A DNA stretch of 64,000 bases. Origin: Dyella halodurans (GTDB taxonomy: Bacteria > Pseudomonadota > Gammaproteobacteria > Xanthomonadales > Rhodanobacteraceae). A model generated the notes under the pieces. The model saw only the letters and a program-made list of their open reading frames with translations, did no database searches and was not told the origin of the DNA. The stretch lies in assembly GCF_026283925.1 (NCBI RefSeq), contig NZ_JAPDPF010000002.1, forward strand, positions 124,001-188,000. The letters are read 5' to 3'. A program made the position numbers and the translations under genes. Below, one piece after another: positions 1 to 64,000 of the stretch (within the stretch, counting starts at the first letter, position 1; each line of letters begins with the position of its first letter).

Positions 1-764
1 CGCCGTCGGAGAGCGCCGCGTTGCCCAGCCATAAAGGATGGTCCTCGTCGATCACGCCCTTGCCCATCTGGGTGGTAAAGAACGGGATGCCCAGCTTGTC
101 GATGAAGGCGCGCAACGCCACCGTGGTGCGCTGGCGGTTGGCGGCGGCGCCAATCATCAGGATCGGATGCCTGGCATTGCTGATCGCCTCGGCAGCCTGC
201 ACCAGCGCGGCGTCATCCGGCGCGGGGCGGCGGGCATACTCGGTGGGCAACAGGATCGGGTCGTCCACGTGGTCGCGCGCGATGTCCTCGGGCAGTTCCA
301 GGTGCACCGCGCCCGGGCGTTCCTCCTCGGCGCGGCGGAACGCTTCGCGTACGCGCGCAGGAATCGTCGACGCGGACACCAACTGGCGGGTGAACTTGGT
401 CAACGGCTGCATCATGTCGACCACGTCGACCAGCTGGAAAAGCCCTTGCTTGGTTTCGCGGATCGGCTTCTGTCCGGTAATCATCAGCATCGGCATGGCG
501 CCGAGCTGGGCATACGCCGCCGCGGTCACCAGGTTGGTGGCGCCGGGTCCCAGGGTGGACAGTGCCACGCCGGCTTCGCCGGTGAGCCGGCCCCAGGTGG
601 CTGCCATGAAGCCGGCCGCCTGTTCGTGCCGGGTGACGATGAGTCGGATCGACGAATCGCGCAACGCTTCGACCAGGTCCAGGTTTTCCTCACCCGGCAC
701 GCCAAAGATGCTGCGGACTCCCTCGGCTTCCAGCGCCTTGACGAACAGTACTGCTGCCTTCATG
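1..764 (-). CDS. Acetolactate synthase large subunit-like ThDP enzyme (C-terminus outside window)
   Basis: Reading the minus strand from ATG at 764 gives 254 residues open to the window edge, so only the N-terminal half is present (whole proteins are about 550 residues). It begins MKAAVLFVKALEAEG and has the ThDP-binding PYR domain: FGVPGEENLDL (about residues 20-30), the catalytic Glu region RHEQAAGFMAA, and GPGATNLVTAAAYAQLG. The start of the central domain (HPILMIGAAANRQ) follows. The family condenses pyruvate to acetolactate or does related carboligations. No small subunit gene is adjacent, so it may be a catabolic or unassigned member rather than the branched-chain biosynthetic IlvB/IlvI. 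It is the last gene of a minus-strand group with xseA upstream, about 100 bp away. Confidence 0.85.
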
Positions 765-867
765 CCGCGCTCCTCGGACGGAAGCGTGAAGGATGCGATA
801 CAAATCGTTCACGCCGCGTGAGGCGTTGGGCCCCGGGACGGGTAGGCCCGAGGCTTGCGTTACGGGC

Positions 868-2277
868 TCATGGCTCGATGGACTCGTCGCCCGCGTGGCC
901 TGCCCTGACGGAGAGCGGCAATTCGCCATCGGCGAGTCTGGCGCGCAATGGTGTGCCGGGCTCGACATGCTGTGCCGAGCGAAGCACCTTGCCTTCCCGG
1001 TCGAACAAAATCGAGTAGCCGCGTTCCAGCGTGGCAAGCGGACTTACCGCGTGCATGGCGCGGCCGGCTTGTTGCAAGGTCAGGCGATCGCGTTCGAGCC
1101 GGCGTTCGACGGACTGGCGCAGGCGTTGGCGGAGTTCGGCCACGCGACGCTGCAGCAGCTGCAGGCGTAGGCGCGGATGCTGCGCCAGCAGTCTCGCGTG
1201 CACGCGGTCCAGGCGTGCGCGGCGGCTCTGTGCCTGTTCGCGCTGGATGCCGACCAGGCGCCTGTGCAGGTGCTGCAAGCGTTCGCGATCACGGGTGAGG
1301 CGCGCTTGGGGCCGTTGCGCCTGCAAGCGTGCAAACAGGTGATCGACACGCTGGATGCGCGCTTGCAGTCGGCGCTGTTCCAGCGTGATCAGGCGCTGTT
1401 GCAGTTGTTGCAGGTGTCGGCGCAACGCGAAGGCGTCGGGCACCAGCAATTCGGCCGCCGCGGAAGGCGTGGGTGCGCGCAGGTCGGCGACGAAATCGGC
1501 GATGCTGAAATCGATCTCATGGCCGACGGCCGACACTACCGGCACCGCGCTGGCGTGGATGGCGCGGGCGACCTGCTCGTCGTTGAAGGCCCACAAGTCC
1601 TCCAGCGAACCGCCGCCACGGGTCAGCAGCAGCACATCGTAGCGGCCGCTGGCCGACGCCTTGCGCAGCATGCTGACGATGGCCGGCGGCGCCTCGCGAC
1701 CTTGCACCGGAACGGGCAGCACATCCACCTCGGCCAGCGGCCATCGTCGCGACATCACGCTCAGCACGTCGCGGACGGCGGCGCCGGTGGCGGAAGTGAT
1801 GACGCCGATGCGGCGCGCATAACGGGGCAGGGCGCGCTTGCGCGCGGGGTCGAACAAGCCCTCTGCATCGAGTCGAGCCTTGAGCTGCTCGAACTCGCGT
1901 TGCAAGGCGCCTTCGCCGGCCAGCTCCATATGCTCGGCGACCAGCTGGAATTCGCCACGCGGCTCGTACAGGCCGACGCGGGCTCGCACCAGCACGTGCA
2001 GGCCATCGACGGGCTTGAACTTCAACCAGCCGCTCTTGGGACGGAACATCGCGCAGCGCACCTGGGCGCCGCTGTCCTTCAACGTAAAATACAAATGTCC
2101 GGACGCCGGGCGTGCCACGTTGGACAGCTCGCCTTCGATCCAGATCAGCGGCAGCGCATCTTCCAGCAGATCGCGCACCAGCCGATTGAGCGAGCTGGGG
2201 GTCAGGATGTGGCGCGGCGGCGAGCCGCCTTGCCCAGCCGAGCTGTGATCAGTCGTGTTGTCGTCGGACGCGTGCAT
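868..2277 (-). CDS. xseA: Exodeoxyribonuclease VII large subunit
   Basis: 469 residues, close to the usual family length. It is the catalytic subunit of the XseA-XseB nuclease, which degrades single-stranded DNA to oligonucleotides in mismatch repair and recombination. The N-terminal OB-fold is clear (LTPSSLNRLVRDLLEDALP, then IWIEGELSNVARPASGHLYF, about residues 26-62). The catalytic domain includes GVITSATGAAVRDVLSV and LLLTRGGGSLEDLWAFNDE, with VGHEIDFSIADFVADLRAPTP after it. The Arg/Gln-rich C-terminal half (about 280-400) is the long helical stalk that binds XseB. No xseB is adjacent, which is common when the small subunit sits with the ispA/dxs genes. Confidence 0.95.
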   Translation of the reverse strand: MHASDDNTTDHSSAGQGGSPPRHILTPSSLNRLVRDLLEDALPLIWIEGELSNVARPASGHLYFTLKDSGAQVRCAMFRPKSGWLKFKPVDGLHVLVRARVGLYEPRGEFQLVAEHMELAGEGALQREFEQLKARLDAEGLFDPARKRALPRYARRIGVITSATGAAVRDVLSVMSRRWPLAEVDVLPVPVQGREAPPAIVSMLRKASASGRYDVLLLTRGGGSLEDLWAFNDEQVARAIHASAVPVVSAVGHEIDFSIADFVADLRAPTPSAAAELLVPDAFALRRHLQQLQQRLITLEQRRLQARIQRVDHLFARLQAQRPQARLTRDRERLQHLHRRLVGIQREQAQSRRARLDRVHARLLAQHPRLRLQLLQRRVAELRQRLRQSVERRLERDRLTLQQAGRAMHAVSPLATLERGYSILFDREGKVLRSAQHVEPGTPLRARLADGELPLSVRAGHAGDESIEP

Positions 2278-2404
2278 GGAGGCGCGAGACTAGCACGGAC
2301 CATCCGGGTGGTATTGCTTGGATTACATCCGCTTGCCCGCTCATGCATAGTCTGGCCATGAGACAATCGGCATAATTCATTGAATATAAACAATTGCGAC
2401 CAGC

Positions 2405-3883
2405 TCAGGCGGTTTCGTCGGCATCGGCCACTGGCTGCCGGGCGCGTCGGCGCAGCCGCCAGGCGCGCACCCCGAAATTGATCGCGAACCAGGCGCACAG
2501 CAGGCCCAGCGGCCAGCCCAGGACGGCGGGCCAGGCGATCTCGACCACGGCCAGCAGGGTCAGCAGCAGGGCGCCGGTGACCAGCGGGCTGATCGAGGTG
2601 TCGCCGAGCACGCGCCGATCCGTCAGTGCTGCACCCATGGTATTGGCGATGCGCAGGGCGCCCGCGGCGGCACGCCCGGAACTGCCGCCCGCATGGCGGG
2701 GGCGGGGCGGTCGCGCCGAGCTGCTTTGCACATGGTCGGAGCGCGGGTTCCAGCGCCGAGGCGCCAGCACGATCTCGGTCGCGTTGCCCAGGTCCTGCTC
2801 GTACTGTTCAGCCAACTGCTGGGCGACGCCTGCGTCCTCGATCGCCACGTCGATCTCGCGGTTGCTCAGCCAGCTGGCGATATTGAGATTGGACGAGCCG
2901 ACGCGCGCCCATTGGCCGTCGGCCACGGCGGTCTTGGCGTGCAGCATCGAGCCGTTCCACTCGAATACCCGAATGCCTGCCTTGAGCAGGGGCCGGTAGC
3001 CCGAGCGCGACATGCCGGCGACCATCGGGATATCGCTGCTGCCAGGTACCAGCAGGCGCACGTCGACGCCGTCGCGTGCCGCCGCGGCGAGCGCCTGCAC
3101 ATAAGGGGCGATGCCGATGAAGTAGGCATCGGTCAGCCAGAGCGTCTTGCGCGCCATGGCGGCAATCAGTTGGTCGAGGCGATACATGCCAGCGGTGGCA
3201 GGTTGCGTGGCGATAACGCGCAAGGCTACGGAGCCCATCGGCATCGCCTGCCCTGGTGGCGCGAGCGGTGGCAAGGGCGCGCCAATGCTGGACCAGCTTT
3301 CCGCAAACGCATGCTCCAGTTCGACCACGGCGGGCCCGTGCAGGGCGACGCCGGTATCCCGCCAGGGCGCCACCTTGCGCTGCGCATTCCCCAGCCACTT
3401 CTGGCTGATGCATACGCCGGAGAGAAAGCCCTGCCTGCCATCCACGACCAGCAGCTTGCGATGGTCACGGCTGATCCAGCCAAAGGGATGGCCGAGCTGC
3501 AGGGGATTGAAGGCCCGCACGTGGCCACCGGCGTGGCGCAACGGCGTCCAGAAACCGGCGCGGGACTGTCCCTTGCAACCGAGCCAGTCGTAGATCACCG
3601 CGACGTAGACACCGCGACGCGCACATTCGACCAAGGCATCACGGAAGGCGCGGCCGACCTCGTCGTCGCGAACGATGTAGTTCTCGAGCAACACGCGCTG
3701 CCTGGCGTTGCGGATGGCGGCGAGCCACGCTTCGAAGTGAGCGGCGGCATCGATCAGCAGATCCACCGCATTGCCGCCGAGCAAAGGAGCGCCGGCGGCG
3801 CGGCTCAGGGCCTGTTCGGCGAGTAGACGGGCGGGTGCGGATGCAAGCGGCGGCCTCGTATTCATGGGGCGAGTGTAGGACAT
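2405..3883 (-). CDS. Cardiolipin synthase / phospholipase D family protein
   Basis: 492 residues with two HKD half-sites: HRKLLVVDG with His at about 141, and HAKTAVADG with His at about 315, followed by GSSNLN. Two HxK(x)4D motifs in one chain are the signature of phospholipase D-type enzymes, which use a phospho-histidine intermediate. The spacing and the DYAYFIG-like segment (TDAYFIGIAPYV) fit bacterial cardiolipin synthases of the ClsB type. These lack the N-terminal membrane helices of ClsA. Here a C-terminal tail (about 430-480) has two hydrophobic stretches that probably anchor it to the inner membrane. An internal Met at residue 7 is an alternative start. It is transcribed away from the acetyl-CoA hydrolase gene and shares that intergenic region. 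Confidence 0.85.
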   Translation of the reverse strand: MSYTRPMNTRPPLASAPARLLAEQALSRAAGAPLLGGNAVDLLIDAAAHFEAWLAAIRNARQRVLLENYIVRDDEVGRAFRDALVECARRGVYVAVIYDWLGCKGQSRAGFWTPLRHAGGHVRAFNPLQLGHPFGWISRDHRKLLVVDGRQGFLSGVCISQKWLGNAQRKVAPWRDTGVALHGPAVVELEHAFAESWSSIGAPLPPLAPPGQAMPMGSVALRVIATQPATAGMYRLDQLIAAMARKTLWLTDAYFIGIAPYVQALAAAARDGVDVRLLVPGSSDIPMVAGMSRSGYRPLLKAGIRVFEWNGSMLHAKTAVADGQWARVGSSNLNIASWLSNREIDVAIEDAGVAQQLAEQYEQDLGNATEIVLAPRRWNPRSDHVQSSSARPPRPRHAGGSSGRAAAGALRIANTMGAALTDRRVLGDTSISPLVTGALLLTLLAVVEIAWPAVLGWPLGLLCAWFAINFGVRAWRLRRRARQPVADADETA

Positions 3884-3985
3884 GGTTACGCGCCGCCTTC
3901 AAATCACGTTCACCCGGACAGTGTCAGGAATAGGCGCCACCAGCCGCGCATGTCGTTCCCTTGAACCTTCTGCCATGATCATTCC

Positions 3986-5956
3986 ATGTCGCCAGAGCAT
4001 TGCTATACCGACACCGAGGCCTGCGCACATCACCTGGCCGAACGGCTGGGGCCGGATCTGCGCATGGCCGCGCCACTGGGCCTGGGCAAGCCGCATGGCC
4101 TGCTCAATGCGCTTTACCAGCTGACGACGGCCGATACGTCGCGCTCGCTATCGCTCTACACCGCACTGTCGCTGACCCGGCCACAGCCGGCGGCGGGGCT
4201 GGAGGCGCGCTTTACCGGCCCGTTCCTGGCGCGGCATTTCGGTGACGATGCGGTGGACCCGCAGTACGCGGTCGACCAGGCTCGCAACGCCTTGCCGACG
4301 AACGTGGCGGTGCATGAGTTCTACATGCAGTCGGGCGCGCTGCTGGGATCGTCGACGGCACAGCGCAACTACATCAGCCAGAACTACACCCATGTCGCGC
4401 GTGACCTCGCCATGCAGGACATCAACCTGCTGGTGCAACTGGTGGCCCGACGGGAAACGGCGGAAGGCGTGCGTTACAGTCTTTCCTGCAATCCCGACCT
4501 GACGCTCGATTTCATCGACCGCATGGTGCAGGCCGGCAAGCCACGGCCCGTATGCGTGGCGGTGGTGCATCCGGACCTGCCATATATCACCGGGCATGCC
4601 GAGGTCGCCCAGGACTATTTCGATCTCGAACTTTGTCCCGAATCATCGCCGCCGCTGTTTGCGCTGCCGCGCCAGCCCATCGACCTGGCCGAATACGCCC
4701 TGGGGCTGCACGCCAGCGCCCTGGTTAAGGATGGCGGCTGCCTGCAGATCGGCATTGGCGTGTTGTCGGATGCGCTGGTCTACGCGCTGCGCTTACGACA
4801 GCAGGACAACACGGCCTGGCGTCGCATGCTGGTGGCGCTGGATCCACGCGGCGGCACCCACGCCTTGGCGGCGCGCATGGGCGGGCTGGCGCCATTCCGC
4901 ACCGGACTGTACGGCGCCAGCGAAATGGTGATGGATGGCTTCATGCACCTGCAGCGCGCCGGCATCCTGAAGCGGCGCGCCTGGGACAATATCGCGCTTG
5001 AACGTGCCGCCGCCTGTGGCCGGCTGTCGCCTGAAACTCCCGGTGGCCACTATCTGAGAGGGGCGTTTTTCCTGGGTTCGCACGAACTCTACGCGTGGCT
5101 GGCCGCGATGGAAGCGGAGGATCCCGATGCCATCGACATGTGTCGCGTGTCCAACGTCAACCAGCTCTATGGCGATCATCAGGTGCTCGCCTCCCTGCAG
5201 CGCCGCGGCGCCCGCTTCTTCAATACCTGCATGATGGCCACCTTGCTCGGTTCGGCGGTTTCCGACGCGCTGGAGAATGGCGAGGTGGTGAGCGGCGTGG
5301 GTGGGCAGTACAACTTCGTCGCCATGGCGCAGGAACTGGCCGATGGCCGTTCGGTACTGCTGTTGCGGTCCACGCGGCGCGGTCGCGGCGGCGTGGAAAC
5401 GAATATCCGCTGGAACTACGGCCACACCACGATTCCGCGCCACCTGCGCGACATGTACGTCACCGAGTACGGTGTGGCCGACCTGCGCGGCAAGACCGAT
5501 AGCGAATGCATCGAGGCGATGCTGGCGATCAGCGATGCGCGTTTCCTGGATGCGCTATGCGCGGAGGCCAAGTCGCACGGCAAGCTGGCAGCGGACTTCC
5601 AGATACCCGAGCGTTGGCGCAACAACCAGCCCGAGTTTCTGCGCGAGACGCTGACCCCGTGGCAGCGCAAGGGCCTGCTGCCGGCGTTTCCGTTTGGCAG
5701 CGACTTTACCGAGGTGGAACAGCGCCTGTTGCCAGCGCTGAAGTGGCTGCAGGCGGCGAGCGCGACGTGGCGCGGCAAGCTCCGTATTGTTGCTGCCCTG
5801 ATGCGGCCCGGTGCTGCAGTCGATGGCGAACAGGAAGCGCTGGAACGCATGCGCCTGGCCAGGCCCGCCGGCCTGCGCGAGCGCCTGCTCCGACGCCTGC
5901 TGGCGGCCGCCTTGCGGCGTGTCCAAGCGGCGCCGGGTGAGCGCCCTGCGACTTAG
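3986..5956 (+). CDS. Acetyl-CoA hydrolase/transferase family protein
   Basis: 656 residues, at the long end of a family that moves CoA between short-chain acyl groups or hydrolyses acetyl-CoA. Two related domains are visible. The N-terminal half contains MAAPLGLGKPHGLLNALYQL. The C-terminal half contains the glutamate/glycine-rich core SGVGGQYNFVAMA, the RGRGGVETNIRWNYGHTT stretch and the conserved YVTEYGVADLRGKTD signature, typical of this enzyme class. No signal peptide is seen, so it is cytoplasmic. It ends with a 4-nt tail-to-tail overlap with the FNR-type regulator gene. Use of acetate, succinate or propionate as CoA acceptor cannot be read from sequence. Confidence 0.85.
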   Translation: MSPEHCYTDTEACAHHLAERLGPDLRMAAPLGLGKPHGLLNALYQLTTADTSRSLSLYTALSLTRPQPAAGLEARFTGPFLARHFGDDAVDPQYAVDQARNALPTNVAVHEFYMQSGALLGSSTAQRNYISQNYTHVARDLAMQDINLLVQLVARRETAEGVRYSLSCNPDLTLDFIDRMVQAGKPRPVCVAVVHPDLPYITGHAEVAQDYFDLELCPESSPPLFALPRQPIDLAEYALGLHASALVKDGGCLQIGIGVLSDALVYALRLRQQDNTAWRRMLVALDPRGGTHALAARMGGLAPFRTGLYGASEMVMDGFMHLQRAGILKRRAWDNIALERAAACGRLSPETPGGHYLRGAFFLGSHELYAWLAAMEAEDPDAIDMCRVSNVNQLYGDHQVLASLQRRGARFFNTCMMATLLGSAVSDALENGEVVSGVGGQYNFVAMAQELADGRSVLLLRSTRRGRGGVETNIRWNYGHTTIPRHLRDMYVTEYGVADLRGKTDSECIEAMLAISDARFLDALCAEAKSHGKLAADFQIPERWRNNQPEFLRETLTPWQRKGLLPAFPFGSDFTEVEQRLLPALKWLQAASATWRGKLRIVAALMRPGAAVDGEQEALERMRLARPAGLRERLLRRLLAAALRRVQAAPGERPAT

Positions 5957-6693
5957 TGCACCAACAGCGACTGGCCAAGCTCGCGCAGGCCATCGAGATC
6001 GAGCAGGTTCACGCCATGCCGATCGAGCTGGATCATGCCGCGCTGGCGGAATCGACCCAACAGGCGACTGACCGTCTCGGTGGTCAGGCGCAGATGGTTG
6101 CCGATATCGGCGCGAGACATGGGGAGCGGCAGGTGGTCGGTGGACAAACCGAGCGACGCGCGGCGATCGCGCAGGTCGACCAGGAACGCGGCGAACCGCT
6201 CTTCCGCCAGGTAGTTGCCGCCGCTCAGCTGCAAATGCGAGATACGGTGGCTGGCCGCGTTCATCAGGTGCCAGGGCACATCGGGCTGCTGCGTGGCGAC
6301 CTGGCGAATGGCGTTGAACGGGAAGCGGCAGAATTGCGTCTTGCCGAGCGCCACGACGGCATTGTCATGGTGTTCGCGGTCAATCGCGTCCAGCCCAATC
6401 ATCTCGCCGGGCAGATGGAACGCCACCACCTGTTCTCGGCCCGCGACATCCACCGCCACCGTCTTGGCCATGCCGGTCTGCACCGCGTAGATGGCGCGGA
6501 ACGGCGACAGCGGCCGGTACAGGTACTCGCCCGTGCGCAGCGGGCCGATGCGCTCGGCGATATGGCGCAGGCCGGACAGCTCCGGACGATCGTAGCCGCT
6601 GGCCTGGCAGACAGGGGCATGGCCACACCCGGCGCAGCTCTGGGAGGGCGGCATGCGGGTTTGCTGGCGCTGTGATGAGTGGGTAGTGAACAT
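5953..6693 (-). CDS. fnr: FNR-type [4Fe-4S] oxygen-sensing transcriptional regulator (Crp/Fnr family)
   Basis: 246 residues. N-terminal cysteines lie at 20, 23 and 29 (CAGCGHAPVC) and a fourth at 122 (QFCRFPF). These are the same positions as the cluster ligands of E. coli FNR, so it should bind an oxygen-labile [4Fe-4S] cluster and dimerise when anoxic. The cyclic-nucleotide-like beta-roll follows (FHLPGEMIGLDAI). The helix-turn-helix has RADIGNHLRLTTETVSRLLGRF, with the E-x-x-S-R recognition residues that read TTGAT half-sites. An AAGGAAG ribosome site precedes the ATG. The likely job is switching respiratory and fermentative genes at low oxygen. I saw no clear TTGAT-N4-ATCAA site beside it. 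Confidence 0.88.
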   Translation of the reverse strand: MFTTHSSQRQQTRMPPSQSCAGCGHAPVCQASGYDRPELSGLRHIAERIGPLRTGEYLYRPLSPFRAIYAVQTGMAKTVAVDVAGREQVVAFHLPGEMIGLDAIDREHHDNAVVALGKTQFCRFPFNAIRQVATQQPDVPWHLMNAASHRISHLQLSGGNYLAEERFAAFLVDLRDRRASLGLSTDHLPLPMSRADIGNHLRLTTETVSRLLGRFRQRGMIQLDRHGVNLLDLDGLRELGQSLLVH

Positions 6694-6901
6694 GACGGTT
6701 CAGGCTTCCTTATCCGGGCTGGTTTCCAGGGTTCCATCATCCACGCTGACGACGGAAACGGGGCCTCGTGCGCGGTTTTGCCGCACGATTTAACGGGGTT
6801 CCGGGCTTTTTCCGGGCCGCTAGGGCGTGCGTGGCGGTTCGGTTATCCTCTATGGGACGCCGCATCACCCTCGCGGCCCTGGTGCCTGACCGACCCATCC
6901 T

Positions 6902-8149
<1,248 letters not shown>

Positions 8150-8159
8150 GACACGGGCC

Positions 8160-8831
8160 ATGACGACCGCGTCGAGCGAACGGCTAATCCTCGACGCGTG
8201 GGAGGTCAATGCGCAGGCCTGGGAGCGTGCCGTGCGCGACCGGCGCATCGAGAGCCGCCGGCTGGTGACCGACCAGGCCATCGTGGAGGCGGTGCTGTCA
8301 CGCGCGCCGCGCAAGGTCATTGACCTGGGCTGTGGCGAAGGCTGGCTGGCGCGAACCTTGGCCGGCGCGGGCGTGCAGGTGGTTGGCGTGGACGTGGTGC
8401 CTTCCCTGGTCGAAGCCGCCCAGTCGCACGGCGGCGGCGAATTTCATCTGCTCTCCTACGCCGACGTGGCGGCCCGTGCGCTGAAGCAACGCGCCGATGT
8501 AGTCGTGTGCAATTTCTCCCTGCTGGGCGAGGCATCGGTTAACGAACTGCTCGCTTCGGTGCCTAGCTTGCTCGAAGCTGGCGGTGTCCTGCTGGTACAG
8601 ACCCTGCACCCGCTGGCTGGCACAGGCACGGAGGCTTACCGCGATGGCTGGCGCGATGGCTCCTGGGATGGTTGCGGCGAGGGCTTCGGCAAGCCGGCGC
8701 CGTGGTATTTCCGCACCCTGGGTGGCTGGTTGGCGGCGTTCCGGGCTGCCGGCCTGGAGCTCCTGCGCATCGATGAACCCCTGCACCCTCGCACTGGACG
8801 CCCCGCGTCCGTTATCTTCATGGCGGGGTGA
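8160..8831 (+). CDS. Class I SAM-dependent methyltransferase
   Basis: 223 residues with a Rossmann-type methyltransferase core. Motif I is KVIDLGCGEGWLARTLAG (about residues 52-69), the acidic residue ending strand 2 is in VVGVDVVPSLVEAA, and post-motif segments VVCNFSLLGE and GGVLLVQTLHPL follow. This is the UbiE/Methyltransf_11 layout. The substrate cannot be inferred. It starts 10 bp after ispG and is followed 18 bp later by a small DUF1905-like gene, so the three look co-transcribed. The C-terminal PWYFRTLGGWLAAF and the final arm resemble S-adenosylmethionine methyltransferases that act on small molecules. Confidence 0.85.
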   Translation: MTTASSERLILDAWEVNAQAWERAVRDRRIESRRLVTDQAIVEAVLSRAPRKVIDLGCGEGWLARTLAGAGVQVVGVDVVPSLVEAAQSHGGGEFHLLSYADVAARALKQRADVVVCNFSLLGEASVNELLASVPSLLEAGGVLLVQTLHPLAGTGTEAYRDGWRDGSWDGCGEGFGKPAPWYFRTLGGWLAAFRAAGLELLRIDEPLHPRTGRPASVIFMAG

Positions 8832-8849
8832 AGCAGGGGAGGGCGGGGG

Positions 8850-9143
8850 ATGAACAGGCATCGCGCCGTGGCATTTCGTGCTGCCGTGCAGAGTGGTCAC
8901 AACCAACGGCTGGTGCCGCTACCGTTCGATCCGGTGAGCCAGTGGTCCACGCCGGCACGGCCCCTATGGAAATGCGGGCACGGCCATCGGGTCCGCGGCA
9001 GCCTCAACGGGCAGAGTTTCCAGGGCGCTGTGGTCGAGCGCGCCGGCGCGTTCTGGCTGTTGCTGGACGAGGCCTTGTTTGCCGCCACCGGCCTGGGCGT
9101 TGGGCAACTGGTCGACGTGCTGATCGAGCCCGAAGAGATTTGA
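8850..9143 (+). CDS. Small DUF1905-like protein
   Basis: 97 residues. The pattern VPLPFDPVSQW, then a short gap, GHRVRGSLNGQSFQGAVVE, then FWLLLDEALFAATGLGVGQ and VDVLIEPEE follows the beta-strand layout of the DUF1905 family (basic strand, NG turn, small-residue helix, terminal acidic strand). The biochemical role of that family is not established. The gene sits 18 bp after the methyltransferase and probably ends the ispG transcript. No signal peptide or membrane segment is present. The family assignment rests on pattern recognition and is less certain than the reading frame. Confidence 0.65.
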   Translation: MNRHRAVAFRAAVQSGHNQRLVPLPFDPVSQWSTPARPLWKCGHGHRVRGSLNGQSFQGAVVERAGAFWLLLDEALFAATGLGVGQLVDVLIEPEEI

Positions 9144-9259
9144 TGTGACGCGCGACACACTCCATGCTCTTTCCATGCGCACGCTCAAGGGTATGCTCGC
9201 CCCCCGGCATCGAGGGTCTAACCTGATGCCACCGGAGGGTAAGTCCGCGTGAGGCAAGG

Positions 9260-10078
9260 ATGACGATCAAGCCACAACTTCGCACCGTGATCATCTACGT
9301 AGTGGCCGCGTGGCTGTGGATCGTGTTTTCGGATCGCGTGCTGTATGCGCTAGTGCACGAGCCACATTCGCTGGCGCTATTGCACAGCGTCAAGGCCTGC
9401 TTGTTCGTGCTGTGTACGGGCCTGCTGCTGTACTGGCTGATCGGGCGCGATATGCGGCGCCTGGACAACCTCAATCACATGCTGGTCAACGGCAATGAGC
9501 AATCGTTGCGCGCCCTGGTGTCGGCGATGGACATCCGGCACAAGGAAACCAGCGATCATTCCGAGCGCGTGATGCGCATGACGGTGGCGCTGGCGCGCCG
9601 CGCAGGCATCGAGGGCGATGCGCTGCGTCACGTCAGGTTCGGTGCCTTGCTCCACGACATCGGCAAGCTGGCCTTGCCGGATGCGATCCTGATCAAGCCC
9701 GGCCCGCTGGACGCGGACGAGATGACCCTGATGCGCACGCACACCACGCTTGGGCGGGACCTGCTGATGCGCACGGCGTTCCTGCGGCCGGCCATCGAGA
9801 TTCCCTACGCGCACCATGAGCGCTGGGACGGTACCGGCTATCCGCGTGGCCTGCGTGGCGAAGAGATACCGCTGGCGGCGCGCATCTTCAGCGTGGTCGA
9901 CGTATGGGATGCACTGAGCTATCCGCGCGTGTACAAGTCCGCGTGGCCGGAACACGAAGTGCTGGACTATCTGCGCAACGCCGCCGGCGCCCAGCTCGAT
10001 CCCCAGATCGTCGGTTTGTTTCTGGAGCATTACGACGACATGAAGGCGATTGGCGTCGACGGTGCCGCAATCTGCTGA
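9260..10078 (+). CDS. Membrane-anchored HD-GYP domain protein (cyclic-di-GMP phosphodiesterase type)
   Basis: 272 residues. Two hydrophobic helices fill the first 70 residues (VIIYVVAAWLWIVFSDRVLY and LFVLCTGLLLYWLIG) and hold the protein in the inner membrane. The HD-GYP domain follows: HSERVMRM, LLHDIGKLALPDAIL, the HH pair and GYP motif in AHHERWDGTGYPRGLRGEE, and FSVVDVWDALSYPR. All metal-ligand and signature residues are present, so it is expected to hydrolyse cyclic-di-GMP. There is no receiver or PAS domain, so input would have to come through the short membrane segment. It stands alone between the ispG group and the yjfLMC-like trio. Confidence 0.88.
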   Translation: MTIKPQLRTVIIYVVAAWLWIVFSDRVLYALVHEPHSLALLHSVKACLFVLCTGLLLYWLIGRDMRRLDNLNHMLVNGNEQSLRALVSAMDIRHKETSDHSERVMRMTVALARRAGIEGDALRHVRFGALLHDIGKLALPDAILIKPGPLDADEMTLMRTHTTLGRDLLMRTAFLRPAIEIPYAHHERWDGTGYPRGLRGEEIPLAARIFSVVDVWDALSYPRVYKSAWPEHEVLDYLRNAAGAQLDPQIVGLFLEHYDDMKAIGVDGAAIC

Positions 10079-10162
10079 CGGCGGCACAGTGGACGACCCG
10101 CGGGACCCCTGCGCTACACTCCGTCCGTGCCCGGGGCGGGCGCGTGTACAGGGGAAATCACC

Positions 10163-10564
10163 GTGTTGCCGGAACTTTCAACGCTGCCGGCGTTTGCCGC
10201 GTATTTCGGGTTCGGCGTGTGTTTTCTCGCGCTCTTTTGCACCGTCCATATCTGGCTCACGCCGCAGCGCGAACTTGAGCTGATTCGCCATGGCAACCAG
10301 GCGGCAGCGATCAGCCTGGTCGGTGCCTTGCTTGGCTTTGCCGCACCGCTGGCCAGCGCCATGGCGCACAGTGTCAGCATGCTGGACCTGGCCGTCTGGG
10401 GCGTGGTTGCCCTGGTCGTTCAATGGCTGGCCCACGTGGCCATGCGCTTGCTGATTCACGACCTGGCCGCGCAGATCGAGTCGGACAATCGCGCTGTTGC
10501 CGTGCTGGCTGCCGGGGTCGCCGTCGCGGTGGGTGTCGTCAACGCTGCCGCGATGACTTCGTAG
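10163..10564 (+). CDS. DUF350 (YjfL-type) membrane protein
   Basis: 134 residues from GTG at 10163, chosen because CAGGGGA lies just upstream; an ATG 36 bp earlier lacks a ribosome site. Four hydrophobic helices are visible (AAYFGFGVCFLALFCTVHIW; AAAISLVGALLGFAAPLASA; LDLAVWGVVALVVQWLAHVA; AVAVLAAGVAVAVGVVNAAA). This is the DUF350 layout, including the conserved GALLGFA-P element. It starts a three-gene run with a DUF1190-like gene 6 bp later and an ATP-grasp gene overlapping that one, the same order as yjfL-yjfM-yjfC of E. coli. The molecular function of DUF350 proteins is unknown. Confidence 0.82.
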   Translation: MLPELSTLPAFAAYFGFGVCFLALFCTVHIWLTPQRELELIRHGNQAAAISLVGALLGFAAPLASAMAHSVSMLDLAVWGVVALVVQWLAHVAMRLLIHDLAAQIESDNRAVAVLAAGVAVAVGVVNAAAMTS

Positions 10565-10570
10565 CACCTC

Positions 10571-11038
10571 ATGAGCTACCCAGAGAAACCCGGCAGTCCG
10601 GGAGAGTGGCGCCCCTCCAGCAGCCCGCCCGTGCGGCGTGATGCGCAGTTTCGGCCACTCCCGCCACGCCTGCAGAAGCGCTCGCTTGCGGTGCCCTTGG
10701 CCGCCTTGGGCGGTGCGGCCATCGTCGGGCTGTCTGTCCTGGGCCATGGCCAGGATGTACAGCGCAATCGTTACGACAACTTTGAAAGTTGTGTTCACGA
10801 CTACTCCACCGGCCAGTGTGAGGAAGACACGGCCGTGGGTTCGAACGTTGGTGGACTGCACTATTACGGCCCCTGGTATCGCAGTGGCGGCGGCGGTGAC
10901 GCTGCGGACCCAGGACCAGGCCGCACGCTGGGTGCGGGCGGGGTCGCCGGTGGCGTGGCGGAAGGGCCGCGTTCGGTGGAACTTGGCACGCGCGGTGGCT
11001 TCGGTTCGTCCGGCCGCGTAGCGGCACGAGGCGGTTGA
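10571..11038 (+). CDS. DUF1190-like (YjfM/YgiB-type) small protein
   Basis: 155 residues. A basic N-terminus is followed by one membrane or signal segment (SLAVPLAALGGAAIVGLSVL, about residues 38-57). Then comes a short conserved core, NRYDNFESCVHDYSTGQCEED, and a long glycine-rich tail. The N-x-Y-x-s-x-x-x-C-x-x-D-x-s-x-x-x-C pattern is what links it to DUF1190 proteins of the YgiB/YjfM group. E. coli members are about 220 residues, so this one is short. Position supports the call: DUF350 gene directly upstream and a YgiC/YjfC-like gene overlapping its stop codon. Function is unknown. The tail resembles secreted low-complexity regions. Confidence 0.7.
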   Translation: MSYPEKPGSPGEWRPSSSPPVRRDAQFRPLPPRLQKRSLAVPLAALGGAAIVGLSVLGHGQDVQRNRYDNFESCVHDYSTGQCEEDTAVGSNVGGLHYYGPWYRSGGGGDAADPGPGRTLGAGGVAGGVAEGPRSVELGTRGGFGSSGRVAARGG

Positions 11039-12144
11039 TGCGGCGCGAGGCCTGTCAGCCACGCCCGGACTGGCGCGCGCGGCTTGAATCCCTCGGTTTC
11101 GCCTTCCATACCATTGACGGCCAACCGTATTGGCGCGAAGACGCGCGTTACCTCTTCGATGCGCGGGAAATCGACGAGATCGAAGCCGCCACCAACGAGT
11201 TGCATGCGCTTTGTCTGGAGGCGGTCGACCGGATCGTACGTGCTGGTCGCTACGACGCGCTCGGTATCGATGCGCGCGCCGCCACCCTGGTCGAGCGGAG
11301 CTGGTGGGATCGCGAGCCGGCGTTGTATGGCCGCATGGACCTCGTCTATGACGGCAGCGCGCCGCCGCGACTGCTGGAATACAACGCAGATACGCCGACG
11401 TCGCTATTCGAAGCCTCCGTTGCGCAATGGTACTGGTTGCAGGACGTCGCACCGGATGCGGACCAGTTCAATGCCATCCACGAAGCCCTGGTCGAACGCT
11501 GGCAAATCTTGCCCAAGGCCTCGCATGTGCACTTCGCCGCTTGCTACGACAACATCGAAGACGCCGTGACGACCGACTACCTGCTCGATACCTGCCTGCA
11601 GGCGGGCCATCGCGCAACGGCGCTGGATATCGAACAGGTCGGTTGGTCGGGACGTGACTTCATTGATCTCGACAATGCGCCGATTGCGCGCTTGTTCAAG
11701 CTCTATCCGTGGGAATGGCTACTCACCGAACCGTTTGCGGACCATTTGCTGGACGCCCCTCTGCGCTGGGTGGAACCAGCGTGGAAAATGCTGTTGTCGA
11801 ACAAGGCCATCTTGCCGTTGCTGTGGGAATTTTTTCCAGGACACCCCAATCTGCTCGCTGCCAGTCGCGTGCGCGCAGACATCGAGGGCGCCGTGGTGCG
11901 TAAACCCTGCTGGGGCCGGGAAGGTGCCGGCGTCATCGTGCTGGACAGCAATGCGCCAGAACCTCGTGCCGACGAGCCGTGCATCTATCAGGCGTTGGCG
12001 CCGCTGCCAGTATTCGATAATCGCCATGCCCTGGTCGGTTCCTGGGTGGTTGGCCATACCGCTGTCGGCATGGGCATCAGGGAAGACGCCGACCGCATCA
12101 CCCGGAACACCAGCTGCTTCGTGCCACACCTGTTCAAAGGGTGA
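11038..12144 (+). CDS. Glutathionylspermidine synthase-like ATP-grasp protein (YgiC/YjfC type)
   Basis: 368 residues from ATG at 11038, which shares its A with the TGA of the preceding gene, so the two are translationally coupled. The sequence matches the ligase half of glutathionylspermidine synthase: MDLVYDG, LLEYNADTPTSLFEA (a hallmark of the family), the ATP-grasp lysine region VVRKPCWGREGAGVIVLD, and C-terminal GSWVVGHTAVGMGIRED. The amidase half of E. coli Gss is missing, as in YgiC and YjfC. Those E. coli proteins did not show glutathionylspermidine synthesis in published tests, so the substrate is open. The gene order DUF350-DUF1190-ATP-grasp suggests one membrane-linked function. Confidence 0.88.
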   Translation: MRREACQPRPDWRARLESLGFAFHTIDGQPYWREDARYLFDAREIDEIEAATNELHALCLEAVDRIVRAGRYDALGIDARAATLVERSWWDREPALYGRMDLVYDGSAPPRLLEYNADTPTSLFEASVAQWYWLQDVAPDADQFNAIHEALVERWQILPKASHVHFAACYDNIEDAVTTDYLLDTCLQAGHRATALDIEQVGWSGRDFIDLDNAPIARLFKLYPWEWLLTEPFADHLLDAPLRWVEPAWKMLLSNKAILPLLWEFFPGHPNLLAASRVRADIEGAVVRKPCWGREGAGVIVLDSNAPEPRADEPCIYQALAPLPVFDNRHALVGSWVVGHTAVGMGIREDADRITRNTSCFVPHLFKG

Positions 12145-12298
12145 ATGGCGGCGTCACTTCCAGGCGGACGCGATCCCTGTCATGAGCGGTCTTCACGGAT
12201 TCTTGTCGTAGGCAATGCGTATTTGTCCTGCCAGCAGCAGTTCGCTGGCGACCGTACCAGGCGCCGGGCTTTGGCTACCTCCAGGGAAGCAGACCGCT

Positions 12299-12973
12299 AT
12301 GCTCACGTTGCTCGACAATGTCGCGCTGGGATTGCTGGGACTGTTGCCGATCGCCAACCCGTTGACGAGCGCCACCGTGTTGCTGGCGCTCACCGCTCGT
12401 TATCCGGAAGCCGAGCGAAACCGGCAGATCAACCGGGCGACGATCTACGTGGTGATCATGCTGCTGCTGTGCTTTTACGCAGGGAACGCGATCATCAGCG
12501 GCTTCGGCATCTCGATTCCCGGGCTACGTGTCGCTGGCGGACTGATCGTGTCCTATATCGGTTTCGGCATGTTGTTTCCCCCTGCGCGCGTGGGCGAAGA
12601 CGACGTGCAAGTGGAGATGGCGTCGCACGGCGAGTCGGCCAAGTTGAAAGACATCGCCTTCATTCCGCTGACCATGCCGTGCACCACGGGGCCGGGCACC
12701 ATCGCCTTCATCATCAGTGCCTCGTCAGGCTTTCCGGGCAGCCTGATGTCGCCCCTGGTGCATGCCTCGGTGGTCATCACGGTCGTGCTGTTCGCGCTGG
12801 TCTTCTGGCTGTGCCTGCGCGGGGCGACCAAGATCGTGGGTTTCCTCGGCGAGACCGGCGTCGATGCCACGGCACGTCTGATGGGCTTTCTGCTCGTCTG
12901 CATTGGCGTGCAGTTCATCATCAACGGGATATCCGACCTGTTGCGCATCTGGGGCTTTATCACGATTTCCTAG
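12299..12973 (+). CDS. MarC family integral membrane protein
   Basis: 224 residues from ATG at 12299; upstream in-frame codons do not look like protein, and CCAGGGAAG precedes this start. Six hydrophobic helices are visible, and the family signature is clear: LLPIANPLTSATVLLALT in helix 1, GGLIVSYIGFGMLF in helix 3, and the second repeat FIPLTMPCTTGPGTIAFII, mirrored NP/GPGT motifs across an internal duplication. MarC-family proteins (YchE, YhgN) have no settled transport substrate, and early links to antibiotic resistance were not confirmed. It stands alone between the yjfC-like gene and the convergent aat gene. Confidence 0.88.
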   Translation: MLTLLDNVALGLLGLLPIANPLTSATVLLALTARYPEAERNRQINRATIYVVIMLLLCFYAGNAIISGFGISIPGLRVAGGLIVSYIGFGMLFPPARVGEDDVQVEMASHGESAKLKDIAFIPLTMPCTTGPGTIAFIISASSGFPGSLMSPLVHASVVITVVLFALVFWLCLRGATKIVGFLGETGVDATARLMGFLLVCIGVQFIINGISDLLRIWGFITIS

Positions 12974-13053
12974 CACGCCATGCCGAATGGATGGCGCCTG
13001 CGCTGCGCACCGGGCGGCCGTGCGCCCGACACGTGTCCGGCGGCACCGGCGCG

Positions 13054-13767
13054 CTACAACTGCGCCAGCGGCGTGAACTCCGTCCACCGGCCGGGTTGTC
13101 CGGGCAGGTGGGTGATCTGCGCCACCATGCGCAGGAACTGTGCACGCGGGTACTCCACGGCACCGAGTTGCAGGAGATGGGCGTTGGTGACCTGCGCGTC
13201 GATCAGTGGGAAATCCCAGCGCTGCAGCAACCGGGCGAGCGCCATCAAGGCCACGCGGGAGCCGCCGCTTTCGGCGCTGAACATGGACTCGCCGCAGAAC
13301 AGGCGACCCACGGCGATGCCGTAGATGCCGCCCACCAGCCGCTCGCCTTCCCATACCTCGACGCTGTGGGCATGGCCCAGCTCGTAGAGCTGGGTATAGG
13401 CGTCAACCATGGCGGGCACGATCCAGGTGCCGCTCTGGCTTGGCCTGGGCGCGGCACAAGCCTCCACCACCTGGCGGAAGGCGTGATCGACGGTAATGCG
13501 CCAGGACACCTGCGCCAGACGCCGACGAAGGCTGCGATTGGGCTTGAGCGCCTGCGTGTGGAAGACGCAACGCGGATCGGGCGACCACCACAACAGCGGC
13601 TCGTCCTCGTTGAACCAGGGGAAGATGCCTTGGGCATAGGCGGCCAGCAGTCGTCGCGACGACAAATCACCGCCGAAGGCCAGCAGGCCGTTCGGTTCGT
13701 TCAGCGCCTTGCGCGGATCGGGAAAGTGCTCCGGCCTGGCTGAATCGAGCAGGGGCAAGCGGATCAT
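13054..13767 (-). CDS. aat: Leucyl/phenylalanyl-tRNA-protein transferase
   Basis: 237 residues. Aat moves Leu or Phe from aminoacyl-tRNA to proteins with N-terminal Arg or Lys, marking them for ClpAPS degradation (N-end rule). Characteristic segments are present: NGLLAFGGDLSSRRLLAAYA, GIFPWFNEDEPLLWWSPDPR, ITVDHAFRQVVEACA, SGTWIVPAMVDAYTQLYELG, SVEVWEGERLVGGIYGIAVG, GESMFSAESGGSRVALM, and QVTNAHLLQLGA. Length and all blocks match E. coli Aat. The usual neighbours (ate/bpt, clpA, infA) are not beside it here. It is divergent from a serine hydrolase gene 108 bp away. Confidence 0.96.
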   Translation of the reverse strand: MIRLPLLDSARPEHFPDPRKALNEPNGLLAFGGDLSSRRLLAAYAQGIFPWFNEDEPLLWWSPDPRCVFHTQALKPNRSLRRRLAQVSWRITVDHAFRQVVEACAAPRPSQSGTWIVPAMVDAYTQLYELGHAHSVEVWEGERLVGGIYGIAVGRLFCGESMFSAESGGSRVALMALARLLQRWDFPLIDAQVTNAHLLQLGAVEYPRAQFLRMVAQITHLPGQPGRWTEFTPLAQL

Positions 13768-13875
13768 CGTGGCCCATCGGGTGAGTGCGGAATGGTCGGC
13801 GTGTGCCGCCCGACAGATGCTAACCGGATGAGGATGTGATTAGCATGATGGCCCCTTCGAAGGTGAAGCATTTCC

Positions 13876-15282
13876 ATGCCGCGATTTCCCTGGCTGATGT
13901 CCTTGTGGTCCGTTTCGCTGGCTGCAGCGGCCATGCCCGCCGCTCCCGCCGTCGACAAGCGCATCGACGCCGACGTGCATGCGGTGCTGCAGCGTACGGA
14001 AACGCCTGGCGCAGCGATTGCCGTGTTCAAGGATGGGCAGCTGGTTTATCGCCAGGCGTACGGCTTGCGCGACCGTGACGGCCATCTGCCCGCCAGCGTG
14101 GATACCTGGTTCGAGATCGGTTCGATCACCAAGCAGTTCACCGCGGCAGCGATCCTGCAGCTGCAGGAAGCCGGCAAGCTCACCATCGATGCAAAGCTGG
14201 CCACGTATCTGCCCGACGCCCCGCACGCCAACGAAGTGACCTTGCGCCAGCTGCTGTCGCATACCAGCGGCCTGCCCGAGTACGTGGATGGGCCGGATAT
14301 CGAGCAGGCGGCGACCAGGCCGGCCACGTTTGATCAGCTGGTGGCGCGCATCAAGGACAAGCCGCTCGATTTCGCGCCAGGTAGCCGCTGGTCGTACAGC
14401 AATACCGGCTATCTCATGTTGGGGCGCGTCATCGAGGTGGTGTCGCAGGAATCCTACCGGCATTACGTGCAAACCCATCTGCTCGATAGCGCCGGCCTGA
14501 CGCAGACTTTTACCGTCGCGGACGAAGCCCATCTGCCGGTGATGGCGATCGGCTACCGGCATGCGCAGGGGCGACTCGAACGTGCGCCGACGATTCACGA
14601 CACGTTTGGCTGGGCGGCAGGCAATCTCGTGTCCACCCTGGGCGACCTGCAGAAATGGAACCAGGCCTTGATGGGCGGCAAGATCGTCAGCCCGGCGGAC
14701 TATGCCTTGATGAGTACGTCGGTGATGACGACGGAAAAGGGTAGCGCCGATTACGGACTCGGCCTGTTCGTCGACTCGGTGGAAGGCCAGCCAAGGGTAG
14801 GGCACACGGGTGGCTCGTTCGGATTCACCACGGCGAACGAGTACTTTCCGAAGCAGGGCGTTCGCATCATCGCGTTCACCAACAACGGGGATAACCCTGA
14901 GCCGGGTGAAATGCTCACGACGGCGATCTTCAACGAGCTTTATCCGGAGATCTACGCCGCCATGCGCAAGCCAGCGGCGGGCGAGGATACCGCCATGACT
15001 GCAGCCGCCAGGGCGACGTTCACGCAATTGCAGGGTGGCAGCGAGGACTCCTCACGCTTTGGCGCCAAGCTCGATGCCAAGCTGAAAGCCGGTCTGTCGG
15101 CACGCCTTGCCAAGCAGTTCTCGCCCTACGGCGCGCCAACGGCGTTTGTCTTCAAGGGCCGGCGTGTCGACGGCGCGGTGACCTGGTTTGATTACCTGAT
15201 CCAGTTCGGGCCGGGCAGCATCCTGAAGTTCGGCCTGGGCATCGATCAGGCCGGCAAGGTGGCTTCGCTCTCATTTGGCTAG
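13876..15282 (+). CDS. Exported beta-lactamase-fold serine hydrolase
   Basis: 468 residues with a signal peptide (LMSLWSVSLAAAAMPAAPA). The class C beta-lactamase/DD-peptidase fold motifs are all visible: SxxK as SITK at about 83-86, YxN as YSN at about 174-176, and the third box HTGG in RVGHTGGSFGFTTANEYF. A C-terminal domain of about 120 residues resembles the extra domain of esterase EstB and D-aminopeptidase-like relatives. Members include esterases, peptidases and lactamases, so a substrate cannot be named, and resistance should not be assumed. It is periplasmic by signal peptide. It is transcribed alone, with the DUF482 gene convergent 23 bp after its stop. Confidence 0.85.
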   Translation: MPRFPWLMSLWSVSLAAAAMPAAPAVDKRIDADVHAVLQRTETPGAAIAVFKDGQLVYRQAYGLRDRDGHLPASVDTWFEIGSITKQFTAAAILQLQEAGKLTIDAKLATYLPDAPHANEVTLRQLLSHTSGLPEYVDGPDIEQAATRPATFDQLVARIKDKPLDFAPGSRWSYSNTGYLMLGRVIEVVSQESYRHYVQTHLLDSAGLTQTFTVADEAHLPVMAIGYRHAQGRLERAPTIHDTFGWAAGNLVSTLGDLQKWNQALMGGKIVSPADYALMSTSVMTTEKGSADYGLGLFVDSVEGQPRVGHTGGSFGFTTANEYFPKQGVRIIAFTNNGDNPEPGEMLTTAIFNELYPEIYAAMRKPAAGEDTAMTAAARATFTQLQGGSEDSSRFGAKLDAKLKAGLSARLAKQFSPYGAPTAFVFKGRRVDGAVTWFDYLIQFGPGSILKFGLGIDQAGKVASLSFG

Positions 15283-15305
15283 GGCGCCGGCGCGGCGTTG
15301 CGCTG

Positions 15306-16469
15306 TCAGCGCAGCGCGTAGGGGCTGTGCGAGTGCAGATGCTGGGCATACTCCTCCACCGCCGCGTCCTCCTGCACGAGCGACGCCCGCACGGCGGCGC
15401 GGAAATCCTCGTTCACCAGGTAATGGCGCGAATGCGTTCGTACCGGCAGGAAGCCGCGGGCGAGCTTGTGTTCGCCCTGGGCGCCGGGCTCGAAGCGTTG
15501 CAGGCCGTGGCGTATCGCATGCTCGATGCCCTGGTAGTAGCACAGCTCGAAGTGCAGCCCTGGCACGTCCACGTCGCCACCCCAGTAGCGCCCGTACAAG
15601 GTGTCGTTGCTTTGCAGGAACAGCGCCATGGCGACGATGTCATGCCCGTCGTGCGCCATCGCCACCTGCACGGCATCGCCCAGCGTCTCGCCGAGGCTCA
15701 GGAAGAACGCGCGCGTCAACGCCGCGTGATTGCCCTTGGCGTCGAAGGTGGACTCGTAGAGTGCGTGAATCCGCCGCCATTCATTCACGCTGAGCCCACT
15801 GCCGCCGCGCATCTCGATGGCCAGCCCGCAGCTGGCCACGTGGTTGCGCTCCTGGCGGATGTTCTTTCGCTTCTTGTGGTTCAGCGCGGCCAGGAAGTCG
15901 GCAAACTCGGCGTGCTGGCGATTCTGCCAATGGAACTGGATGTCCGAGCGCGCGAGCCACTCGTCGCCAAACGCCGCGAGTTCCTCCTCGCGCAGAAAAT
16001 TCGCATGGACGGACGAGATATTCATGCGCTTGGCGAACGCGGCCATCGCCGATGCCAGCGCCTGCCGCCGCGCCGCGGCCTGCGGTCCGTTGCCGGCCAG
16101 CAGGCGTGGGCCGGGCACGGGCGAGTAGGGCGCGGCGTTGAGCAACTTCGGATAGTAATCGCCGCCGGCCCGCTCCCAGGCGCTGGCCCAGCTCCAGTCG
16201 AAGACGAACTCGCCGTGCGAATTGCCCTTGAGATAAAGCGGTGCAGCGGCAATGAGCTGGCCATCCTGGTACAGGCACAGATGATGGGCCTGCCAGCCCC
16301 AGTTTGCGCGAATGCAACCGGTGCGCTCCAGCGCGGCGAGAAACGCGTGCGACACGAAGGGATTGTCGTCCGGCCGCAAGGCGTCCCAGGCGTGGGCGGG
16401 AATATCGTCGATGCTGGAATGGAAGCGGACGTCGGTCACGATAGGCGCCGATGGGGCAGGGTCAGCCAT
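15306..16469 (-). CDS. GNAT family N-acetyltransferase, DUF482/FemAB-like
   Basis: 387 residues from ATG at 16469; an in-frame TTG 18 bp upstream is a possible longer start. The protein has the twin GNAT layout of the DUF482 (peptidogalycan biosynthesis) family: NPFVSHAFLAALERTGC, HHLCLYQDGQLIAAAPLYLK, KKRKNIRQERNHV, VAMAHDGHDIVAMALFLQSN, YGRYWGG, LHFELCYYQGIEHAIRHG and FEPGAQGEHKLARGFLP, with the terminal H-S-x-H block (RTHSRHYLV). These are strongly conserved in proteobacteria but their acceptor is unproven. It is cytoplasmic, with no signal peptide. It follows the DsbA-like gene by about 95 bp on the same strand. Confidence 0.88.
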   Translation of the reverse strand: MADPAPSAPIVTDVRFHSSIDDIPAHAWDALRPDDNPFVSHAFLAALERTGCIRANWGWQAHHLCLYQDGQLIAAAPLYLKGNSHGEFVFDWSWASAWERAGGDYYPKLLNAAPYSPVPGPRLLAGNGPQAAARRQALASAMAAFAKRMNISSVHANFLREEELAAFGDEWLARSDIQFHWQNRQHAEFADFLAALNHKKRKNIRQERNHVASCGLAIEMRGGSGLSVNEWRRIHALYESTFDAKGNHAALTRAFFLSLGETLGDAVQVAMAHDGHDIVAMALFLQSNDTLYGRYWGGDVDVPGLHFELCYYQGIEHAIRHGLQRFEPGAQGEHKLARGFLPVRTHSRHYLVNEDFRAAVRASLVQEDAAVEEYAQHLHSHSPYALR

Positions 16470-16564
16470 CCTGGGCCAGTCCGCCAACGTCCGGACGAAA
16501 CCGAATCCGGGCTTGCACCGGGATGGCGGTCAGGGCGAGCGTCAGGCGGGCTGGCAGCATGCGC

Positions 16565-17218
16565 TCAATGTACCGCCGGCAGCAGCGCGGCGATGCGATT
16601 GACGAAGTTGGCTGGCCGGCCGTAATCGTAGTGATGCGGCAACAACTGGCGCTTGCCGTGGATTTCCAGCGCGAGCGTGGGAAAGCCCTGGCCACCCAGT
16701 TCACCGAGCAGGCGCCGGCTATCCTGGACGTGCTCGAGCGTCGGCGTGCCCTGGACCTTGGCAAAGGATTGCTGGAATGCCTCGCCATCCAGGCCCAGCG
16801 TTTCCGCCAGCTCGGTCAACACCGACGGTTCCACCACGCGCAGACCTTGCTGGTAGTGCGCGTTCTGGATCGCCACCAGCATGGGATACGCCTGGCCGGC
16901 ATCGAGCGCCTGGGCGGCCAACACGCCGGCAATCGGCGGCAGCGAGAACAACACCGTGCCGTGTTCGGCCAGCAAGCCCTCCTGGTACGGCTTGCCGAAC
17001 GGCTGGCCGCTGAGCGAGGCGATGCGTTCGTCCGCATGCACGATGTGCTCGGCCAGCTCCGGTTCCAGCGTGCGCGGCTCGTCGAACAGGCCGCCACCGT
17101 GCAGCTTCAGCGCAACGCGGCCGCCGAGCGTGTCGACCACCGCGCTGACCAGCGGCTGTGCGGCATAGCACCAGCCGCACAGCGGGTCATGGATGTAATG
17201 CAGCGTGGCAACCGCCAT
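16565..17218 (-). CDS. DsbA family thioredoxin-fold protein with CGWC active site
   Basis: 217 residues with CGWC at residues 14-17, directly after the first strand (LHYIHDPLCGWCYAAQPL). The insertion of a helical domain and the cis-Pro strand GQGFPTLALEI place it in the DsbA/FrnE group of the thioredoxin fold. There is no signal peptide, so it is cytoplasmic and more likely a disulfide reductase/isomerase or an uncharacterised oxidoreductase than a periplasmic DsbA. Its start codon abuts the trxB stop with no gap, which means tight co-expression with thioredoxin reductase. That pairing suggests it takes part in thiol homeostasis (inference). Confidence 0.88.
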   Translation of the reverse strand: MAVATLHYIHDPLCGWCYAAQPLVSAVVDTLGGRVALKLHGGGLFDEPRTLEPELAEHIVHADERIASLSGQPFGKPYQEGLLAEHGTVLFSLPPIAGVLAAQALDAGQAYPMLVAIQNAHYQQGLRVVEPSVLTELAETLGLDGEAFQQSFAKVQGTPTLEHVQDSRRLLGELGGQGFPTLALEIHGKRQLLPHHYDYGRPANFVNRIAALLPAVH

Positions 17219-18874
<1,656 letters not shown>

Positions 18875-21202
18875 GTGGCGCGTAGCGCGAACGTCAAGAA
18901 GGAAAAGGAGCGCGAGGGCCTCAGCGAAGAGCTGAAGCGCCGTCTGCGCGAGGCTGGGGCACTGCTGTTGCTGCCGTTGGCCTTGTACCTATTGGTTTGC
19001 CTGTTCAGCTACAACGACCAGGACCCCAGTTGGGGTCATGTCGGCACGGCCGAGCACGCCATGAACTTTGGCGGCGCGGTCGGTGCCAACATCGCCAATG
19101 TCCTGCGCTACATCTTCGGACTGGTGTCCTATTTCTTCCCGCTGCTGTTGCTGGTGCTCGGCGTGCAGGTGCTGCGCCACCGCGGCGAAAAGAACGTGCA
19201 GCCGTGGGAGCCTTCGCTGCGGCTGATCGGCTCGGTGTTCTTCTTCATCACGGCGCCGGCACTGCTATATCTCAACTTTCATGATGAGCCCGTGCTGCCG
19301 CAAGGCGTGGGCGGCATCATCGGCATGTGGGTGGGGCGCGGCCTGATCCATGCGCTGGGCGACAAAGGCGCGCCGCTGCTGCTGCTGGCCTTGTTCCTGG
19401 TCGCCGTGACGCTCGCCACCGGCCTGTCGTGGTTTCGCGTGATGGATGTGACCGGGCAGGGCGTCCTGCGCTTTGCCGGCTGGTTCGGCGGCAAGCTGCG
19501 CGAGGCGCCGGACGTGCTGGCCGCCCGCCAGGCACGCGCCGAGCGCGAAGTGGTCAAGAAGGTCGAGGCAGTCAAGCAGGCCAAGCGCGAACCCGTGCGC
19601 ATCGAAGTGCCGCCGGCGCCGGTGGTGAAGAGCGAGCGCGCCAGGCTGGAAACGCAGATCCCGCTGTTCACCGGGGCCTCGGCGCCGGGCGAATTGCCGC
19701 CGCTGTCGCTGCTCGATGAAGCGCCGGAGCAGGGCCCGGGCTATTCCGAGGAAACCCTGGAAGTGCTGTCGCGCCAGGTCGAGCTGAAGCTCAAGGATTT
19801 CCGCATCGAGGCCAAGGTGGTGGGCGTGTATCCCGGCCCGGTCATCACCCGTTTCGAGCTGGAGCCCGCCGCGGGCGTGCGCGGTTCGCAGGTATCGAGC
19901 CTGGACAAGGACATTGCGCGCGGACTTTCAGTGGTCAGCGTGCGCGTGGTCGACGTGATTCCCGGCAAGAACGTGATCGGCCTGGAAATCCCCAATACCC
20001 GCAAGCAGATCGTCTATCTCTCGGAGATCCTGCGTTCGGACAAGTACGACCAGATGAAGTCGCCGGTGGCGCTGGCGCTGGGCAAGGACATCGCCGGCCG
20101 ACCGGTGGTGGCCGACCTGGCCAAGATGCCGCACTTGCTGGTGGCCGGTACCACCGGCTCGGGCAAATCCGTCGCGGTCAACGCGATGGTGTTGAGCTTG
20201 CTGTACAAGGCCAGTGCCAAAGACGTGCGCATGATCATGATCGACCCGAAGATGCTCGAGCTTTCGGTCTACGAAGGCATCCCGCATCTGCTCGCGCCGG
20301 TCGTGACCGACATGAAGGAAGCCGCCAACGCGTTGCGCTGGTGCGTGGCCGAGATGGAGCGCCGCTACAAGTTGATGGCCGCAGTGGGCGTGCGCAACCT
20401 CGCCGGCTTCAACAAGAAGGTGAAGGACGCCGAGAACGCCGGCCAGCCGCTGCTCGACCCGTTGTTCCGCCCGAACCCGGAAATGCCGAACCTGGCGGCC
20501 GAGCCGCTGGAGCCGCTGCCATACATCGTGATCATCATCGACGAGTTTGCCGACATGATGATGATCGTCGGCAAGAAAGTCGAAGAACTGATCGCCCGCC
20601 TCGCGCAGAAGGCGCGCGCCGCCGGCGTGCACCTGGTGCTGGCCACGCAGCGTCCGTCGGTGGACGTGATCACCGGCTTGATCAAGGCGAACATCCCCAC
20701 CCGCATCGCGTTCCAGGTGTCGAGCAAGATCGACTCGCGCACGATTCTCGATCAATCGGGTGCCGAGGCGCTGCTCGGCCACGGCGACATGCTCTACCTG
20801 CCGCCGGGCACGGCCACGCCTGAGCGCGTGCACGGCGCTTTCGTGGACGACCACGAGGTGCATAACGTGGTGAACTGGCTTAAGGCGCAAGGTTCGCCGC
20901 AGTACATCGAAGGCGTGCTGGAAGAGGTGCAGGCCACCAGCGACGGCAAATTCATCAACGACTCCGGCCTGCCGCAGGACGGCGAAGAGGGCGGCGACGC
21001 CGAGGCGCAGCTGTACGACCGCGCCGTGCGCATCGTCACCGAGTCGCGCCGCGCGTCGATTTCCGGCGTCCAGCGCCACCTGCGCATCGGCTACAACCGC
21101 GCGGCCCGCCTGATCGAACAGATGGAGCAGGACGGCGTGGTCAGCGCACCCCAGCACAACGGCAACCGCGAAGTGCTGGCGCCGCCACCGCCGAAGAACT
21201 GA
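18875..21202 (+). CDS. ftsK: DNA translocase FtsK
   Basis: 775 residues from GTG at 18875, chosen because GGAAAAGGAA lies 5 bp upstream and the family sequence begins here; an in-frame ATG at 18623 would add 84 unlikely residues. Four membrane helices occupy about residues 25-195, anchoring it at the septum. A linker leads to the alpha/beta motor ([20 protein letters not shown]). Walker A is [16 protein letters not shown] near residue 425 and Walker B is [14 protein letters not shown] near 550. The gamma winged-helix that reads KOPS sites covers the last 60 residues ([20 protein letters not shown]). It pumps DNA at division and activates XerCD at dif. The short linker is typical outside enterics. 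Confidence 0.96.
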
Positions 21203-21282
21203 CTATTTGCCCGAAATCCCAGCGGCTCTCGACAGCCGAAGGGCTGGTCAGGCTGGGACTTCGGGAGCTCCGCACCTCTGCT

Positions 21283-21379
21283 CGTCATCCCAGCGAAGGC
21301 TGGGATCCAGTGCCTTTGTTCGCGGCAGGCTACGCGACAAAAGCAAAGTCGCTGGATCCCAGCTTTCGCTGGGATGACG
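21283..21379. repeat. REP-like bipartite inverted repeat (GTCATCCCAGCG type)
   Basis: Two imperfect palindromes face each other. The left begins CGTCATCCCAGCGAAGGCTG and the right ends CAGCTTTCGCTGGGATGACG, each itself a hairpin, and the whole forms a larger inverted repeat around GATCCAGTGCCTTTG and CAAAGTCGCTGGATC. The same architecture recurs at 31687-31766, and a half copy lies at 35022-35056. Position after ftsK and before lolA is typical of REP elements; it could also act as a terminator. Confidence 0.85.
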
Positions 21380-21443
21380 GTGAGGGTGGCCCGACGGTGA
21401 GGGAGGGGCGACGGTGAGGGTCGGATGACGGTGAGGGGGCGGC
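21376..21443. repeat. Four 17-bp tandem repeats beginning GACGGTGAGGG
   Basis: The 11-mer GACGGTGAGGG starts at 21376, 21393, 21410 and 21427, exactly 17 bp apart, with a variable 6-bp tail in each unit. The first copy overlaps the end of the REP-like element, so the array may have grown from its flank. It lies about 90 bp upstream of the lolA start. Confidence 0.9.
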
Positions 21444-21532
21444 AACCAGGCTTCGTGTCGACCCGAATCGCCCAGTCGCCATTAAGCTATAGCCCCGCAG
21501 ACTTCGCGCATTGCTCCACCCACAGGGTCCCC

Positions 21533-22195
21533 ATGAAACGCTCGCTTGTTCTCGTCGCCTCCGCGCTCCTGCTTTCGCTGACCGGTTTCGCCCAGGCCGC
21601 CGCCGGCCCGGCGCGCGCCAAGCTCGACGCCTTCGCCACCGGCCTGCATTCGCTCACCGGCAAGTTCACCCAGTCGCTGACCGACGCGAACGGCAGTGGC
21701 TCCAAGACCAGCACCGGCACCTTGGCGCTCGAGGCGCCGCGCCAGTTCCGCTGGGAGACGCTGACGCCGTACAAGCAGACCATCGTTGCCGACGGCAGCC
21801 GCGTGTGGTTGTACGACCCGGACCTCGAGCAGGTCACCGTGCGCGTGCAGAGTTCCGAGGAATCGCACAGCCCGCTGACCGTGCTGACCGATCTCAAGCA
21901 GATGGACAAGGACTTCCAGGTCGCCGAGCAGGGCGAGCACGATGGCTTGAGCTGGCTGCGCCTCACCTCGACCGCGAAGGACCCGCAGTTCGACTATGCG
22001 GACCTCGGTTTTGACGCCAATGGCCTGGCCCGCATGGTGTTCCGCGACCAGCTCGGCGCTACCACCGATATCCGCTTCTCCGCCTGGCAGCGCAACGCGC
22101 CGATTGCACCGGCGACGTTCAACTTCGTGCCGCCGCCGGGCGCCGATGTCATCGGCGACGTGCCGGTGCTCAGCACCCAGCCGATCAAGAACTGA
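21533..22195 (+). CDS. lolA: Outer-membrane lipoprotein carrier protein
   Basis: 220 residues from ATG at 21533; the frame is open further upstream but the signal peptide (KRSLVLVASALLLSLTGFAQA) starts here. LolA accepts lipoproteins from LolCDE at the inner membrane and passes them across the periplasm to LolB. The fold is an incomplete beta-barrel. Matching segments are FTQSLTDANG, GTLALEAPRQFRWETLTPYK, IVADGSRVWLYDPDLEQVTV and LTVLTDLKQMD, with the C-terminal strand DQLGATTDIRFSAWQRN. It lies between ftsK and, further on, rarA, a conserved position. Its length and motifs are normal. Confidence 0.95.
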   Translation: MKRSLVLVASALLLSLTGFAQAAAGPARAKLDAFATGLHSLTGKFTQSLTDANGSGSKTSTGTLALEAPRQFRWETLTPYKQTIVADGSRVWLYDPDLEQVTVRVQSSEESHSPLTVLTDLKQMDKDFQVAEQGEHDGLSWLRLTSTAKDPQFDYADLGFDANGLARMVFRDQLGATTDIRFSAWQRNAPIAPATFNFVPPPGADVIGDVPVLSTQPIKN

Positions 22196-22203
22196 GCGCG
22201 GCC

Positions 22204-22872
22204 GTGCTGCGTCAGCTGCCGCGCTGGGCCTGGATCGGCGGCGGTTTGCTGGCGCTGATCGCCGGCTGCATCAATGCCGTCGGCTATCTCTGTTTTCGGC
22301 ATCAGCCGATCACCCACCTGACCGGCACCAGCACCGAGCTGGGTCTGGCGCTGGCCCGCCTCGACGCGACCGAGGTCGCGCACTGGGCACTGGCCATCGG
22401 ATCGTTCTTGGCCGGCGCGGTGTTGAGTGGCTTTATCGTGCAGCAGAGCGTGCTGCAGCTGGGGCGCCGCTACGGCGTCGTGCTGATGATCGAGTCGGTG
22501 CTGTTGTTTGCCGCGACGCCCTTGATCCACGGCCAGCACGATCTCGGCCTGTACCTGGCATCGGCAGCCTGTGGCTTGCAGAACGCCATGGTCAGCACGT
22601 ATAGCGGCGCGACGTTCCGCACCACGCACCTTTCCGGCATCTTCACCGACCTCGGCATTTACATGGGCCAGCGCTTGCGTGGGTTGCCGGTGGACAGGTT
22701 GCGCGTGCAGGTATGCCTGCTGGTGGCCAGCCACTTCATCGTCGGCGCCACCCTGGGTGCACTCGGTTTCCTGGCCTGGCAGGAGCGCGTGTTGCTGGTG
22801 CCGGCCGTGCTTACGGGCGTGGTGGGCCTGGCTTATGCGATTTATCGGCAACGTAGGCTGGCGACGGGCTGA
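22204..22872 (+). CDS. DUF1275 (YoaK-type) membrane protein
   Basis: 222 residues starting at GTG 22204, eight bases after the lolA stop. Six hydrophobic segments are visible. The family signature appears as LLALIAGCINAVGYLCFRHQ, THLTGTSTELG, ASAACGLQNAMVSTYSGATF and the second THLSGIFTDLG, an internal repeat typical of DUF1275 proteins. The function of the family is not established. The short distance from lolA implies read-through transcription, but the gene is not part of the conserved ftsK-lolA-rarA block and looks like an insertion into it. Confidence 0.85.
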   Translation: MLRQLPRWAWIGGGLLALIAGCINAVGYLCFRHQPITHLTGTSTELGLALARLDATEVAHWALAIGSFLAGAVLSGFIVQQSVLQLGRRYGVVLMIESVLLFAATPLIHGQHDLGLYLASAACGLQNAMVSTYSGATFRTTHLSGIFTDLGIYMGQRLRGLPVDRLRVQVCLLVASHFIVGATLGALGFLAWQERVLLVPAVLTGVVGLAYAIYRQRRLATG

Positions 22873-22937
22873 GATCCTGTTCCACGTCTCGGCGGTGGCC
22901 GAAAAACACCCCACGCATTCCCGCGATAGCGATCCCG

Positions 22938-23078
22938 TGCAGGAGCGCACCCTGTGCGCGATGGACGTCTCCTCAGTCCCCCCTAATCATCATCGCCAGC
23001 GCACCGCCTAAACGGCCCGCTGGCGGCAGCGATAGGAACAGAGGCGAGCGCCGGTCGCGCACAGGGTGCGCTCCTACA
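22938..23078. repeat. Inverted repeat of the GGAGCGCACC type
   Basis: TGCAGGAGCGCACCCTGTG at the left and CACAGGGTGCGCTCCTACA at the right are nearly exact reverse complements, with about 95 bp between, including CGCTGGCGG and AGGCGAGCGCC. A related pair (GTAGGAGCGC...GCGCTCCTAC) sits at 46412-46520. Such dispersed hairpins are common between genes in Xanthomonadales and pseudomonads. This one lies between two convergent genes and may end both transcripts. Confidence 0.75.
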
Positions 23079-23088
23079 CCAGCCAGCC

Positions 23089-26000
23089 TCACAACGCCGC
23101 CACACAGCGATTGCGGCCGGCGTGCTTGGCCTGATACAGCGCCTCGTCTGCACGGGATAGCCATTGCGACAGGCTCTCGCCTGCGCGATAGGCAGCCACG
23201 CCGATGCTGGCCGTCACGGCGATCGGGCGGCCCTCGTGGACGGCGTGCTGCTCGGCCACCGCCAGGCGAATACGTTCTGCCACGGCCATGCCCTGCGCCA
23301 AGGTGCCGCCGGGGAGGCATATCACCAGCTCTTCGCCGCCGTAGCGGCCGACCAGGTCATCCTCGCGGCACTGTTGCAGGATCGCCGCGCATGCGGCGCG
23401 GATCACTGCATCGCCGGCCAGGTGGCCATGGCCATCATTGATCTGCTTGAAGTGATCCAGGTCGAGCAGGGCGATGCAGGCGCCGCCATCCGGCGCTGCC
23501 TGGCGGACTTCCTCTGCCAGCGCAAAAAAACGTCGGCGGTTGCAGGCGCCGGTCAGCTCATCGGTGTTGGCCAGCTCGTCCAGGCGCAGGTTGGCGGCGC
23601 GCAGGTCGCGCGTATGCATGTCGATCTGCTGTTGCAGCAGGCGGGCCTTGCGTTGCAGGTACAGCGTGCGTAGCTGGATCAGCCCGACCATCACGGCAAG
23701 CAGCAGCAGGATTGCGATGACCCTGGCGGTCACGGTCTCATACCAGCGTGGCTCCGCCAGTACCTGGAAAGTCGTCTCGATTCGGCGCGGCTGCATGCCC
23801 CGCGTCGTGGCACGCAGGTGCAAGGTGTATTCGCCGTAGGGCAGGTTGGTATAGATCGCCGAGGGCAGGCTGCCCCGCGGAACCTCGCTCCACGTCTCGT
23901 CGAATCCCTCCATGCGATAGCTGTATGCAGTTTCCGACGGTGCCTGGTAGTCGAGCAGGGCAAAGTCCACGCGCAGGCTGCGGCTATGCGGCCCCAGCTT
24001 CAAGGATTCGCCAGCGCGCGGCAGCTTGCCGAACGGCATGGGCACGCCATTGAGTTCGACCTGGGTGGCGATCAAAGGGGGATCAGGCGTATTCGGCGGA
24101 CGCCAGTCGGGCCGGATCACCGTAAGTCCGCCGAGCCCGCCAAACAGCAGCTCGCCGGTGGGCGCGCGGGCCGCGGCCGCATAGATGTAACTGGCGATGC
24201 GCAGGCCGTCGCGAATACCCAGGTTGCGTACGGTATGGGTGGAGCCGTCGATCATGGCCACGCCATTGGGCAGGCTGACCCACAGGTTGCCGTTGTCGTC
24301 GGACATCACTGCATTGACGCTATCGCTGGCCAGTCCTTCCGCGCTGCCGATGTGGCGGAAGCGAAACGTGCCCTGCTTGTCCCATTGCTCCAGCAGGCTC
24401 AGGCCACCGGCGGTGCCGATCCATTGCTGTCCTTCCGGATCGGTCGCCATCGACGTGACCAGGTCGTTCGGCAGGCTGGTTGGATCGCCAGGGCGATTCA
24501 GCACACGGGTGAAGTCACGTGTCTGCAAGGGGTTGGCGGCGATCGAGATGCCGTAAGCCGTGAGGTACCAGATGGTGTGATCCACCGCGGCGATGTGCCG
24601 TACGGTGTCGCTCGAGAGGCTGCCAGGATCGTTTGGCGCATGACGAAAATGCACCACGGCGTGCGTGTGGGTGTTGTAGCGATAGACGCCGTCGTAGGTG
24701 GCAATCAGCAGTTGCTCGCCATCGCTGAGCAGGCTCAGCACGGGTTTTTCGTCGAGCTCGGCCAGCAGGGAGTCCTGCAGGACGAAAGTGTCCGGATCCA
24801 CCCGCGCCAGCCCCTGGGTGCCTATCCAGATGGTGCCATCCGGCCCTTCGGCGAACGCCTGCACGTCGCGCCGGGCCTGGTTGCCGCCAAGCTGCAGGTG
24901 GCGGATCTGGCCCTTGCCAAGATCGATCACATCGATGCGTCCCGAGCTCATGCCCAGCCAGATGCGTTGACGCTTGTCGACGTAGATGCCACGCACATTG
25001 GTATTGGCGATCGCGCGGTCGGTGCGGGCCGACGGCTGCAGCGCAAACGCGGTGCGCGCATTCGGGTCGTGCCGCGCAATGCCGAGATCGGTCGCGGCCC
25101 AGACATTGCCGGAGCGGTCCTGCATCAGCGCACGCACGGAGTCACCCGGCAGCGACGACGGCACCGCGGTGTCGTGAGTGATCGCGCGTACACCGGCGGC
25201 GCCGGGCGAGTAGGCCAGCACGCCGGTGCCGTCCGTGCCGATCCACAGCGTGTCGGCTGAAATCTCCAGGAAATCGCGCACGGTGGCGCGGCGTGCGTGG
25301 TCCTGCTCGAACCCGCTGAATCCTGGCACGCCTTGCCAATGGCCGTCGGTATCGCGGTAGGCGGCGCCCGCTTGCGTGCTGCCGACCCAGAGTCGGCCCT
25401 CGCGGTCCTCGCGGATAGCCCAGATGCCGTCGCTGAGCACGGTGTCGATGCTGCCGTCGGGGCGCGGTGGACGTACGAAGGCGTGCGAGCCGGCGCGGCG
25501 GAAGAACAGGCCCTTGCTGTTGCCCAGCCACAGATTGCCTGCGTCATCCTGCAGCACGCTGAAATTCCGCGGCGAGGCGTCGTCGCCCGTCGCCACGGGC
25601 ACGATGCGGTTGGTGCGCAGGTCCAGGTAATCCAGGCCGTGGTCGGTGGCGATCCAGACCCCGTTGTCGCGGTCGTGCGCCAGCGCGTAGATCTTGCGGT
25701 CCGAGGTGCCGCCCCGGCCAATCGGATAGTTGCGCAGCGTATTGCTGACAGGATCGAAGCGGCTCAGTCCTCCCGCATTGGTACCTATCAGCACGCCGCC
25801 ATCCTGCAGGGCGAGCAGGCTGCGCACATAGGCGTCAGGCAGGCCCGAGCGGCCACCGGCCGCCACGCTGAACACCTGCATGCGATAACCGTCGTAGCGG
25901 ACCAGTCCGCCTATGGTGCCGACCCATAGCAAACCGCGCTGGTCCTGCACGATCGCCGTTGCGATCGAATGCGGCAAGCCGTCGTTGATGCCGAGCCGGT

Positions 26001-26229
26001 CGAACCAGGGCGCATCGAACGGCGCCCAGGGATCCTCGGCACGCACCGCGCTGCATGGCAGCAACAGGATAAAGAGCAAGGCCAGCCAAGAGTACAGGCG
26101 ATGAAGCCGGCCGCTGCCTGCATACGACGTTGAAGCAGGCGATGCTGGCGCGGGCGAGGCACGCCGCGGCAGGACAGTGCCGTCGGCCACCCTCCCGTCC
26201 GGGTAAAACCTGCTTTGTTGATGTGACAT
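23089..26229 (-). CDS. Periplasmic beta-propeller sensor with GGDEF diguanylate cyclase
   Basis: 1046 residues. After a basic N-terminus, one helix (RLYSWLALLFILLLPCSAVRA) exports the sensor. About 700 residues of two-component propeller (Reg_prop) repeats follow, such as DQRGLLWVGTIGGLVRYDG and DREGRLWVGSTQAG. A Y_Y_Y domain comes next (SYRMEGFDETWSEVPRGS...YTNLPYGEYTLHLRA), then a membrane helix near 815 (VIAILLLLAVMVGLIQLRTL), a short coiled coil and GGDEF. The active site reads RYGGEEL, with an upstream REDD that fits the RxxD inhibitory site, so it should make cyclic-di-GMP. GAGG precedes the ATG. Propeller sensors of this type often respond to carbohydrates; the ligand here is unknown. 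Confidence 0.9.
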   Translation of the reverse strand: MSHQQSRFYPDGRVADGTVLPRRASPAPASPASTSYAGSGRLHRLYSWLALLFILLLPCSAVRAEDPWAPFDAPWFDRLGINDGLPHSIATAIVQDQRGLLWVGTIGGLVRYDGYRMQVFSVAAGGRSGLPDAYVRSLLALQDGGVLIGTNAGGLSRFDPVSNTLRNYPIGRGGTSDRKIYALAHDRDNGVWIATDHGLDYLDLRTNRIVPVATGDDASPRNFSVLQDDAGNLWLGNSKGLFFRRAGSHAFVRPPRPDGSIDTVLSDGIWAIREDREGRLWVGSTQAGAAYRDTDGHWQGVPGFSGFEQDHARRATVRDFLEISADTLWIGTDGTGVLAYSPGAAGVRAITHDTAVPSSLPGDSVRALMQDRSGNVWAATDLGIARHDPNARTAFALQPSARTDRAIANTNVRGIYVDKRQRIWLGMSSGRIDVIDLGKGQIRHLQLGGNQARRDVQAFAEGPDGTIWIGTQGLARVDPDTFVLQDSLLAELDEKPVLSLLSDGEQLLIATYDGVYRYNTHTHAVVHFRHAPNDPGSLSSDTVRHIAAVDHTIWYLTAYGISIAANPLQTRDFTRVLNRPGDPTSLPNDLVTSMATDPEGQQWIGTAGGLSLLEQWDKQGTFRFRHIGSAEGLASDSVNAVMSDDNGNLWVSLPNGVAMIDGSTHTVRNLGIRDGLRIASYIYAAAARAPTGELLFGGLGGLTVIRPDWRPPNTPDPPLIATQVELNGVPMPFGKLPRAGESLKLGPHSRSLRVDFALLDYQAPSETAYSYRMEGFDETWSEVPRGSLPSAIYTNLPYGEYTLHLRATTRGMQPRRIETTFQVLAEPRWYETVTARVIAILLLLAVMVGLIQLRTLYLQRKARLLQQQIDMHTRDLRAANLRLDELANTDELTGACNRRRFFALAEEVRQAAPDGGACIALLDLDHFKQINDGHGHLAGDAVIRAACAAILQQCREDDLVGRYGGEELVICLPGGTLAQGMAVAERIRLAVAEQHAVHEGRPIAVTASIGVAAYRAGESLSQWLSRADEALYQAKHAGRNRCVAAL

Positions 26230-26479
26230 TTCACCTCACCGCAGCATGGATGCCACATGTGAGAGCAGATGATAGCCGTAGCGGGTTGCTTGCTGACATG
26301 CCCAGTCATGCGAGGACGACAGCGCACCCCGTGGTGAAGCGAGATGGCGCCCAGGTCGCCCGTGGATGCTAAGCCGGATCAAAGCCAGCTTCGGCGACAT
26401 TGGCTAGGCTGGCATGGGTCGACGTCGGCAACGAGGTCGCCGCCATGCCGCTGTCCCTTTCGATACCACCGAGGTTGCC

Positions 26480-27028
26480 GTGTCCACTATTCGTTATGCG
26501 CCGTGGTTGCGCCGTCTGCATTGGCTGATCGCCTTGCTTGTTGCCTGCGCACTTGTGCTGATTGAGATCCGGGGCTGGTTTCCGCGCGGCTCGGCCATGC
26601 GCAGCGGCGTCAAATGGGCCCATATGCAGTTCGGCATGGCCGTGCTGCTGCTGATGGTGCCGCGCCTGCTCGCGCGCGCGCGGTCGGCGGTGCCGCCGAT
26701 ATCGCCGCAGCCGCCACGCTGGCAGGACATGCTCAGCAAGCTCGTTCACCTGGCGCTGTACCTGCTGGCCTTTGCCGTGCCGCTGCTGGGCATGGCCATG
26801 ATGTTCGCCGCGGGCAAGCCGTGGAACCTGCTCGGCCTGCCGTTGCCCGTGCTGGGCGTCGGCAACAGCGATCTTGCCCATCGCATCGGCGATGTCCATG
26901 AGACGGCAGGCGACGTGCTGATGTGGCTGGCCATCGTTCACGCCGCCACCGCGCTGTTCCATCATTACGTGCAGCGGGACGATACCTTGCGAAGGATGTT
27001 GTCCGGCCGCCGCAACGAAGTTCAGTAG
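26480..27028 (+). CDS. Cytochrome b561 family protein
   Basis: 182 residues from GTG at 26480, with GAGG nine bases upstream; an earlier in-frame ATG at 26414 lacks one. Four membrane helices carry the haem-ligand histidines expected of prokaryotic b561: LRRLHWLIALLVACALVLIE, KWAHMQFGMAVLLLMVP, KLVHLALYLLAFAVPLLGMA and the pair in DVHETAGDVLMWLAIVHAA. This is the YodB/CybB layout, a di-haem quinol-linked electron carrier in the inner membrane that can act as a superoxide:quinone oxidoreductase. The gene is alone, divergent from the propeller-GGDEF gene. Confidence 0.88.
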   Translation: MSTIRYAPWLRRLHWLIALLVACALVLIEIRGWFPRGSAMRSGVKWAHMQFGMAVLLLMVPRLLARARSAVPPISPQPPRWQDMLSKLVHLALYLLAFAVPLLGMAMMFAAGKPWNLLGLPLPVLGVGNSDLAHRIGDVHETAGDVLMWLAIVHAATALFHHYVQRDDTLRRMLSGRRNEVQ

Positions 27029-27095
27029 AGTCCACTACCCAGGCAGGCCTTGTTGGCGGCACCGGTGTTGCTGGCCGATGCCGCCGTGCGGGCGA

Positions 27096-27803
27096 TCAGC
27101 CCGGTCCGTCCTTGGGAGGGGTGGTAGGCAGTTTCAGCGCGGCGCGCAACTCAAGCCGCGCCGCCTCGTAGTCTGCTTGCCAATCCGGGTCATGCAGCAA
27201 GTCGGCACCGATGACGGTGCCGGCCAGTCGGCCGGCTTCGATATCGCTGGGGAAATGCACGCCCATCACCACGCGATGCTGGGCGTACAGGTCGGCGCGG
27301 GCAAATATCGCCGCGCGCTTCTCCGGCACCATGTTGGCCAGCAACACGGCTTCGCTATAACCCAGCGTGGCGTGACCGCTGGGATAGCTCCAGTCGTCCG
27401 CCTTCTCCTGCGCCAGCGGCTGCACCTGTGCCGACACGATCGGTGGGCGCGGGTGATGCCAGTAGATCTTCGCTGGCTTGACGGCCGCCTTGTCGTAAAT
27501 GACCAGTCGTGCGAACAAGGCTGCCGTGTGCGGCAGTTTGGCTGCCTCGAAGCTGCTGCCAAAGACGTCGGCGAAACGGAACACCGAATGCTCGTTGTCC
27601 GCGCGGGCAGCCGCTTCGTCCGCCGGCGTGCGGCTTGCTTGCACGCCAAGCACGGTCTGCAGCTCGTGCTGCGCCGCCAGCGAGCCTGCGGCAGGCGGAG
27701 GCGGCAGCACGGCCACCAGGTCCGGGGTGGAACCGCCGCTGCCAGAGGCAGCGGCGGAGAGGGCCAGCGACAGTGCCAGCCCGAGGATCGTCATGCGCAT
27801 CAT
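27096..27803 (-). CDS. PAP2-type (class A) acid phosphatase, exported
   Basis: 235 residues from ATG at 27803, two bases after the receptor stop; the frame is open much further upstream, but that part is antisense to the receptor gene. A signal peptide (TILGLALSLALSAAASGSG) is followed by the PAP2 triad: K-x6-RP as KIYWHHPRP, WSYPSGHATLGY, and HRVVMGVHFPSDIEAGR with the catalytic His. This matches class A non-specific acid phosphatases (PhoN/PhoC), periplasmic enzymes that free phosphate from organic esters. Tight coupling to a TonB receptor suggests that the receptor imports a phosphate ester or supplies the enzyme (inference). Confidence 0.9.
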   Translation of the reverse strand: MMRMTILGLALSLALSAAASGSGGSTPDLVAVLPPPPAAGSLAAQHELQTVLGVQASRTPADEAAARADNEHSVFRFADVFGSSFEAAKLPHTAALFARLVIYDKAAVKPAKIYWHHPRPPIVSAQVQPLAQEKADDWSYPSGHATLGYSEAVLLANMVPEKRAAIFARADLYAQHRVVMGVHFPSDIEAGRLAGTVIGADLLHDPDWQADYEAARLELRAALKLPTTPPKDGPG

Positions 27804-27805
27804 GG

Positions 27806-29986
27806 TCAGAACTTCGCCGAGAGCGTGACCATGTAGCTGCGTTCCGGGATGGTGAAATACAGCGGCGTGTTGTCCTGCGCCGTGTAGCCGGCCAGCGCGT
27901 AGATGCTCTTGTTGTCGAACAGGTTGGAGACCTGCAGGCCCACGCGGATTTCCTTCAGGTCCGCCATGTCCGTAAACGCATAGCTGGCGGCGAAGTTGGT
28001 GATCGCGTAGCCGCCAAACGGCTGGGTCTGTCCGGTGTCGCCATAGCGGTAGCCGACGAACTTGTCGATCAGCGAGGCATACAGCGGACCCTGGTTGTAG
28101 ATCACGCCAAGCGCCGCGGTCTTGCTCGGTGCGTTCGGCAGCCACTGGTTGGTGGTCGAGTCGGTGGCACGGTTCAGCGAGCCGTTGGCGTAGACGCTGA
28201 AGCCGGCGCCGAGCAGGTAGCTGCCTTCCATCTCGAAGCCCTTGTAGATGGCGCCACCCTGATTGAAGAACTCGGTGATGCCGCCGACCTTGCGGCTTTC
28301 GATCTTGTTGTTGAAGTTGATGTAGTAGACATCGGCCGACAAGGTCAGGCGATCGTCGTTCCAGTTGGTGCCGAGCTGGCGGTTGATCGTCTGCTGCGGC
28401 TGCAGGCTGCTGCTGTCCTGCGGCGAGACGGTATAGAACGTGTTGAGGTTGGGTGCCAGGAAGCCCTTGGCCCATTGCGCGTAGGCCGTCCAGTTCGAGC
28501 TGAACTGCCAGTGCAGCGCGGCGGAGGGCAGGACCTTGGTCCAGTCCTTGGAGTAGTCCAGCGGATCCAGCGTTTTCTGGTTCACCGAGGCATCGATCTC
28601 GCGCTTGAAATCGACATACTTCACGCCGCCGACCACGTAGCCCGCGTCGGTGATGTTCCACTGGTATTCCAGGTAGGGCTGGAAGGTTTTCAGCGTGTCG
28701 TCCATGTTGCGGTCGATTGCCGCCGACGCCGGCACCGCATTGGGCGCGCCATTGAGCGTCGCATCCACTTCATGCAGCCAGCGCAGGTTGTCCTGGTCGT
28801 CGTACCAGAAGCCGGTGTGGATCTCGCCCGGCCCCAGGTCCTTGGTCAGGCGGAAAATATCGCCCCAGGAGCGATACCAGTTGCGCATGCGCTGGCCAGG
28901 GACGTTGTCCGGTCCGTAGATCGTGCCATTCGGCGTCTCGCCGTTCGGGTCTTCGCCGTTGTAGCCGAAGTGGTTGTACGCGAGGGTGTAAACCTTGTTG
29001 TCGATGGTCCAGCCGGAGAACTCCGAGTGCAGGCCGAGATAGCCGAGGTAGGTGCTGATGTCGTCCTTGTTGTAGCCGTAGTAGTTCTGGCTGGTCGGAT
29101 CGTTGCTGAGCGCGAAGTTCGGACCGTGCTGGGCGATCTGGGCGGCCGTGGCGCCAAACGGCACGTACTGGGTGATGTTGTTGTACATGCCGGCGAACGT
29201 CAGCGTGGTGTTGTCGCCGATCGGTTGCACGACCTTCGCGAACACGTTCTGACGGCGCTGGCCCGAGTAGGTGAGGTAGCCGTCCGAGTCGCTGTTCTGC
29301 ACATTGATCACGGCCGTGGTGCCGCCGGTCTGGTCGATGCGTCCGGTGTTGAACGTCGCGCCCTGGACCTCGGTGCTCCAGCTGCCGAAGGTGAGGTAGG
29401 GCTCGATGCCGAAGTGGTCGGACGGCGTCAGCGAGTTCACCCCGACGGTGCCGCCGAAGGTGGCGTTGCCCAGCGTGCTGGCCGTGCCCGGACCGCGATC
29501 GATCAGGATGCTGCCGGTGGTCGCGTTGTTGAAGTACGAGGTCGAGTGATGGGTGAAGTCGTTCGGGTCGCCCCAGGGAATGCCGTCAAACGTGACGTTG
29601 TACTCGCCGTCCTGGAAGCCGCGCATGGCGACCACCGGAGCCTCCATCAGGCCCGGGCCGTTCGGCGCCACGGTGGAGATGCTGGGCGCGATCGCGATCG
29701 CATCGGTGTAGTCGCCGGTCGGCGGCACGTTCTTCTGGATAAACAGGCTGTTGATGATCGACTGCGGCTGGGTGGCGATGGCCGAACCCTGGGTCGGTGA
29801 AATATTGCTGATCACGTCGGTGCCGGTGACCTGGACCGCGTCCAGGTTCTTGGCCGCCGTCGTCGCGGCGCTGCTGTCTGCCGAGGTGGCGTCGCCAGCC
29901 CAGGCGGGTGACGCGAGTGCCGCGGCCAGGCAAAGAGCAATAGTCGTCCGAGAGCGCAAATAAAGCGCCTTATTCTGCCGTGTCAT
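27806..29986 (-). CDS. TonB-dependent outer membrane receptor
   Basis: 726 residues with a signal peptide (SRTTIALCLAAALASPAWA). The plug domain follows, with LDAVQVTGTDVISNISPT, VVAMRGFQDGEYNVTFDGIP and a GTASTLGNATFGGTVGV stretch. Then come the many amphipathic strands of the barrel, ending in the aromatic SYMVTLSAKF. The plug has an SIINSLFIQKN segment and lacks the usual N-terminal signalling extension. The substrate is not readable. The gene is followed after two bases by the acid phosphatase, so the pair forms an operon. Upstream lies an AT-rich 331-bp region with a possible Pho box at 30047-30064, which would fit phosphate starvation control. Confidence 0.9.
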   Translation of the reverse strand: MTRQNKALYLRSRTTIALCLAAALASPAWAGDATSADSSAATTAAKNLDAVQVTGTDVISNISPTQGSAIATQPQSIINSLFIQKNVPPTGDYTDAIAIAPSISTVAPNGPGLMEAPVVAMRGFQDGEYNVTFDGIPWGDPNDFTHHSTSYFNNATTGSILIDRGPGTASTLGNATFGGTVGVNSLTPSDHFGIEPYLTFGSWSTEVQGATFNTGRIDQTGGTTAVINVQNSDSDGYLTYSGQRRQNVFAKVVQPIGDNTTLTFAGMYNNITQYVPFGATAAQIAQHGPNFALSNDPTSQNYYGYNKDDISTYLGYLGLHSEFSGWTIDNKVYTLAYNHFGYNGEDPNGETPNGTIYGPDNVPGQRMRNWYRSWGDIFRLTKDLGPGEIHTGFWYDDQDNLRWLHEVDATLNGAPNAVPASAAIDRNMDDTLKTFQPYLEYQWNITDAGYVVGGVKYVDFKREIDASVNQKTLDPLDYSKDWTKVLPSAALHWQFSSNWTAYAQWAKGFLAPNLNTFYTVSPQDSSSLQPQQTINRQLGTNWNDDRLTLSADVYYINFNNKIESRKVGGITEFFNQGGAIYKGFEMEGSYLLGAGFSVYANGSLNRATDSTTNQWLPNAPSKTAALGVIYNQGPLYASLIDKFVGYRYGDTGQTQPFGGYAITNFAASYAFTDMADLKEIRVGLQVSNLFDNKSIYALAGYTAQDNTPLYFTIPERSYMVTLSAKF

Positions 29987-30046
29987 GGGGGAGCCCGTTG
30001 GATTGTTATTGAGGTGTGAAGCGGAACGTCACCGTAATTGGGCTGT

Positions 30047-30064
30047 ATGACAGTTTGGCAACAA
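30047..30064 (-). promoter_or_regulatory. Possible Pho box upstream of the receptor-phosphatase operon
   Basis: On the minus strand the sequence TTGTTGCCAAACTGTCAT ends with a perfect CTGTCAT half-site, preceded by the 4-bp CAAA spacer and a weaker half-site TTGTTGC. PhoB consensus is two CTGTCAT repeats 4 bp apart. It lies about 60 bp before the receptor start, a sensible promoter distance. The surrounding 29987-30317 stretch is strikingly AT-rich for this genome, carries several CTTAG pentamers on the minus strand, and has no gene. Confidence 0.3.
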
Positions 30065-30317
30065 AATGATTATTTTATTCTTCGTAGATAATCGAAACAA
30101 ATTGCGCTAAGACAACGCTAAGAGAGATGAAGATAATCCTCTAAGGCAATTATAAGAAACCACTAAGGTTCGTAATAAACAAGCATTATCAGGCTAATGA
30201 TAAAGGCTCGCTCCGTGCGCCAGTTCAGGTTTTCATACAGCGTCGCCGCGCACCGCGCGTACCTGGCCCGCGCTGTCTTTGCGGCTCGTGGCGCCTCGAT
30301 GTCCTATCATTCCGGGC

Positions 30318-31655
30318 ATGTCACGCCGCGATATGTACGACGCCCCGGGCCTGTTTGCCGAGTCCGATGATCTGAAGCCCCTGGCCGAACGCATGCGCCC
30401 GCGCACGCTCGACGAAATCGTCGGCCAGCAACGCGTGCTGGCGCCCGGCAAGGCGCTGCGGCGCGCGCTGGAAGCCGGACGCGTGCACTCCATGGTGTTG
30501 TGGGGGCCGCCAGGCTGCGGCAAGACCACGATTGCACTGCTGGTAGCGCGCTATGCGGATGCCGACTTCCGCGCGATCTCCGCCGTGCTGTCGGGCCTGC
30601 CCGATGTGCGCAAGGCGCTGGCCGAGGCGGAAGCCAATTTCGCGCAGGGGCGCCGCACCGTGTTGTTCGTGGACGAGGTACACCGCTTCAACAAGGCTCA
30701 GCAGGATGCCTTCCTGCCGCATATCGAGCGCGGTGTCATCATCTTCATTGGCGCCACCACCGAGAACCCGTCGTTCGAGCTGAACTCCGCACTGCTGTCG
30801 CGCTGCCGCGTGCATGTGCTCGAAGCGGTGACGATCGACGACATCGTCACTGCGCTCAAGCGCGCCTTGCACGACCACGAGCGCGGCCTTGGCGAGATGG
30901 CGCTGGAGGTTTCGGACGAATCGCTGCGCCTGATCGCGCACGCGGCCGACGGTGACGTGCGCCGCGGACTGACGCTGCTGGAGATCGCTGCGGAACTGGC
31001 CGAGAACCATCGCATCGACGACACCACGCTGACCCAGGTGCTGGCCGATCGCACGCGCCGTTTCGACAAGGGCGGCGAGCAGTTCTACGACCAGATCTCC
31101 GCGCTGCATAAATCCGTGCGTTCGTCCGACCCCGACGCTGCCGTGTACTGGCTGTGTCGCATGCTGGACGGTGGTGTCGACCCGCTTTATCTCGCCCGCC
31201 GCATGACCCGCATGGCAGTGGAGGATGTTGGCCTGGCCGAGCCACGCGCGTGGCGCATGGCGCTGGATGCGTGGGACACCTATGAACGCCTGGGCAGTCC
31301 GGAAGGCGAGCTGGGCCTGGCGCAGCTGGCCATCTGGCTGGCGATCGCGCCCAAGAGCAACGCGGCTTACAAGGCCTATAACGACGCACGCGCCCTTATC
31401 CGCGAAACCGGCACGCTCGACGTGCCGATGCATTTGCGCAATGCGCCAACCAAACTGATGAAGGGCCTTGGCTACGGCACCGGCTACCAGTACGACCACG
31501 ATGCCGAAGGCGGTGTGGCGCTGGACCAGCAGTGTTTGCCGGACCAGCTCGACGGTACGGTGTTCTACGAACCGGTGGAGCGCGGATTGGAGTTGAAGCT
31601 GCGCGAGAAGTTGTTGAGTTTGCGTGAGGCGCGGCGTCAAGCCCGCAACAAGTGA
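30318..31655 (+). CDS. rarA: Replication-associated recombination protein A (AAA+ ATPase)
   Basis: 445 residues from ATG at 30318 (MSRRDMYDAPGLF); an in-frame codon at 30279 is less likely. RarA (MgsA) is a clamp-loader-related ATPase that acts at stalled forks with SSB. The conserved start PLAERMRPRTLDEIVGQ is followed by Walker A LWGPPGCGKTTIA, Walker B RTVLFVDEVHRFNKAQQ, sensor 1 IFIGATTENPSFE, and the Arg-finger region SALLSRCRVHVLE. The C-terminal tetramerisation part (YWLCRMLDGGVDPLYLARRM, then PKSNAAYKAYNDA) is complete. rarA between lolA and serS is a conserved gammaproteobacterial order. Confidence 0.96.
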   Translation: MSRRDMYDAPGLFAESDDLKPLAERMRPRTLDEIVGQQRVLAPGKALRRALEAGRVHSMVLWGPPGCGKTTIALLVARYADADFRAISAVLSGLPDVRKALAEAEANFAQGRRTVLFVDEVHRFNKAQQDAFLPHIERGVIIFIGATTENPSFELNSALLSRCRVHVLEAVTIDDIVTALKRALHDHERGLGEMALEVSDESLRLIAHAADGDVRRGLTLLEIAAELAENHRIDDTTLTQVLADRTRRFDKGGEQFYDQISALHKSVRSSDPDAAVYWLCRMLDGGVDPLYLARRMTRMAVEDVGLAEPRAWRMALDAWDTYERLGSPEGELGLAQLAIWLAIAPKSNAAYKAYNDARALIRETGTLDVPMHLRNAPTKLMKGLGYGTGYQYDHDAEGGVALDQQCLPDQLDGTVFYEPVERGLELKLREKLLSLREARRQARNK

Positions 31656-31686
31656 CACTCAGCTACAGTCCGCCTTGGTTTTTGCT

Positions 31687-31766
31687 CGTCATTCCAGCGA
31701 AAGCTGGAATCCAGTGCCTTTAGGGCACAGCAAAGTCGCTGGATCCCAGCTTCCGCTGGGATGACG
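31687..31766. repeat. REP-like bipartite inverted repeat, second copy
   Basis: The same design as at 21283-21379: CGTCATTCCAGCGAAAGCTG on the left, CAGCTTCCGCTGGGATGACG on the right, with CCAGTGCCTTTAGGGCACAGCAAAG arms between the two hairpins (split here as CCAGTGCCTTTAGG and GCACAGCAAAG). It lies 31 bp after the rarA stop and may serve as its terminator. Confidence 0.85.
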
Positions 31767-31847
31767 ATTCCGTGAGTCCATCCTTTGCCCTAGTCGGCCA
31801 GGGTCCGTATTCGCGAACGAACCCCAACAATGCTCTCGAGGTCCGCC

Positions 31848-32477
31848 ATGCCCATCACCTGGTATTTCGACTTCATCTCCCCCTTCGCCTGGCTGCAATG
31901 GCCCAAGGTCAAGGCGCTAGCCGCGACGCATCCGGTCATCCTGCGTCCCATCCTGTTCGCCGGCGTGCTCGACCGCCGCGGCCAGAAGGGCCCGGCGGAA
32001 ATCCCGGTCAAACGCGAATTCACCTATCGCCACGCCTTGTGGCGCGCCCGCCAGGCCGGTCAGTCACTGCGCTTTCCGCCTACGCATCCGTTCAATCCGC
32101 TGGCAGCGCTGCGGCTATGCATCGCTGCCGGCAGCAGCGTGGAGGCAACCGACGCGATCTTTGACTGGATCTGGGGGCGGGGCCACGCGGGCGATAGCGT
32201 CGATGCACTGGCACCGGTGGCGGCGCGCCTGGGTATTGCCGATCCGGCGACAGCTATCGCCGAGCCTGCAGTGAAGGCACAACTCAAGGCGAATTTCGAT
32301 GCCGCGATGGAGGAGGGCGTGTTTGGCGTACCCACGCTCTCCCTGGACGGTCGCCTGTTCTGGGGCGACGACGCCCATGATTTCGCGCTCGCCTGCCTGC
32401 ATGATCCCTCGCTATGGGACGAGCCCGAGATGCAGCGCGTGGCAAGCTTGCCGATTGGCATGGCACGTTCCGTCTGA
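31848..32477 (+). CDS. 2-hydroxychromene-2-carboxylate isomerase-like DsbA-fold protein
   Basis: 209 residues from ATG at 31848 (MPITWYFDFISPFAW); an upstream in-frame ATG at 31830 has no better support. The Y-x-D-F-x-S-P-x-(A/S)-(W/Y) start is the HCCA isomerase/kappa glutathione transferase signature, in which Ser replaces the DsbA active-site cysteine. The C-terminal block EEGVFGVPTLSLDGRLFWGDD holds the cis-Pro glutathione-binding loop. True HCCA isomerases act in naphthalene breakdown. With no aromatic pathway genes nearby, a general glutathione-linked role is more likely. It stands alone between the REP element and a small membrane protein. Confidence 0.85.
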   Translation: MPITWYFDFISPFAWLQWPKVKALAATHPVILRPILFAGVLDRRGQKGPAEIPVKREFTYRHALWRARQAGQSLRFPPTHPFNPLAALRLCIAAGSSVEATDAIFDWIWGRGHAGDSVDALAPVAARLGIADPATAIAEPAVKAQLKANFDAAMEEGVFGVPTLSLDGRLFWGDDAHDFALACLHDPSLWDEPEMQRVASLPIGMARSV

Positions 32478-32594
32478 GAGCTATGCATCCGCCATGACTC
32501 GGCCACCCTGGGTTGCCTTGCTGCGACACAGCTTGCGGCCTGTCGCACCGGGGGCATAGATTCGGCCCACCGAAGGTTTCGTGGGGAGCGGACC

Positions 32595-33167
32595 ATGCGC
32601 GTACTCGTAGCGGCACTGCTGGGCGGCATCGTGATGTTTCTGTGGGGCGCCATCGCCCATTTGGCGCTGGGCCTGGGTAACCCCGGCATTCACCAACCGG
32701 TGAATGAGGATGTGGTGCTCAGCAGCTTGCATCAGGGGCTGGGCGCGGAACCCGGCGTGTATATCCTGCCGTCGATCGATCCCAACAAGATGGGCGACAA
32801 GGCCACCATCGCCGCGTACTCCACCAAGTCCCAGGCGTCACCCTATGCGTGGGTGGTCTATATGCCGCAGGGCGAGGATCTCTCCAATATGACCCGGCAA
32901 CTGCCACGGCAGTGGGCTTCGGACACCTTGGCCGCACTGGCTCTAGCCTTTGTGATGGCACTAGGGCCGTTCGGCTTGATCAAGCGCATGTACATTGCGC
33001 TGGCCTTTGCAGTCTTTGCCTGGCTCAGCGACATGGTGCCGTACTGGAACTGGTATCGCTTTCCTTCCTCACTGACGGTAGCCGCCCTGGTCGAGCAGGT
33101 AATTGGCTGGCTGTTGGCCGGTGCAGTAATGGCCTGGTGGCTCGGGCGTCGGCGCAAGACGTTCTAG
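32595..33167 (+). CDS. Membrane protein of unknown function
   Basis: 190 residues, GGGGAGCGG ahead of the ATG. Hydrophobic segments lie at the N-terminus (VLVAALLGGIVMFLWGAIAH) and in the last 90 residues (DTLAALALAFVMALGPFGLI; YIALAFAVFAWLSDMVPYWN; EQVIGWLLAGAVMAWWLGRR). Between them is an extracytoplasmic loop of about 70 residues (GVYILPSIDPNKMGDKATIA...WVVYMPQG). The final K/R-rich end is cytoplasmic. I recognise the general type from uncharacterised proteobacterial proteins but not a named family. It precedes serS, separated by a strong hairpin. Confidence 0.75.
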   Translation: MRVLVAALLGGIVMFLWGAIAHLALGLGNPGIHQPVNEDVVLSSLHQGLGAEPGVYILPSIDPNKMGDKATIAAYSTKSQASPYAWVVYMPQGEDLSNMTRQLPRQWASDTLAALALAFVMALGPFGLIKRMYIALAFAVFAWLSDMVPYWNWYRFPSSLTVAALVEQVIGWLLAGAVMAWWLGRRRKTF

Positions 33168-33180
33168 GGGGCGCGCTCGT

Positions 33181-33211
33181 AGCTTCCTCTCCCCTCCGGG
33201 GAGAGGAAGCT
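33181..33211. terminator. Hairpin with perfect 14-bp stem before serS
   Basis: AGCTTCCTCTCCCC, a TCC loop, then GGGGAGAGGAAGCT. It lies 13 bp after the stop of the membrane protein gene. No T-run follows, so it is either a factor-assisted terminator or a dispersed repeat; similar CCTCTCCCC...GGGGAGAGG hairpins are common between genes in this group. Confidence 0.6.
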
Positions 33212-33289
33212 CGCACAGACGGGGTTTCGCGATGCCTCATGCGGCCCGCCGCCCCCGACATTGCGGCCATCACGGCCACCCAGCGATAA

Positions 33290-34603
<1,314 letters not shown>

Positions 34604-34610
34604 GATCGCC

Positions 34611-34973
34611 ATGAGCACCCAGCGCTGGGACAAGGTCGAACTCACCGCCAGCTACACCTTGCTGACGATCCTGGCCACCGAACTGCTGACCCGCCTCGGG
34701 CTGTTCAGCATGTTCCCGCTGCCCCCGGTTGACCTGGTGCTCTCCCTCATCGCCACGGTGCTGGTCATCGGCGCGTTCTGGTTCGCCCGCACCAGCCGCA
34801 AGGCCCGCTTCTGGATCATCGGCTTCGCCAGCGCTACCCAACTGGTGCCGATGGTGGTCCGCCAGCCCATCCTGCTCTTGCCCCTGGTCGGCGCCGCCAT
34901 TCCGGTCGCCATCATGCTATGGGCGATGATTGCCTTATCAAAAAAAGGGCAGGGCACCGCACCCCATTCCTGA
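34611..34973 (+). CDS. Small membrane protein of unknown function
   Basis: 120 residues from ATG at 34611; an upstream start inside serS is unlikely. Three or four hydrophobic helices are visible (YTLLTILATELLTRLGLFSM; VDLVLSLIATVLVIGAFWFA; FWIIGFASATQLVPMVV; LLLPLVGAAIPVAIMLWAMI). No family was recognised. Its 7-bp spacing from serS suggests co-transcription. It ends about 110 bp before tRNA-Ser, and that gap holds half of a REP-like element. Confidence 0.7.
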   Translation: MSTQRWDKVELTASYTLLTILATELLTRLGLFSMFPLPPVDLVLSLIATVLVIGAFWFARTSRKARFWIIGFASATQLVPMVVRQPILLLPLVGAAIPVAIMLWAMIALSKKGQGTAPHS

Positions 34974-35021
34974 TACGATGTCGCCCCTGTAAGACGAGTG
35001 GGATACTTCAGCACGCCCACC

Positions 35022-35056
35022 CGTCATTCCCGCGAAAGCGGGAATCCAGCGCCTTA
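35022..35056. repeat. Half copy of the REP-like element
   Basis: CGTCATTCCCGCGAAAGCGG followed by GAATCCAGCGCCTT matches the left half of the elements at 21283 and 31687. The right half is absent; tRNA-Ser begins 30 bp later. Confidence 0.8.
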
Positions 35057-35085
35057 AATGGCACTGGCAGCGCAGCAAAAATCAC

Positions 35086-35175
35086 GGAGAGATGGCCGAG
35101 TGGTTTAAGGCAGCAGTCTTGAAAACTGCCGTAGGTGTAAGCCTACCGTGGGTTCGAATCCCACTCTCTCCGCCA
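35086..35175 (+). tRNA. tRNA-Ser(UGA)
   Basis: 90 nt including an encoded CCA end. The acceptor stem pairs GGAGAGA (35086-35092) with TCTCTCC (35165-35171), with G discriminator at 35172 and CCA at 35173-35175. The anticodon loop CTTGAAA (35118-35124) is closed by GCAGT/ACTGC and gives anticodon TGA, reading UCN codons. A long variable arm (about CCGTAGGTGTAAGCCTACCG) marks a class II tRNA, and the T-loop is GGTTCGAATCC. The tRNA 3' end is the seed of the repeat array that follows. Confidence 0.98.
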
Positions 35176-35938
35176 GATACGCAAAGCGCCCCCTAGTGGG
35201 GCGTTTTGCGTATCTGGCGGAGAGAGTGGTGTGGACGAGCCCACTGGTTCGACAAAATGGTCAGGAACCATTTTGGACAGCCGCAGGCTGGCCCCGTAGC
35301 GCGAGGCGCGGAGGGGTTGGGTGCATGGATGCACCCAACAATCCCACTCCCCACAAGAAACAAAAGCGCCCCCTAGTGGGGCGTTTTGCGTATCTGGCGG
35401 AGAGAGTGGTGTGGACGAGCCCACTGGTTCGACAAAATGGTCAGGAACCACAAGGACAGCCGCAGGCTGGCCCCATAGCGCGAGGCGCGGAGGGGTTGGG
35501 TGCATGGATGCACCCAACAATCCCACTCCCCACAAGAAACAAAAGCGCCCCCTAGTCGGGCGTTTTGCGTATCTGGCGAAGAGAGTGGTGTGGACGAGCC
35601 CACTGGTTCGACAAAATGGTCAGGAACCACAAGGACAGCCGCAGGCTGGCCCCGTAGCGCGAAGCGCGGAGGGGTTGGGTGCATGGATGCACCCAACAAT
35701 CCCACTCCCCACAAGAAGCGAAAGCGCCCCCCTAGTGGGGCGTTTTGCGTATCTGGCGAAGAGAGTGGTGTGGACGAGCCCACTGGTTCGACAAAATGGT
35801 CAGAAACCACAAGGACAGCCGAAGGCTGGCCCCGTAGCGCGAAGCGCGGAGGGGTTGGGTGCATGGATGCACCCAACAGTCCCACTCTCTTCGCCAGAAA
35901 CGAAATCGCCCCTCGCTGGGGGCGTTTTCGTTTCTGAG
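35160..35938. repeat. Four ~180-bp tandem units built on the tRNA-Ser 3' end
   Basis: Unit starts, marked by CCCACTC, lie at 35160 (inside the tRNA), 35343, 35522, 35701 and a terminal one at 35881. Each unit has a direct, partly decayed copy of the tRNA end, then a terminator-like hairpin (GCGCCCCCTAGTGGGGCGTTTT), then TCTGGCGGAGAGAGTGG, the exact reverse complement of the tRNA 3' end (G changes to A in later units), then GAGCCCACTGGTTCGAC. A palindrome GTTGGGTGCAT-GG-ATGCACCCAAC closes the unit. Units are over 90% alike. The terminal piece ends in another hairpin (GAAACGAAA...TTTTCGTTTC). No protein gene is credible here; 35939-36064 shows nothing. Confidence 0.93.
35161..35229 (+). terminator. 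tRNA-Ser terminator within a long inverted repeat
   Basis: GATACGCAAAGCGCCCC at 35176 pairs with GGGGCGTTTTGCGTATC ending at 35214, followed on the upper arm by TTTT. The stem continues outward into the tRNA itself: CCACTCTCTCCGCCA pairs with TGGCGGAGAGAGTGG ending at 35229. A transcript crossing it could fold its tRNA 3' end into this hairpin instead of the cloverleaf. Confidence 0.7.
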
Positions 35939-36064
35939 GACGATCGGCTCTTGGGCAAGGTGCGATCCGACTCTAGTTTTGTTTGGCGGATCATCCGGCT
36001 TTGCACATCAATCAGCGTGGGACATGGATGGGGTTTAACTGTCTACGTCCCGTTTTCTCGATCA

Positions 36065-37021
36065 TCAGCCCATGTAGTTGTGCAGCCAGATGCCCTTCAA
36101 ATACTTGAGTGCCTGCATGTAGACGTTGTCGTTGTTGTTGTGTTGCACGCAGATGGGGAAGATCCATACCGAGTTGGAACCCTGGGCGACAACCGAGGCG
36201 TGCTGCCCGGCGATGACGTGGCCGCCTACCAAACTATTCCCACAGCCGAAACCGTTGGACTGGTAGGACGTGCAGATGACGGGATAGGTGTTGAACTGGT
36301 TGGCCCACAGCTGTATCCAGGTCAGTCCGGCGATCTTCGGATCATTGGTGCTGCCAATGACGTTCGCGAAGGCCTCTCCATAGTTGAGCGTGACCTCGCC
36401 ACCAAAGACCGAATCCACGGTAAAGACTTGCTCTCCGGGCCCATACTGGCGACCCGCTTGGTGGAGACCCTGAAATTGGCCGTCCCGGTAGACGGTGAGG
36501 AACTTTTGATGCTCCTCCGCGGACATCTCGGGTGGGTGCTTGCGAACCTGCACGATCAGATGAGGCTGCTCCTGCAACGCCTCGATCACCCGATCATTGA
36601 CGGTCCTCACGATGCCCTTGAAAACGTCTCTAAGCCCTGGCGTCAACGGTGTGACGTAATTCCAGCGGGGGTTGGACGTCAGGTCGTCAGCGACGAAGCC
36701 CCCTCCAGTGACCCGTTGGCGGCAGAATTCCGACGTTCCCTCCGGCACCGTGGTCAGGCACATGGAGCGGGCCGAGTCGAAGTCGGTACCATTGACGGTG
36801 ACGACATGCCTGTCGGGCTCGTAGGTGTATTCGAAACTGAACTTCCCCAGCAGTCGCCGACCTTCCACGCGGTCGACGACGCCGAGATCGACGTACTCCG
36901 ACTGGGCCACGTGCGTGCCTTCCTTCAAATGGAAGTCCACCTTGTGTTCGCGATCATGCAAGCTGACAAACGCGTTCTGGTAAGCGATCGGTAATGAGAA
37001 ACGCACCTGGATATCCAACAT
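36065..37021 (-). CDS. Orphan protein with C-terminal Cys/His cluster (GGHV...PIC..HN)
   Basis: 318 residues; GAGGGA lies six bases before the ATG. No signal peptide or membrane segment. The N-terminal 270 residues match no family I know. The last 60 have CTSYQSNGFGCGNSLVGGHV, then WIFPICVQHNNND. That arrangement (C...CG, G-H-V, P-x-C-x-x-H-N) resembles small treble-clef or HNH-like zinc sites seen in uncharacterised bacterial proteins; the resemblance is pattern-based and no activity is claimed. It lies 193 bp downstream of another orphan gene on the same strand, both transcribed away from an XRE regulator. Codon use and base composition are less GC-biased than the flanking core genes. Confidence 0.7.
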   Translation of the reverse strand: MLDIQVRFSLPIAYQNAFVSLHDREHKVDFHLKEGTHVAQSEYVDLGVVDRVEGRRLLGKFSFEYTYEPDRHVVTVNGTDFDSARSMCLTTVPEGTSEFCRQRVTGGGFVADDLTSNPRWNYVTPLTPGLRDVFKGIVRTVNDRVIEALQEQPHLIVQVRKHPPEMSAEEHQKFLTVYRDGQFQGLHQAGRQYGPGEQVFTVDSVFGGEVTLNYGEAFANVIGSTNDPKIAGLTWIQLWANQFNTYPVICTSYQSNGFGCGNSLVGGHVIAGQHASVVAQGSNSVWIFPICVQHNNNDNVYMQALKYLKGIWLHNYMG

Positions 37022-37214
37022 AAGACTTCCCTCGCGTCATGCCGGGAACCTGGTGGTGTGCCGAACCGACGGATCCCCGAGGGTACGTATCGGATCGCGT
37101 CACGCCGGCGGTTTCACGGCGAAACCAAGCTCGGCCGTGGCGACATGGCCGCGCACGGCGAATGGATGCGTCCGCCGGTACAGTCACAAGCGGACGCACA
37201 AAGCCCGGACGGGA

Positions 37215-37913
37215 CTACTTAGGCGCGACGTAGTTGTAGTTGACCACCGTGTACGAGTAGTCGTACGACTGATGCTCGACGCTGCCGCAAGGCACACTGA
37301 CGAACCAGGTGCTTACTTCGGACGTCGAATAGACGTACTGGAAGGATGTAACAACCACGTTAAGCACCGGCATCACGGAGATCATGCCGATGATGGTTCC
37401 GAAGTTCTCAGTCACCGTGCTCTGTTTGGTCTGGGCCTGGACGTCGCCCATTTCCGTGGTGAGGTAGGTCAACATCGGCGCCACATCACCGCTCAGGCCT
37501 CCCAGGACGGCGGCAAAAAACTCCCCGTTGATGCTGGCCGCGGTCCCTGACCCTTGTTGCGTGTTCTGGTCGGCGGTGGTTTCTGCCATGCCATCGATAG
37601 AGTTCATCGCCGTCGTCATGGCGGCCTGGTCCAGGAGATACAGGCCATTCACTACTTCCTGGCCACTCGTGTTCTTGACCGCCGCCTTGATCGCCGAGGA
37701 CATCCCCAAGGCGGTTTCGAAGGCCTTCGTGACGTCGGCCACGACGTCCTTCGGCCAATCGTTTTCGATGTATGCAAACAGGAAGTCCGAACTCGGTGCG
37801 TGCAGCCACTTGCCTTGATCGGTCATGGTCACGAGGTAGCTTGGATGGCGCCTGCGCGGCAGGGCAAGAGCGCGACGAAGTTGACGACGCACCAGAACGC
37901 TTTCATTGCTCAT
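37215..37913 (-). CDS. Orphan protein of unknown function
   Basis: 232 residues from ATG at 37913. AGGAGG sits five bases upstream, which decides this start over the codon at 38015. The N-terminus is basic (VRRQLRRALALPRRRHPSYL), and a hydrophilic region with DFLFAYIENDWPKDVVADVT follows. A small-residue-rich middle (SGTAASINGEFFAAVLGGLS) leads to a hydrophobic stretch (TIIGMISVMPVLNVVVTSFQ). The C-terminus is Tyr/Ser-rich (YDYSYTVVNYNYV). The hydrophobic segment near residues 175-195 could insert in a membrane. No family was recognised. It may form an operon with the 37-residue frame upstream and the 318-residue gene downstream. Confidence 0.7.
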   Translation of the reverse strand: MSNESVLVRRQLRRALALPRRRHPSYLVTMTDQGKWLHAPSSDFLFAYIENDWPKDVVADVTKAFETALGMSSAIKAAVKNTSGQEVVNGLYLLDQAAMTTAMNSIDGMAETTADQNTQQGSGTAASINGEFFAAVLGGLSGDVAPMLTYLTTEMGDVQAQTKQSTVTENFGTIIGMISVMPVLNVVVTSFQYVYSTSEVSTWFVSVPCGSVEHQSYDYSYTVVNYNYVAPK

Positions 37914-37983
37914 GAATCCTCCTATGGCCGATGGCACGAGCGAAGTCGCCACGAGATCACTGCCACTGGAAAGCTGGGGCAGC

Positions 37984-38097
37984 TCACCATGCAATTTTCG
38001 AATCGCTGTCGGCACGAACGTTGGGATGGGTAAGACGACTGGGCGGATTCGCTGCAGCGCGAGCTGCTGAACCCGTGAAGATGATCTGCAGATTCAT
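37984..38097 (-). CDS. Possible 37-residue peptide gene
   Basis: A short frame starting at ATG 38097 with a strong GGGAGG ribosome site seven bases upstream. The product begins MNLQIIFTGSAARAAANPPS and ends DSDSKIAW. It has no obvious signal peptide, though the first eight residues are hydrophobic. It is 70 bp upstream of the 232-residue gene on the same strand and faces the XRE regulator. A peptide precursor, a leader peptide or a chance frame are all possible; the ribosome site is the main argument for it. Confidence 0.35.
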   Translation of the reverse strand: MNLQIIFTGSAARAAANPPSRLTHPNVRADSDSKIAW

Positions 38098-38340
38098 GGT
38101 TCGACCTCCCGGAGCCATGCGGACAAGCCCCTCGAACCACGCAATGAGCGTGCGCCGGTGTCGATAACGAACTCAAGCGCGAGACCTTGCGTGCGACTCA
38201 AAGTACTTGCGCCCCGTGCACGATTCGTGAGCGTGCTGATCTATTCCAGTTGGCCAGTACGACCCTCCAAAAGTAGAGCTCGCCGTTGGTGGGTGCGCAC
38301 GATGTGGTCTCATGTCCGATCGGTACCGAGAGGAACTCGC

Positions 38341-38721
38341 ATGACCGACACACGAGCGAAGCGACTGCGGTCCGCCATGAATAGACGCGGACTGACGAAG
38401 CTGAGTGCAATGGCGGCCACGATGGGGGTGACCGAAAGCGCGGTGAGCCGCTGGCGCCATGGTGGCAAGATGACCGTGGACAACGTGACGGTCCTATGCG
38501 ACGTGCTGGATATCTCCATGGACTGGCTGTTGCTCGGGCGGGGAGATATGGAGCAGCACAAGCCTTCCACCCAGCAGATCCACCCACACATCGCTCGCGC
38601 AGTCGCTCGCTTGAAGCCCCACGCTCGTGAACATCTGTCGAAGTTCCTCCGGTCGATTCAGGACGAGCCGATCCAGGACGATCCGATCCGGGACGACCCG
38701 ATCCGAGATGACTCGGGGTGA
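38341..38721 (+). CDS. XRE-family helix-turn-helix regulator
   Basis: 126 residues from ATG at 38341, with GAGGAA eight bases upstream; frames further upstream look non-coding. The helix-turn-helix covers residues 5-65 (AKRLRSAMNRRGLTKLSAMA; MGVTESAVSRWRHGGKMTV; CDVLDISMDWLLLGRGDM), the Cro/C1 type seen in phage and island repressors. The tail ends in a short repeat, IQDEPIQDDPIRDDPIRDD, encoded by a near-perfect 15-bp DNA repeat. It is divergent from the two orphan genes across about 430 bp of otherwise empty sequence and is a reasonable candidate for their regulator. Confidence 0.85.
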   Translation: MTDTRAKRLRSAMNRRGLTKLSAMAATMGVTESAVSRWRHGGKMTVDNVTVLCDVLDISMDWLLLGRGDMEQHKPSTQQIHPHIARAVARLKPHAREHLSKFLRSIQDEPIQDDPIRDDPIRDDSG

Positions 38722-38878
38722 TAGGGACGCAGGTGGGACTGGGGAGGTCTTTGCCGCGTTGCCGCACCTTTTTGCGAGATCGAGGACGCCATCGAAGTGC
38801 TGATGACCAAGGTCTTCATCAGGCAACCACCTCGTCGTCTCGAATCGTTCCCGACACCTTTTTCGACACGGTCTCGAA

Positions 38879-39766
38879 TTAGTGATGCGCCGCAGGCTTG
38901 GGCGCTATCGCAAGACCAATCACCCAGCCCACGTAAAAGCGGATATCGATCGTGTACTCACTCCATGAGTAGATGACCAAGGGTTTGGACGAAAGCAGCA
39001 GTACCAGCTGCAGTAGCCCCGTCGAAGCGAGCCATATCAAGGCGATCACGGTCGTCAATTTCACGCACCGCGAAAGATTCCATGGCTCCCTGGACTTTTG
39101 CTTGATGAGAAAGCCAGCGAGAAGAATGCACGTACAGGGCACGCTCGTCGTGAATATGTCGTTCCAATCCCACTCAAATATGACGCCAATGAGCGGGATG
39201 GTGAGTAGGGCGGCGAGTAGTGCAGGGAGGCTTAGCCATCGCGTTTTGTGCGCGCATAGCCATGCCACCGTCACCATGAACGGAATGCATGACCACTGCA
39301 GCACCTCCTCGATCGCTGAGGCGAGGCTGTCCTTTCCTTGATCATGCGCATTGGCGGCCGAAACGTAGCTGGTGATGGCTTCGTGCACGAGAACGGCCAG
39401 CACCGCAAAGCTGAAAGCGGCGAGCGTCGCGTGCGTCGTGGTTCGATGCCGGTGCGCGAGATCGAGCCGCATGAATCGTAGCCGCTCGGTCAGAGGTTCT
39501 ACGAAGAACGCCACGATCGCACCGACGAACAGCACGGACCCGGCGGCGGTCCAGCTGAAATGGTGGACGACCGTGAGTAAGCCTTGCCAGATCAGTTCCG
39601 GGGATGCAGAGCAGATGGCCACCCAGGTCGCAAAGAAGAATACGTTGATGGCGTCGACGAAGGAGGAATGCCCGCTTGAGAGATCGTGCGATTCTGCAGG
39701 GCCGGCCTGAGCTTGCCGTTCGCTCTGCTCTGAGGCAGCGCCAGCTTCATCAGATGGAAGTTTCAT
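38879..39766 (-). CDS. Polytopic membrane protein of unknown function
   Basis: 295 residues from ATG at 39766, chosen for the GAGGG just upstream; the frame is open to 39994 but that part lacks a ribosome site. A hydrophilic N-terminus (about 40 residues) is followed by some eight hydrophobic segments: INVFFFATWVAICSAS, AAGSVLFVGAIVAFFVE, AAFSFAVLAVLVHEAI, CIPFMVTVAWLCAH, LPALLAALLTIPLIGVIFEW, TTSVPCTCILLAGFLI, LTTVIALIWLASTGLLQLVL and FYVGWVIGLAIAP. No family was recognised. The flanks 38722-38878 and 39767-39988 hold nothing identifiable. Confidence 0.75.
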   Translation of the reverse strand: MKLPSDEAGAASEQSERQAQAGPAESHDLSSGHSSFVDAINVFFFATWVAICSASPELIWQGLLTVVHHFSWTAAGSVLFVGAIVAFFVEPLTERLRFMRLDLAHRHRTTTHATLAAFSFAVLAVLVHEAITSYVSAANAHDQGKDSLASAIEEVLQWSCIPFMVTVAWLCAHKTRWLSLPALLAALLTIPLIGVIFEWDWNDIFTTSVPCTCILLAGFLIKQKSREPWNLSRCVKLTTVIALIWLASTGLLQLVLLLSSKPLVIYSWSEYTIDIRFYVGWVIGLAIAPKPAAHH

Positions 39767-39988
39767 CGTCGCCCTCGTCTTCGAGTAGCGCTCCAGGGCC
39801 AGACGGCCATCGTAACTGAATCGAGTAGGGCTACCGAAGCAGACGTGGTGAGGGGCCGAGTGAGTCACCCCTGATTTGGCGAAGATGTAATGCCTAGCGT
39901 CCTTCGGTACATGCTTCCGGCGTACCGAGTAAGGAGTGGGGAATAGAGGGCGGCGTGGGCCGCCCCGTCCCGCCTTCCAGGTTCCACT

Positions 39989-40018
39989 TGACATTTATTT
40001 AGATATTTAGCTAAATAG
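39989..40018 (+). promoter_or_regulatory. Promoter and operator of the ArsR-type gene
   Basis: TTGACA at 39989-39994 and TAAATA at 40013-40018 form a promoter with an 18-bp spacer. A perfect 14-bp palindrome, TATTTAGCTAAATA (40005-40018), covers the -10 box and is the natural operator for an ArsR-family autorepressor. The ATG at 40024 lies only 5 bp after the -10, so the transcript would start at or next to it: a leaderless mRNA. Confidence 0.7.
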
Positions 40019-40023
40019 CGACA

Positions 40024-40329
40024 ATGAACGCCGTCTTCAAAGCCTTGGCTGACCCGACCCGCCGCAAGGTGCTGGAGTTGCTGCGCCAGGGGCCGATGAC
40101 CGCTGGGGACCTGTCGGACCAATTCCCGGTGTCGCGGCCGACCATGTCGGCGCATTTTGCGGTGCTGCGCGAGGCTGACCTGATCGAGGCCAACAAGATC
40201 GGCACGAGCATCCTCTATCAGTTGAAGTTGTCGGTGCTGGAAGACGCACTACTGAGCTTCACCCAGCTGTTCGGTATTGGCGCTGGCGAGGCCCAGCGCA
40301 AACCCACCCGTAAAGGAGCCGACAAATGA
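40024..40329 (+). CDS. ArsR-family winged-helix autorepressor (SdpR-like)
   Basis: 101 residues. The winged helix is clear: FKALADPTRRKVLELLRQGP, TAGDLSDQFPVSRPTMSAHF (recognition helix), AVLREADLIEANKIGTSILY. It has no cysteine metal site, so it is not an arsenic or zinc sensor. It resembles SdpR, which represses its own operon and is released by a membrane partner. The next gene, overlapping by 4 bp (ATGA), encodes a small membrane protein, matching that arrangement. Regulation is visible in the promoter: a perfect palindrome on the -10 box. Confidence 0.88.
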   Translation: MNAVFKALADPTRRKVLELLRQGPMTAGDLSDQFPVSRPTMSAHFAVLREADLIEANKIGTSILYQLKLSVLEDALLSFTQLFGIGAGEAQRKPTRKGADK

Positions 40330-40751
40330 GCGCGAACCCCCATCTTCTCCGCGCGAAACAAGAAATTCTCTTCGGCCTAAAGTTGGCCGCCGCGATGATT
40401 GGCGGCGCCCTGTTGCTCACGCTGGCCCGCAAGCTCGGATGGGTCGACGGTGAGCAGGTCGGGCGCGGGCAAAACGTGATCATCGGTCTCGCCTTGGCGG
40501 CCTTCTGCAACCTCATGCCAAAGCGGCTGAACGCATCGCCTCAGTCCGTCCGCTGTGTGACGCTGGCGCAGTCGATAGCGCGCGTCGGCGGTTGGGCCAT
40601 GACGCTGGCGTTCCTGGTATGGACCGCGCTATGGGCATTCGCGCCGCTGCCGCTGGCCAGGCCCGGCGCGGTGGCCGCTATCGGCGCTGGCGTCGCGGTC
40701 ATGCTGGGCTACGCAGTGTGGAAGGTGGCAAGGTCCACTTCGGGTCGGTAG
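40326..40751 (+). CDS. Small membrane protein co-expressed with the ArsR-type regulator
   Basis: 141 residues with four hydrophobic segments (KLAAAMIGGALLLTLARKLG; QNVIIGLALAAFCNLMPKR; WAMTLAFLVWTALWAFAPLP; VAAIGAGVAVMLGYAVWKVA). Translation is coupled to the regulator through the ATGA overlap. By analogy with SdpI-SdpR it may sequester the repressor at the membrane, but no sequence motif proves this. Its stop codon lies inside the first copy of the TCCGC-type palindrome that marks the accessory region. Confidence 0.75.
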   Translation: MSANPHLLRAKQEILFGLKLAAAMIGGALLLTLARKLGWVDGEQVGRGQNVIIGLALAAFCNLMPKRLNASPQSVRCVTLAQSIARVGGWAMTLAFLVWTALWAFAPLPLARPGAVAAIGAGVAVMLGYAVWKVARSTSGR

Positions 40752-40759
40752 CGAACCTT
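40730..40759. repeat. TCCGC palindrome, copy 1
   Basis: AAGGTCCACTTCGGGTCGGT followed by AGCGAACCTT, in the opposite orientation to most other copies. Overlaps the stop codon (40749-40751) of the membrane protein gene. Confidence 0.7.
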
Positions 40760-40790
40760 GTGACCACGTCGGTCTTTCGGCAAGCTGGGG

Positions 40791-40818
40791 AGGTCCGTTT
40801 CCGACCGCAAGCGGACCT
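40791..40818. repeat. TCCGC palindrome, copy 2
   Basis: AGGTCCGTTTCCGACCGC then AAGCGGACCT. The outer ten bases pair with one G-T mismatch. This is the best-preserved uninterrupted copy. It lies 93 bp before the next start codon. Confidence 0.85.
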
Positions 40819-40910
40819 GAGGGTAGCCTTGGATGGGGCTCAAAGTCTTGAATTTCTGCGAAAGGCAGCCGCGGGCTCGTTCGTGGATGTTGTTCGCCAC
40901 CGAGGGTCAT

Positions 40911-41330
40911 ATGAGAAGCAAGATTGCCCGCCAGGTCTTAGTGGTGTTGAGTCTTTGCATGTTTCTAGTTTCGATGCCTCTTCAGACCATGGGTATTGGA
41001 TCGCCTGGCTGGGGCGTGTTCCTTTTGGGTTGGGCAGGGCCGGCAACCATCCTAGAAGTGGGGCCCTTTGTCGCGTTTGGCTGGTTCGCTAATCCCCTCC
41101 TATTTGCTGCATGGGCGGCTACCCTGGCGGGTGAAAGAAGACCGGCGCTGGCATACGCCGGTGCTGGTCTTGTTCTGGGTACTCTTGTTCTTCTGGGCCA
41201 GCGGGTGGTCTTAAATCCGGATTCAGACGCAGGCACTAGTCCTTTGGAGCACGGCCCGGGATTTTGGACTTGGCTTGTCGCGCTCATGCTTGGTGTCATC
41301 GGAGCGGCACTCGTACGTCGGAAGGGTTAG
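40911..41330 (+). CDS. Membrane protein of unknown function
   Basis: 139 residues from ATG at 40911 (MRSKIARQVLVVLSLCMF); an in-frame ATG at 40833 would start in the spacer next to a palindrome and is less likely. Four hydrophobic segments: VLVVLSLCMFLVSMPL, WGVFLLGWAGPATIL, NPLLFAAWAATLAG, LAYAGAGLVLGTLVLLGQRV, and a last one, FWTWLVALMLGVIGAALV. No named family recognised. It is the first of several small plus-strand genes, each followed by a TCCGC palindrome. Confidence 0.65.
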   Translation: MRSKIARQVLVVLSLCMFLVSMPLQTMGIGSPGWGVFLLGWAGPATILEVGPFVAFGWFANPLLFAAWAATLAGERRPALAYAGAGLVLGTLVLLGQRVVLNPDSDAGTSPLEHGPGFWTWLVALMLGVIGAALVRRKG

Positions 41331-41359
41331 CTGCGTACGCTAGTGTTCACGGGAAGCAC

Positions 41360-41467
41360 TGTCCGCTCCCGCCTGCGGATTCAGCCGGTCGTTGCAACAC
41401 TCCTGCTGTTCGCACAGTCTTCAGTGTGTTGCATCGACTGGCTGAAACCACAACCCCAAGCGGACCT
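41360..41467. repeat. TCCGC palindrome, copy 3, split by an IS30-derived mini-element
   Basis: TGTCCGCTCCCGCC (41360-41373) and ACCCCAAGCGGACCT (41453-41467) are the two halves of a palindrome, separated by 79 bp that start and end with IS30-type terminal repeats. Confidence 0.8.
41374..41452. mobile_element. 79-bp non-autonomous IS30-derived mini-element
   Basis: The left end TGCGGATTCAGCCGGTCGTT and the right end, reading inward on the other strand TGTGGTTTCAGCCAGTCGAT, are recognisable as the IS30-type inverted repeats of the element at 48082-49308. The inside (CTCCTGCTGTTCGCACAGTC) matches the right end of the 191-bp derivative at 49794-49984. No transposase is left. The right repeat has decayed, so this is an old insertion. 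Confidence 0.8.
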
Positions 41468-41504
41468 TAAGCAGGAGCGGGAAAATGGCAACAAGGACGC
41501 ATTG

Positions 41505-42014
41505 ATGAAGCTCATGGCTTTGCTACTAACCGCCACTCTATTGATGCCAGCGGGCCCCGCCCTGACTAGAGACCTGTCAGCCAACGAAGTCCTCGCGCAC
41601 ATTCGGAAGGTGGGGGAGAGGCGGGCGCTCGCCGACTACTTCGAATCGCATGACTGGTCTAACTTGACACGTGGAATAGGCTCAGGCGAACCGGAATGGC
41701 TTGGGGTCTATCAAGCGCTGCGGCCTGTTTCCGATGGCGAATCAGGCGAAGATCTCGGAGAGGCGATCTTCGATGCGCTGCCAAAATATCCATTCCGCGT
41801 CTTGCCGATCCTGGAAGTGGAGACTCACGTCACTGTTCAGGAGCTTTGTACGTTTAGCTTCGAATCCAAATATCCTGACGATGGTGTAGAGAGCTATCTC
41901 ACTCGCCTGGACGGGGCACTGGCGCTCGCGGCAGGCGAGAATGAGCGACGAATGGCAAGTCAGTGTCGACTTGGAATCCAAGCAACAAAAGAATCCATCA
42001 AACATGGATCCTAG
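41505..42014 (+). CDS. Small exported protein of unknown function
   Basis: 169 residues from ATG at 41505, with AGGA nearby. An N-terminal signal peptide (KLMALLLTATLLMPAGPALT) is followed by a soluble domain: LSANEVLAHIRKVGERRALA, DYFESHDWSNLTRGIGSGEP, LPKYPFRVLPILEVETHVTV. The pattern of a fixed -DALPKYPFRVLPIL- block with two later cysteines suggests a folded periplasmic domain, but I do not recognise a family. The longer frame back to 41343 runs through the mini-element and is rejected. The stop codon is immediately followed by palindrome copy 4. Confidence 0.65.
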   Translation: MKLMALLLTATLLMPAGPALTRDLSANEVLAHIRKVGERRALADYFESHDWSNLTRGIGSGEPEWLGVYQALRPVSDGESGEDLGEAIFDALPKYPFRVLPILEVETHVTVQELCTFSFESKYPDDGVESYLTRLDGALALAAGENERRMASQCRLGIQATKESIKHGS

Positions 42015-42041
42015 TGTCGGCTCCCGACCCGAAGCAGACCC
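42015..42041. repeat. TCCGC palindrome, copy 4
   Basis: TGTCGGCTCCCGACCC then GAAGCAGACCC, a decayed copy starting one base after the preceding stop codon. Confidence 0.65.
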
Positions 42042-42089
42042 AATCGGGAGCTCACTGCGAGAGGTACTTTGCACTTGGTTCAAAAGGCC

Positions 42090-42503
42090 ATGCACACATA
42101 CTCTGTACAACTCAGGATCAGTGGGGCAGGACTCTGCCCCGACGAGATCACCGATCGAATCGGCCTTGAACCTAACCAAGTGAGACGAAAGGGGCAGCCG
42201 AGAAACACAAAAGAGCTATGGTCCGAATCGATGTGGTCATACGATGGCTCTGCTGACGGCTCGATAAGGGAGTGGAGCAGCCTAGAGGAAGGGCTGTCAT
42301 CGGTCATGGATGCCCTTTGGCCCAAACGCGCGTCAATCGGTGCATATGCACGCCACTTCCATGTTGTTTGGTGGTGTGGCCACTTCCAGTCCAGCTTTGA
42401 CGGCGGCCCGACCTTCTCTGTTGCGCTACTACAGAGGCTGGCTGAATTTGGCGTTCCTCTATATCTCGACAACTATTTTTCGGATGCGGACGAAACCGAA
42501 TAA
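42090..42503 (+). CDS. DUF4279-like protein
   Basis: 137 residues from ATG at 42090 (MHTYSVQLRISGAGL); the frame is open to 42069. The start Y-S-V-x-L-R-I-S-G, then CPDEITDRIGLEPNQVRRKG and the W-x-Y-x-G segment SMWSYDGSADG, is the layout of DUF4279 proteins, small cytosolic proteins common in accessory regions and often seen with immunity-type genes. Their activity is unknown. It stands between palindrome copies 4 and 5 on the plus strand. Confidence 0.75.
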   Translation: MHTYSVQLRISGAGLCPDEITDRIGLEPNQVRRKGQPRNTKELWSESMWSYDGSADGSIREWSSLEEGLSSVMDALWPKRASIGAYARHFHVVWWCGHFQSSFDGGPTFSVALLQRLAEFGVPLYLDNYFSDADETE

Positions 42504-42515
42504 CGTGTCAACACG

Positions 42516-42542
42516 AGGTCCGCTCCCGACCCAAAGCCGACA
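42516..42542. repeat. TCCGC palindrome, copy 5
   Basis: AGGTCCGCTCCCGACCC then AAAGCCGACA. It lies 12 bp after the DUF4279-like stop codon. Confidence 0.75.
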
Positions 42543-42729
42543 CGACAAATTTAGATCGCATCACGTCCAGGGATCCGACGTCCCCCCACTGCAAGTTACG
42601 CGATGTTTCAGAGTGCGGCGGTGAAACTGCGCTGGCGACGTCGGCTACCCCATCAAGCTATGCTCTAGCCTGCCTAAGGACAGCATCACGGTCCGACGCC
42701 GGATCAACCGAGAGAGGCTGGAGGGTTTC

Positions 42730-44670
42730 ATGGCTTCTGAATCACAAGTGGCGCCACCTGCCTCACCCAGCCAGCGCGCGATCACCATCATCGCTTCGGC
42801 CACGATATTGGCCTTGCTCTATTTTGGCCGGGAAGTGCTGGTGCCGATTGCGTTGGCGCTGTTCCTTAGCCTGCTGATGGATCCGTGGGTGCGGCTGTAT
42901 CGGCGTCTGGGCATGGGACACGGCCTGTCGGTGTTCATTGCCGTGCTCGCCCTGGTGGTGATCGTTACCGGCCTGACGACGGTGATCGGCTCCCAGGTGG
43001 TGCACATGGCCCGCAGTCTGCCGCAGTACCAGGCGACCATCCACTCGAAGGCGCAGACGCTGCGCGCCATGACGGTCGGTCGCATGGAGGCGGTGCAGGG
43101 CGAGTTCGGCAAGGTGATCAACCTGCCCGAAGCGCGCAACGCCTATCCGCCGCTGACATCGCCCACTGCGCCTTCGTATCTGGCACCCACGGCGCCAAGT
43201 GCCGAGCCGGTGCAGGCACCAACGCCCAACACGCCTACGGCGGTAATTACGCGCATTCTCTCCACGGTATGGATTCCACTGCAGACCGCCGGCATCGTGC
43301 TGGTCGTGCTGGTGTTTGTGTTGCTGGAACACGAGTCTTTGCGCGATCGCTTTATTCGCCTGGTCGGTGGCGCGGATCTGCGCGCGAGTACCGCCGCCAT
43401 CAATGACGCGGGCGAGCGGCTGTCGCGATTCTTCGTCTCTACGTTCTCGGTCAATTTCGGCGTGGGCGCGGCCATATGGCTGGGGCTTTCACTAATGGGG
43501 TTGCCCGGTGCACCGCTCTGGGGCGTGCTCACTGCGGTACTGCGGTTCGTGCCTTATGTGGGCGTATGGATGGTTGCGGTGCTCGCGGCGGTATTCGCAG
43601 CTGCGGTGGTTCCGGGCTGGTCGCTGCTGCTGATGACGCTGGCGTTGTTCCTGGTGGTCGAGCTCGTGGTGTCCCAGTTGGTCGAGCCGCTGCTCTACGG
43701 GCATACCACTGGCCTGTCGCCACTGGCTATCGTGGTGGCGGCGATCTTCTGGAGCTGGCTGTGGGGGCCGGTCGGGCTGATCATGTCCACGCCATTGACG
43801 CTCTGTCTGGTGGTGGCCGGACGTCACATCAAGGCGCTGGATCTGCTTAGCATCCTGCTGGGCGACGCGCCCGCGTTGACGATGCCGCAGCGGCTTTATC
43901 AGCGCGCGCTTTCCGGCGACTCACAGGAAATCATTGCGGAAGCCCGCGAGTTTCTGAAGCGCAAGTCGTTTGCGGCTTATTGCGATGCCGTGCTGTTGCC
44001 GGCAATGCAGCTTGCGCGCATCGACCTGACGCGCGGGGCAATCAATCGCGAGCAGCAAGAGGGTGTACGACATGTCATCGTGACGGTGGTCGAGACCCTG
44101 GGGGGCGAGGCGCGACGGTGGTCGAGCCGGCGTCGTCCCAGCTCGGTGCTCGATGATGTAAGCATTGGTCGTCGCCTGCGACAGCAGCGGGAAAATATCA
44201 GCGGACGCTGGCAGGGGCCGCTGTCGGTGGCGCCGGAGTCCGTGGTGCTTTGCGTGGGCCTGGGATCCATGGCCGACGATCTGGCCACGGAGATACTTAC
44301 GCGCATCCTGCGCAATCTTCATATTGATGCACGCCATCTGTCGACGGAGGATTTCATTGCCTTCGAAGCCGAATTGCATCCGGAGCTGACGCCCAATGCG
44401 GTCTCCATGGTCTATATCGTCAGCGCCGATCCGGCCCGTGCAGCGCAAGGCGATGCACTGGCCGGTGACATGCGCGTGCGCTTCCCCCATGCCTGCATCG
44501 TGGCGGTGCTGCTGCCGGAATTGCTGAGCCCGCGCGAGGAACTGGCGCCTGTTGGTGCGGATGTCAACGAAGTCGTGGAGTCACTGGAAGCGGCTGCCCT
44601 GCAAGCGATCGCCAGGTTCCCCAAGGTGGGCGAAGACACGGCGCCTTCAGCGCGCCGCTCTCGGGGCTGA
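42730..44670 (+). CDS. AI-2E family (PerM-type) transporter with long C-terminal soluble domain
   Basis: 646 residues; GAGGG lies before the ATG. The first 375 residues are a normal AI-2E/PerM permease: helices from ITIIASATILALLYFGREVL, ALALFLSLLMDPWVRLYRRL, a large loop rich in Pro/Thr/Ala (about 140-180), ILSTVWIPLQTAGIVLVVLV, the signature block GLPGAPLWGVLTAVLRFVPY, and LWGPVGLIMSTPLTLCLVV. The remaining 270 residues are soluble and include VVLCVGLGSMADDLATEILT and a Rossmann-like alternation (VSMVYIVSADP, HACIVAVLLPE). Normal family members are about 350 residues, so this is a fusion. The substrate is unknown. It overlaps the convergent dihydrofolate reductase-like gene by 24 bp. Confidence 0.88.
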   Translation: MASESQVAPPASPSQRAITIIASATILALLYFGREVLVPIALALFLSLLMDPWVRLYRRLGMGHGLSVFIAVLALVVIVTGLTTVIGSQVVHMARSLPQYQATIHSKAQTLRAMTVGRMEAVQGEFGKVINLPEARNAYPPLTSPTAPSYLAPTAPSAEPVQAPTPNTPTAVITRILSTVWIPLQTAGIVLVVLVFVLLEHESLRDRFIRLVGGADLRASTAAINDAGERLSRFFVSTFSVNFGVGAAIWLGLSLMGLPGAPLWGVLTAVLRFVPYVGVWMVAVLAAVFAAAVVPGWSLLLMTLALFLVVELVVSQLVEPLLYGHTTGLSPLAIVVAAIFWSWLWGPVGLIMSTPLTLCLVVAGRHIKALDLLSILLGDAPALTMPQRLYQRALSGDSQEIIAEAREFLKRKSFAAYCDAVLLPAMQLARIDLTRGAINREQQEGVRHVIVTVVETLGGEARRWSSRRRPSSVLDDVSIGRRLRQQRENISGRWQGPLSVAPESVVLCVGLGSMADDLATEILTRILRNLHIDARHLSTEDFIAFEAELHPELTPNAVSMVYIVSADPARAAQGDALAGDMRVRFPHACIVAVLLPELLSPREELAPVGADVNEVVESLEAAALQAIARFPKVGEDTAPSARRSRG

Positions 44671-45360
44671 TGCCTCTTCCTGCGCCCATGCCGCGCGCCG
44701 ATTTAGCTCCGCGGCGCTCGGTTCCTTGGTCTCGAACGAGCCGGTTGGCACCTCGCCGGCTGGTTCATAAGTTGCGAACACCACACCGCTATTGGACACG
44801 AAATGCTCGACCAGCTTGAGTGCGCCCGGCTTCTGCGAGCCGTCGAAGACGCGCCTGCCTTGGCCAAGCAGGACCGGGAAGGTCATCAGGATCAGCCGGT
44901 CGATCAGACCCGCGGCAAGCAACGGTCCATAGAGGGAGCTGCTGCCCTGGATCAGCAGGTCACGGCCCTCGCTCTGCTTGACCGCGGCAACCGCTTCGGC
45001 GGTGTCGCCGCATAGCTTGTGGCTACCTTCCCAGGTTAGCGGCTCGTCGGCATGCGTGAGCACATATTTGTTGATGCGCTGGAATTTCACGCCGATCGCA
45101 TGATCCTGGTTATACGGCCAGTAGGCGGCGAAAATATCGTAGGTGCGCTTGCCGAGCAGCAGGTCAAATTCCGGTTCGTCGAAAATCCTGGCAGTCGGCG
45201 CCTGCATGCTCTCGTCCCAGAACGGCGCGGTCCAGCCGCCGAAACGAAAGCCGCCAGACCGATCCTCCTCGGGAGCACCGGGCGCCTGGATGACGCCATC
45301 CAGCGACTGAAAGAAGGCGCCCGTCAGCTTGCGCTTCATCACGATGGTGTTGTCAGCCAT
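44647..45360 (-). CDS. Dihydrofolate reductase family (RibD C-terminal-like) protein
   Basis: 237 residues from ATG at 45360, with GGAG upstream; the frame back to 45411 is not needed. The domain is the RibD_C/DHFR-like fold widespread in accessory gene pools: GAFFQSLDGVIQAPGAPEED, FDLLLGKRTYDIFAAYWP, KYVLTHADEPLTWEGSHKL, RDLLIQGSSSLYGPLLAAGL and IDRLILMTFPVLLGQGRRVF. These are probable NADPH-dependent reductases with unknown substrates, not the folate-cycle enzyme. The C-terminal 30 residues overlap the transporter gene tail to tail. Confidence 0.88.
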   Translation of the reverse strand: MADNTIVMKRKLTGAFFQSLDGVIQAPGAPEEDRSGGFRFGGWTAPFWDESMQAPTARIFDEPEFDLLLGKRTYDIFAAYWPYNQDHAIGVKFQRINKYVLTHADEPLTWEGSHKLCGDTAEAVAAVKQSEGRDLLIQGSSSLYGPLLAAGLIDRLILMTFPVLLGQGRRVFDGSQKPGALKLVEHFVSNSGVVFATYEPAGEVPTGSFETKEPSAAELNRRAAWAQEEASAPRAAR

Positions 45361-45961
45361 GCTTGCTCTCCTTCGGGTCGAATCGCGGGTGCGCTGGCGA
45401 CGTCGTCCCACGGCCTTCGTGGGCTAAGTGGCGCGCTCTCAAACCAGCATCAGAAGCGCGATCGTAACGCTACGAATGCGGTCGCCGCGTCATGGGCAGG
45501 GCCGCTAACCACGTCTGCTTGGCTGGATCGGTGACCGGCTGCAGGGCAGGGGCCAAAAACGACCGGAGTCGCTTGGCCGGCCGAGTCTGTCGCCCTCGCG
45601 GTGCATCGCGTGGACGGTATGAGGTAGCTCCCTGCGCAAATTGTTCCAGCCCCTGAGTAGGGCCCGCAGGAGCCAGGCGGTATCGCCTATCGTTTGCAAA
45701 TAGCCGACGTCAATAACAGCTAAACCCCACACGCAAGCTCGCTGCTTCGCCACACAAAACACCGCGCTTCTCAAGCGATGCGCGGGCTTTCTCCCGGCGG
45801 ACACGGCTTGCGTGGCATGCGAAGGTCCGCGAGTCGGCGGATGCGATGCATCCAGTCTTTCCGCCGACACGTTGCTTCATCGCAAGGGAAATAGCGCGGG
45901 CCGAAAGGGCAGCAACCCAGACGACCCGCTGACCACAACCAACTTACACTAGGAGTTGATC
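45361..45961. other. 600-bp region without a convincing gene
   Basis: Frames exist on both strands (for example 45505-45870 minus, 121 codons), but none has a ribosome site or a recognisable product. The last 15 bp hold AGGAGTTGATC, the ribosome site of the following gene. No repeat or RNA gene was recognised. Confidence 0.5.
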
Positions 45962-46312
45962 ATGGCTACGATCGATCATACGGCAGCCACCGGTTCTTCC
46001 GCTTCCAACGGCGTCACACGTCCGACAAATCCACTTGGCCGTCCGTTCTGGACACTGTCGCTCGCCAAGGATGCCGACAAGTTCCGCTCCGCTCGTATCA
46101 CCGGCTTGTGCATGGGCATTCAGGCGGTGACACGCATCCTGGCCAACAGCGACACCTTTCGCGTGATCCAGTCGAAATGCGATCAAATGGAGCCAGGCAG
46201 CTGGCCCCTGGACAGCGAGATCACCGAGGGCATGTTCGCCGCGCTCTACTTCCTCAGCGAACAGGCGGAATTCGCCTGCAAGTCGTCCCTGGACGAACTG
46301 GGCTTCGAATAA
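45962..46312 (+). CDS. Small protein of unknown function
   Basis: 116 residues from ATG at 45962, with AGGAG seven bases before it. The first 35 residues are low-complexity (Thr/Ser/Ala-rich). A helical domain follows: PFWTLSLAKDADKFRSARIT, LCMGIQAVTRILANSDTFRV, MFAALYFLSEQAEFACKSSL. It is soluble with no export signal. No family was recognised. It stands alone between the empty region and a GGAGCGC-type inverted repeat. Confidence 0.65.
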   Translation: MATIDHTAATGSSASNGVTRPTNPLGRPFWTLSLAKDADKFRSARITGLCMGIQAVTRILANSDTFRVIQSKCDQMEPGSWPLDSEITEGMFAALYFLSEQAEFACKSSLDELGFE

Positions 46313-46411
46313 GACCGGGTGTTCGCATAGCGGGAGCGACTTTCGCTGGCGCGGTGACGGGCACTGAACGAGGGACAAAGGTGACATGGATCACAAGCTG
46401 CGCTTCCCGCT

Positions 46412-46520
46412 TTTGTAGGAGCGCCGCTTGTGCACCAAGAATCCACCCGCAAACGGCATCGCGTGGTCATGGCACTGAGGCCGGCCGGCGGCTGGTCGCG
46501 CATTGGGTGCGCTCCTACAA
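46412..46520. repeat. Inverted repeat of the GTAGGAGCGC type
   Basis: TTTGTAGGAGCGCCGCTTGT at the left faces ATTGGGTGCGCTCCTACAA at the right, with about 70 bp between, including the near-palindrome GGCCGGCCGGCGGC (46480s). It is related to the repeat at 22938-23078. The rest of 46313-46802 shows no gene. Confidence 0.75.
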
Positions 46521-46802
46521 GGGGGGGCGGGACCGCGGATGCCAGTCAGGCTGAACATCAGGTCCGGAGAGCGCTGATCATCTGGCCGATGCTGACGAGG
46601 GGCGGGTAGGGTGCTGCTGCCAGACACTACCGGTCATCGACTGAAAGGACTCGCTTGCGACCCGAATCAAACATGAAAAGGCCAGCTTTCGAAGGTGGAG
46701 ACTGACTAAGATGTCTGTAGGCGCAGTCGTTTAGACGGCAGATGTCGCCAGACTGCTTCGCGGCAAATGCCATGGCGGAGGTCCACTTTAGGGGGAGTAA
46801 CG

Positions 46803-47686
46803 ATGCTGAAGAGGCGAAGCGCAGGCTGGCTTCTTCTGTCAATGTTGATCGCGTTTCTTGGGCTTGTTGGCTTATGGGCTGCCGGGTCGTTTCTGGTTCG
46901 CCCGATCCAGGGCTCTATAGGGGCGCCGCCTCCTGACCTTCCTGCTCGGGCCGTCGCCTTTGCTGGAGCGAGCGGCGAGCCCATTCATGGCTGGCTTGTA
47001 TCCGGGACGGAAGGGCAAGGTGCGGTTTTACTTCTACATGGTGTTCGCGCTGACCGGCGAGCCATGATCGACCGCGCACGCTTCCTGCATGCGGCCGGCT
47101 ATGCAGTGCTGTTGATTGACTTCCAAGCCGCAGGCGAGAGCCCCGGCAAAGCCATTACATTCGGCTTGCGCGAAGCGAACGACGTAAAGACATCGCTGCG
47201 ATACATCCATCAACAGCTTCCAGGCGAGCGCGTGGGCATCATCGGCACGTCCATGGGTGGGGCCGCCACCGTTCTGGCCGAGCCTGACGTACAGGCTGAT
47301 GCTGTGGTACTGGAACAGGTCTATCCGACCATCAAACAAGCGACGGAGGACAGGCTTGCCATCCACATGGGACCCATGGGGCGCTGGCTGGCCCCCGTAC
47401 TGCTGACAACTCTACACGCTCATCTCGACATTTCTCCCGATCAATTGCGCCCGATTGACCAAATTGGGCGCTGTCGATGCCCAAACTAATGATCGTGGGT
47501 GATCGCGATCGGGACACCACAATTGCCGAATCATATGCAATGTTTCGCGCGGCGACGGGACCTAAGGATCTATGGGTGGTACGAGGCGCAAGTCACGTTG
47601 ACCTGTGCAGATACGCAGGGATCGACTATCAGGTGAGGGTGCTTAGCTTTTTCGATGTCTGGCTTCGAGGGACGCCGCCGCGATAG
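46803..47686 (+). pseudogene. Alpha/beta hydrolase, broken by a one-base frameshift
   Basis: Two frames together make one protein. The first (46803 on) has an anchor helix (GWLLLSMLIAFLGLVGLWAA), then AVLLLHGVRADRRAMIDRAR, LLIDFQAAGESPGKAITFG, and the nucleophile elbow GIIGTSMGGAATVLAEP (Ser in G-x-S-x-G). It then runs out of frame after PIDQIG. The second frame resumes with LSMPKLMIVGDRDRDTTIAE and the catalytic His region VRGASHVDLCRYAG. Adding one G to the GGG at 47466-47468 restores a continuous reading frame of about 295 residues. The intact family is the BAAT/peptidase S9-like hydrolases. Either a recent inactivation or a sequencing error in a short G run. Confidence 0.85.
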
Positions 47687-47762
47687 GATCCGCTCAGATT
47701 TTCGGACCAGCTAACGGGGAGCTCGCGGCCAGCCCGTAGCGGACGTCGCGCGGGGACAACAA

Positions 47763-48026
47763 TTGGAGAATGCCTTGGTTTTATTCGCGCTCACGAGACA
47801 CGGATTGTCAGAGGCTATCGATCTCACGCGGGGTAGCAACTCGGCGATCTGGGTGAATCATGGTCTATTGGATGTAGCGAATGTGGACGAGTTACGTGCA
47901 GAAGGCTTTGATCTGACGAACTTCGTCCACTGGATTGATCCTGTTGACGAAAGGGCAGTTCAAGATGCAGCAGCAACCATTCGGGAGCATCACCCCGATC
48001 AAGTCCTCTACATTGAGCGAAGTTAG
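47763..48026 (+). CDS. Small protein of unknown function
   Basis: 87 residues with a TTG start at 47763 (codons ENALVLFALTRHGLSEAIDL follow). The product is acidic and soluble, with NSAIWVNHGLLDVANVDELR and FDLTNFVHWIDPVDERAVQD. The regular hydrophobic pattern and lack of stops favour a real gene, but the start lacks a clear ribosome site. No family was recognised. Its stop is followed five bases later by palindrome copy 6, like the other small genes in this region. Confidence 0.5.
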   Translation: MENALVLFALTRHGLSEAIDLTRGSNSAIWVNHGLLDVANVDELRAEGFDLTNFVHWIDPVDERAVQDAAATIREHHPDQVLYIERS

Positions 48027-48031
48027 CTTTT

Positions 48032-48058
48032 AGGTTCGCTTCCGACCCAAGGCGGCCA
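48032..48058. repeat. TCCGC palindrome, copy 6
   Basis: AGGTTCGCTTCCGACCC then AAGGCGGCCA; partly decayed. Only 10 bp separate it from copy 7. Confidence 0.7.
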
Positions 48059-48081
48059 TATCCATTGGGTCCGCTTCCGCA

Positions 48082-49308
48082 TGCGGATTCAACCGGTCGT
48101 TGCAACAGTTTGATGAAATCGCTCGGCCGGCGTCTCGAAGTTTAGAGTCTTTCTTGGACGTCCGTTCAACTCGCGCGCTACAGCGTTGAGCTTTGCCTGC
48201 GAGTGCACGGACAAGTCGGTGCCCTTGGGGAAATACTGCCTCAGCAAGCCGTTGGTGTTCTCGTTCGACCCTCGCTGCCACGGATGCTGGGGATCACAGA
48301 AGTAGACTTGGATATCGGTCGCCAGCGTAAAGCGTTTGTGGTCGGCCATTTCGCTACCGCGATCCCAGGTCAGCGAGCGATAGAGTTCCTTGGGCAACGT
48401 GCGCGCATGTTTGATCAACGCATCGACAACCGTCTCGGTGTCTTTCCGGGCGACTTGGATCAGCATGACAAAGCGCGTGTACCGCTCAACGAGGGTGACG
48501 ATCTGGCTGTTGCCGCTGCCGCAGAGCAGGTCGCCTTCCCAATGACCGGGTACGGCCCGGTCCTCCACGCTGGCCGGGCGCTCGCTGATGGAGACCGTGT
48601 CGCGTAGCCGGCCGTGGTTTGCCGTCTTCTGCGTGTGCTGACGCGACCGGCGCATCGTTCGAGTGCGTCGCAAGTGGGCCAATAGTTCTTTTTTTAAGGC
48701 ACCGCGGGCCTGGACGTAGAGGGTGCGATAGATGGTCTCGTGTGACACCTGGCGGTCCTCGTTGCCCGGGTAGGTGTGCTTAAGCCAACCGGCAATCTGC
48801 TCCGGCGCCCATCGCCCTTGCAGCTTCTTTCCCACGTAGTTGGCGAGCACCCTGTGCTTGGCCAGCTTGCAGACCTTGGGGCGACGGGCGCGATCCCAGG
48901 CTTGCTGATCGGCCCGGTTGGCTCGGTAATCGTCCCGACCGCCGCTACGCTGGATCTCGCGACTAATGGTCGACGGTGCTCGCCGCAGTTGCAAGGCGAT
49001 GGCGCGGATCGAACGGCCCGCGACCAGGGCTCGGGAGATCTCTTCGCGCTCGGCTAGGGTCAACGCGCGCTCGGCGCGGCGACGAGGCATCGGTCGTATG
49101 CCACCGGTCTCAGCGAGTATCCGACGCACCGACGAGTGGTGCCGATCGAACAGCTTGGCGATCTCGTGCAACGACTCCCCAAGCTGCCAGCGGTCCCACA
49201 TCACCGCCTTCTGAGTCACTGTGTAATGGATCCGTGGTCGTTGAGCCATTGCCACACACCTCCTGCTGCCGCAGTCTAGGGGTGTTGCAACGACCGGTTG
49301 AATCCGCA
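48082..49308. mobile_element. Complete IS30-family insertion sequence (about 1227 bp)
   Basis: Terminal inverted repeats of 26 bp, beginning TGCGGATTCAACCGGTCGTT, are identical at both ends. A CA dinucleotide flanks both sides (48080-48081 and 49309-49310), consistent with the 2-3 bp target duplication of IS30 elements. One transposase gene fills it on the minus strand, and its stop codon lies inside the left repeat. The perfect ends and intact gene suggest recent activity. Confidence 0.92.
48089..49249 (-). CDS. IS30-family transposase
   Basis: 386 residues from ATG at 49249, with AGGAGG upstream; the longer frame starts inside the terminal repeat. The two N-terminal helix-turn-helix segments are typical (WDRWQLGESLHEIAKLFDRH; RSIRAIALQLRRAPSTISRE). 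The catalytic DDE domain has the first Asp in PGHWEGDLLCGSG, the second in LTWDRGSEMADH, and the Glu in RGSNENTNGLLRQYFPKG, the IS30 family signature. The stop codon overlaps the left terminal repeat. No frameshift or internal stop is present, so it should be active. IS30 transposases are known for preferring palindromic targets, which fits its place here. Confidence 0.95.
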   Translation of the reverse strand: MAQRPRIHYTVTQKAVMWDRWQLGESLHEIAKLFDRHHSSVRRILAETGGIRPMPRRRAERALTLAEREEISRALVAGRSIRAIALQLRRAPSTISREIQRSGGRDDYRANRADQQAWDRARRPKVCKLAKHRVLANYVGKKLQGRWAPEQIAGWLKHTYPGNEDRQVSHETIYRTLYVQARGALKKELLAHLRRTRTMRRSRQHTQKTANHGRLRDTVSISERPASVEDRAVPGHWEGDLLCGSGNSQIVTLVERYTRFVMLIQVARKDTETVVDALIKHARTLPKELYRSLTWDRGSEMADHKRFTLATDIQVYFCDPQHPWQRGSNENTNGLLRQYFPKGTDLSVHSQAKLNAVARELNGRPRKTLNFETPAERFHQTVATTG

Positions 49309-49367
49309 CACCATTGCGGACGTTGCGTCACTACATATCTGCTTCGTTACCCGGCAAGGAGTCGCCC

Positions 49368-49697
49368 GTGAAAATGTCAGACATCCCATTTGGTACAACA
49401 GATTGGTCATCCGTGGACCCAACGGAGCACGCGGGCGAGTCTGGTTTCGCCTATTGGCGTACCAGGAACTTCGGAAGTTTGCGGGTTCGGATGATTGAGT
49501 ACACACCGGGCTATCTTGCGGATCATTGGTGCCTCAAAGGGCACATCCTCCTTTGCATGGAAGGCGAGCTCCATACTGAGCTCAACGACGGTCGCCAATT
49601 CACGCTGAAGCCCGGCATGAGCTATCAAGTCGGTGATGACGCGGAAGCGCACCGGTCCTATACCGATATAGGTGCCAAGCTGTTCGTTGTTGACTGA
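49368..49697 (+). CDS. Cupin-fold protein (ADHWC motif)
   Basis: 109 residues from GTG at 49368 with AGGAG six bases upstream; an ATG at 49374 is the alternative. The single-domain cupin reads SDIPFGTTDWSSVDPTEHAG, GFAYWRTRNFGSLRVRMIEY, PGYLADHWCLKGHILLCMEG, ELHTELNDGRQFTLKPGMSY, with the final DAEAHRSYTDIGAKLFVVD. The His residues of ADHW, KGHI and AHRS are plausible metal ligands. This is a widely spread, uncharacterised cupin family often found beside mobile DNA. The IS30 element stands directly upstream, so the native promoter may have been displaced. Confidence 0.8.
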   Translation: MKMSDIPFGTTDWSSVDPTEHAGESGFAYWRTRNFGSLRVRMIEYTPGYLADHWCLKGHILLCMEGELHTELNDGRQFTLKPGMSYQVGDDAEAHRSYTDIGAKLFVVD

Positions 49698-49780
49698 GCT
49701 GCAGCGAGTCGATTGCGCCTTGATCCTGACGACTGGAAGGGCGCATGAAGAAGGCTGCCAGGAATCTTGTGAAGGCTGAT

Positions 49781-49999
49781 GTTCGCGTCCGACTGCGGAT
49801 TCAGCCGGTCGTTGCTTCTCGAAAAGCTTGGCAATCTGGTGAAGTGACTCACCACGTTGCCAACGGTCCCATATCAGCCCAATCGGAGTGTCGGTGTAAT
49901 GAGTCGGAGGCCGTTGGAACATCTTGCAGCACTCTTGCTGCTCGCGCAGTCTTCGGTGTGTTGCAACGACCGGCTGAATCCGCAAGCCCAAGCGGGCAT
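49781..49999. repeat. TCCGC palindrome, copy 8, split by an IS30 remnant
   Basis: GTTCGCGTCCGAC (49781-49793) and AGCCCAAGCGGGCAT (49985-49999) flank the 191-bp IS30 derivative. The left arm has diverged from TGTCCGCTTCCGAC, so this copy is the least certain of the three interrupted ones. Confidence 0.65.
49794..49984. mobile_element. 191-bp IS30 deletion derivative with transposase remnant
   Basis: Starts TGCGGATTCAGCCGGTCGTT and ends with the matching inverted repeat GACCGGCTGAATCCGCA. The minus strand still encodes a transposase N-terminus, MFQRPPTHYTDTPIGLIWDR then WQRGESLHQIAKLFEK, which parallels the intact copy (MAQRPRIHYTVTQKAVMWDR; WQLGESLHEIAKLFDR) but is clearly a different subgroup. 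The rest of the gene is deleted. Confidence 0.88.
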
Positions 50000-50023
50000 C
50001 GCCAACGCAGAGAGAGTCTGAGG

Positions 50024-50533
50024 GTGAAGCGCTCCGAGATCCACAGCGGTAGCCTGCGTATAAGAAAGGCGAACCTCGACGACGCTCCGGGGATTTTCGC
50101 GCTTCGACGCGAGGCCATTCTTGCGCAATGTCGCGGTCACTATCCGCCGCGTGACTTGGAGATATGGACATCCGGGGCCATGTCGGAGGCGTTTGCCCGA
50201 CGCGTCGAAGAGCTGTTCTACGTTGTCGACGTGGATGCACGTATGGCGGGTTGCGGGATGATCGATCTTTCAACGGGCAAGATTGACGCGGTCTTTGTGC
50301 GGCCCGAGTACATGAGGCGCGGCGTGGGACGGGCGATCATGGACCACCTGGAACACCTCGCTCTGCGTGCCGGCCTTGCCAAGCTCCATCTGGAGGCTAC
50401 GTTGAACGCCGCGCCGTTCTATCTTGCTTTGGGGTTCCAGCCCGAAGGCGACAAGCTCTACCGATCGTCCCTGGGTGTAAGCCTGGCATGCGTATCGATG
50501 AGCAAGCCGCTACGAAAAGGCTGGGAAGGGTAA
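50024..50533 (+). CDS. GNAT family N-acetyltransferase
   Basis: 169 residues from GTG at 50024, with GAGAGAG upstream; the longer frame to 49745 crosses the IS remnant. GNAT signatures: IRKANLDDAPGIFALRREAI at the start, then DAVFVRPEYMRRGVGRAIMD, the acetyl-CoA pyrophosphate loop (R-x-x-G-x-G as RRGVGR). The C-terminal GLAKLHLEATLNAAPFYLAL and GFQPEGDKLYRS follow the usual GNAT end. Acceptor unknown. GNAT genes are common cargo in gene cassettes, and this one lies between palindrome copies 8 and 9. Confidence 0.88.
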   Translation: MKRSEIHSGSLRIRKANLDDAPGIFALRREAILAQCRGHYPPRDLEIWTSGAMSEAFARRVEELFYVVDVDARMAGCGMIDLSTGKIDAVFVRPEYMRRGVGRAIMDHLEHLALRAGLAKLHLEATLNAAPFYLALGFQPEGDKLYRSSLGVSLACVSMSKPLRKGWEG

Positions 50534-50677
50534 GTGCCCTGCGGTGTGCGGTCAGGCGGGTTTTTCAAAGTATGCCAAAGCGACTTTTATCTCCATTCGC
50601 GTTTGGACACCTGTTGGCATTTCGCACGAGAAGGCCTTTTAGTTCGATCCCTGGGGGCGCTTCACCCATGGACATGG

Positions 50678-50704
50678 ATTCCGCTTCCGATCCGCAGCGG
50701 ACAT
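50678..50704. repeat. TCCGC palindrome, copy 9
   Basis: ATTCCGCTTCCGATCCGC then AGCGGACAT, 144 bp after the GNAT stop. The segment 50534-50677 has open frames but no credible gene. Confidence 0.75.
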
Positions 50705-50815
50705 GACGTGAGCCGTCCAAACGGCCAGTTACGTCAGCCAAGTAAGCGACTTGAAAGCCGGCGAGCGTATCGTTTCCGCAATTAGATGAAGCGCGGCAGC
50801 GGCACGGGGGTGCTT

Positions 50816-51436
50816 ATGCGTGCTCGATGGCTAATAGCTCTCATTCTCGTCATGCCATGTGGCCCTGCTTGGTGCGGTAGCGGCATCCTTGGGCTCGATC
50901 ACACGGTGCGCTACGACAACAGTGGCATCTGGAATCGGACCAATCAGGAAATCCTCCTGTACGGCACGATTGCCACGGTGGGCGGCGGCGCGCTCTGGCT
51001 TGGGGACAACGACAAGCTTGGTGACACGTTTTGGCGATCGGTCGACTCGCTGGTCATTACGGGCGTCGGCACGCAGGTGATGAAGTGGACGTTCCAGCGA
51101 GAGCGACCCTCACAGACTGACAACCCCAATAAATGGTTCCAGGGCATACACGCGCAAAGCTTCCCGAGCGGCGAAGTCGCGGCCGTCTCCGCCGCCGTGA
51201 CACCCTTCATGGCGGCCTATGGTCCCGACCATCCTGCGGTCTACCTCCTGGCCATATTGCCGGCATACGACGCCGTTGCTCGCGTGAAAACCCATGGACA
51301 CTGGCAAAGCGACGTGCTGTTTGGAGCGGCCATCGGCGCGGGCGTCGGCATCTGGAGCGCGCATAGGGACTCGCCGTGGATCATTACGCTGCTACCGGGC
51401 GGGTTCCGCGTGGGTTACGTGCATCACTTCGATTGA
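50816..51436 (+). CDS. PAP2 superfamily membrane phosphatase with PSGE in place of PSGH
   Basis: 206 residues from ATG at 50816, with GGGGG six bases upstream; an in-frame ATG at 50786 adds ten residues. A signal peptide (WLIALILVMPCGPAWC) is followed by the three PAP2 motifs: KWTFQRERPSQTDNP, SFPSGEVAAVSAAV and ARVKTHGHWQSDVLFGAAIG. Motif 2 ends in Glu, not the usual His, a variant I associate with one PAP2 subgroup; the nucleophilic His of motif 3 (GHWQSD) is kept. The C-terminus (FRVGYVHHFD) is beta-like. Likely substrates are lipid phosphates or pyrophosphates, but the changed motif makes activity uncertain. Confidence 0.82.
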   Translation: MRARWLIALILVMPCGPAWCGSGILGLDHTVRYDNSGIWNRTNQEILLYGTIATVGGGALWLGDNDKLGDTFWRSVDSLVITGVGTQVMKWTFQRERPSQTDNPNKWFQGIHAQSFPSGEVAAVSAAVTPFMAAYGPDHPAVYLLAILPAYDAVARVKTHGHWQSDVLFGAAIGAGVGIWSAHRDSPWIITLLPGGFRVGYVHHFD

Positions 51437-51630
51437 GCCCGAAGCACTTCGCAACGCCAGGTATAAAGTCTGTGGCACGGCGGACGAGATAGGGTCGGCT
51501 TGCGGGCCGGAACGGGCAGTTTGACGTTGCAGCGCAAGCTTGGCGGATCGACAGGGCCGCTTGGATCGCCTTGCCCGCTCCGTGTTTCTGCTTGGAACGG
51601 CAAACGATCGTTCAATCGCAAACGCTTCGC

Positions 51631-52746
51631 TTACCTCGCACGCAGATCCGTGACATACGCGTCAGCGATCAACACGGTAAGCGAAGCGGCCGCCGCGAAT
51701 ACAAAAAAGCGGTAGGTGTCCGCCGGGAAAAACAGCATATGTAGTGCGACGAAACTCAGGCAGATGGTGATGATCTGGGCTGTCTCATTCGCGGTTCCAT
51801 GGGCTTTCTTCAGCAGCAGCCAAGCCAATGCGAGTCCGAAGATCACAAAATGCGGTTGCGTCGTGAAGCTATAAGCCATCGAAATATACGGCCGGAGGTA
51901 ATCGCCCAGGGCGCGTGATGGGATCAATGTGGCGGGATACGGCGACTTGTTGATGAACGACATGTTGAACAGGGTCAGCCATCCATAGCTGCCGTTGGAC
52001 AGGGTGGCGAACAAGTAGAGTGCGCCGGCGGCTATCGCGGAGGCGACAGACTTCGCTTTGCTGCCGTTGACGAAGGTGTGTGCCAGCACCAGCAGGGACA
52101 GTAGCAGGGCGTCGGTCCTGACCAGCGGGAGCAGGGCTGCCAGGATGAAGACCAGGGAGCTGTTCCTGATCAGGGCATGGAGCGTCCATAGCGAGAAAAA
52201 GCAGGCCATGGCGTCGGGGGTGGACAAGCGCGCGATGTCCAGCAAGCCACAAGCGAGGACGACGAAAGGAATGCTCCAAAGTGGCGCACGCAACCTGACA
52301 CTGAGGGCGGCCAACATGAAGACCGATAGGGCGGCAAACGTAGCGCTGACGATATGGGTGGCTTCGGGGTAGTCGGAACCCAAGGCATGTACGACCTTGA
52401 GCGACTGCATGTACAACACGCGAATGCTGTAGAACGGCAATTGCTGCTGCAAGGATGTCGGGTCGTGAAACACCGTGGCCCGGTAGTCGCCCTGGATCAA
52501 TTGAGCGAAGGTGGCGGCGTCGACGGCGTTTTTCACGCTAGCGTAGGTGGCCTCATTCAAGCTGGCGCCATGGTGGCCTTCCGTGCTCAGCGCGACGGCC
52601 ACATAGCCGATCTCGTCCCAGTTGTTGTAGGGCTTCTTCAGGCCAACCGCCAGGACCGACAGTGCGGGGAGCACGGTCAGGGCCAAGCCGAAGAGGCTTA
52701 ACAAGGGGTGCTGGTCGCCTGGTTTCGGATATCCATCCGCTTGCAT
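51631..52746 (-). CDS. Polytopic membrane protein, probable GT-C type glycosyltransferase
   Basis: 371 residues with about eight to ten hydrophobic segments, from LLSLFGLALTVLPALSVLAV to FFVFAAAASLTVLIADAYVT. Just after the first helix comes KKPYNNWDEIGYVAVALSTE, an acidic D-E pair in the first periplasmic loop, where GT-C glycosyltransferases keep their catalytic Asp. Segments LLDIARLSTPDAMACFFSLW and LVRTDALLLSLLVLAHTFVN also resemble that fold, which uses lipid-linked sugars. No named family can be given. It is the last accessory gene before the mannosidase locus and is transcribed away from it. Confidence 0.65.
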   Translation of the reverse strand: MQADGYPKPGDQHPLLSLFGLALTVLPALSVLAVGLKKPYNNWDEIGYVAVALSTEGHHGASLNEATYASVKNAVDAATFAQLIQGDYRATVFHDPTSLQQQLPFYSIRVLYMQSLKVVHALGSDYPEATHIVSATFAALSVFMLAALSVRLRAPLWSIPFVVLACGLLDIARLSTPDAMACFFSLWTLHALIRNSSLVFILAALLPLVRTDALLLSLLVLAHTFVNGSKAKSVASAIAAGALYLFATLSNGSYGWLTLFNMSFINKSPYPATLIPSRALGDYLRPYISMAYSFTTQPHFVIFGLALAWLLLKKAHGTANETAQIITICLSFVALHMLFFPADTYRFFVFAAAASLTVLIADAYVTDLRAR

Positions 52747-52802
52747 GTAACTAGCCTATAGGAGATCGCCTTGGCCATGCGGGCCAAAGTCAAACTTTCC
52801 CA

Positions 52803-52930
52803 ATGGCGCGCCCGCAGCAGCCTGTGGCGTTGTTGGATGGCGAGCGGGGCCGCCGGCGTCTGCGCATCGTGGTCATGCGCGAAGGCTTCGTCGCCCATCA
52901 CAAGCGCGTGCGTCGGCGAGGTCGCGGGCG
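52803..52930 (+). pseudogene. Possible IS3-family transposase fragment
   Basis: The translation includes RRRLRIVVMREGFVAHHKRV, close to the well-known start of IS3-type OrfB (G-Y-R-R-L-x-x-x-L-R-R-E-G-x-x-V-N-H-K-R-V). The match ends after about 35 residues and neither end of an element is visible. It is most likely a leftover of a past insertion next to the mannosidase locus. The rest of 52747-53218 holds only the operator candidate below. Confidence 0.45.
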
Positions 52931-53130
52931 GATCCAGGGATTAGTCAATCGGGTCGGGCGGGGTGAATTTTTCATGCAATGCAGCAAGCTTTGTGGGGCG
53001 GAGTCGATATAGAGTCCACGCCCATGCGTAACGCGTCGGCCATTTGGCGTTGCGTGTTTCTCCGGTCCCTGGCTGTTCGCAGGGGCTCGATAACCACGTG
53101 CGACTGCGTCCGCCATTTTTTTTGACGCAA

Positions 53131-53148
53131 ATTTAGATCGATCTAAAT
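53131..53148. promoter_or_regulatory. Perfect palindrome, probable operator upstream of the first GH92 gene
   Basis: ATTTAGATCGATCTAAAT is an exact 18-bp palindrome, AT-rich in a GC-rich setting, 70 bp before the start codon. A related site with the same GATCGATC core lies before the TonB receptor at 55696. Size and symmetry fit a LacI-family or similar dimeric repressor that responds to a sugar; no such regulator gene is in the window. Confidence 0.6.
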
Positions 53149-53218
53149 CCAATGGGCGGGGCTGGGATCGTTGCCAGACAACCGCTTGGGGCCAACGAAT
53201 GCCAAGGAAGCGTTTCCT

Positions 53219-55663
53219 ATGAATCAACCGTCTGCCATGAATCGTTCGGGATCTCGCGCTAACCCAAGAACCGACTCGTGGTCACGAGGCCTGGCCCTGG
53301 CCCTGGCTGGATTGATCACCACGATGACGGGGCAGGCGATGGCGCAGGAGGCGGGTCGCAGCGCCGACCTGGTGAATCCACTCATCGGCAGCCGCAACGG
53401 CGGCAACACCTTTCCTGGCGTGTCGATGCCGTTGGGCATGCTGCAGTGGAGCCCGGAGAACACGCGCGGCAAGCACGCGCACACAGCGTCGCCCAGCGGC
53501 TACCAGTACGACGCCACGCGTATTCGCGGTTTCAGTCTTACCCACCTTTCCGGGGCTGGTTGCGCCGGTGCGAGTGGCGACATTCCCTTCATGCCGGTCA
53601 CCGTGCCGGTGGCGAGTTCGCCATCCGCCGACCTCGGCGACAGCATCTACGCCAGTGATTTCTCGCACGCCGATGAGGTGGCGAAGGTTGGCGACTATCG
53701 CGTCGGTCTGTCCAGCGGCGTACACGTTGCCCTGGCGGCGGCGACGCGTAGTGGCATGGCGAGCTTTGCGTACCCGGCCGGCAAGCCCGCGAACCTGTTG
53801 ATCCGCACGTCGGACTCGGAAGTCGGCAGCAGCGACGCCAGCGTCACGATCGACGCGGCGACGCGCACCGTGCGCGGCTCGGTGACCAGTGGCAACTTCT
53901 GTGGCTATCTGGCGCAGGCGGATCAGCGCAGCTACTACACGCTGTACTTCGTGGCCAGTTTCGATCAGCCATTTGACCGCACGGGCGCCTGGCACGATGG
54001 CACGGTACAGCCCGGCCAGAAAAACGCGCACGGTGGCACTGGCTACGGCGACAAGGGTTATCCGGAAGCGGGCAAGGGCTCCGGCGTGTGGCTTGGCTTT
54101 GCGCCGGGCCATGGCACCGTGCAGGTGCGCGTAGGCATTTCCTATGTAAGCCTGGCCAATGCCCAGGCCAATCTCGACGCGGAGATTCCCAAAGGCACCA
54201 CGCTGGCGCAGTTGCGTGAGCGTACGCGTGATGCCTGGAGCGGGGCGCTGGACAGGATTTCAATCCAGGGCGGTACCGAAGATCAGCGGACCACGTTCTA
54301 CACCGCGCTCTATCACTCGCTGATCCATCCCAATGTATTCAGCGACAGCAACGGCGAATACCGTGGTTTCGACCAGCAGGTGCATCGCATCACCGGCACG
54401 CAACACGCGCAATACGCGAACTTCTCCGGCTGGGATGTGTATCGCTCGCAGCTGCAGTTGCTCACCTGGCTCGATCCTGAGGTGGGCGGTGATATTGCCC
54501 AGTCGCTGTACAACCAGGCCACGCAGAATGGTGGCGAGTGGGACCGCTGGACCCACAATAGCGGTGGCACGCATGTGATGAGCGGCGACCCGGCCGTGCC
54601 GGCGCTGGCGGCCATCGATGCCTTCGGTGGGCACAACTTCGACCTCAAGAACGCGTACGCCTCCCTCGTCAAGGCGGCCACCGAAACCACGGCGCATGAC
54701 CTCTCCGACGATGGCTGCAATGTGGAATGCGTGGGACAGCGGCCGTCACTGGACCAGTGGCTGCAGTTGCACTACATCGCCACTACCTCGCACGCCTGGG
54801 CGGGTGCGGCGGAAACGCTGGAAGACGCCACGGCCGATTTCGCCCTGGCGCAACTGGCCGCGCGCGTCGGTGATGCCGAGGGTGAGCGCCGCTTTCTCAC
54901 CCGCGCCGGCTACTGGCGCAATCTGTTCAATCCCAAGGCCGCGCCGGAAGGCGGCTACATCCAGAACCGCAATGCCGACGGAAGCTGGCCGGCATTTACG
55001 CCGGAGACGGAGGATGGTTTCGTCGAAGGGAGTGCATCGGTTTATCTATGGATGTTGCCGTTTGACGTGCACGGATTGTTCGAGCAACTCGGTGGTTACG
55101 ACAAGGCCGTCGAGCGACTCGATCGCTTCTTCCACGACGACAAGGGCCAATGGGCGCTGACCCGATCCGGTCCGCGGCATGCCGAACTCGATAACGAGCC
55201 TTCGATCGGCGCACCCTGGCTTTACGCCTTCGCTGGTCAGCCCTACAAGACGCAGGAAGCCGTGCGTGTCGTGCTCAACACGCTGTGGAAGAACGCGCCG
55301 GAAGGCATTCCCGGCAATGACGACCTAGGCGAGATGTCATCGTGGTACGTGTGGTCGGCGGTTGGGCTTTATCCGGCCATTCCAGGGCGAGCCGAACTGG
55401 TGATTGGCAGTCCGTTGTTCCCGCGCGCCGTCATCCATCGTGCGGGTGGCGATGTGTCGATCGACGCCGCCGAGGCGGCCACCGATGCACCGTTCGTGCA
55501 CGGGCTCACGGTGAATGGCCAGCCGCATGACAGCCCATGGTTGCCTGCTGACTTCGCCGTCCATGGCGGGCATCTCGATTTTTCGCTGCGTGCCACGGCT
55601 GATCCGCACTGGGGCAGCGATATCCGCAAGGCTCCGCCGTCCTTTTCGCCGCCGCAGTCCTGA
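53219..55663 (+). CDS. GH92 family alpha-mannosidase, exported
   Basis: 814 residues from ATG at 53219 with AAGGAAG upstream. A signal peptide (GLALALAGLITTMTGQAMAQ) leads to the N-terminal beta-sandwich (VNPLIGSRNGGNTFPGVSMP; GFSLTHLSGAGCAGASGDIP). The (alpha/alpha)6 catalytic domain follows: FSGWDVYRSQLQLLTWLDPE near residue 402, then DGCNVECVGQRPSLDQWLQL, and the GH92 signature GNDDLGEMSSWYVWSAVGLY near 700. GH92 enzymes are calcium-dependent exo-alpha-mannosidases (mostly 1,2-) that trim mannan or high-mannose N-glycans. It is periplasmic or surface-located, upstream of a TonB receptor and a second GH92. Confidence 0.93.
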   Translation: MNQPSAMNRSGSRANPRTDSWSRGLALALAGLITTMTGQAMAQEAGRSADLVNPLIGSRNGGNTFPGVSMPLGMLQWSPENTRGKHAHTASPSGYQYDATRIRGFSLTHLSGAGCAGASGDIPFMPVTVPVASSPSADLGDSIYASDFSHADEVAKVGDYRVGLSSGVHVALAAATRSGMASFAYPAGKPANLLIRTSDSEVGSSDASVTIDAATRTVRGSVTSGNFCGYLAQADQRSYYTLYFVASFDQPFDRTGAWHDGTVQPGQKNAHGGTGYGDKGYPEAGKGSGVWLGFAPGHGTVQVRVGISYVSLANAQANLDAEIPKGTTLAQLRERTRDAWSGALDRISIQGGTEDQRTTFYTALYHSLIHPNVFSDSNGEYRGFDQQVHRITGTQHAQYANFSGWDVYRSQLQLLTWLDPEVGGDIAQSLYNQATQNGGEWDRWTHNSGGTHVMSGDPAVPALAAIDAFGGHNFDLKNAYASLVKAATETTAHDLSDDGCNVECVGQRPSLDQWLQLHYIATTSHAWAGAAETLEDATADFALAQLAARVGDAEGERRFLTRAGYWRNLFNPKAAPEGGYIQNRNADGSWPAFTPETEDGFVEGSASVYLWMLPFDVHGLFEQLGGYDKAVERLDRFFHDDKGQWALTRSGPRHAELDNEPSIGAPWLYAFAGQPYKTQEAVRVVLNTLWKNAPEGIPGNDDLGEMSSWYVWSAVGLYPAIPGRAELVIGSPLFPRAVIHRAGGDVSIDAAEAATDAPFVHGLTVNGQPHDSPWLPADFAVHGGHLDFSLRATADPHWGSDIRKAPPSFSPPQS

Positions 55664-55695
55664 GCGGCGGTATCCGGGGGTGGGCTTTGTTTCAA

Positions 55696-55713
55696 ATTTG
55701 GATCGATCAAAGC
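55696..55713. promoter_or_regulatory. Second GATCGATC-centred operator candidate, before the TonB receptor
   Basis: ATTTGGATCGATCAAAGC matches the perfect palindrome at 53131 in 14 of 18 positions, with the GATCGATC core kept. It lies 160 bp before the receptor start and 33 bp after the GH92 stop, so the receptor-GH92 pair probably has its own promoter under the same control. Confidence 0.5.
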
Positions 55714-55873
55714 ATGACGAGTTTGCATGGTCTGGATGGTCAGCCGTGGCTGCCTTGCAAGCCCGGTGGCCGCTTGGAGTTTTTTCTCCCATCGCGCCAA
55801 ACGCTTTGAGCGATTAGCCCGCATACGTTTTTAAAAAAGTCGTTGAACACATCGATAAAAAAGAGGGTGCTTG

Positions 55874-58837
55874 ATGAAGATCGGAGAGAACAAACTATGC
55901 ACGTCGGTGCGCGTGGCGCTGTCGCTGGGCATGCTCGCGGCGAGCACGTACGGGACCACGGCTTTCGCGCAGGACGCGCAGCCGGCGAGTAACGCGGCGC
56001 CGGAACAGGCCAAGAGCAAGACACTCGACACGGTCACCGTGACGGGCTCACTGATTCGCCGCGTGGACGTGGAAACGGCGAGCCCGGTCGTGACCATCGA
56101 CCGCGCCCAGATCCAGGCCACCGGCAAGCAGACGTTGGGTGATCTGGTGCAGCAGCTGCCGGCGATGACCGGCGGCAACGTCAACCCGCAGGTCAACAAC
56201 GGTGGCGGCACCGGCGGTTCGAGCATCAACCTGCGCGGCCTGGGTTCCAACCGCACGCTGATCCTGGTGGATGGCCAACGCCTGCTGAGCAAGGATCCGA
56301 ACGCGATTCCGGCCGATGCTATCGAGCGCATTGAAGTGCTGCCGACCGGCGCCTCGGCGACCTACGGTTCGGATGCCATTGGCGGCGTGGTCAACTTCAT
56401 CCTGCGCCGAAACTATCAGGGCGCTACCTTCACTGCCAACGTCGGCCAGTCCGATCGCAACGACGGCAACCAGAGCGGCTATACCTTCACTTTCGGACAG
56501 TCGTCCGACAAGGGAAGCCTCATGGCCGGCATCAACTACAACAAGCAGGACGGCGTGCTGGCCGCCAACCGCGACTTCTCCAAGCATGCGCTGACGCTGT
56601 CCGGCAGCAACGTGGTGGTCGGTGGCTCGTCATCCACGCCGGTGGGTCGCATCCAGCTCCCCGGTACCGTGGCTGACCCGGCGAAGGGCATTCAAGCCAG
56701 CAGGCTTGCCGGCCAGTTCGGTTGCGGCTACGTGTCGTTGAACTCTGGCGGCAACAGCCAGGTGGTCAACAACGCGAATTATCATTGCTACGGCAACGGC
56801 GACAAATACAACTACGCTGCGGTCAACCTGATCATGACGCCGCAGGAGCGCACGGGCGGCTTCATCAATGGCGACTACCACCTCGGCGATCACGTAACCG
56901 CGTATGTGGACGCGATCTACCAGAAGACCTCGTCCAACGCCCAGTTGGCGCCGACGGTGTACGGTACCGCGTCGACAGGTGCCGTGATCGACCAGAACAA
57001 CGCGTTCAATCCGTTCGGCGTGGGCTTCGGAGCGAACGGAAATACGCTGTCTTCGCGCCTGACATCGAACGGCAATCGTACGGCGATGAACGGCAGCACC
57101 GACGCGCAGATCAATACCGGCTTCCGCGGCGACTTCACCGCCTGGGGCAAGAACTGGAACTGGGACGCGGGCTACAACTACGGTCACCAGAGCGTGGTCA
57201 AAACGGTTGGTGGCCTGGTTGATGGAACCCTCCTGTATACGGGCGCCTCCACCATGGGTGCCGATGGCGTGGCGACAGGTTCCGGTTGCCCCAGCGTAGT
57301 GGCCTGCCAGTTCAATCCGTTCGACATCAATTCGCCCGGTTCCGTGGCGGCGATCAAGGCGGCCAGCGTGACGGCCCCTTCGAACCTCTACACCATCGAA
57401 AAGACCTGGCACGCCGGACTTAGCGGCGAGTTGTTCAGCCTGCCCGCCGGTGGCGTGCAGCTCGCGGTGGGTGCCGAGTACCGCACGGATTACGAGCGCT
57501 CCATTCCTGCGCCGCAGTTGTTGCTCGATCCCAGCACGGGCAACTGCGTGCTGGGCAGCCAGTGCCTGAGCGCCGTGCAAGGTGGCTACAGCACCAAGGA
57601 CGTCTATGCCGAAGCGTTCATTCCGCTGCTTGCAGGCCTGCCGGGCGTGCAATCGCTCAACCTGACCATCGGCGACCGCTATTCGAAGATCCAGACCTTC
57701 GGCAGCACCAACAACTTCAAGTTCGCGCTGGAGTACAAGCCGTTCGACGACTTGCTGTTGCGCGGCACCATGGAAGATGTGTTCCGCGCACCGAACCTCA
57801 CCGAGCTGTACAGCTCGGGCTCCGATTCACCGATGATCCATACCGACCCATGTACCGGTTTCACCGGTGCGCCGGCAGGATCGCCGCTGGCCCTGGCCTG
57901 CCAGTACGTGCCCACCAACGGCACCTTCGTCAACAACTCCGTGGCCTCGCAGACGCAGGCGGGCACGGTGACCCAGGGCGCCCGCGTGGCTGGCTTCCCG
58001 GTCAAGCCGGAACATGGCACTTCGTATGATTTCGGTGCGGTGTACAGCCCCTCGTATGTGCCAGGCCTTTCCACCACCGTCGACGTGTGGCGCGTGACCC
58101 TCAACGACACGATCACCAGCGTGGGTCTGCAGAGCCTGCTCAATCTCTGCGCCGCTGGCTCGACCATCTACTGTCAGTACATCCAGCGTACGCCCAGCGG
58201 TCCGAATGCGGGTCAGCTGCTGCAGTCCACGGTGGAGCCCACCGGCAACCTGGGCAGCATCAGCACCAGCGGCATCGACTGGTCGGCGAACTACAAGCTG
58301 CCGCAGTTCTCCTTTGGCCAGTTCAATGTTGGCGTCAACGCGACCTACCTGAAGTACTACACGCAGAACACCGCACCGGGCGTGGCGGGCAATATCACCT
58401 ACCAGAATGCCGGTCGCTATCTACCAGGCGGTTCCGCGCAGGCGGCAGCGTGCCCGGACAACATCGGCGGCTGCCTGTTCCCGCGCTGGCGCGCACAGGG
58501 TTACGTGGATTGGCAGCAGGGCGGTTGGAGTGCCCAGTGGCGCATGCGCTGGATCAGCGGCTTCACCAACGGCGGTGCCGCGGGTTCGGTCAATGACACC
58601 CAGCCGAACTTCGAACCGGGCACGATCCTGCACTACGGCTCGACGATGTACAACGACGTATCGCTCGGCTACAACATCGCACCGATCAATACGCGCGTGG
58701 ATTTTGGCGTGAACAACCTGTTCGACAAGCAGCCGCCCATGCTGTACGCGAACAACACGATCAATGCCAATACCGATCCCAGCGACTTCGACCTGATGGG
58801 CCGCTACTTCTGGGCTCGTGTGACGGTCAAGTTCTAA
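55874..58837 (+). CDS. TonB-dependent receptor (large, glycan-type)
   Basis: 987 residues from ATG at 55874 (a TTG just before it is in frame). A signal peptide (VALSLGMLAASTYGTTAFAQ) precedes a TonB-box-like DTVTVTGSLIRRVDVETASP. The plug carries GGSSINLRGLGSNRTLILVD and DAIERIEVLPTGASATYGSD AIGGVVNFILRR. The barrel ends in FWARVTVKF, the usual aromatic terminus. It is of the type Xanthomonadales use for oligosaccharide import. Flanked by two GH92 mannosidases, it should take up mannose-containing oligosaccharides (inference). No N-terminal extension or SusC/SusD-type features are present, as expected outside Bacteroidota. Confidence 0.92.
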   Translation: MKIGENKLCTSVRVALSLGMLAASTYGTTAFAQDAQPASNAAPEQAKSKTLDTVTVTGSLIRRVDVETASPVVTIDRAQIQATGKQTLGDLVQQLPAMTGGNVNPQVNNGGGTGGSSINLRGLGSNRTLILVDGQRLLSKDPNAIPADAIERIEVLPTGASATYGSDAIGGVVNFILRRNYQGATFTANVGQSDRNDGNQSGYTFTFGQSSDKGSLMAGINYNKQDGVLAANRDFSKHALTLSGSNVVVGGSSSTPVGRIQLPGTVADPAKGIQASRLAGQFGCGYVSLNSGGNSQVVNNANYHCYGNGDKYNYAAVNLIMTPQERTGGFINGDYHLGDHVTAYVDAIYQKTSSNAQLAPTVYGTASTGAVIDQNNAFNPFGVGFGANGNTLSSRLTSNGNRTAMNGSTDAQINTGFRGDFTAWGKNWNWDAGYNYGHQSVVKTVGGLVDGTLLYTGASTMGADGVATGSGCPSVVACQFNPFDINSPGSVAAIKAASVTAPSNLYTIEKTWHAGLSGELFSLPAGGVQLAVGAEYRTDYERSIPAPQLLLDPSTGNCVLGSQCLSAVQGGYSTKDVYAEAFIPLLAGLPGVQSLNLTIGDRYSKIQTFGSTNNFKFALEYKPFDDLLLRGTMEDVFRAPNLTELYSSGSDSPMIHTDPCTGFTGAPAGSPLALACQYVPTNGTFVNNSVASQTQAGTVTQGARVAGFPVKPEHGTSYDFGAVYSPSYVPGLSTTVDVWRVTLNDTITSVGLQSLLNLCAAGSTIYCQYIQRTPSGPNAGQLLQSTVEPTGNLGSISTSGIDWSANYKLPQFSFGQFNVGVNATYLKYYTQNTAPGVAGNITYQNAGRYLPGGSAQAAACPDNIGGCLFPRWRAQGYVDWQQGGWSAQWRMRWISGFTNGGAAGSVNDTQPNFEPGTILHYGSTMYNDVSLGYNIAPINTRVDFGVNNLFDKQPPMLYANNTINANTDPSDFDLMGRYFWARVTVKF

Positions 58838-58856
58838 CGCTGCGCGTAGAGCAGCG

Positions 58857-58906
58857 ATGGCCTTGGAGGGCTGCGCGAATGCAAGCGCAGCCCTCTCCAA
58901 GGCCAT
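58857..58906. terminator. Strong hairpin between the receptor and the second GH92 gene
   Basis: ATGGCCTTGGAGGGCTGCGC pairs with GCGCAGCCCTCTCCAAGGCC-AT, twenty base pairs with a 2-nt bulge and an 8-nt loop. No T-run follows. It may lower read-through into the second GH92 gene or stabilise the receptor message. Confidence 0.7.
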
Positions 58907-58960
58907 GAGGTCGAGCAGGACACGAGCGTGTATCTGACAAAGCATGACTGGATGGCATGA

Positions 58961-61900
58961 ATGAACGACGCATCGCCCGAACGTAGCGGCTTTCCTTATG
59001 GATGGGCACACCTGATGTGCCTGTTGCTGACCTTGTTCCTGGTGGCTGGTGCGTACGCATCGGCGAGTCAGGAGAGCGAAGGCGGCAACCCGCATGCCTC
59101 GTTCATGAACTCGTTCGAAGCGGGCGATGCGACACCCCGATTGGCCGGCTCTAAGGGCTGGCATCTGAGCGTAGTACCCGGCCCCGGCAAGGAGGAGCCT
59201 CCCACCTCCAAGCCGGGCGTCGGCTTTTCAGGCACGCATGCCTTGCGCTATGACGCCGACGCGGTCGGCGAACGGCAGGCTCGGCGCGCGACCCTGTTCC
59301 GGGTTCGTCAACGCGTGGATGCGAACACCCACTTGTCTTACCTGGTGTTTCCGGCGAGATCGGGCGAGGCCGCGCAAAGTCCCGCCCAATATGTCGCCGT
59401 CGATCTGCTGTTTGCCGATGGCTCGCGCCTGTCCGCGCTGAATGCCCATGACCAGCATCGCGTGCCTGCCAGCGCTAGCGCGCAGGGAAGTGCCCGCGTG
59501 TTGTACGACAACCAATGGAATGCGCTGGATGTCGATGTCGGCGCCGCAGCCGGTGGACGCACCGTCACCGCGATTGAACTGACCGAGGACGCCCCGGCGA
59601 ACAGCCCGGGCTTTCATGGCTATGTCGATGACATTCGCCTGGGCGATGCAGCGTCGGTGGACGCGATGGCCAAGCCCAATAGCTATGTCGATACGCGACG
59701 CGGCAGTTATGCCAATGGGCACTACTCGCGCGGCAATACGTTTCCCGCCGTAGCGCTGCCGCACGGCTTCAATTTCTGGACGCCGACCACCAACGCCGGT
59801 TCGGATTGGATCTATCAGTACCAGGAGCGCAACGACGCCAATAATCATCCGCGGATTGAGGCGTTCGCGCTCAGCCACGAACCCAGTCCGTGGATGGGCG
59901 ACCGCCAGACCTTCCAGGTGATGCCCGCCGAAGTCCCCGCCGGCGCGCCACCGCTCGATCGTTCCGCGCGTGCGCTGAGTTTCACGCACGACCACGAGAT
60001 CGCTCGCGCCGACCTGTACCAGGTGCGGTTCGACAACGGCATGACGGCGGCAATGACGCCGACCAGCCATGCGGCGATGTTCCGCTTCACTTTTACCGGA
60101 GATCGCGCGCAGCTGGTGTTCGACAATCGCAATGACCATGGCGAGGTCGTGTTGGAGCCGTCGCGGCAAAGCATCAGCGGCTATTCGGACGTGGCCAGTC
60201 GGCTCTCCACCGGCGCGACGCGGCTGTTCTTCTATGCCACCATCGATCGCCCAGTCACCGAAAGCGGCCGACTGAGCGGGGCGGGGCGCGATCATGTCGC
60301 CGCCTGGTTTGGCGTCGATACGAGCAGCGACAAGACGGTGACCATGCGCATGGCCACGTCGCTGATCAGCGTGGATCAGGCGAGGCGCAACCTGGCCCAG
60401 GAAATTGCCCCGGACGATACGTTCGACACGGTGCAGGCACGTGCGGCCGCGCGTTGGAACCAGCTGCTCGGTGTCGTCGAGTTGCCCGACGCCAGGCCAG
60501 CAAACAAGGTGCTGCTCTATTCCAACCTGTATCGCCTGTTCCTGTATCCGAACGAAGCCTTCGAGAACGTCGGTACGACGGCGCAGCCGGACTACCGTTA
60601 CGCCAGTCCGTTCTCCGCCGCGGAGCGTGCCAACACGCCCACGCAGACCGGCGCGCGCGTGCTGGCTGGCCGACCCTACGTCAACAACGGCCTGTGGGAC
60701 ACCTATCGCACCGCGTGGCCTGCGTATTCGCTGCTCACGCCCACCCAGGCCGGCGAGATGATCGACGGCTTCGTCCAGCAATATCGGGACGGTGGCTGGA
60801 TTGCCCGCTGGTCCTCGCCCGGCTATGCCGACCTGATGGTGGGCACGAGCGCCGACATTGCCTTTGCCGATGCGTGGAACAAGGGCGTGCACAATTTCGA
60901 CGTACGCTCGTTCTACCAGGCGGCGCTGAAAGACGCGACGGTGGTCAGCGATATCGCCGGTGCCGGCCGCAAGGGATTGGTGCGATCGGTCTTCAACGGC
61001 TACGTGGACAACAGTGTCGATGAAGGCTTGTCCTGGTCGATGGCTGGCTATCTCAACGACTTCGGCGTCGGCGAACTGGCGCAAAGCCTTGCCGCTACGC
61101 ATGACGCGAACGATTCTTACGCCGGCCACTACGCCGACGATGCGCGCTACTTCCACAGTCGCGCGCAGAACTACATCAAGTTGTTCGATCCCGCCGTGGG
61201 ATTTTTCGTGGGTCGTACGCCGGACGGCGCCTGGCGCACCGATGCCGCGCATTTCGACCCACGCTCCTGGGGTGGTGACTATACCGAAACGAATGCCTGG
61301 AACATGGCCTTCGAAGGCGTGCAGGACGGGCAGGGCCTGGCCAACCTCTACGGTGGTCGCGAGGGGCTGGCCAGGAAACTCGATGCGTTCTTCGACGCGG
61401 GCACGGACTTCCATGTTGGCGCGTACGGTGACGTGATCCACGAGATGCTTGAGGCGCGCGACGTGCGCATGGGCCAGTATGGCCATAGCAACCAGCCATC
61501 GCACCACATCCTCTATATGTACGATCTGGTCGGCGAGCCATGGAAAACGCAGGATAAAGTGCGTGATGCCTTGTCCCGGCTCTACGTCGGTAGCGAGATC
61601 GGGCAGGGCTATCCCGGCGATGAGGACAATGGCGAAATGTCGGGCTGGTGGCTGTTCAGCGCTGCCGGCTTCTATCCGCTGCGCATGGGTACACCGACCT
61701 ATGCCATCGGCGCGCCCTATTTTCCGCACATGATCATCCATCTCGAAAATGGTCGTGACATCGACATCCGCGCGCCTGACGTGAGCGACCGCAACCGTTA
61801 CATCCAGAGCGTGACGCTCAATGGTCAGCCGTACGATAAGACCTGGTTGAATCACACCGATCTCGCCCAGGGCGCCGCCCTGGTATTTCATATGGGGCCG

Positions 61901-62398
61901 CAGCCGTCGCGCTGGGGCACGGCGGGTGACGAGGCACGACTGCCATCGCTTACGCAGGGCGATAAACCACCGTCGCCGTTGGTCGATCTGGTGGACGCGG
62001 CGAAGTCACAGGTGACAGTCGATGGCGACCTCGCTGCCGCGCGGGCCGTCAGTGACAACACATCCGAGACGGAGGCGCTGTTGAAGGGTGCTAAGCCCGC
62101 CGTACAGGTGCGCTTCGACGCCGTGCAGCGCGTGCTGATGTACACGATCACGTCGGCGGCCAAGGAGGGGCAGGATCCTCGCGGCTGGAAGCTGGAAGGC
62201 TCCTCCGATGGCGTGCACTGGACCACGCTGGATCAGCGCCGTGGCGAATCGTTCCACTGGCGTCGGCAGGCCCGCGTGTTCGGGGTCACTCATCCAGGGG
62301 ACTTCAGCTACTACCGCTTGCGTATCGAACAGAACGCTGCGACGCACGCCGTCGCCGTGTCCGAGATCGAGTGGCTCGGGTATTTGCCCCAGTCCTAA
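58961..62398 (+). CDS. Multidomain GH92 alpha-mannosidase with N-terminal and C-terminal carbohydrate-binding-like domains
   Basis: 1145 residues, some 350 longer than the first GH92. A membrane or signal segment (HLMCLLLTLFLVAGAYASAS) is followed by a beta-rich domain at about 45-235 (FSGTHALRYDADA; FHGYVDDIRLGD), which looks like a jelly roll. The GH92 core is at about 240-980: RGNTFPAVALPHGFNFWTPT, EAFALSHEPSPWMGDRQTFQ, NGLWDTYRTAWPAYSLLTPT and GDEDNGEMSGWWLFSAAGFY near 885. The last 130 residues (FDAVQRVLMYTITSA; DPRGWKLEGSSDGVHWTTLD; YYRLRIEQN) are an F5/8-type-C-like binding domain. It probably acts on larger glycans before import or on different linkages. Confidence 0.9.
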   Translation: MNDASPERSGFPYGWAHLMCLLLTLFLVAGAYASASQESEGGNPHASFMNSFEAGDATPRLAGSKGWHLSVVPGPGKEEPPTSKPGVGFSGTHALRYDADAVGERQARRATLFRVRQRVDANTHLSYLVFPARSGEAAQSPAQYVAVDLLFADGSRLSALNAHDQHRVPASASAQGSARVLYDNQWNALDVDVGAAAGGRTVTAIELTEDAPANSPGFHGYVDDIRLGDAASVDAMAKPNSYVDTRRGSYANGHYSRGNTFPAVALPHGFNFWTPTTNAGSDWIYQYQERNDANNHPRIEAFALSHEPSPWMGDRQTFQVMPAEVPAGAPPLDRSARALSFTHDHEIARADLYQVRFDNGMTAAMTPTSHAAMFRFTFTGDRAQLVFDNRNDHGEVVLEPSRQSISGYSDVASRLSTGATRLFFYATIDRPVTESGRLSGAGRDHVAAWFGVDTSSDKTVTMRMATSLISVDQARRNLAQEIAPDDTFDTVQARAAARWNQLLGVVELPDARPANKVLLYSNLYRLFLYPNEAFENVGTTAQPDYRYASPFSAAERANTPTQTGARVLAGRPYVNNGLWDTYRTAWPAYSLLTPTQAGEMIDGFVQQYRDGGWIARWSSPGYADLMVGTSADIAFADAWNKGVHNFDVRSFYQAALKDATVVSDIAGAGRKGLVRSVFNGYVDNSVDEGLSWSMAGYLNDFGVGELAQSLAATHDANDSYAGHYADDARYFHSRAQNYIKLFDPAVGFFVGRTPDGAWRTDAAHFDPRSWGGDYTETNAWNMAFEGVQDGQGLANLYGGREGLARKLDAFFDAGTDFHVGAYGDVIHEMLEARDVRMGQYGHSNQPSHHILYMYDLVGEPWKTQDKVRDALSRLYVGSEIGQGYPGDEDNGEMSGWWLFSAAGFYPLRMGTPTYAIGAPYFPHMIIHLENGRDIDIRAPDVSDRNRYIQSVTLNGQPYDKTWLNHTDLAQGAALVFHMGPQPSRWGTAGDEARLPSLTQGDKPPSPLVDLVDAAKSQVTVDGDLAAARAVSDNTSETEALLKGAKPAVQVRFDAVQRVLMYTITSAAKEGQDPRGWKLEGSSDGVHWTTLDQRRGESFHWRRQARVFGVTHPGDFSYYRLRIEQNAATHAVAVSEIEWLGYLPQS

Positions 62399-62564
62399 GT
62401 AAACCAATGCAGGAAGGAACACGGTCGCGGGAGGACTCATCCTCGCGGCAAGGGGGAGGCTTTGCCTTCGTCAGGCCGAAAGGGTGGGGCGACCGCATAG
62501 GAAGTCACCGTAGGGCGAGTCTTCGGCGGTGACCTGAAAACATCCGAGGGAGAACTGTTGCATC

Positions 62565-64000
62565 ATGAAACCGAACATCGCAGGAGCGTTTGCTACATCC
62601 TTGTTGGCACTATCGATCACCCAGGCCCTGGCCACCGAGGTCGATCTGGCCACGCCATCCCAGTCCGCGCAGGCAACGCCGGCGCAGGACGACAGCAGCA
62701 AGACCGACCCTACCGACAAGGGCGGCAAGGCCAAGAAGCTCGAAGCCGTGCAGGTGACCGGATCGCTGATTCCGCGGGCCCAGATCGAAGGGCCCTCGCC
62801 CATCACCACCATCACCGCGAAGGATATTGACCGCCAGGGCTTTGCCGATACGTTTGAAGCGCTGCGCGCGCTGCCCATTGCGAACGGATCGGTACAGGAC
62901 CCGCAGCAGACCGGTGGCTACACGCCTGGCGCCAAGACGATCAGCCTATTCGGCCTCAGTCCGAGCTTTACGCTGACCTTGCTCAACGGTCGGCCGATGG
63001 CAAGCTATCCGCTTGCCTACAACGGCAACAACAACATCACCGATATCTCGAATATCCCGGTCGGCCTGATCGACCATATCGATGTCTTGACTGGTGGCCA
63101 ATCGTCGGTCTACGGCTCGGCAGCGATCGCAGGCGTGGTCAACATCGTGCTCAAGGACCATATCGAAGGCACCCATATGAGCCTGCGTTATGGCGAATAC
63201 ACCGATGGTGGCGGCGCCAGCAAGCGCTTCCAGCTCAGTTCCGGCCATCAGTGGGGAGCACTCGAGGTCAGTGGCGGCCTGCAGTTGTCCAAGGAAGATC
63301 CGGTCTACGCGTACCAGCGTAGCTACATCGATTCCTACGACGACGATCCCACCGGGAAGGGGGCGGTCAACTCGCGAACCTTCCTGCGCATGGCCGAGGG
63401 CAGCAATCCGCACTACATCGACCCCGGCGCAGCGACGTGCGCGCCGCTGAGCAACCTTTACGATGGCAGCACCACGTACAGCTACCGGGCCGGATCGAAC
63501 CTCGGTTACTACTGCGGCAGCCCCAAGAATGTCGGCTATGCCACGCTCGCCAACCAGAGCACGGACGCGAACGGTTCGCTGTTCGTGCGTTACCACGTCA
63601 ACGACAACACCGAACTGTATTCGGACATGCTGTACAGCTACAGCAATCCGACCTATTCGGGCGGCAGCCCGTTCTGGAACCAGACGTTTTACAACCAGGC
63701 CAGCGGCCAATACGAGCAGTGGCAACGCATTTTCGCGCCGGAGGAAGTGGGCCTGGATGCCAAGGACCAGCATGTCTTCACGCGCAGCTACAACGTCAGC
63801 ATGGGCGTGCGCGGCGGCATCGGCAACTCAAGCTGGAATTACGATGCCTACTACAACCGCTCCCAGTCCGATGTCGTGCGCCGGTCCACCGACTTCCTGG
63901 CCAATAACGGTATCGATGCCTACTACCTCGGCCCGCAATTGGGTACGGACGCAAGCGGCTATCCGATTTTTTCGCCGAATTTAGATCGATTGTATCAGCC
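62565..64000 (+). CDS. TonB-dependent receptor (C-terminus outside window)
   Basis: 478 complete codons from ATG at 62565, open to the window end; the family runs to 900-1000 residues. A signal peptide (IAGAFATSLLALSITQALA) precedes LEAVQVTGSLIPRAQIEGPS. The plug follows: TFEALRALPIANGSVQDPQQ, LTLLNGRPMASYPLAYNGNN and IDHIDVLTGGQSSVYGSAAI, then AGVVNIVLKDHIEGTHMSLR. Barrel strands continue to the end. It is clearly different from the receptor at 55874, so the locus has two receptors with probably different substrate sizes. The 166-bp gap before it has a small hairpin (CGCGGGAGGA-CTCA-TCCTCGCG) and no T-run. Confidence 0.9.
   Translation, partial: MKPNIAGAFATSLLALSITQALATEVDLATPSQSAQATPAQDDSSKTDPTDKGGKAKKLEAVQVTGSLIPRAQIEGPSPITTITAKDIDRQGFADTFEALRALPIANGSVQDPQQTGGYTPGAKTISLFGLSPSFTLTLLNGRPMASYPLAYNGNNNITDISNIPVGLIDHIDVLTGGQSSVYGSAAIAGVVNIVLKDHIEGTHMSLRYGEYTDGGGASKRFQLSSGHQWGALEVSGGLQLSKEDPVYAYQRSYIDSYDDDPTGKGAVNSRTFLRMAEGSNPHYIDPGAATCAPLSNLYDGSTTYSYRAGSNLGYYCGSPKNVGYATLANQSTDANGSLFVRYHVNDNTELYSDMLYSYSNPTYSGGSPFWNQTFYNQASGQYEQWQRIFAPEEVGLDAKDQHVFTRSYNVSMGVRGGIGNSSWNYDAYYNRSQSDVVRRSTDFLANNGIDAYYLGPQLGTDASGYPIFSPNLDRLYQ

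Follow-up and report, generated by a model that had tools for sequence, protein, structure and literature searches.

Three IS30-type insertions in the stretch of DNA analyzed here (the window; 64,000 nucleotides) lie in the center of one 24-bp imperfect palindrome, and comparison of sequences gives good support to the view that the IS30 transposase targets this repeat. The repeat, in turn, is probably the recombination site of a cassette system that is integron-like but distinct, with a 207-aa tyrosine recombinase as its likely enzyme. In textbooks, the integron is the means by which bacteria gather single genes and rearrange them. If the present reading is true, bacteria would have a second cassette machinery, unrelated to the integron and equipped with a site and an enzyme of its own.

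Insertions in the Window

The intact IS30-family element (48082–49308, minus strand) is bounded by perfect 26-bp terminal inverted repeats (TGCGGATTCAACCGGTCGTTGCAACA) and flanked by a 2-bp target duplication (CA/CA). The start of its transposase gene (48089–49249, minus strand) is probably the ATG at 49249; the ORF called mechanically spans 48089–49309. The product scores 295 bits against an NF033563 cut-off of 80 and contains HTH_38 and rve domains. The element separates a left half-site, GTCCGCTTCCGCA (48069–48081, plus strand), whose last two bases are the duplicated CA, from a right half-site, CACCATTGCGGAC (49309–49321, plus strand), and rejoining its flanks gives GTCCGCTTCCGCACCATTGCGGAC. 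Two derivatives occupy other copies of the repeat. The first, a 79-bp MITE-like sequence (41374–41452), consists of two ends without a gene and lies between GTCCGCTCCCGCC (41361–41373) and ACCCCAAGCGGAC (41453–41465), whereas the second, of 191 bp (49794–49984), is internally deleted and lies between GTTCGCGTCCGAC (49781–49793) and AGCCCAAGCGGGC (49985–49997), all four half-sites being on the plus strand. The consensus of the split repeat is GTCYGCTTY-CGACCC-RNAGCRGAC, from which the rejoined sites differ at 3 (intact element), 3 (79-bp derivative), and 4 (191-bp derivative) of 24 positions. In both derivatives, the target duplications are imperfect (CC/AC and AC/AG, respectively), which fits older insertions. 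Hence, the preliminary description, which had placed the three insertions in the center of a single palindromic repeat, was correct in both arrangement and coordinates.

Target Specificity Across Genomes

IS ends were collected with the 26-mer at up to 3 mismatches from 101 genomes (the window's own and 100 relatives), which were not chosen for holding sites. This census returned 127 ends, spread over 22 of the 101 genomes, and the surroundings of all of them were retrieved. The 13 bases outside the IS end form a half-site (up to 4 mismatches) in 120 of the 127, compared with 1.2% of random 13-mers drawn from loci in these genomes. Moreover, 32 of 35 paired insertions (ends at up to 5 mismatches) rebuild the full site with at most 5 mismatches in 24; two of the other three retain one clear half-site, and the last (G000:C5:68534-68613) retains neither. 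These results are those expected by the preliminary description, which had proposed that the flanks of other IS copies would restore the palindrome. An identical 2-bp duplication is found in 23 of the 35 pairs, and it is AC or GT in 22 of those 23. The seven exceptional ends are the two at G000:C5; a single end at each of G000:C6:4703 and G014:C1:2492711, the partners of which match the half-site; and two in G078 and one in G027, both of which are genomes without a site copy at up to 2 mismatches.

It had also been suggested that three such insertions are unlikely by chance and that the transposase recognizes the repeat. Chance is excluded, as the 4.69-Mb genome of the window holds just 38 copies of the 24-mer at up to 3 mismatches (none of the reversed control), yet the repeat is the target nearly every time. 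Recognition by the transposase is likewise supported by this near-absolute specificity and by the restoration of the palindrome when flanks are rejoined. Another IS30 subgroup in the genome (transposase 45% identical) is present in two copies, and by eye no half-site is seen at the ends of their shared stretch, which are possibly not the true element ends. An IS110-family element also inserts at the same site.

Arrays of Single-Gene Units

The repeat occurs in all 20 genus genomes, with 2 to 142 copies each (up to 2 mismatches), and a site type with CGGCCA is rare class-wide (13 of 274 genomes at up to 1 mismatch). The organization of the sites was analyzed in 36 loci from 9 genomes, picked for holding sites. 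There, 285 of 292 pairs of neighboring sites are co-oriented, and the 284 units between sites are single genes with a median length of 488 bp. The longest ORF follows the orientation of the site in 257 of these units, in which it starts a median of 39 bp past the site and stops 18 bp ahead of the next one. DNA matches between arrays tend to end at the repeat (60 of 270 ends are at most 20 bp from a site center, compared with 2.4% of random points). Furthermore, 20 clusters of units have multiple members, and among 30 pairs of units from the same cluster, the upstream neighbor is shared in 1 of 24 comparable pairs and the downstream neighbor in 1 of 22. Reshuffling of cassettes is inferred from these differing neighbors; single-cassette gain or loss between near-identical strains was not seen.

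The sites of the window lie within an island (39839–51647), and at its position relative G014 has about 200 bp without a recognizable site. Unoccupied copies are found at 40733–40756 (minus strand, opposite to the rest) and, on the plus strand, at 40793–40816, 42016–42039, 42518–42541, 48034–48057 (11 bp ahead of the site occupied by the intact IS), and 50679–50702. The copies at 42016–42039 and 42518–42541 form the 5′ and 3′ borders of a unit (42016–42543) whose cassette gene contains DUF4279 (42069–42503, plus strand). This unit recurs in G014 with 92% identity, and the likeness ends at the flanking sites on both sides. Similarly, 47737–48055, around a small cassette-like ORF (47763–48026, plus strand), recurs within an array of G019 with 78% identity. 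An ORF without a Pfam match (49314–49697, plus strand) lies between the sites occupied by the intact IS and the 191-bp derivative. Another ORF (49745–50533, plus strand) encodes a GNAT acetyltransferase in its C-terminal part. Since the 191-bp derivative lies over the 5′ part of this ORF, the listed start is probably not the true one.

Taken together, these comparisons show that the repeat is organized in arrays whose units recur with other neighbors and that it does not behave as an ordinary REP. The idea that the IS uses the repeat as a safe site between genes holds as far as the intergenic position is concerned. Nevertheless, the repeat is unlikely to be a passive spacer; it is where recurring units of one gene each join.

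The Junction Within the Site

Homologous units match up to the six-base core and diverge beyond it and, thus, they seem to join in or beside CGACCC. Alignment ends are unusable for locating the exact crossover, as alignments extend through the conserved repeats and break off only at the outer margins of these, and mismatches were mapped instead in 13 pairs of units with at least 90% identity over at least 95% of their length. A site was counted only if at least 3 of its outer six bases differ, which left 12 of the 13 pairs at the 5′ site and 10 of the 13 at the 3′ site. The 5′ sites show 18 mismatches in the left arm, 0 in the core, and 10 in the right arm, while the 3′ sites show 5, 1, and 15, respectively. 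The difference in arm mismatches between the two sites (Fisher p=0.0095; 17/4 vs 5/14 and p=0.0012 when one pair with a non-homologous 5′ flank is removed) comes from few and non-independent pairs, several of which are given by two trios of units. It places the junction between base 9 and base 16 of the 24-bp site. The conservation of the core, 94–98%, is overstated because the sites were picked by a motif that includes it. The IS inserts into the same six bases in or beside which the units appear to recombine.

A Candidate Recombinase

A 207-aa tyrosine recombinase adjoins sites both in the genome of the window and in that of Dyella sp. OK004. It matches PF00589 (2e-21), and R58, K86, H155, R158, H181, and Y190, which we take to be its catalytic R-K-H-R-H-Y residues, are invariant in all 24 aligned recombinases. 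The alignment comprises 24 of the 28 proteins initially considered (L183 was left out for a stop codon, and L164, L176, and L232 without a substantive reason). A structure model of moderate confidence (pLDDT 68.7, pTM 0.55) matches XerA, XerH, and Cre. In Dyella sp. OK004, 17 minus-strand sites lie upstream of the gene; in G000, three minus-strand sites lie upstream and three plus-strand sites lie beyond it. The recombinase is also found in two plasmid neighborhoods (Methylomonas and Thauera), which were inspected for their annotation.

Relatives were taken as the best 80 of at least 558, plus two of the genus. The half-site motif gave the clearest signal of all scans of their loci, with outward-facing half-sites in 26 of 76 upstream flanks and in 30 of 79 downstream flanks, wrong-strand half-sites in 1 of 76 and 1 of 79, and a background of 7 in 686; 43 of the 80 loci have a half-site on neither side. 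A strict whole-palindrome scan of the 80 loci gave 44 matches, 12 of them in L159 alone, against 12 in shuffled sequence, and with a relaxed motif the corresponding counts were 84 and 0, 18 of the matches being in L159 and 19 loci having two or more. Directly beside the gene, the whole-site motif (up to 5 mismatches) was found in 11 of 76 upstream and 14 of 80 downstream flanks (background, 4 of 193). Outside Dyella sp. OK004, sites near the recombinase are few. Half of the two-sided loci (10 of 20) combine CGACCC upstream with CGGCCA downstream. As outward-facing half-sites often flank the relatives, arrays could grow on both sides.

From this placement, we infer that the recombinase is the likely enzyme of cassette exchange. 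It is also conceivable, if rather unlikely, that the arrays are truly site-specific but are served by another enzyme, such as host XerCD or an unrelated integrase, and that the 207-aa protein is a passenger. An intact close recombinase is present in only 2 of the 20 genus genomes (G000 and G002; fragments in G008, G013, and G014), most genomes with sites thus missing it, while other tyrosine recombinases occur in all 20 (their reading as XerC/XerD is ours). Against a passenger role, half-sites that point away from the gene flank its relatives across different genera, well over background, and the gene sits where the sites switch orientation in both G000 and Dyella sp. OK004. Since this alternative overlaps the preferred reading in all but the enzyme, the probabilities given here do not sum to one.

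Hairpins, Homologous Exchange, and Degenerate Integrons

A second alternative sees in the repeats ordinary intergenic hairpins, REP-like or terminators, that the IS targets in the way other ISs target REPs, without any cassette system. The repeats are indeed palindromic and closely follow stop codons, and IS targeting of REP sequences is described in PMC1525189. This reading is nonetheless improbable, as the arms lack covariation across 358 distinct sites. For instance, positions 4/21 form 214 complementary pairs where 215.8 are expected; pairs 6/19 (p=5e-7) and 12/13 (p=1e-4) deviate without an excess of complementary pairs, and 8/17 shows 168 against 146.8 expected (table p=0.14). A hairpin or terminator function was consequently judged unlikely. 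A search of four sources (the window, L126, L159, and L239) gave no Rfam family for the repeat at gathering score. The co-orientation of neighboring sites and the recurrence of units with new neighbors also speak against simple hairpins, as do the half-sites, not just whole palindromes, beside recombinase relatives in other genera and classes.

Slightly less probable still is reshuffling through homologous recombination, either between the short repeats or between IS copies. The repeats are numerous and similar, but at 24 bp they are short substrates for RecA-dependent exchange, units recur singly with their borders at sites, and the border sites examined carry no IS. Finally, it is very improbable that the arrays are degenerate integrons, that is, attC clusters without IntI in which the repeat is part of attC, since same-strand single-gene units, the lack of an integrase over cut-off, a recombinase gene divergent from the adjoining sites, and the targeting of attC by IS1111-type elements (PMC11187229) are outweighed by the absence of the GTTRRRY box (only 16% have G at base 25, and bases 28–32 are near random), a junction that is central and not at one edge, and 0 of 20 genus genomes with an integron integrase over cut-off.

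The Proposed System and Its Implications

In the preferred reading, a cassette system with its own recombinase, the repeat would be a lox/dif-type site in which a core of six bases, CGACCC here and CGGCCA in other lineages, separates two inverted arms (about GTCYGCTTY). A cassette would consist of one gene with a right half-site at its start and a left half-site at its end. Exchange within the core, probably by the 207-aa recombinase found beside sites in the genome of the window, would insert, remove, and reorder cassettes while preserving their single orientation; free circular cassettes presumably exist. The IS30-family transposase, with its N-terminal HTH domains, has acquired specificity for the near-palindromic site and inserts centrally, mostly with a 2-bp AC/GT duplication. 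The IS thereby gains intergenic targets, and its insertion probably disables the invaded site by blocking recombination.

More broadly, we lean slightly towards an undescribed gene-capture class, spread over Gamma-, Beta-, and Alphaproteobacteria, that would parallel the integron in function, with a catalytic-domain-only tyrosine recombinase, single-gene cassettes on both sides, and double-strand exchange at lox-like sites, in which the cores CGACCC and CGGCCA may separate the sides and the unrelated IS30 and IS110 elements would have specialized independently. Among the matches listed in a literature search covering few subscription papers, no title describes the repeat or the cassette system. 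If true, such a class would account for variable gene islands of Proteobacteria that probably escape integron finders, and its small recombinase and short sites could serve as a tool. The IS30 census is, moreover, a natural example, and a very clean one, of how a transposase recognizes its target, in which site-specific parasites would mark a recombination core.

Comparison with Known Systems

The intact element has the transposase, the 26-bp terminal inverted repeats, and the short target duplication of the IS30 family. IS30 of E. coli uses nearly palindromic hot-spot targets and shares with the present element the transposase family, paired ends, and this kind of target (PMC9333248); here, in contrast, the target is one defined 24-bp putative recombination site. 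Insertion into a repeated intergenic palindrome is also common to REP-targeting ISs (PMC1525189), although the present repeat borders recurring gene units, and its arms, some deviating pairs (6/19, 12/13, and 8/17) notwithstanding, do not show the hairpin kept by compensatory changes that characterizes a REP element. The IS1111 elements ISKpn4 and ISPst6 target attC and are likewise specific for a gene-cassette recombination site (PMC11187229). The IS30 transposase (rve domain) is nevertheless unrelated to theirs and inserts into the core of a different type of site.

As in the arrays described here, integrons combine co-oriented single-gene cassettes with a tyrosine recombinase that is divergent from the first site. 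Their attC sites have RYYYAAC/GTTRRRY boxes at the outer ends, and their crossover is at one edge of the site. In contrast, the present site is short, with a central junction, half-sites are found on both sides of the recombinase gene, and no attC boxes appear in the base frequencies of the 358 sites. Integrons also use a folded single strand of the site as substrate, on which the lack of covariation between the arms bears here only indirectly. An integron with IntI was rejected, as no protein exceeds the TIGR02249 cut-off in the 20 genus genomes; the 207-aa recombinase itself reaches 22 bits against a cut-off of 265. In XerCD/dif, pdif, and Cre/lox, two inverted arms surround a crossover region of 6–8 bp, an architecture that the repeat shares. 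In pdif modules, sites alternate in inverted orientation, whereas here nearly all neighboring pairs are co-oriented. Compared with these systems, the distinctive features are a tyrosine recombinase that has the catalytic domain only and long arrays of directly oriented sites.

IS30-family insertions at a palindromic repeat

An intact IS30-family insertion sequence is found at 48082-49308, as judged from its transposase profile, domains and terminal ends. Its transposase scores 295 bits against NF033563 (cut-off 80) in a profile search and contains HTH_38 and rve domains, and its 26-bp ends are perfect. Two derivatives, a MITE-like element of 79 bp (41374-41452) and another of 191 bp (49794-49984), carry the same type of ends with 0-4 mismatches. 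Rejoining the flanks of each of the three elements gives one imperfect palindrome of 24 bp, split by the element at the midpoint. This bears out the preliminary description of three IS30-type insertions centred in one palindromic repeat. This repeat (hereafter, the site) consists of two arms around the six-base core CGACCC, and one half of it is called a half-site.

It had also been predicted that the palindrome would be rebuilt at other copies of the element, and this is indeed what is observed. A census of 101 genomes (the window's own, G000, and 100 relatives) with the 26-bp end as query, at ≤3 mismatches, gave 127 ends spread over 22 of the genomes, and the surroundings of all 127 were fetched. 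A half-site (≤4 mismatches) lies in the 13 bases outside the end in 120 of 127, while random 13-mers, drawn from the loci of the paired-insertion analysis, match equally well in 1.2% of cases. Three of the seven exceptional ends are in G078 and G027, relatives without any copy of the site in the site search (≤2 mismatches). Pairing ends at ≤5 mismatches within a subset of these loci gave 35 elements from 11 genomes, whose rejoined flanks form a full site in 32, one good half in two and neither in one. Of these 35, 23 have two identical copies of the 2-bp duplication, which is AC or GT in 22 of the 23. By length, there are 12 copies of 1220-1230 bp, MITEs of 76-81 bp and forms of 42, 191 and 241 bp. 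In a weak control, two copies of another IS30 subgroup in G000 have no half-site where their shared stretch ends, although these may not be true element ends. Targeting of the repeat by IS30 is close to certain.

An IS110-family element, recognized by its DEDD and Transposase_20 domains, uses the same site. At about 14397-15789 of locus L115 (G000, contig C1), the only copy with both flanks read, it sits between GTCT and GCTTTCGACCCAAAGCGGAC, so that the insertion point is position 4|5 of the 24-bp site, with one base ambiguous. There are 13 distinct end flanks of this element, with further ends in L080, L111, L119, L127, L250, L268, L279 and other loci, and at many ends GCAATG replaces GCGGAC in the site. 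Contigs C19, C22 and C23 of G000 start about 100 bases within it. IS1111-type elements, related to the IS110 family found here, are known to target attC or REP (PMC11187229).

Arrays of sites and recurrence of units

G000 holds 38 copies of the site at ≤3 mismatches (control sequence, 0), clustered at a spacing of roughly 0.4-1 kb and on a single strand within most clusters. In a sample of 36 loci from nine genomes, picked because they bear sites, 360 sites were counted, and 285 of 292 pairs of adjacent sites (≤2.5 kb apart) share their orientation. The 284 units between neighbouring sites have a median length of 488 bp. In 257 of them the longest ORF has the same orientation as the sites, starting a median of 39 bp past the site and stopping 18 bp ahead of the next; the median share of the unit filled is 84%. 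A Pfam family was assigned to six of 19 sampled unit ORFs (IS110 transposase left out), namely a CPCC protein, DUF6985, DUF4279, a GNAT acetyltransferase, NUDIX and a CdiI immunity protein. One cassette, at L126:11660-11926, encodes such a CdiI-type immunity protein, and what the cassettes carry may include orphan immunity genes.

Units recur in changing company. Clustering gave 259 clusters, 20 of them multi-member (45 members together). Among 30 same-cluster pairs, neighbours are rarely shared: upstream in 1 of 24 comparable cases, downstream in 1 of 22. Of 270 ends of DNA matches between arrays, 60 fall ≤20 bp from a site centre, compared with 2.4% for random points. For instance, the unit at 42016-42543 is found again in the relative G014 at 92% identity, with similarity ending at both flanking sites. 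The island at 39839-51647 is absent as a whole from the corresponding place in G014, where there are about 200 bp and no recognisable site. A 2.3-kb part of the island (43230-45492) is found again in G014 at 89% identity, directly adjoining a MITE-bearing site (G014:C1:2492658-2492736). Overall, the cassette reading of the arrays is well supported.

Position of the junction and independence of the arms

The junction was mapped with 13 homologous unit pairs of ≥90% identity, not fully independent of one another, which provided 12 usable 5′ and 10 usable 3′ sites. Mismatches at the 5′ border fall outside the site and mostly in the left arm (18 left, 0 core, 10 right), and those at the 3′ border in the right arm and outside (5 left, 1 core, 15 right; p=0.0095, Fisher). 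Without one pair that has a non-homologous 5′ flank, the left/right counts are 17/4 at the 5′ versus 5/14 at the 3′ border (p=0.0012). This opposite placement points to a unit junction that, judging by these alignments, falls roughly between positions 9 and 16, in or beside CGACCC. Core positions are each 94-98% conserved among 358 distinct sites, a figure inflated by the motif used for picking sites.

No covariation between the arms was found in these 358 sites: the most telling pair, 4/21, gives 214 complementary pairs versus 215.8 expected. At two further arm pairs the p-value is small but complementary pairs are not in excess; pair 8/17 shows a moderate excess (168 versus 146.8 expected, p=0.14). 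Independent arms would be expected for half-sites derived from different cassettes, but should not be seen in a hairpin under selection.

A tyrosine recombinase beside the sites

No integron integrase scored above cut-off in 20 genomes of the genus. A weak match in that search brought to light a 207-aa tyrosine recombinase (G000:C1:123406-124029), which starts 60 bp past the last of three minus-strand sites (122308, 122859 and 123322) and has three plus-strand sites (124919, 129779 and 130369) on its far side. In Dyella sp. OK004, an 87% identical protein adjoins 17 minus-strand sites, which suggests that G000 belongs to Dyella or a close genus. The recombinase has no domain besides the catalytic one (PF00589), and its matches to the XerA, XerC, XerD and tyrosine-type DNA invertase profiles all fall below cut-off. 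R58, K86, H155, R158, H181 and Y190 are invariant among 24 aligned relatives, and the predicted structure, of moderate confidence, resembles XerA, XerH, Cre and an integron integrase. Intact close homologues are rare in the genus (G000 and G002, with fragments in G008, G013 and G014); public genomes hold at least 558 relatives, and the best 80 of these come, to judge from record titles, almost exclusively from Gamma-, Beta- and Alphaproteobacteria. Relatives of 62-67% identity are carried by large plasmids of Cupriavidus, Azospirillum, Sinorhizobium, Pseudomonas aeruginosa and others; the plasmid search matched 1,515 records overall, mostly at <60% identity. One small protein, apparently resembling RraB, is encoded near the recombinase in both G000 and G002 (L115:10548-10889 and L126:7610-8113).

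Upstream of the recombinase, 26 of 76 loci have the right half-site CGRCCMNNAGCRGWC (≤1 mismatch) on the minus strand; downstream, 30 of 79 have it on the plus strand. The corresponding figures are 1/76 and 1/79 for the wrong strands and 7/686 for background windows. When any base is allowed at core positions 3 and 6, the core reads CGACCC or CGGCCA in 25 of 26 half-sites upstream and in 26 of 31 downstream. Among 80 recombinase loci (L159-L238), 43 have a half-site on neither side and 20 on both; 10 of these 20 combine CGACCC upstream with CGGCCA downstream, as if the sides differed in specificity. A 2.4-Mb genome of the same class, G111, has 22 CGGCCA-type sites at ≤1 mismatch and is probably another array-bearing lineage. 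When the half-sites are compared by eye, the half facing the recombinase gene varies between lineages; the recombinase-flanking sites therefore resemble those of attI type, one half being resident and the other coming from a cassette. On sequence grounds, a role of the recombinase in cassette exchange is likely but unproven.

Comparison with integrons

No paper title describing this repeat or system was found in a literature search of incomplete coverage, with most subscription journals outside it. On the best interpretation, the repeat is the site of recombination in an integron-like cassette system, one that works as an integron does, yet does not pass the tests for being one.
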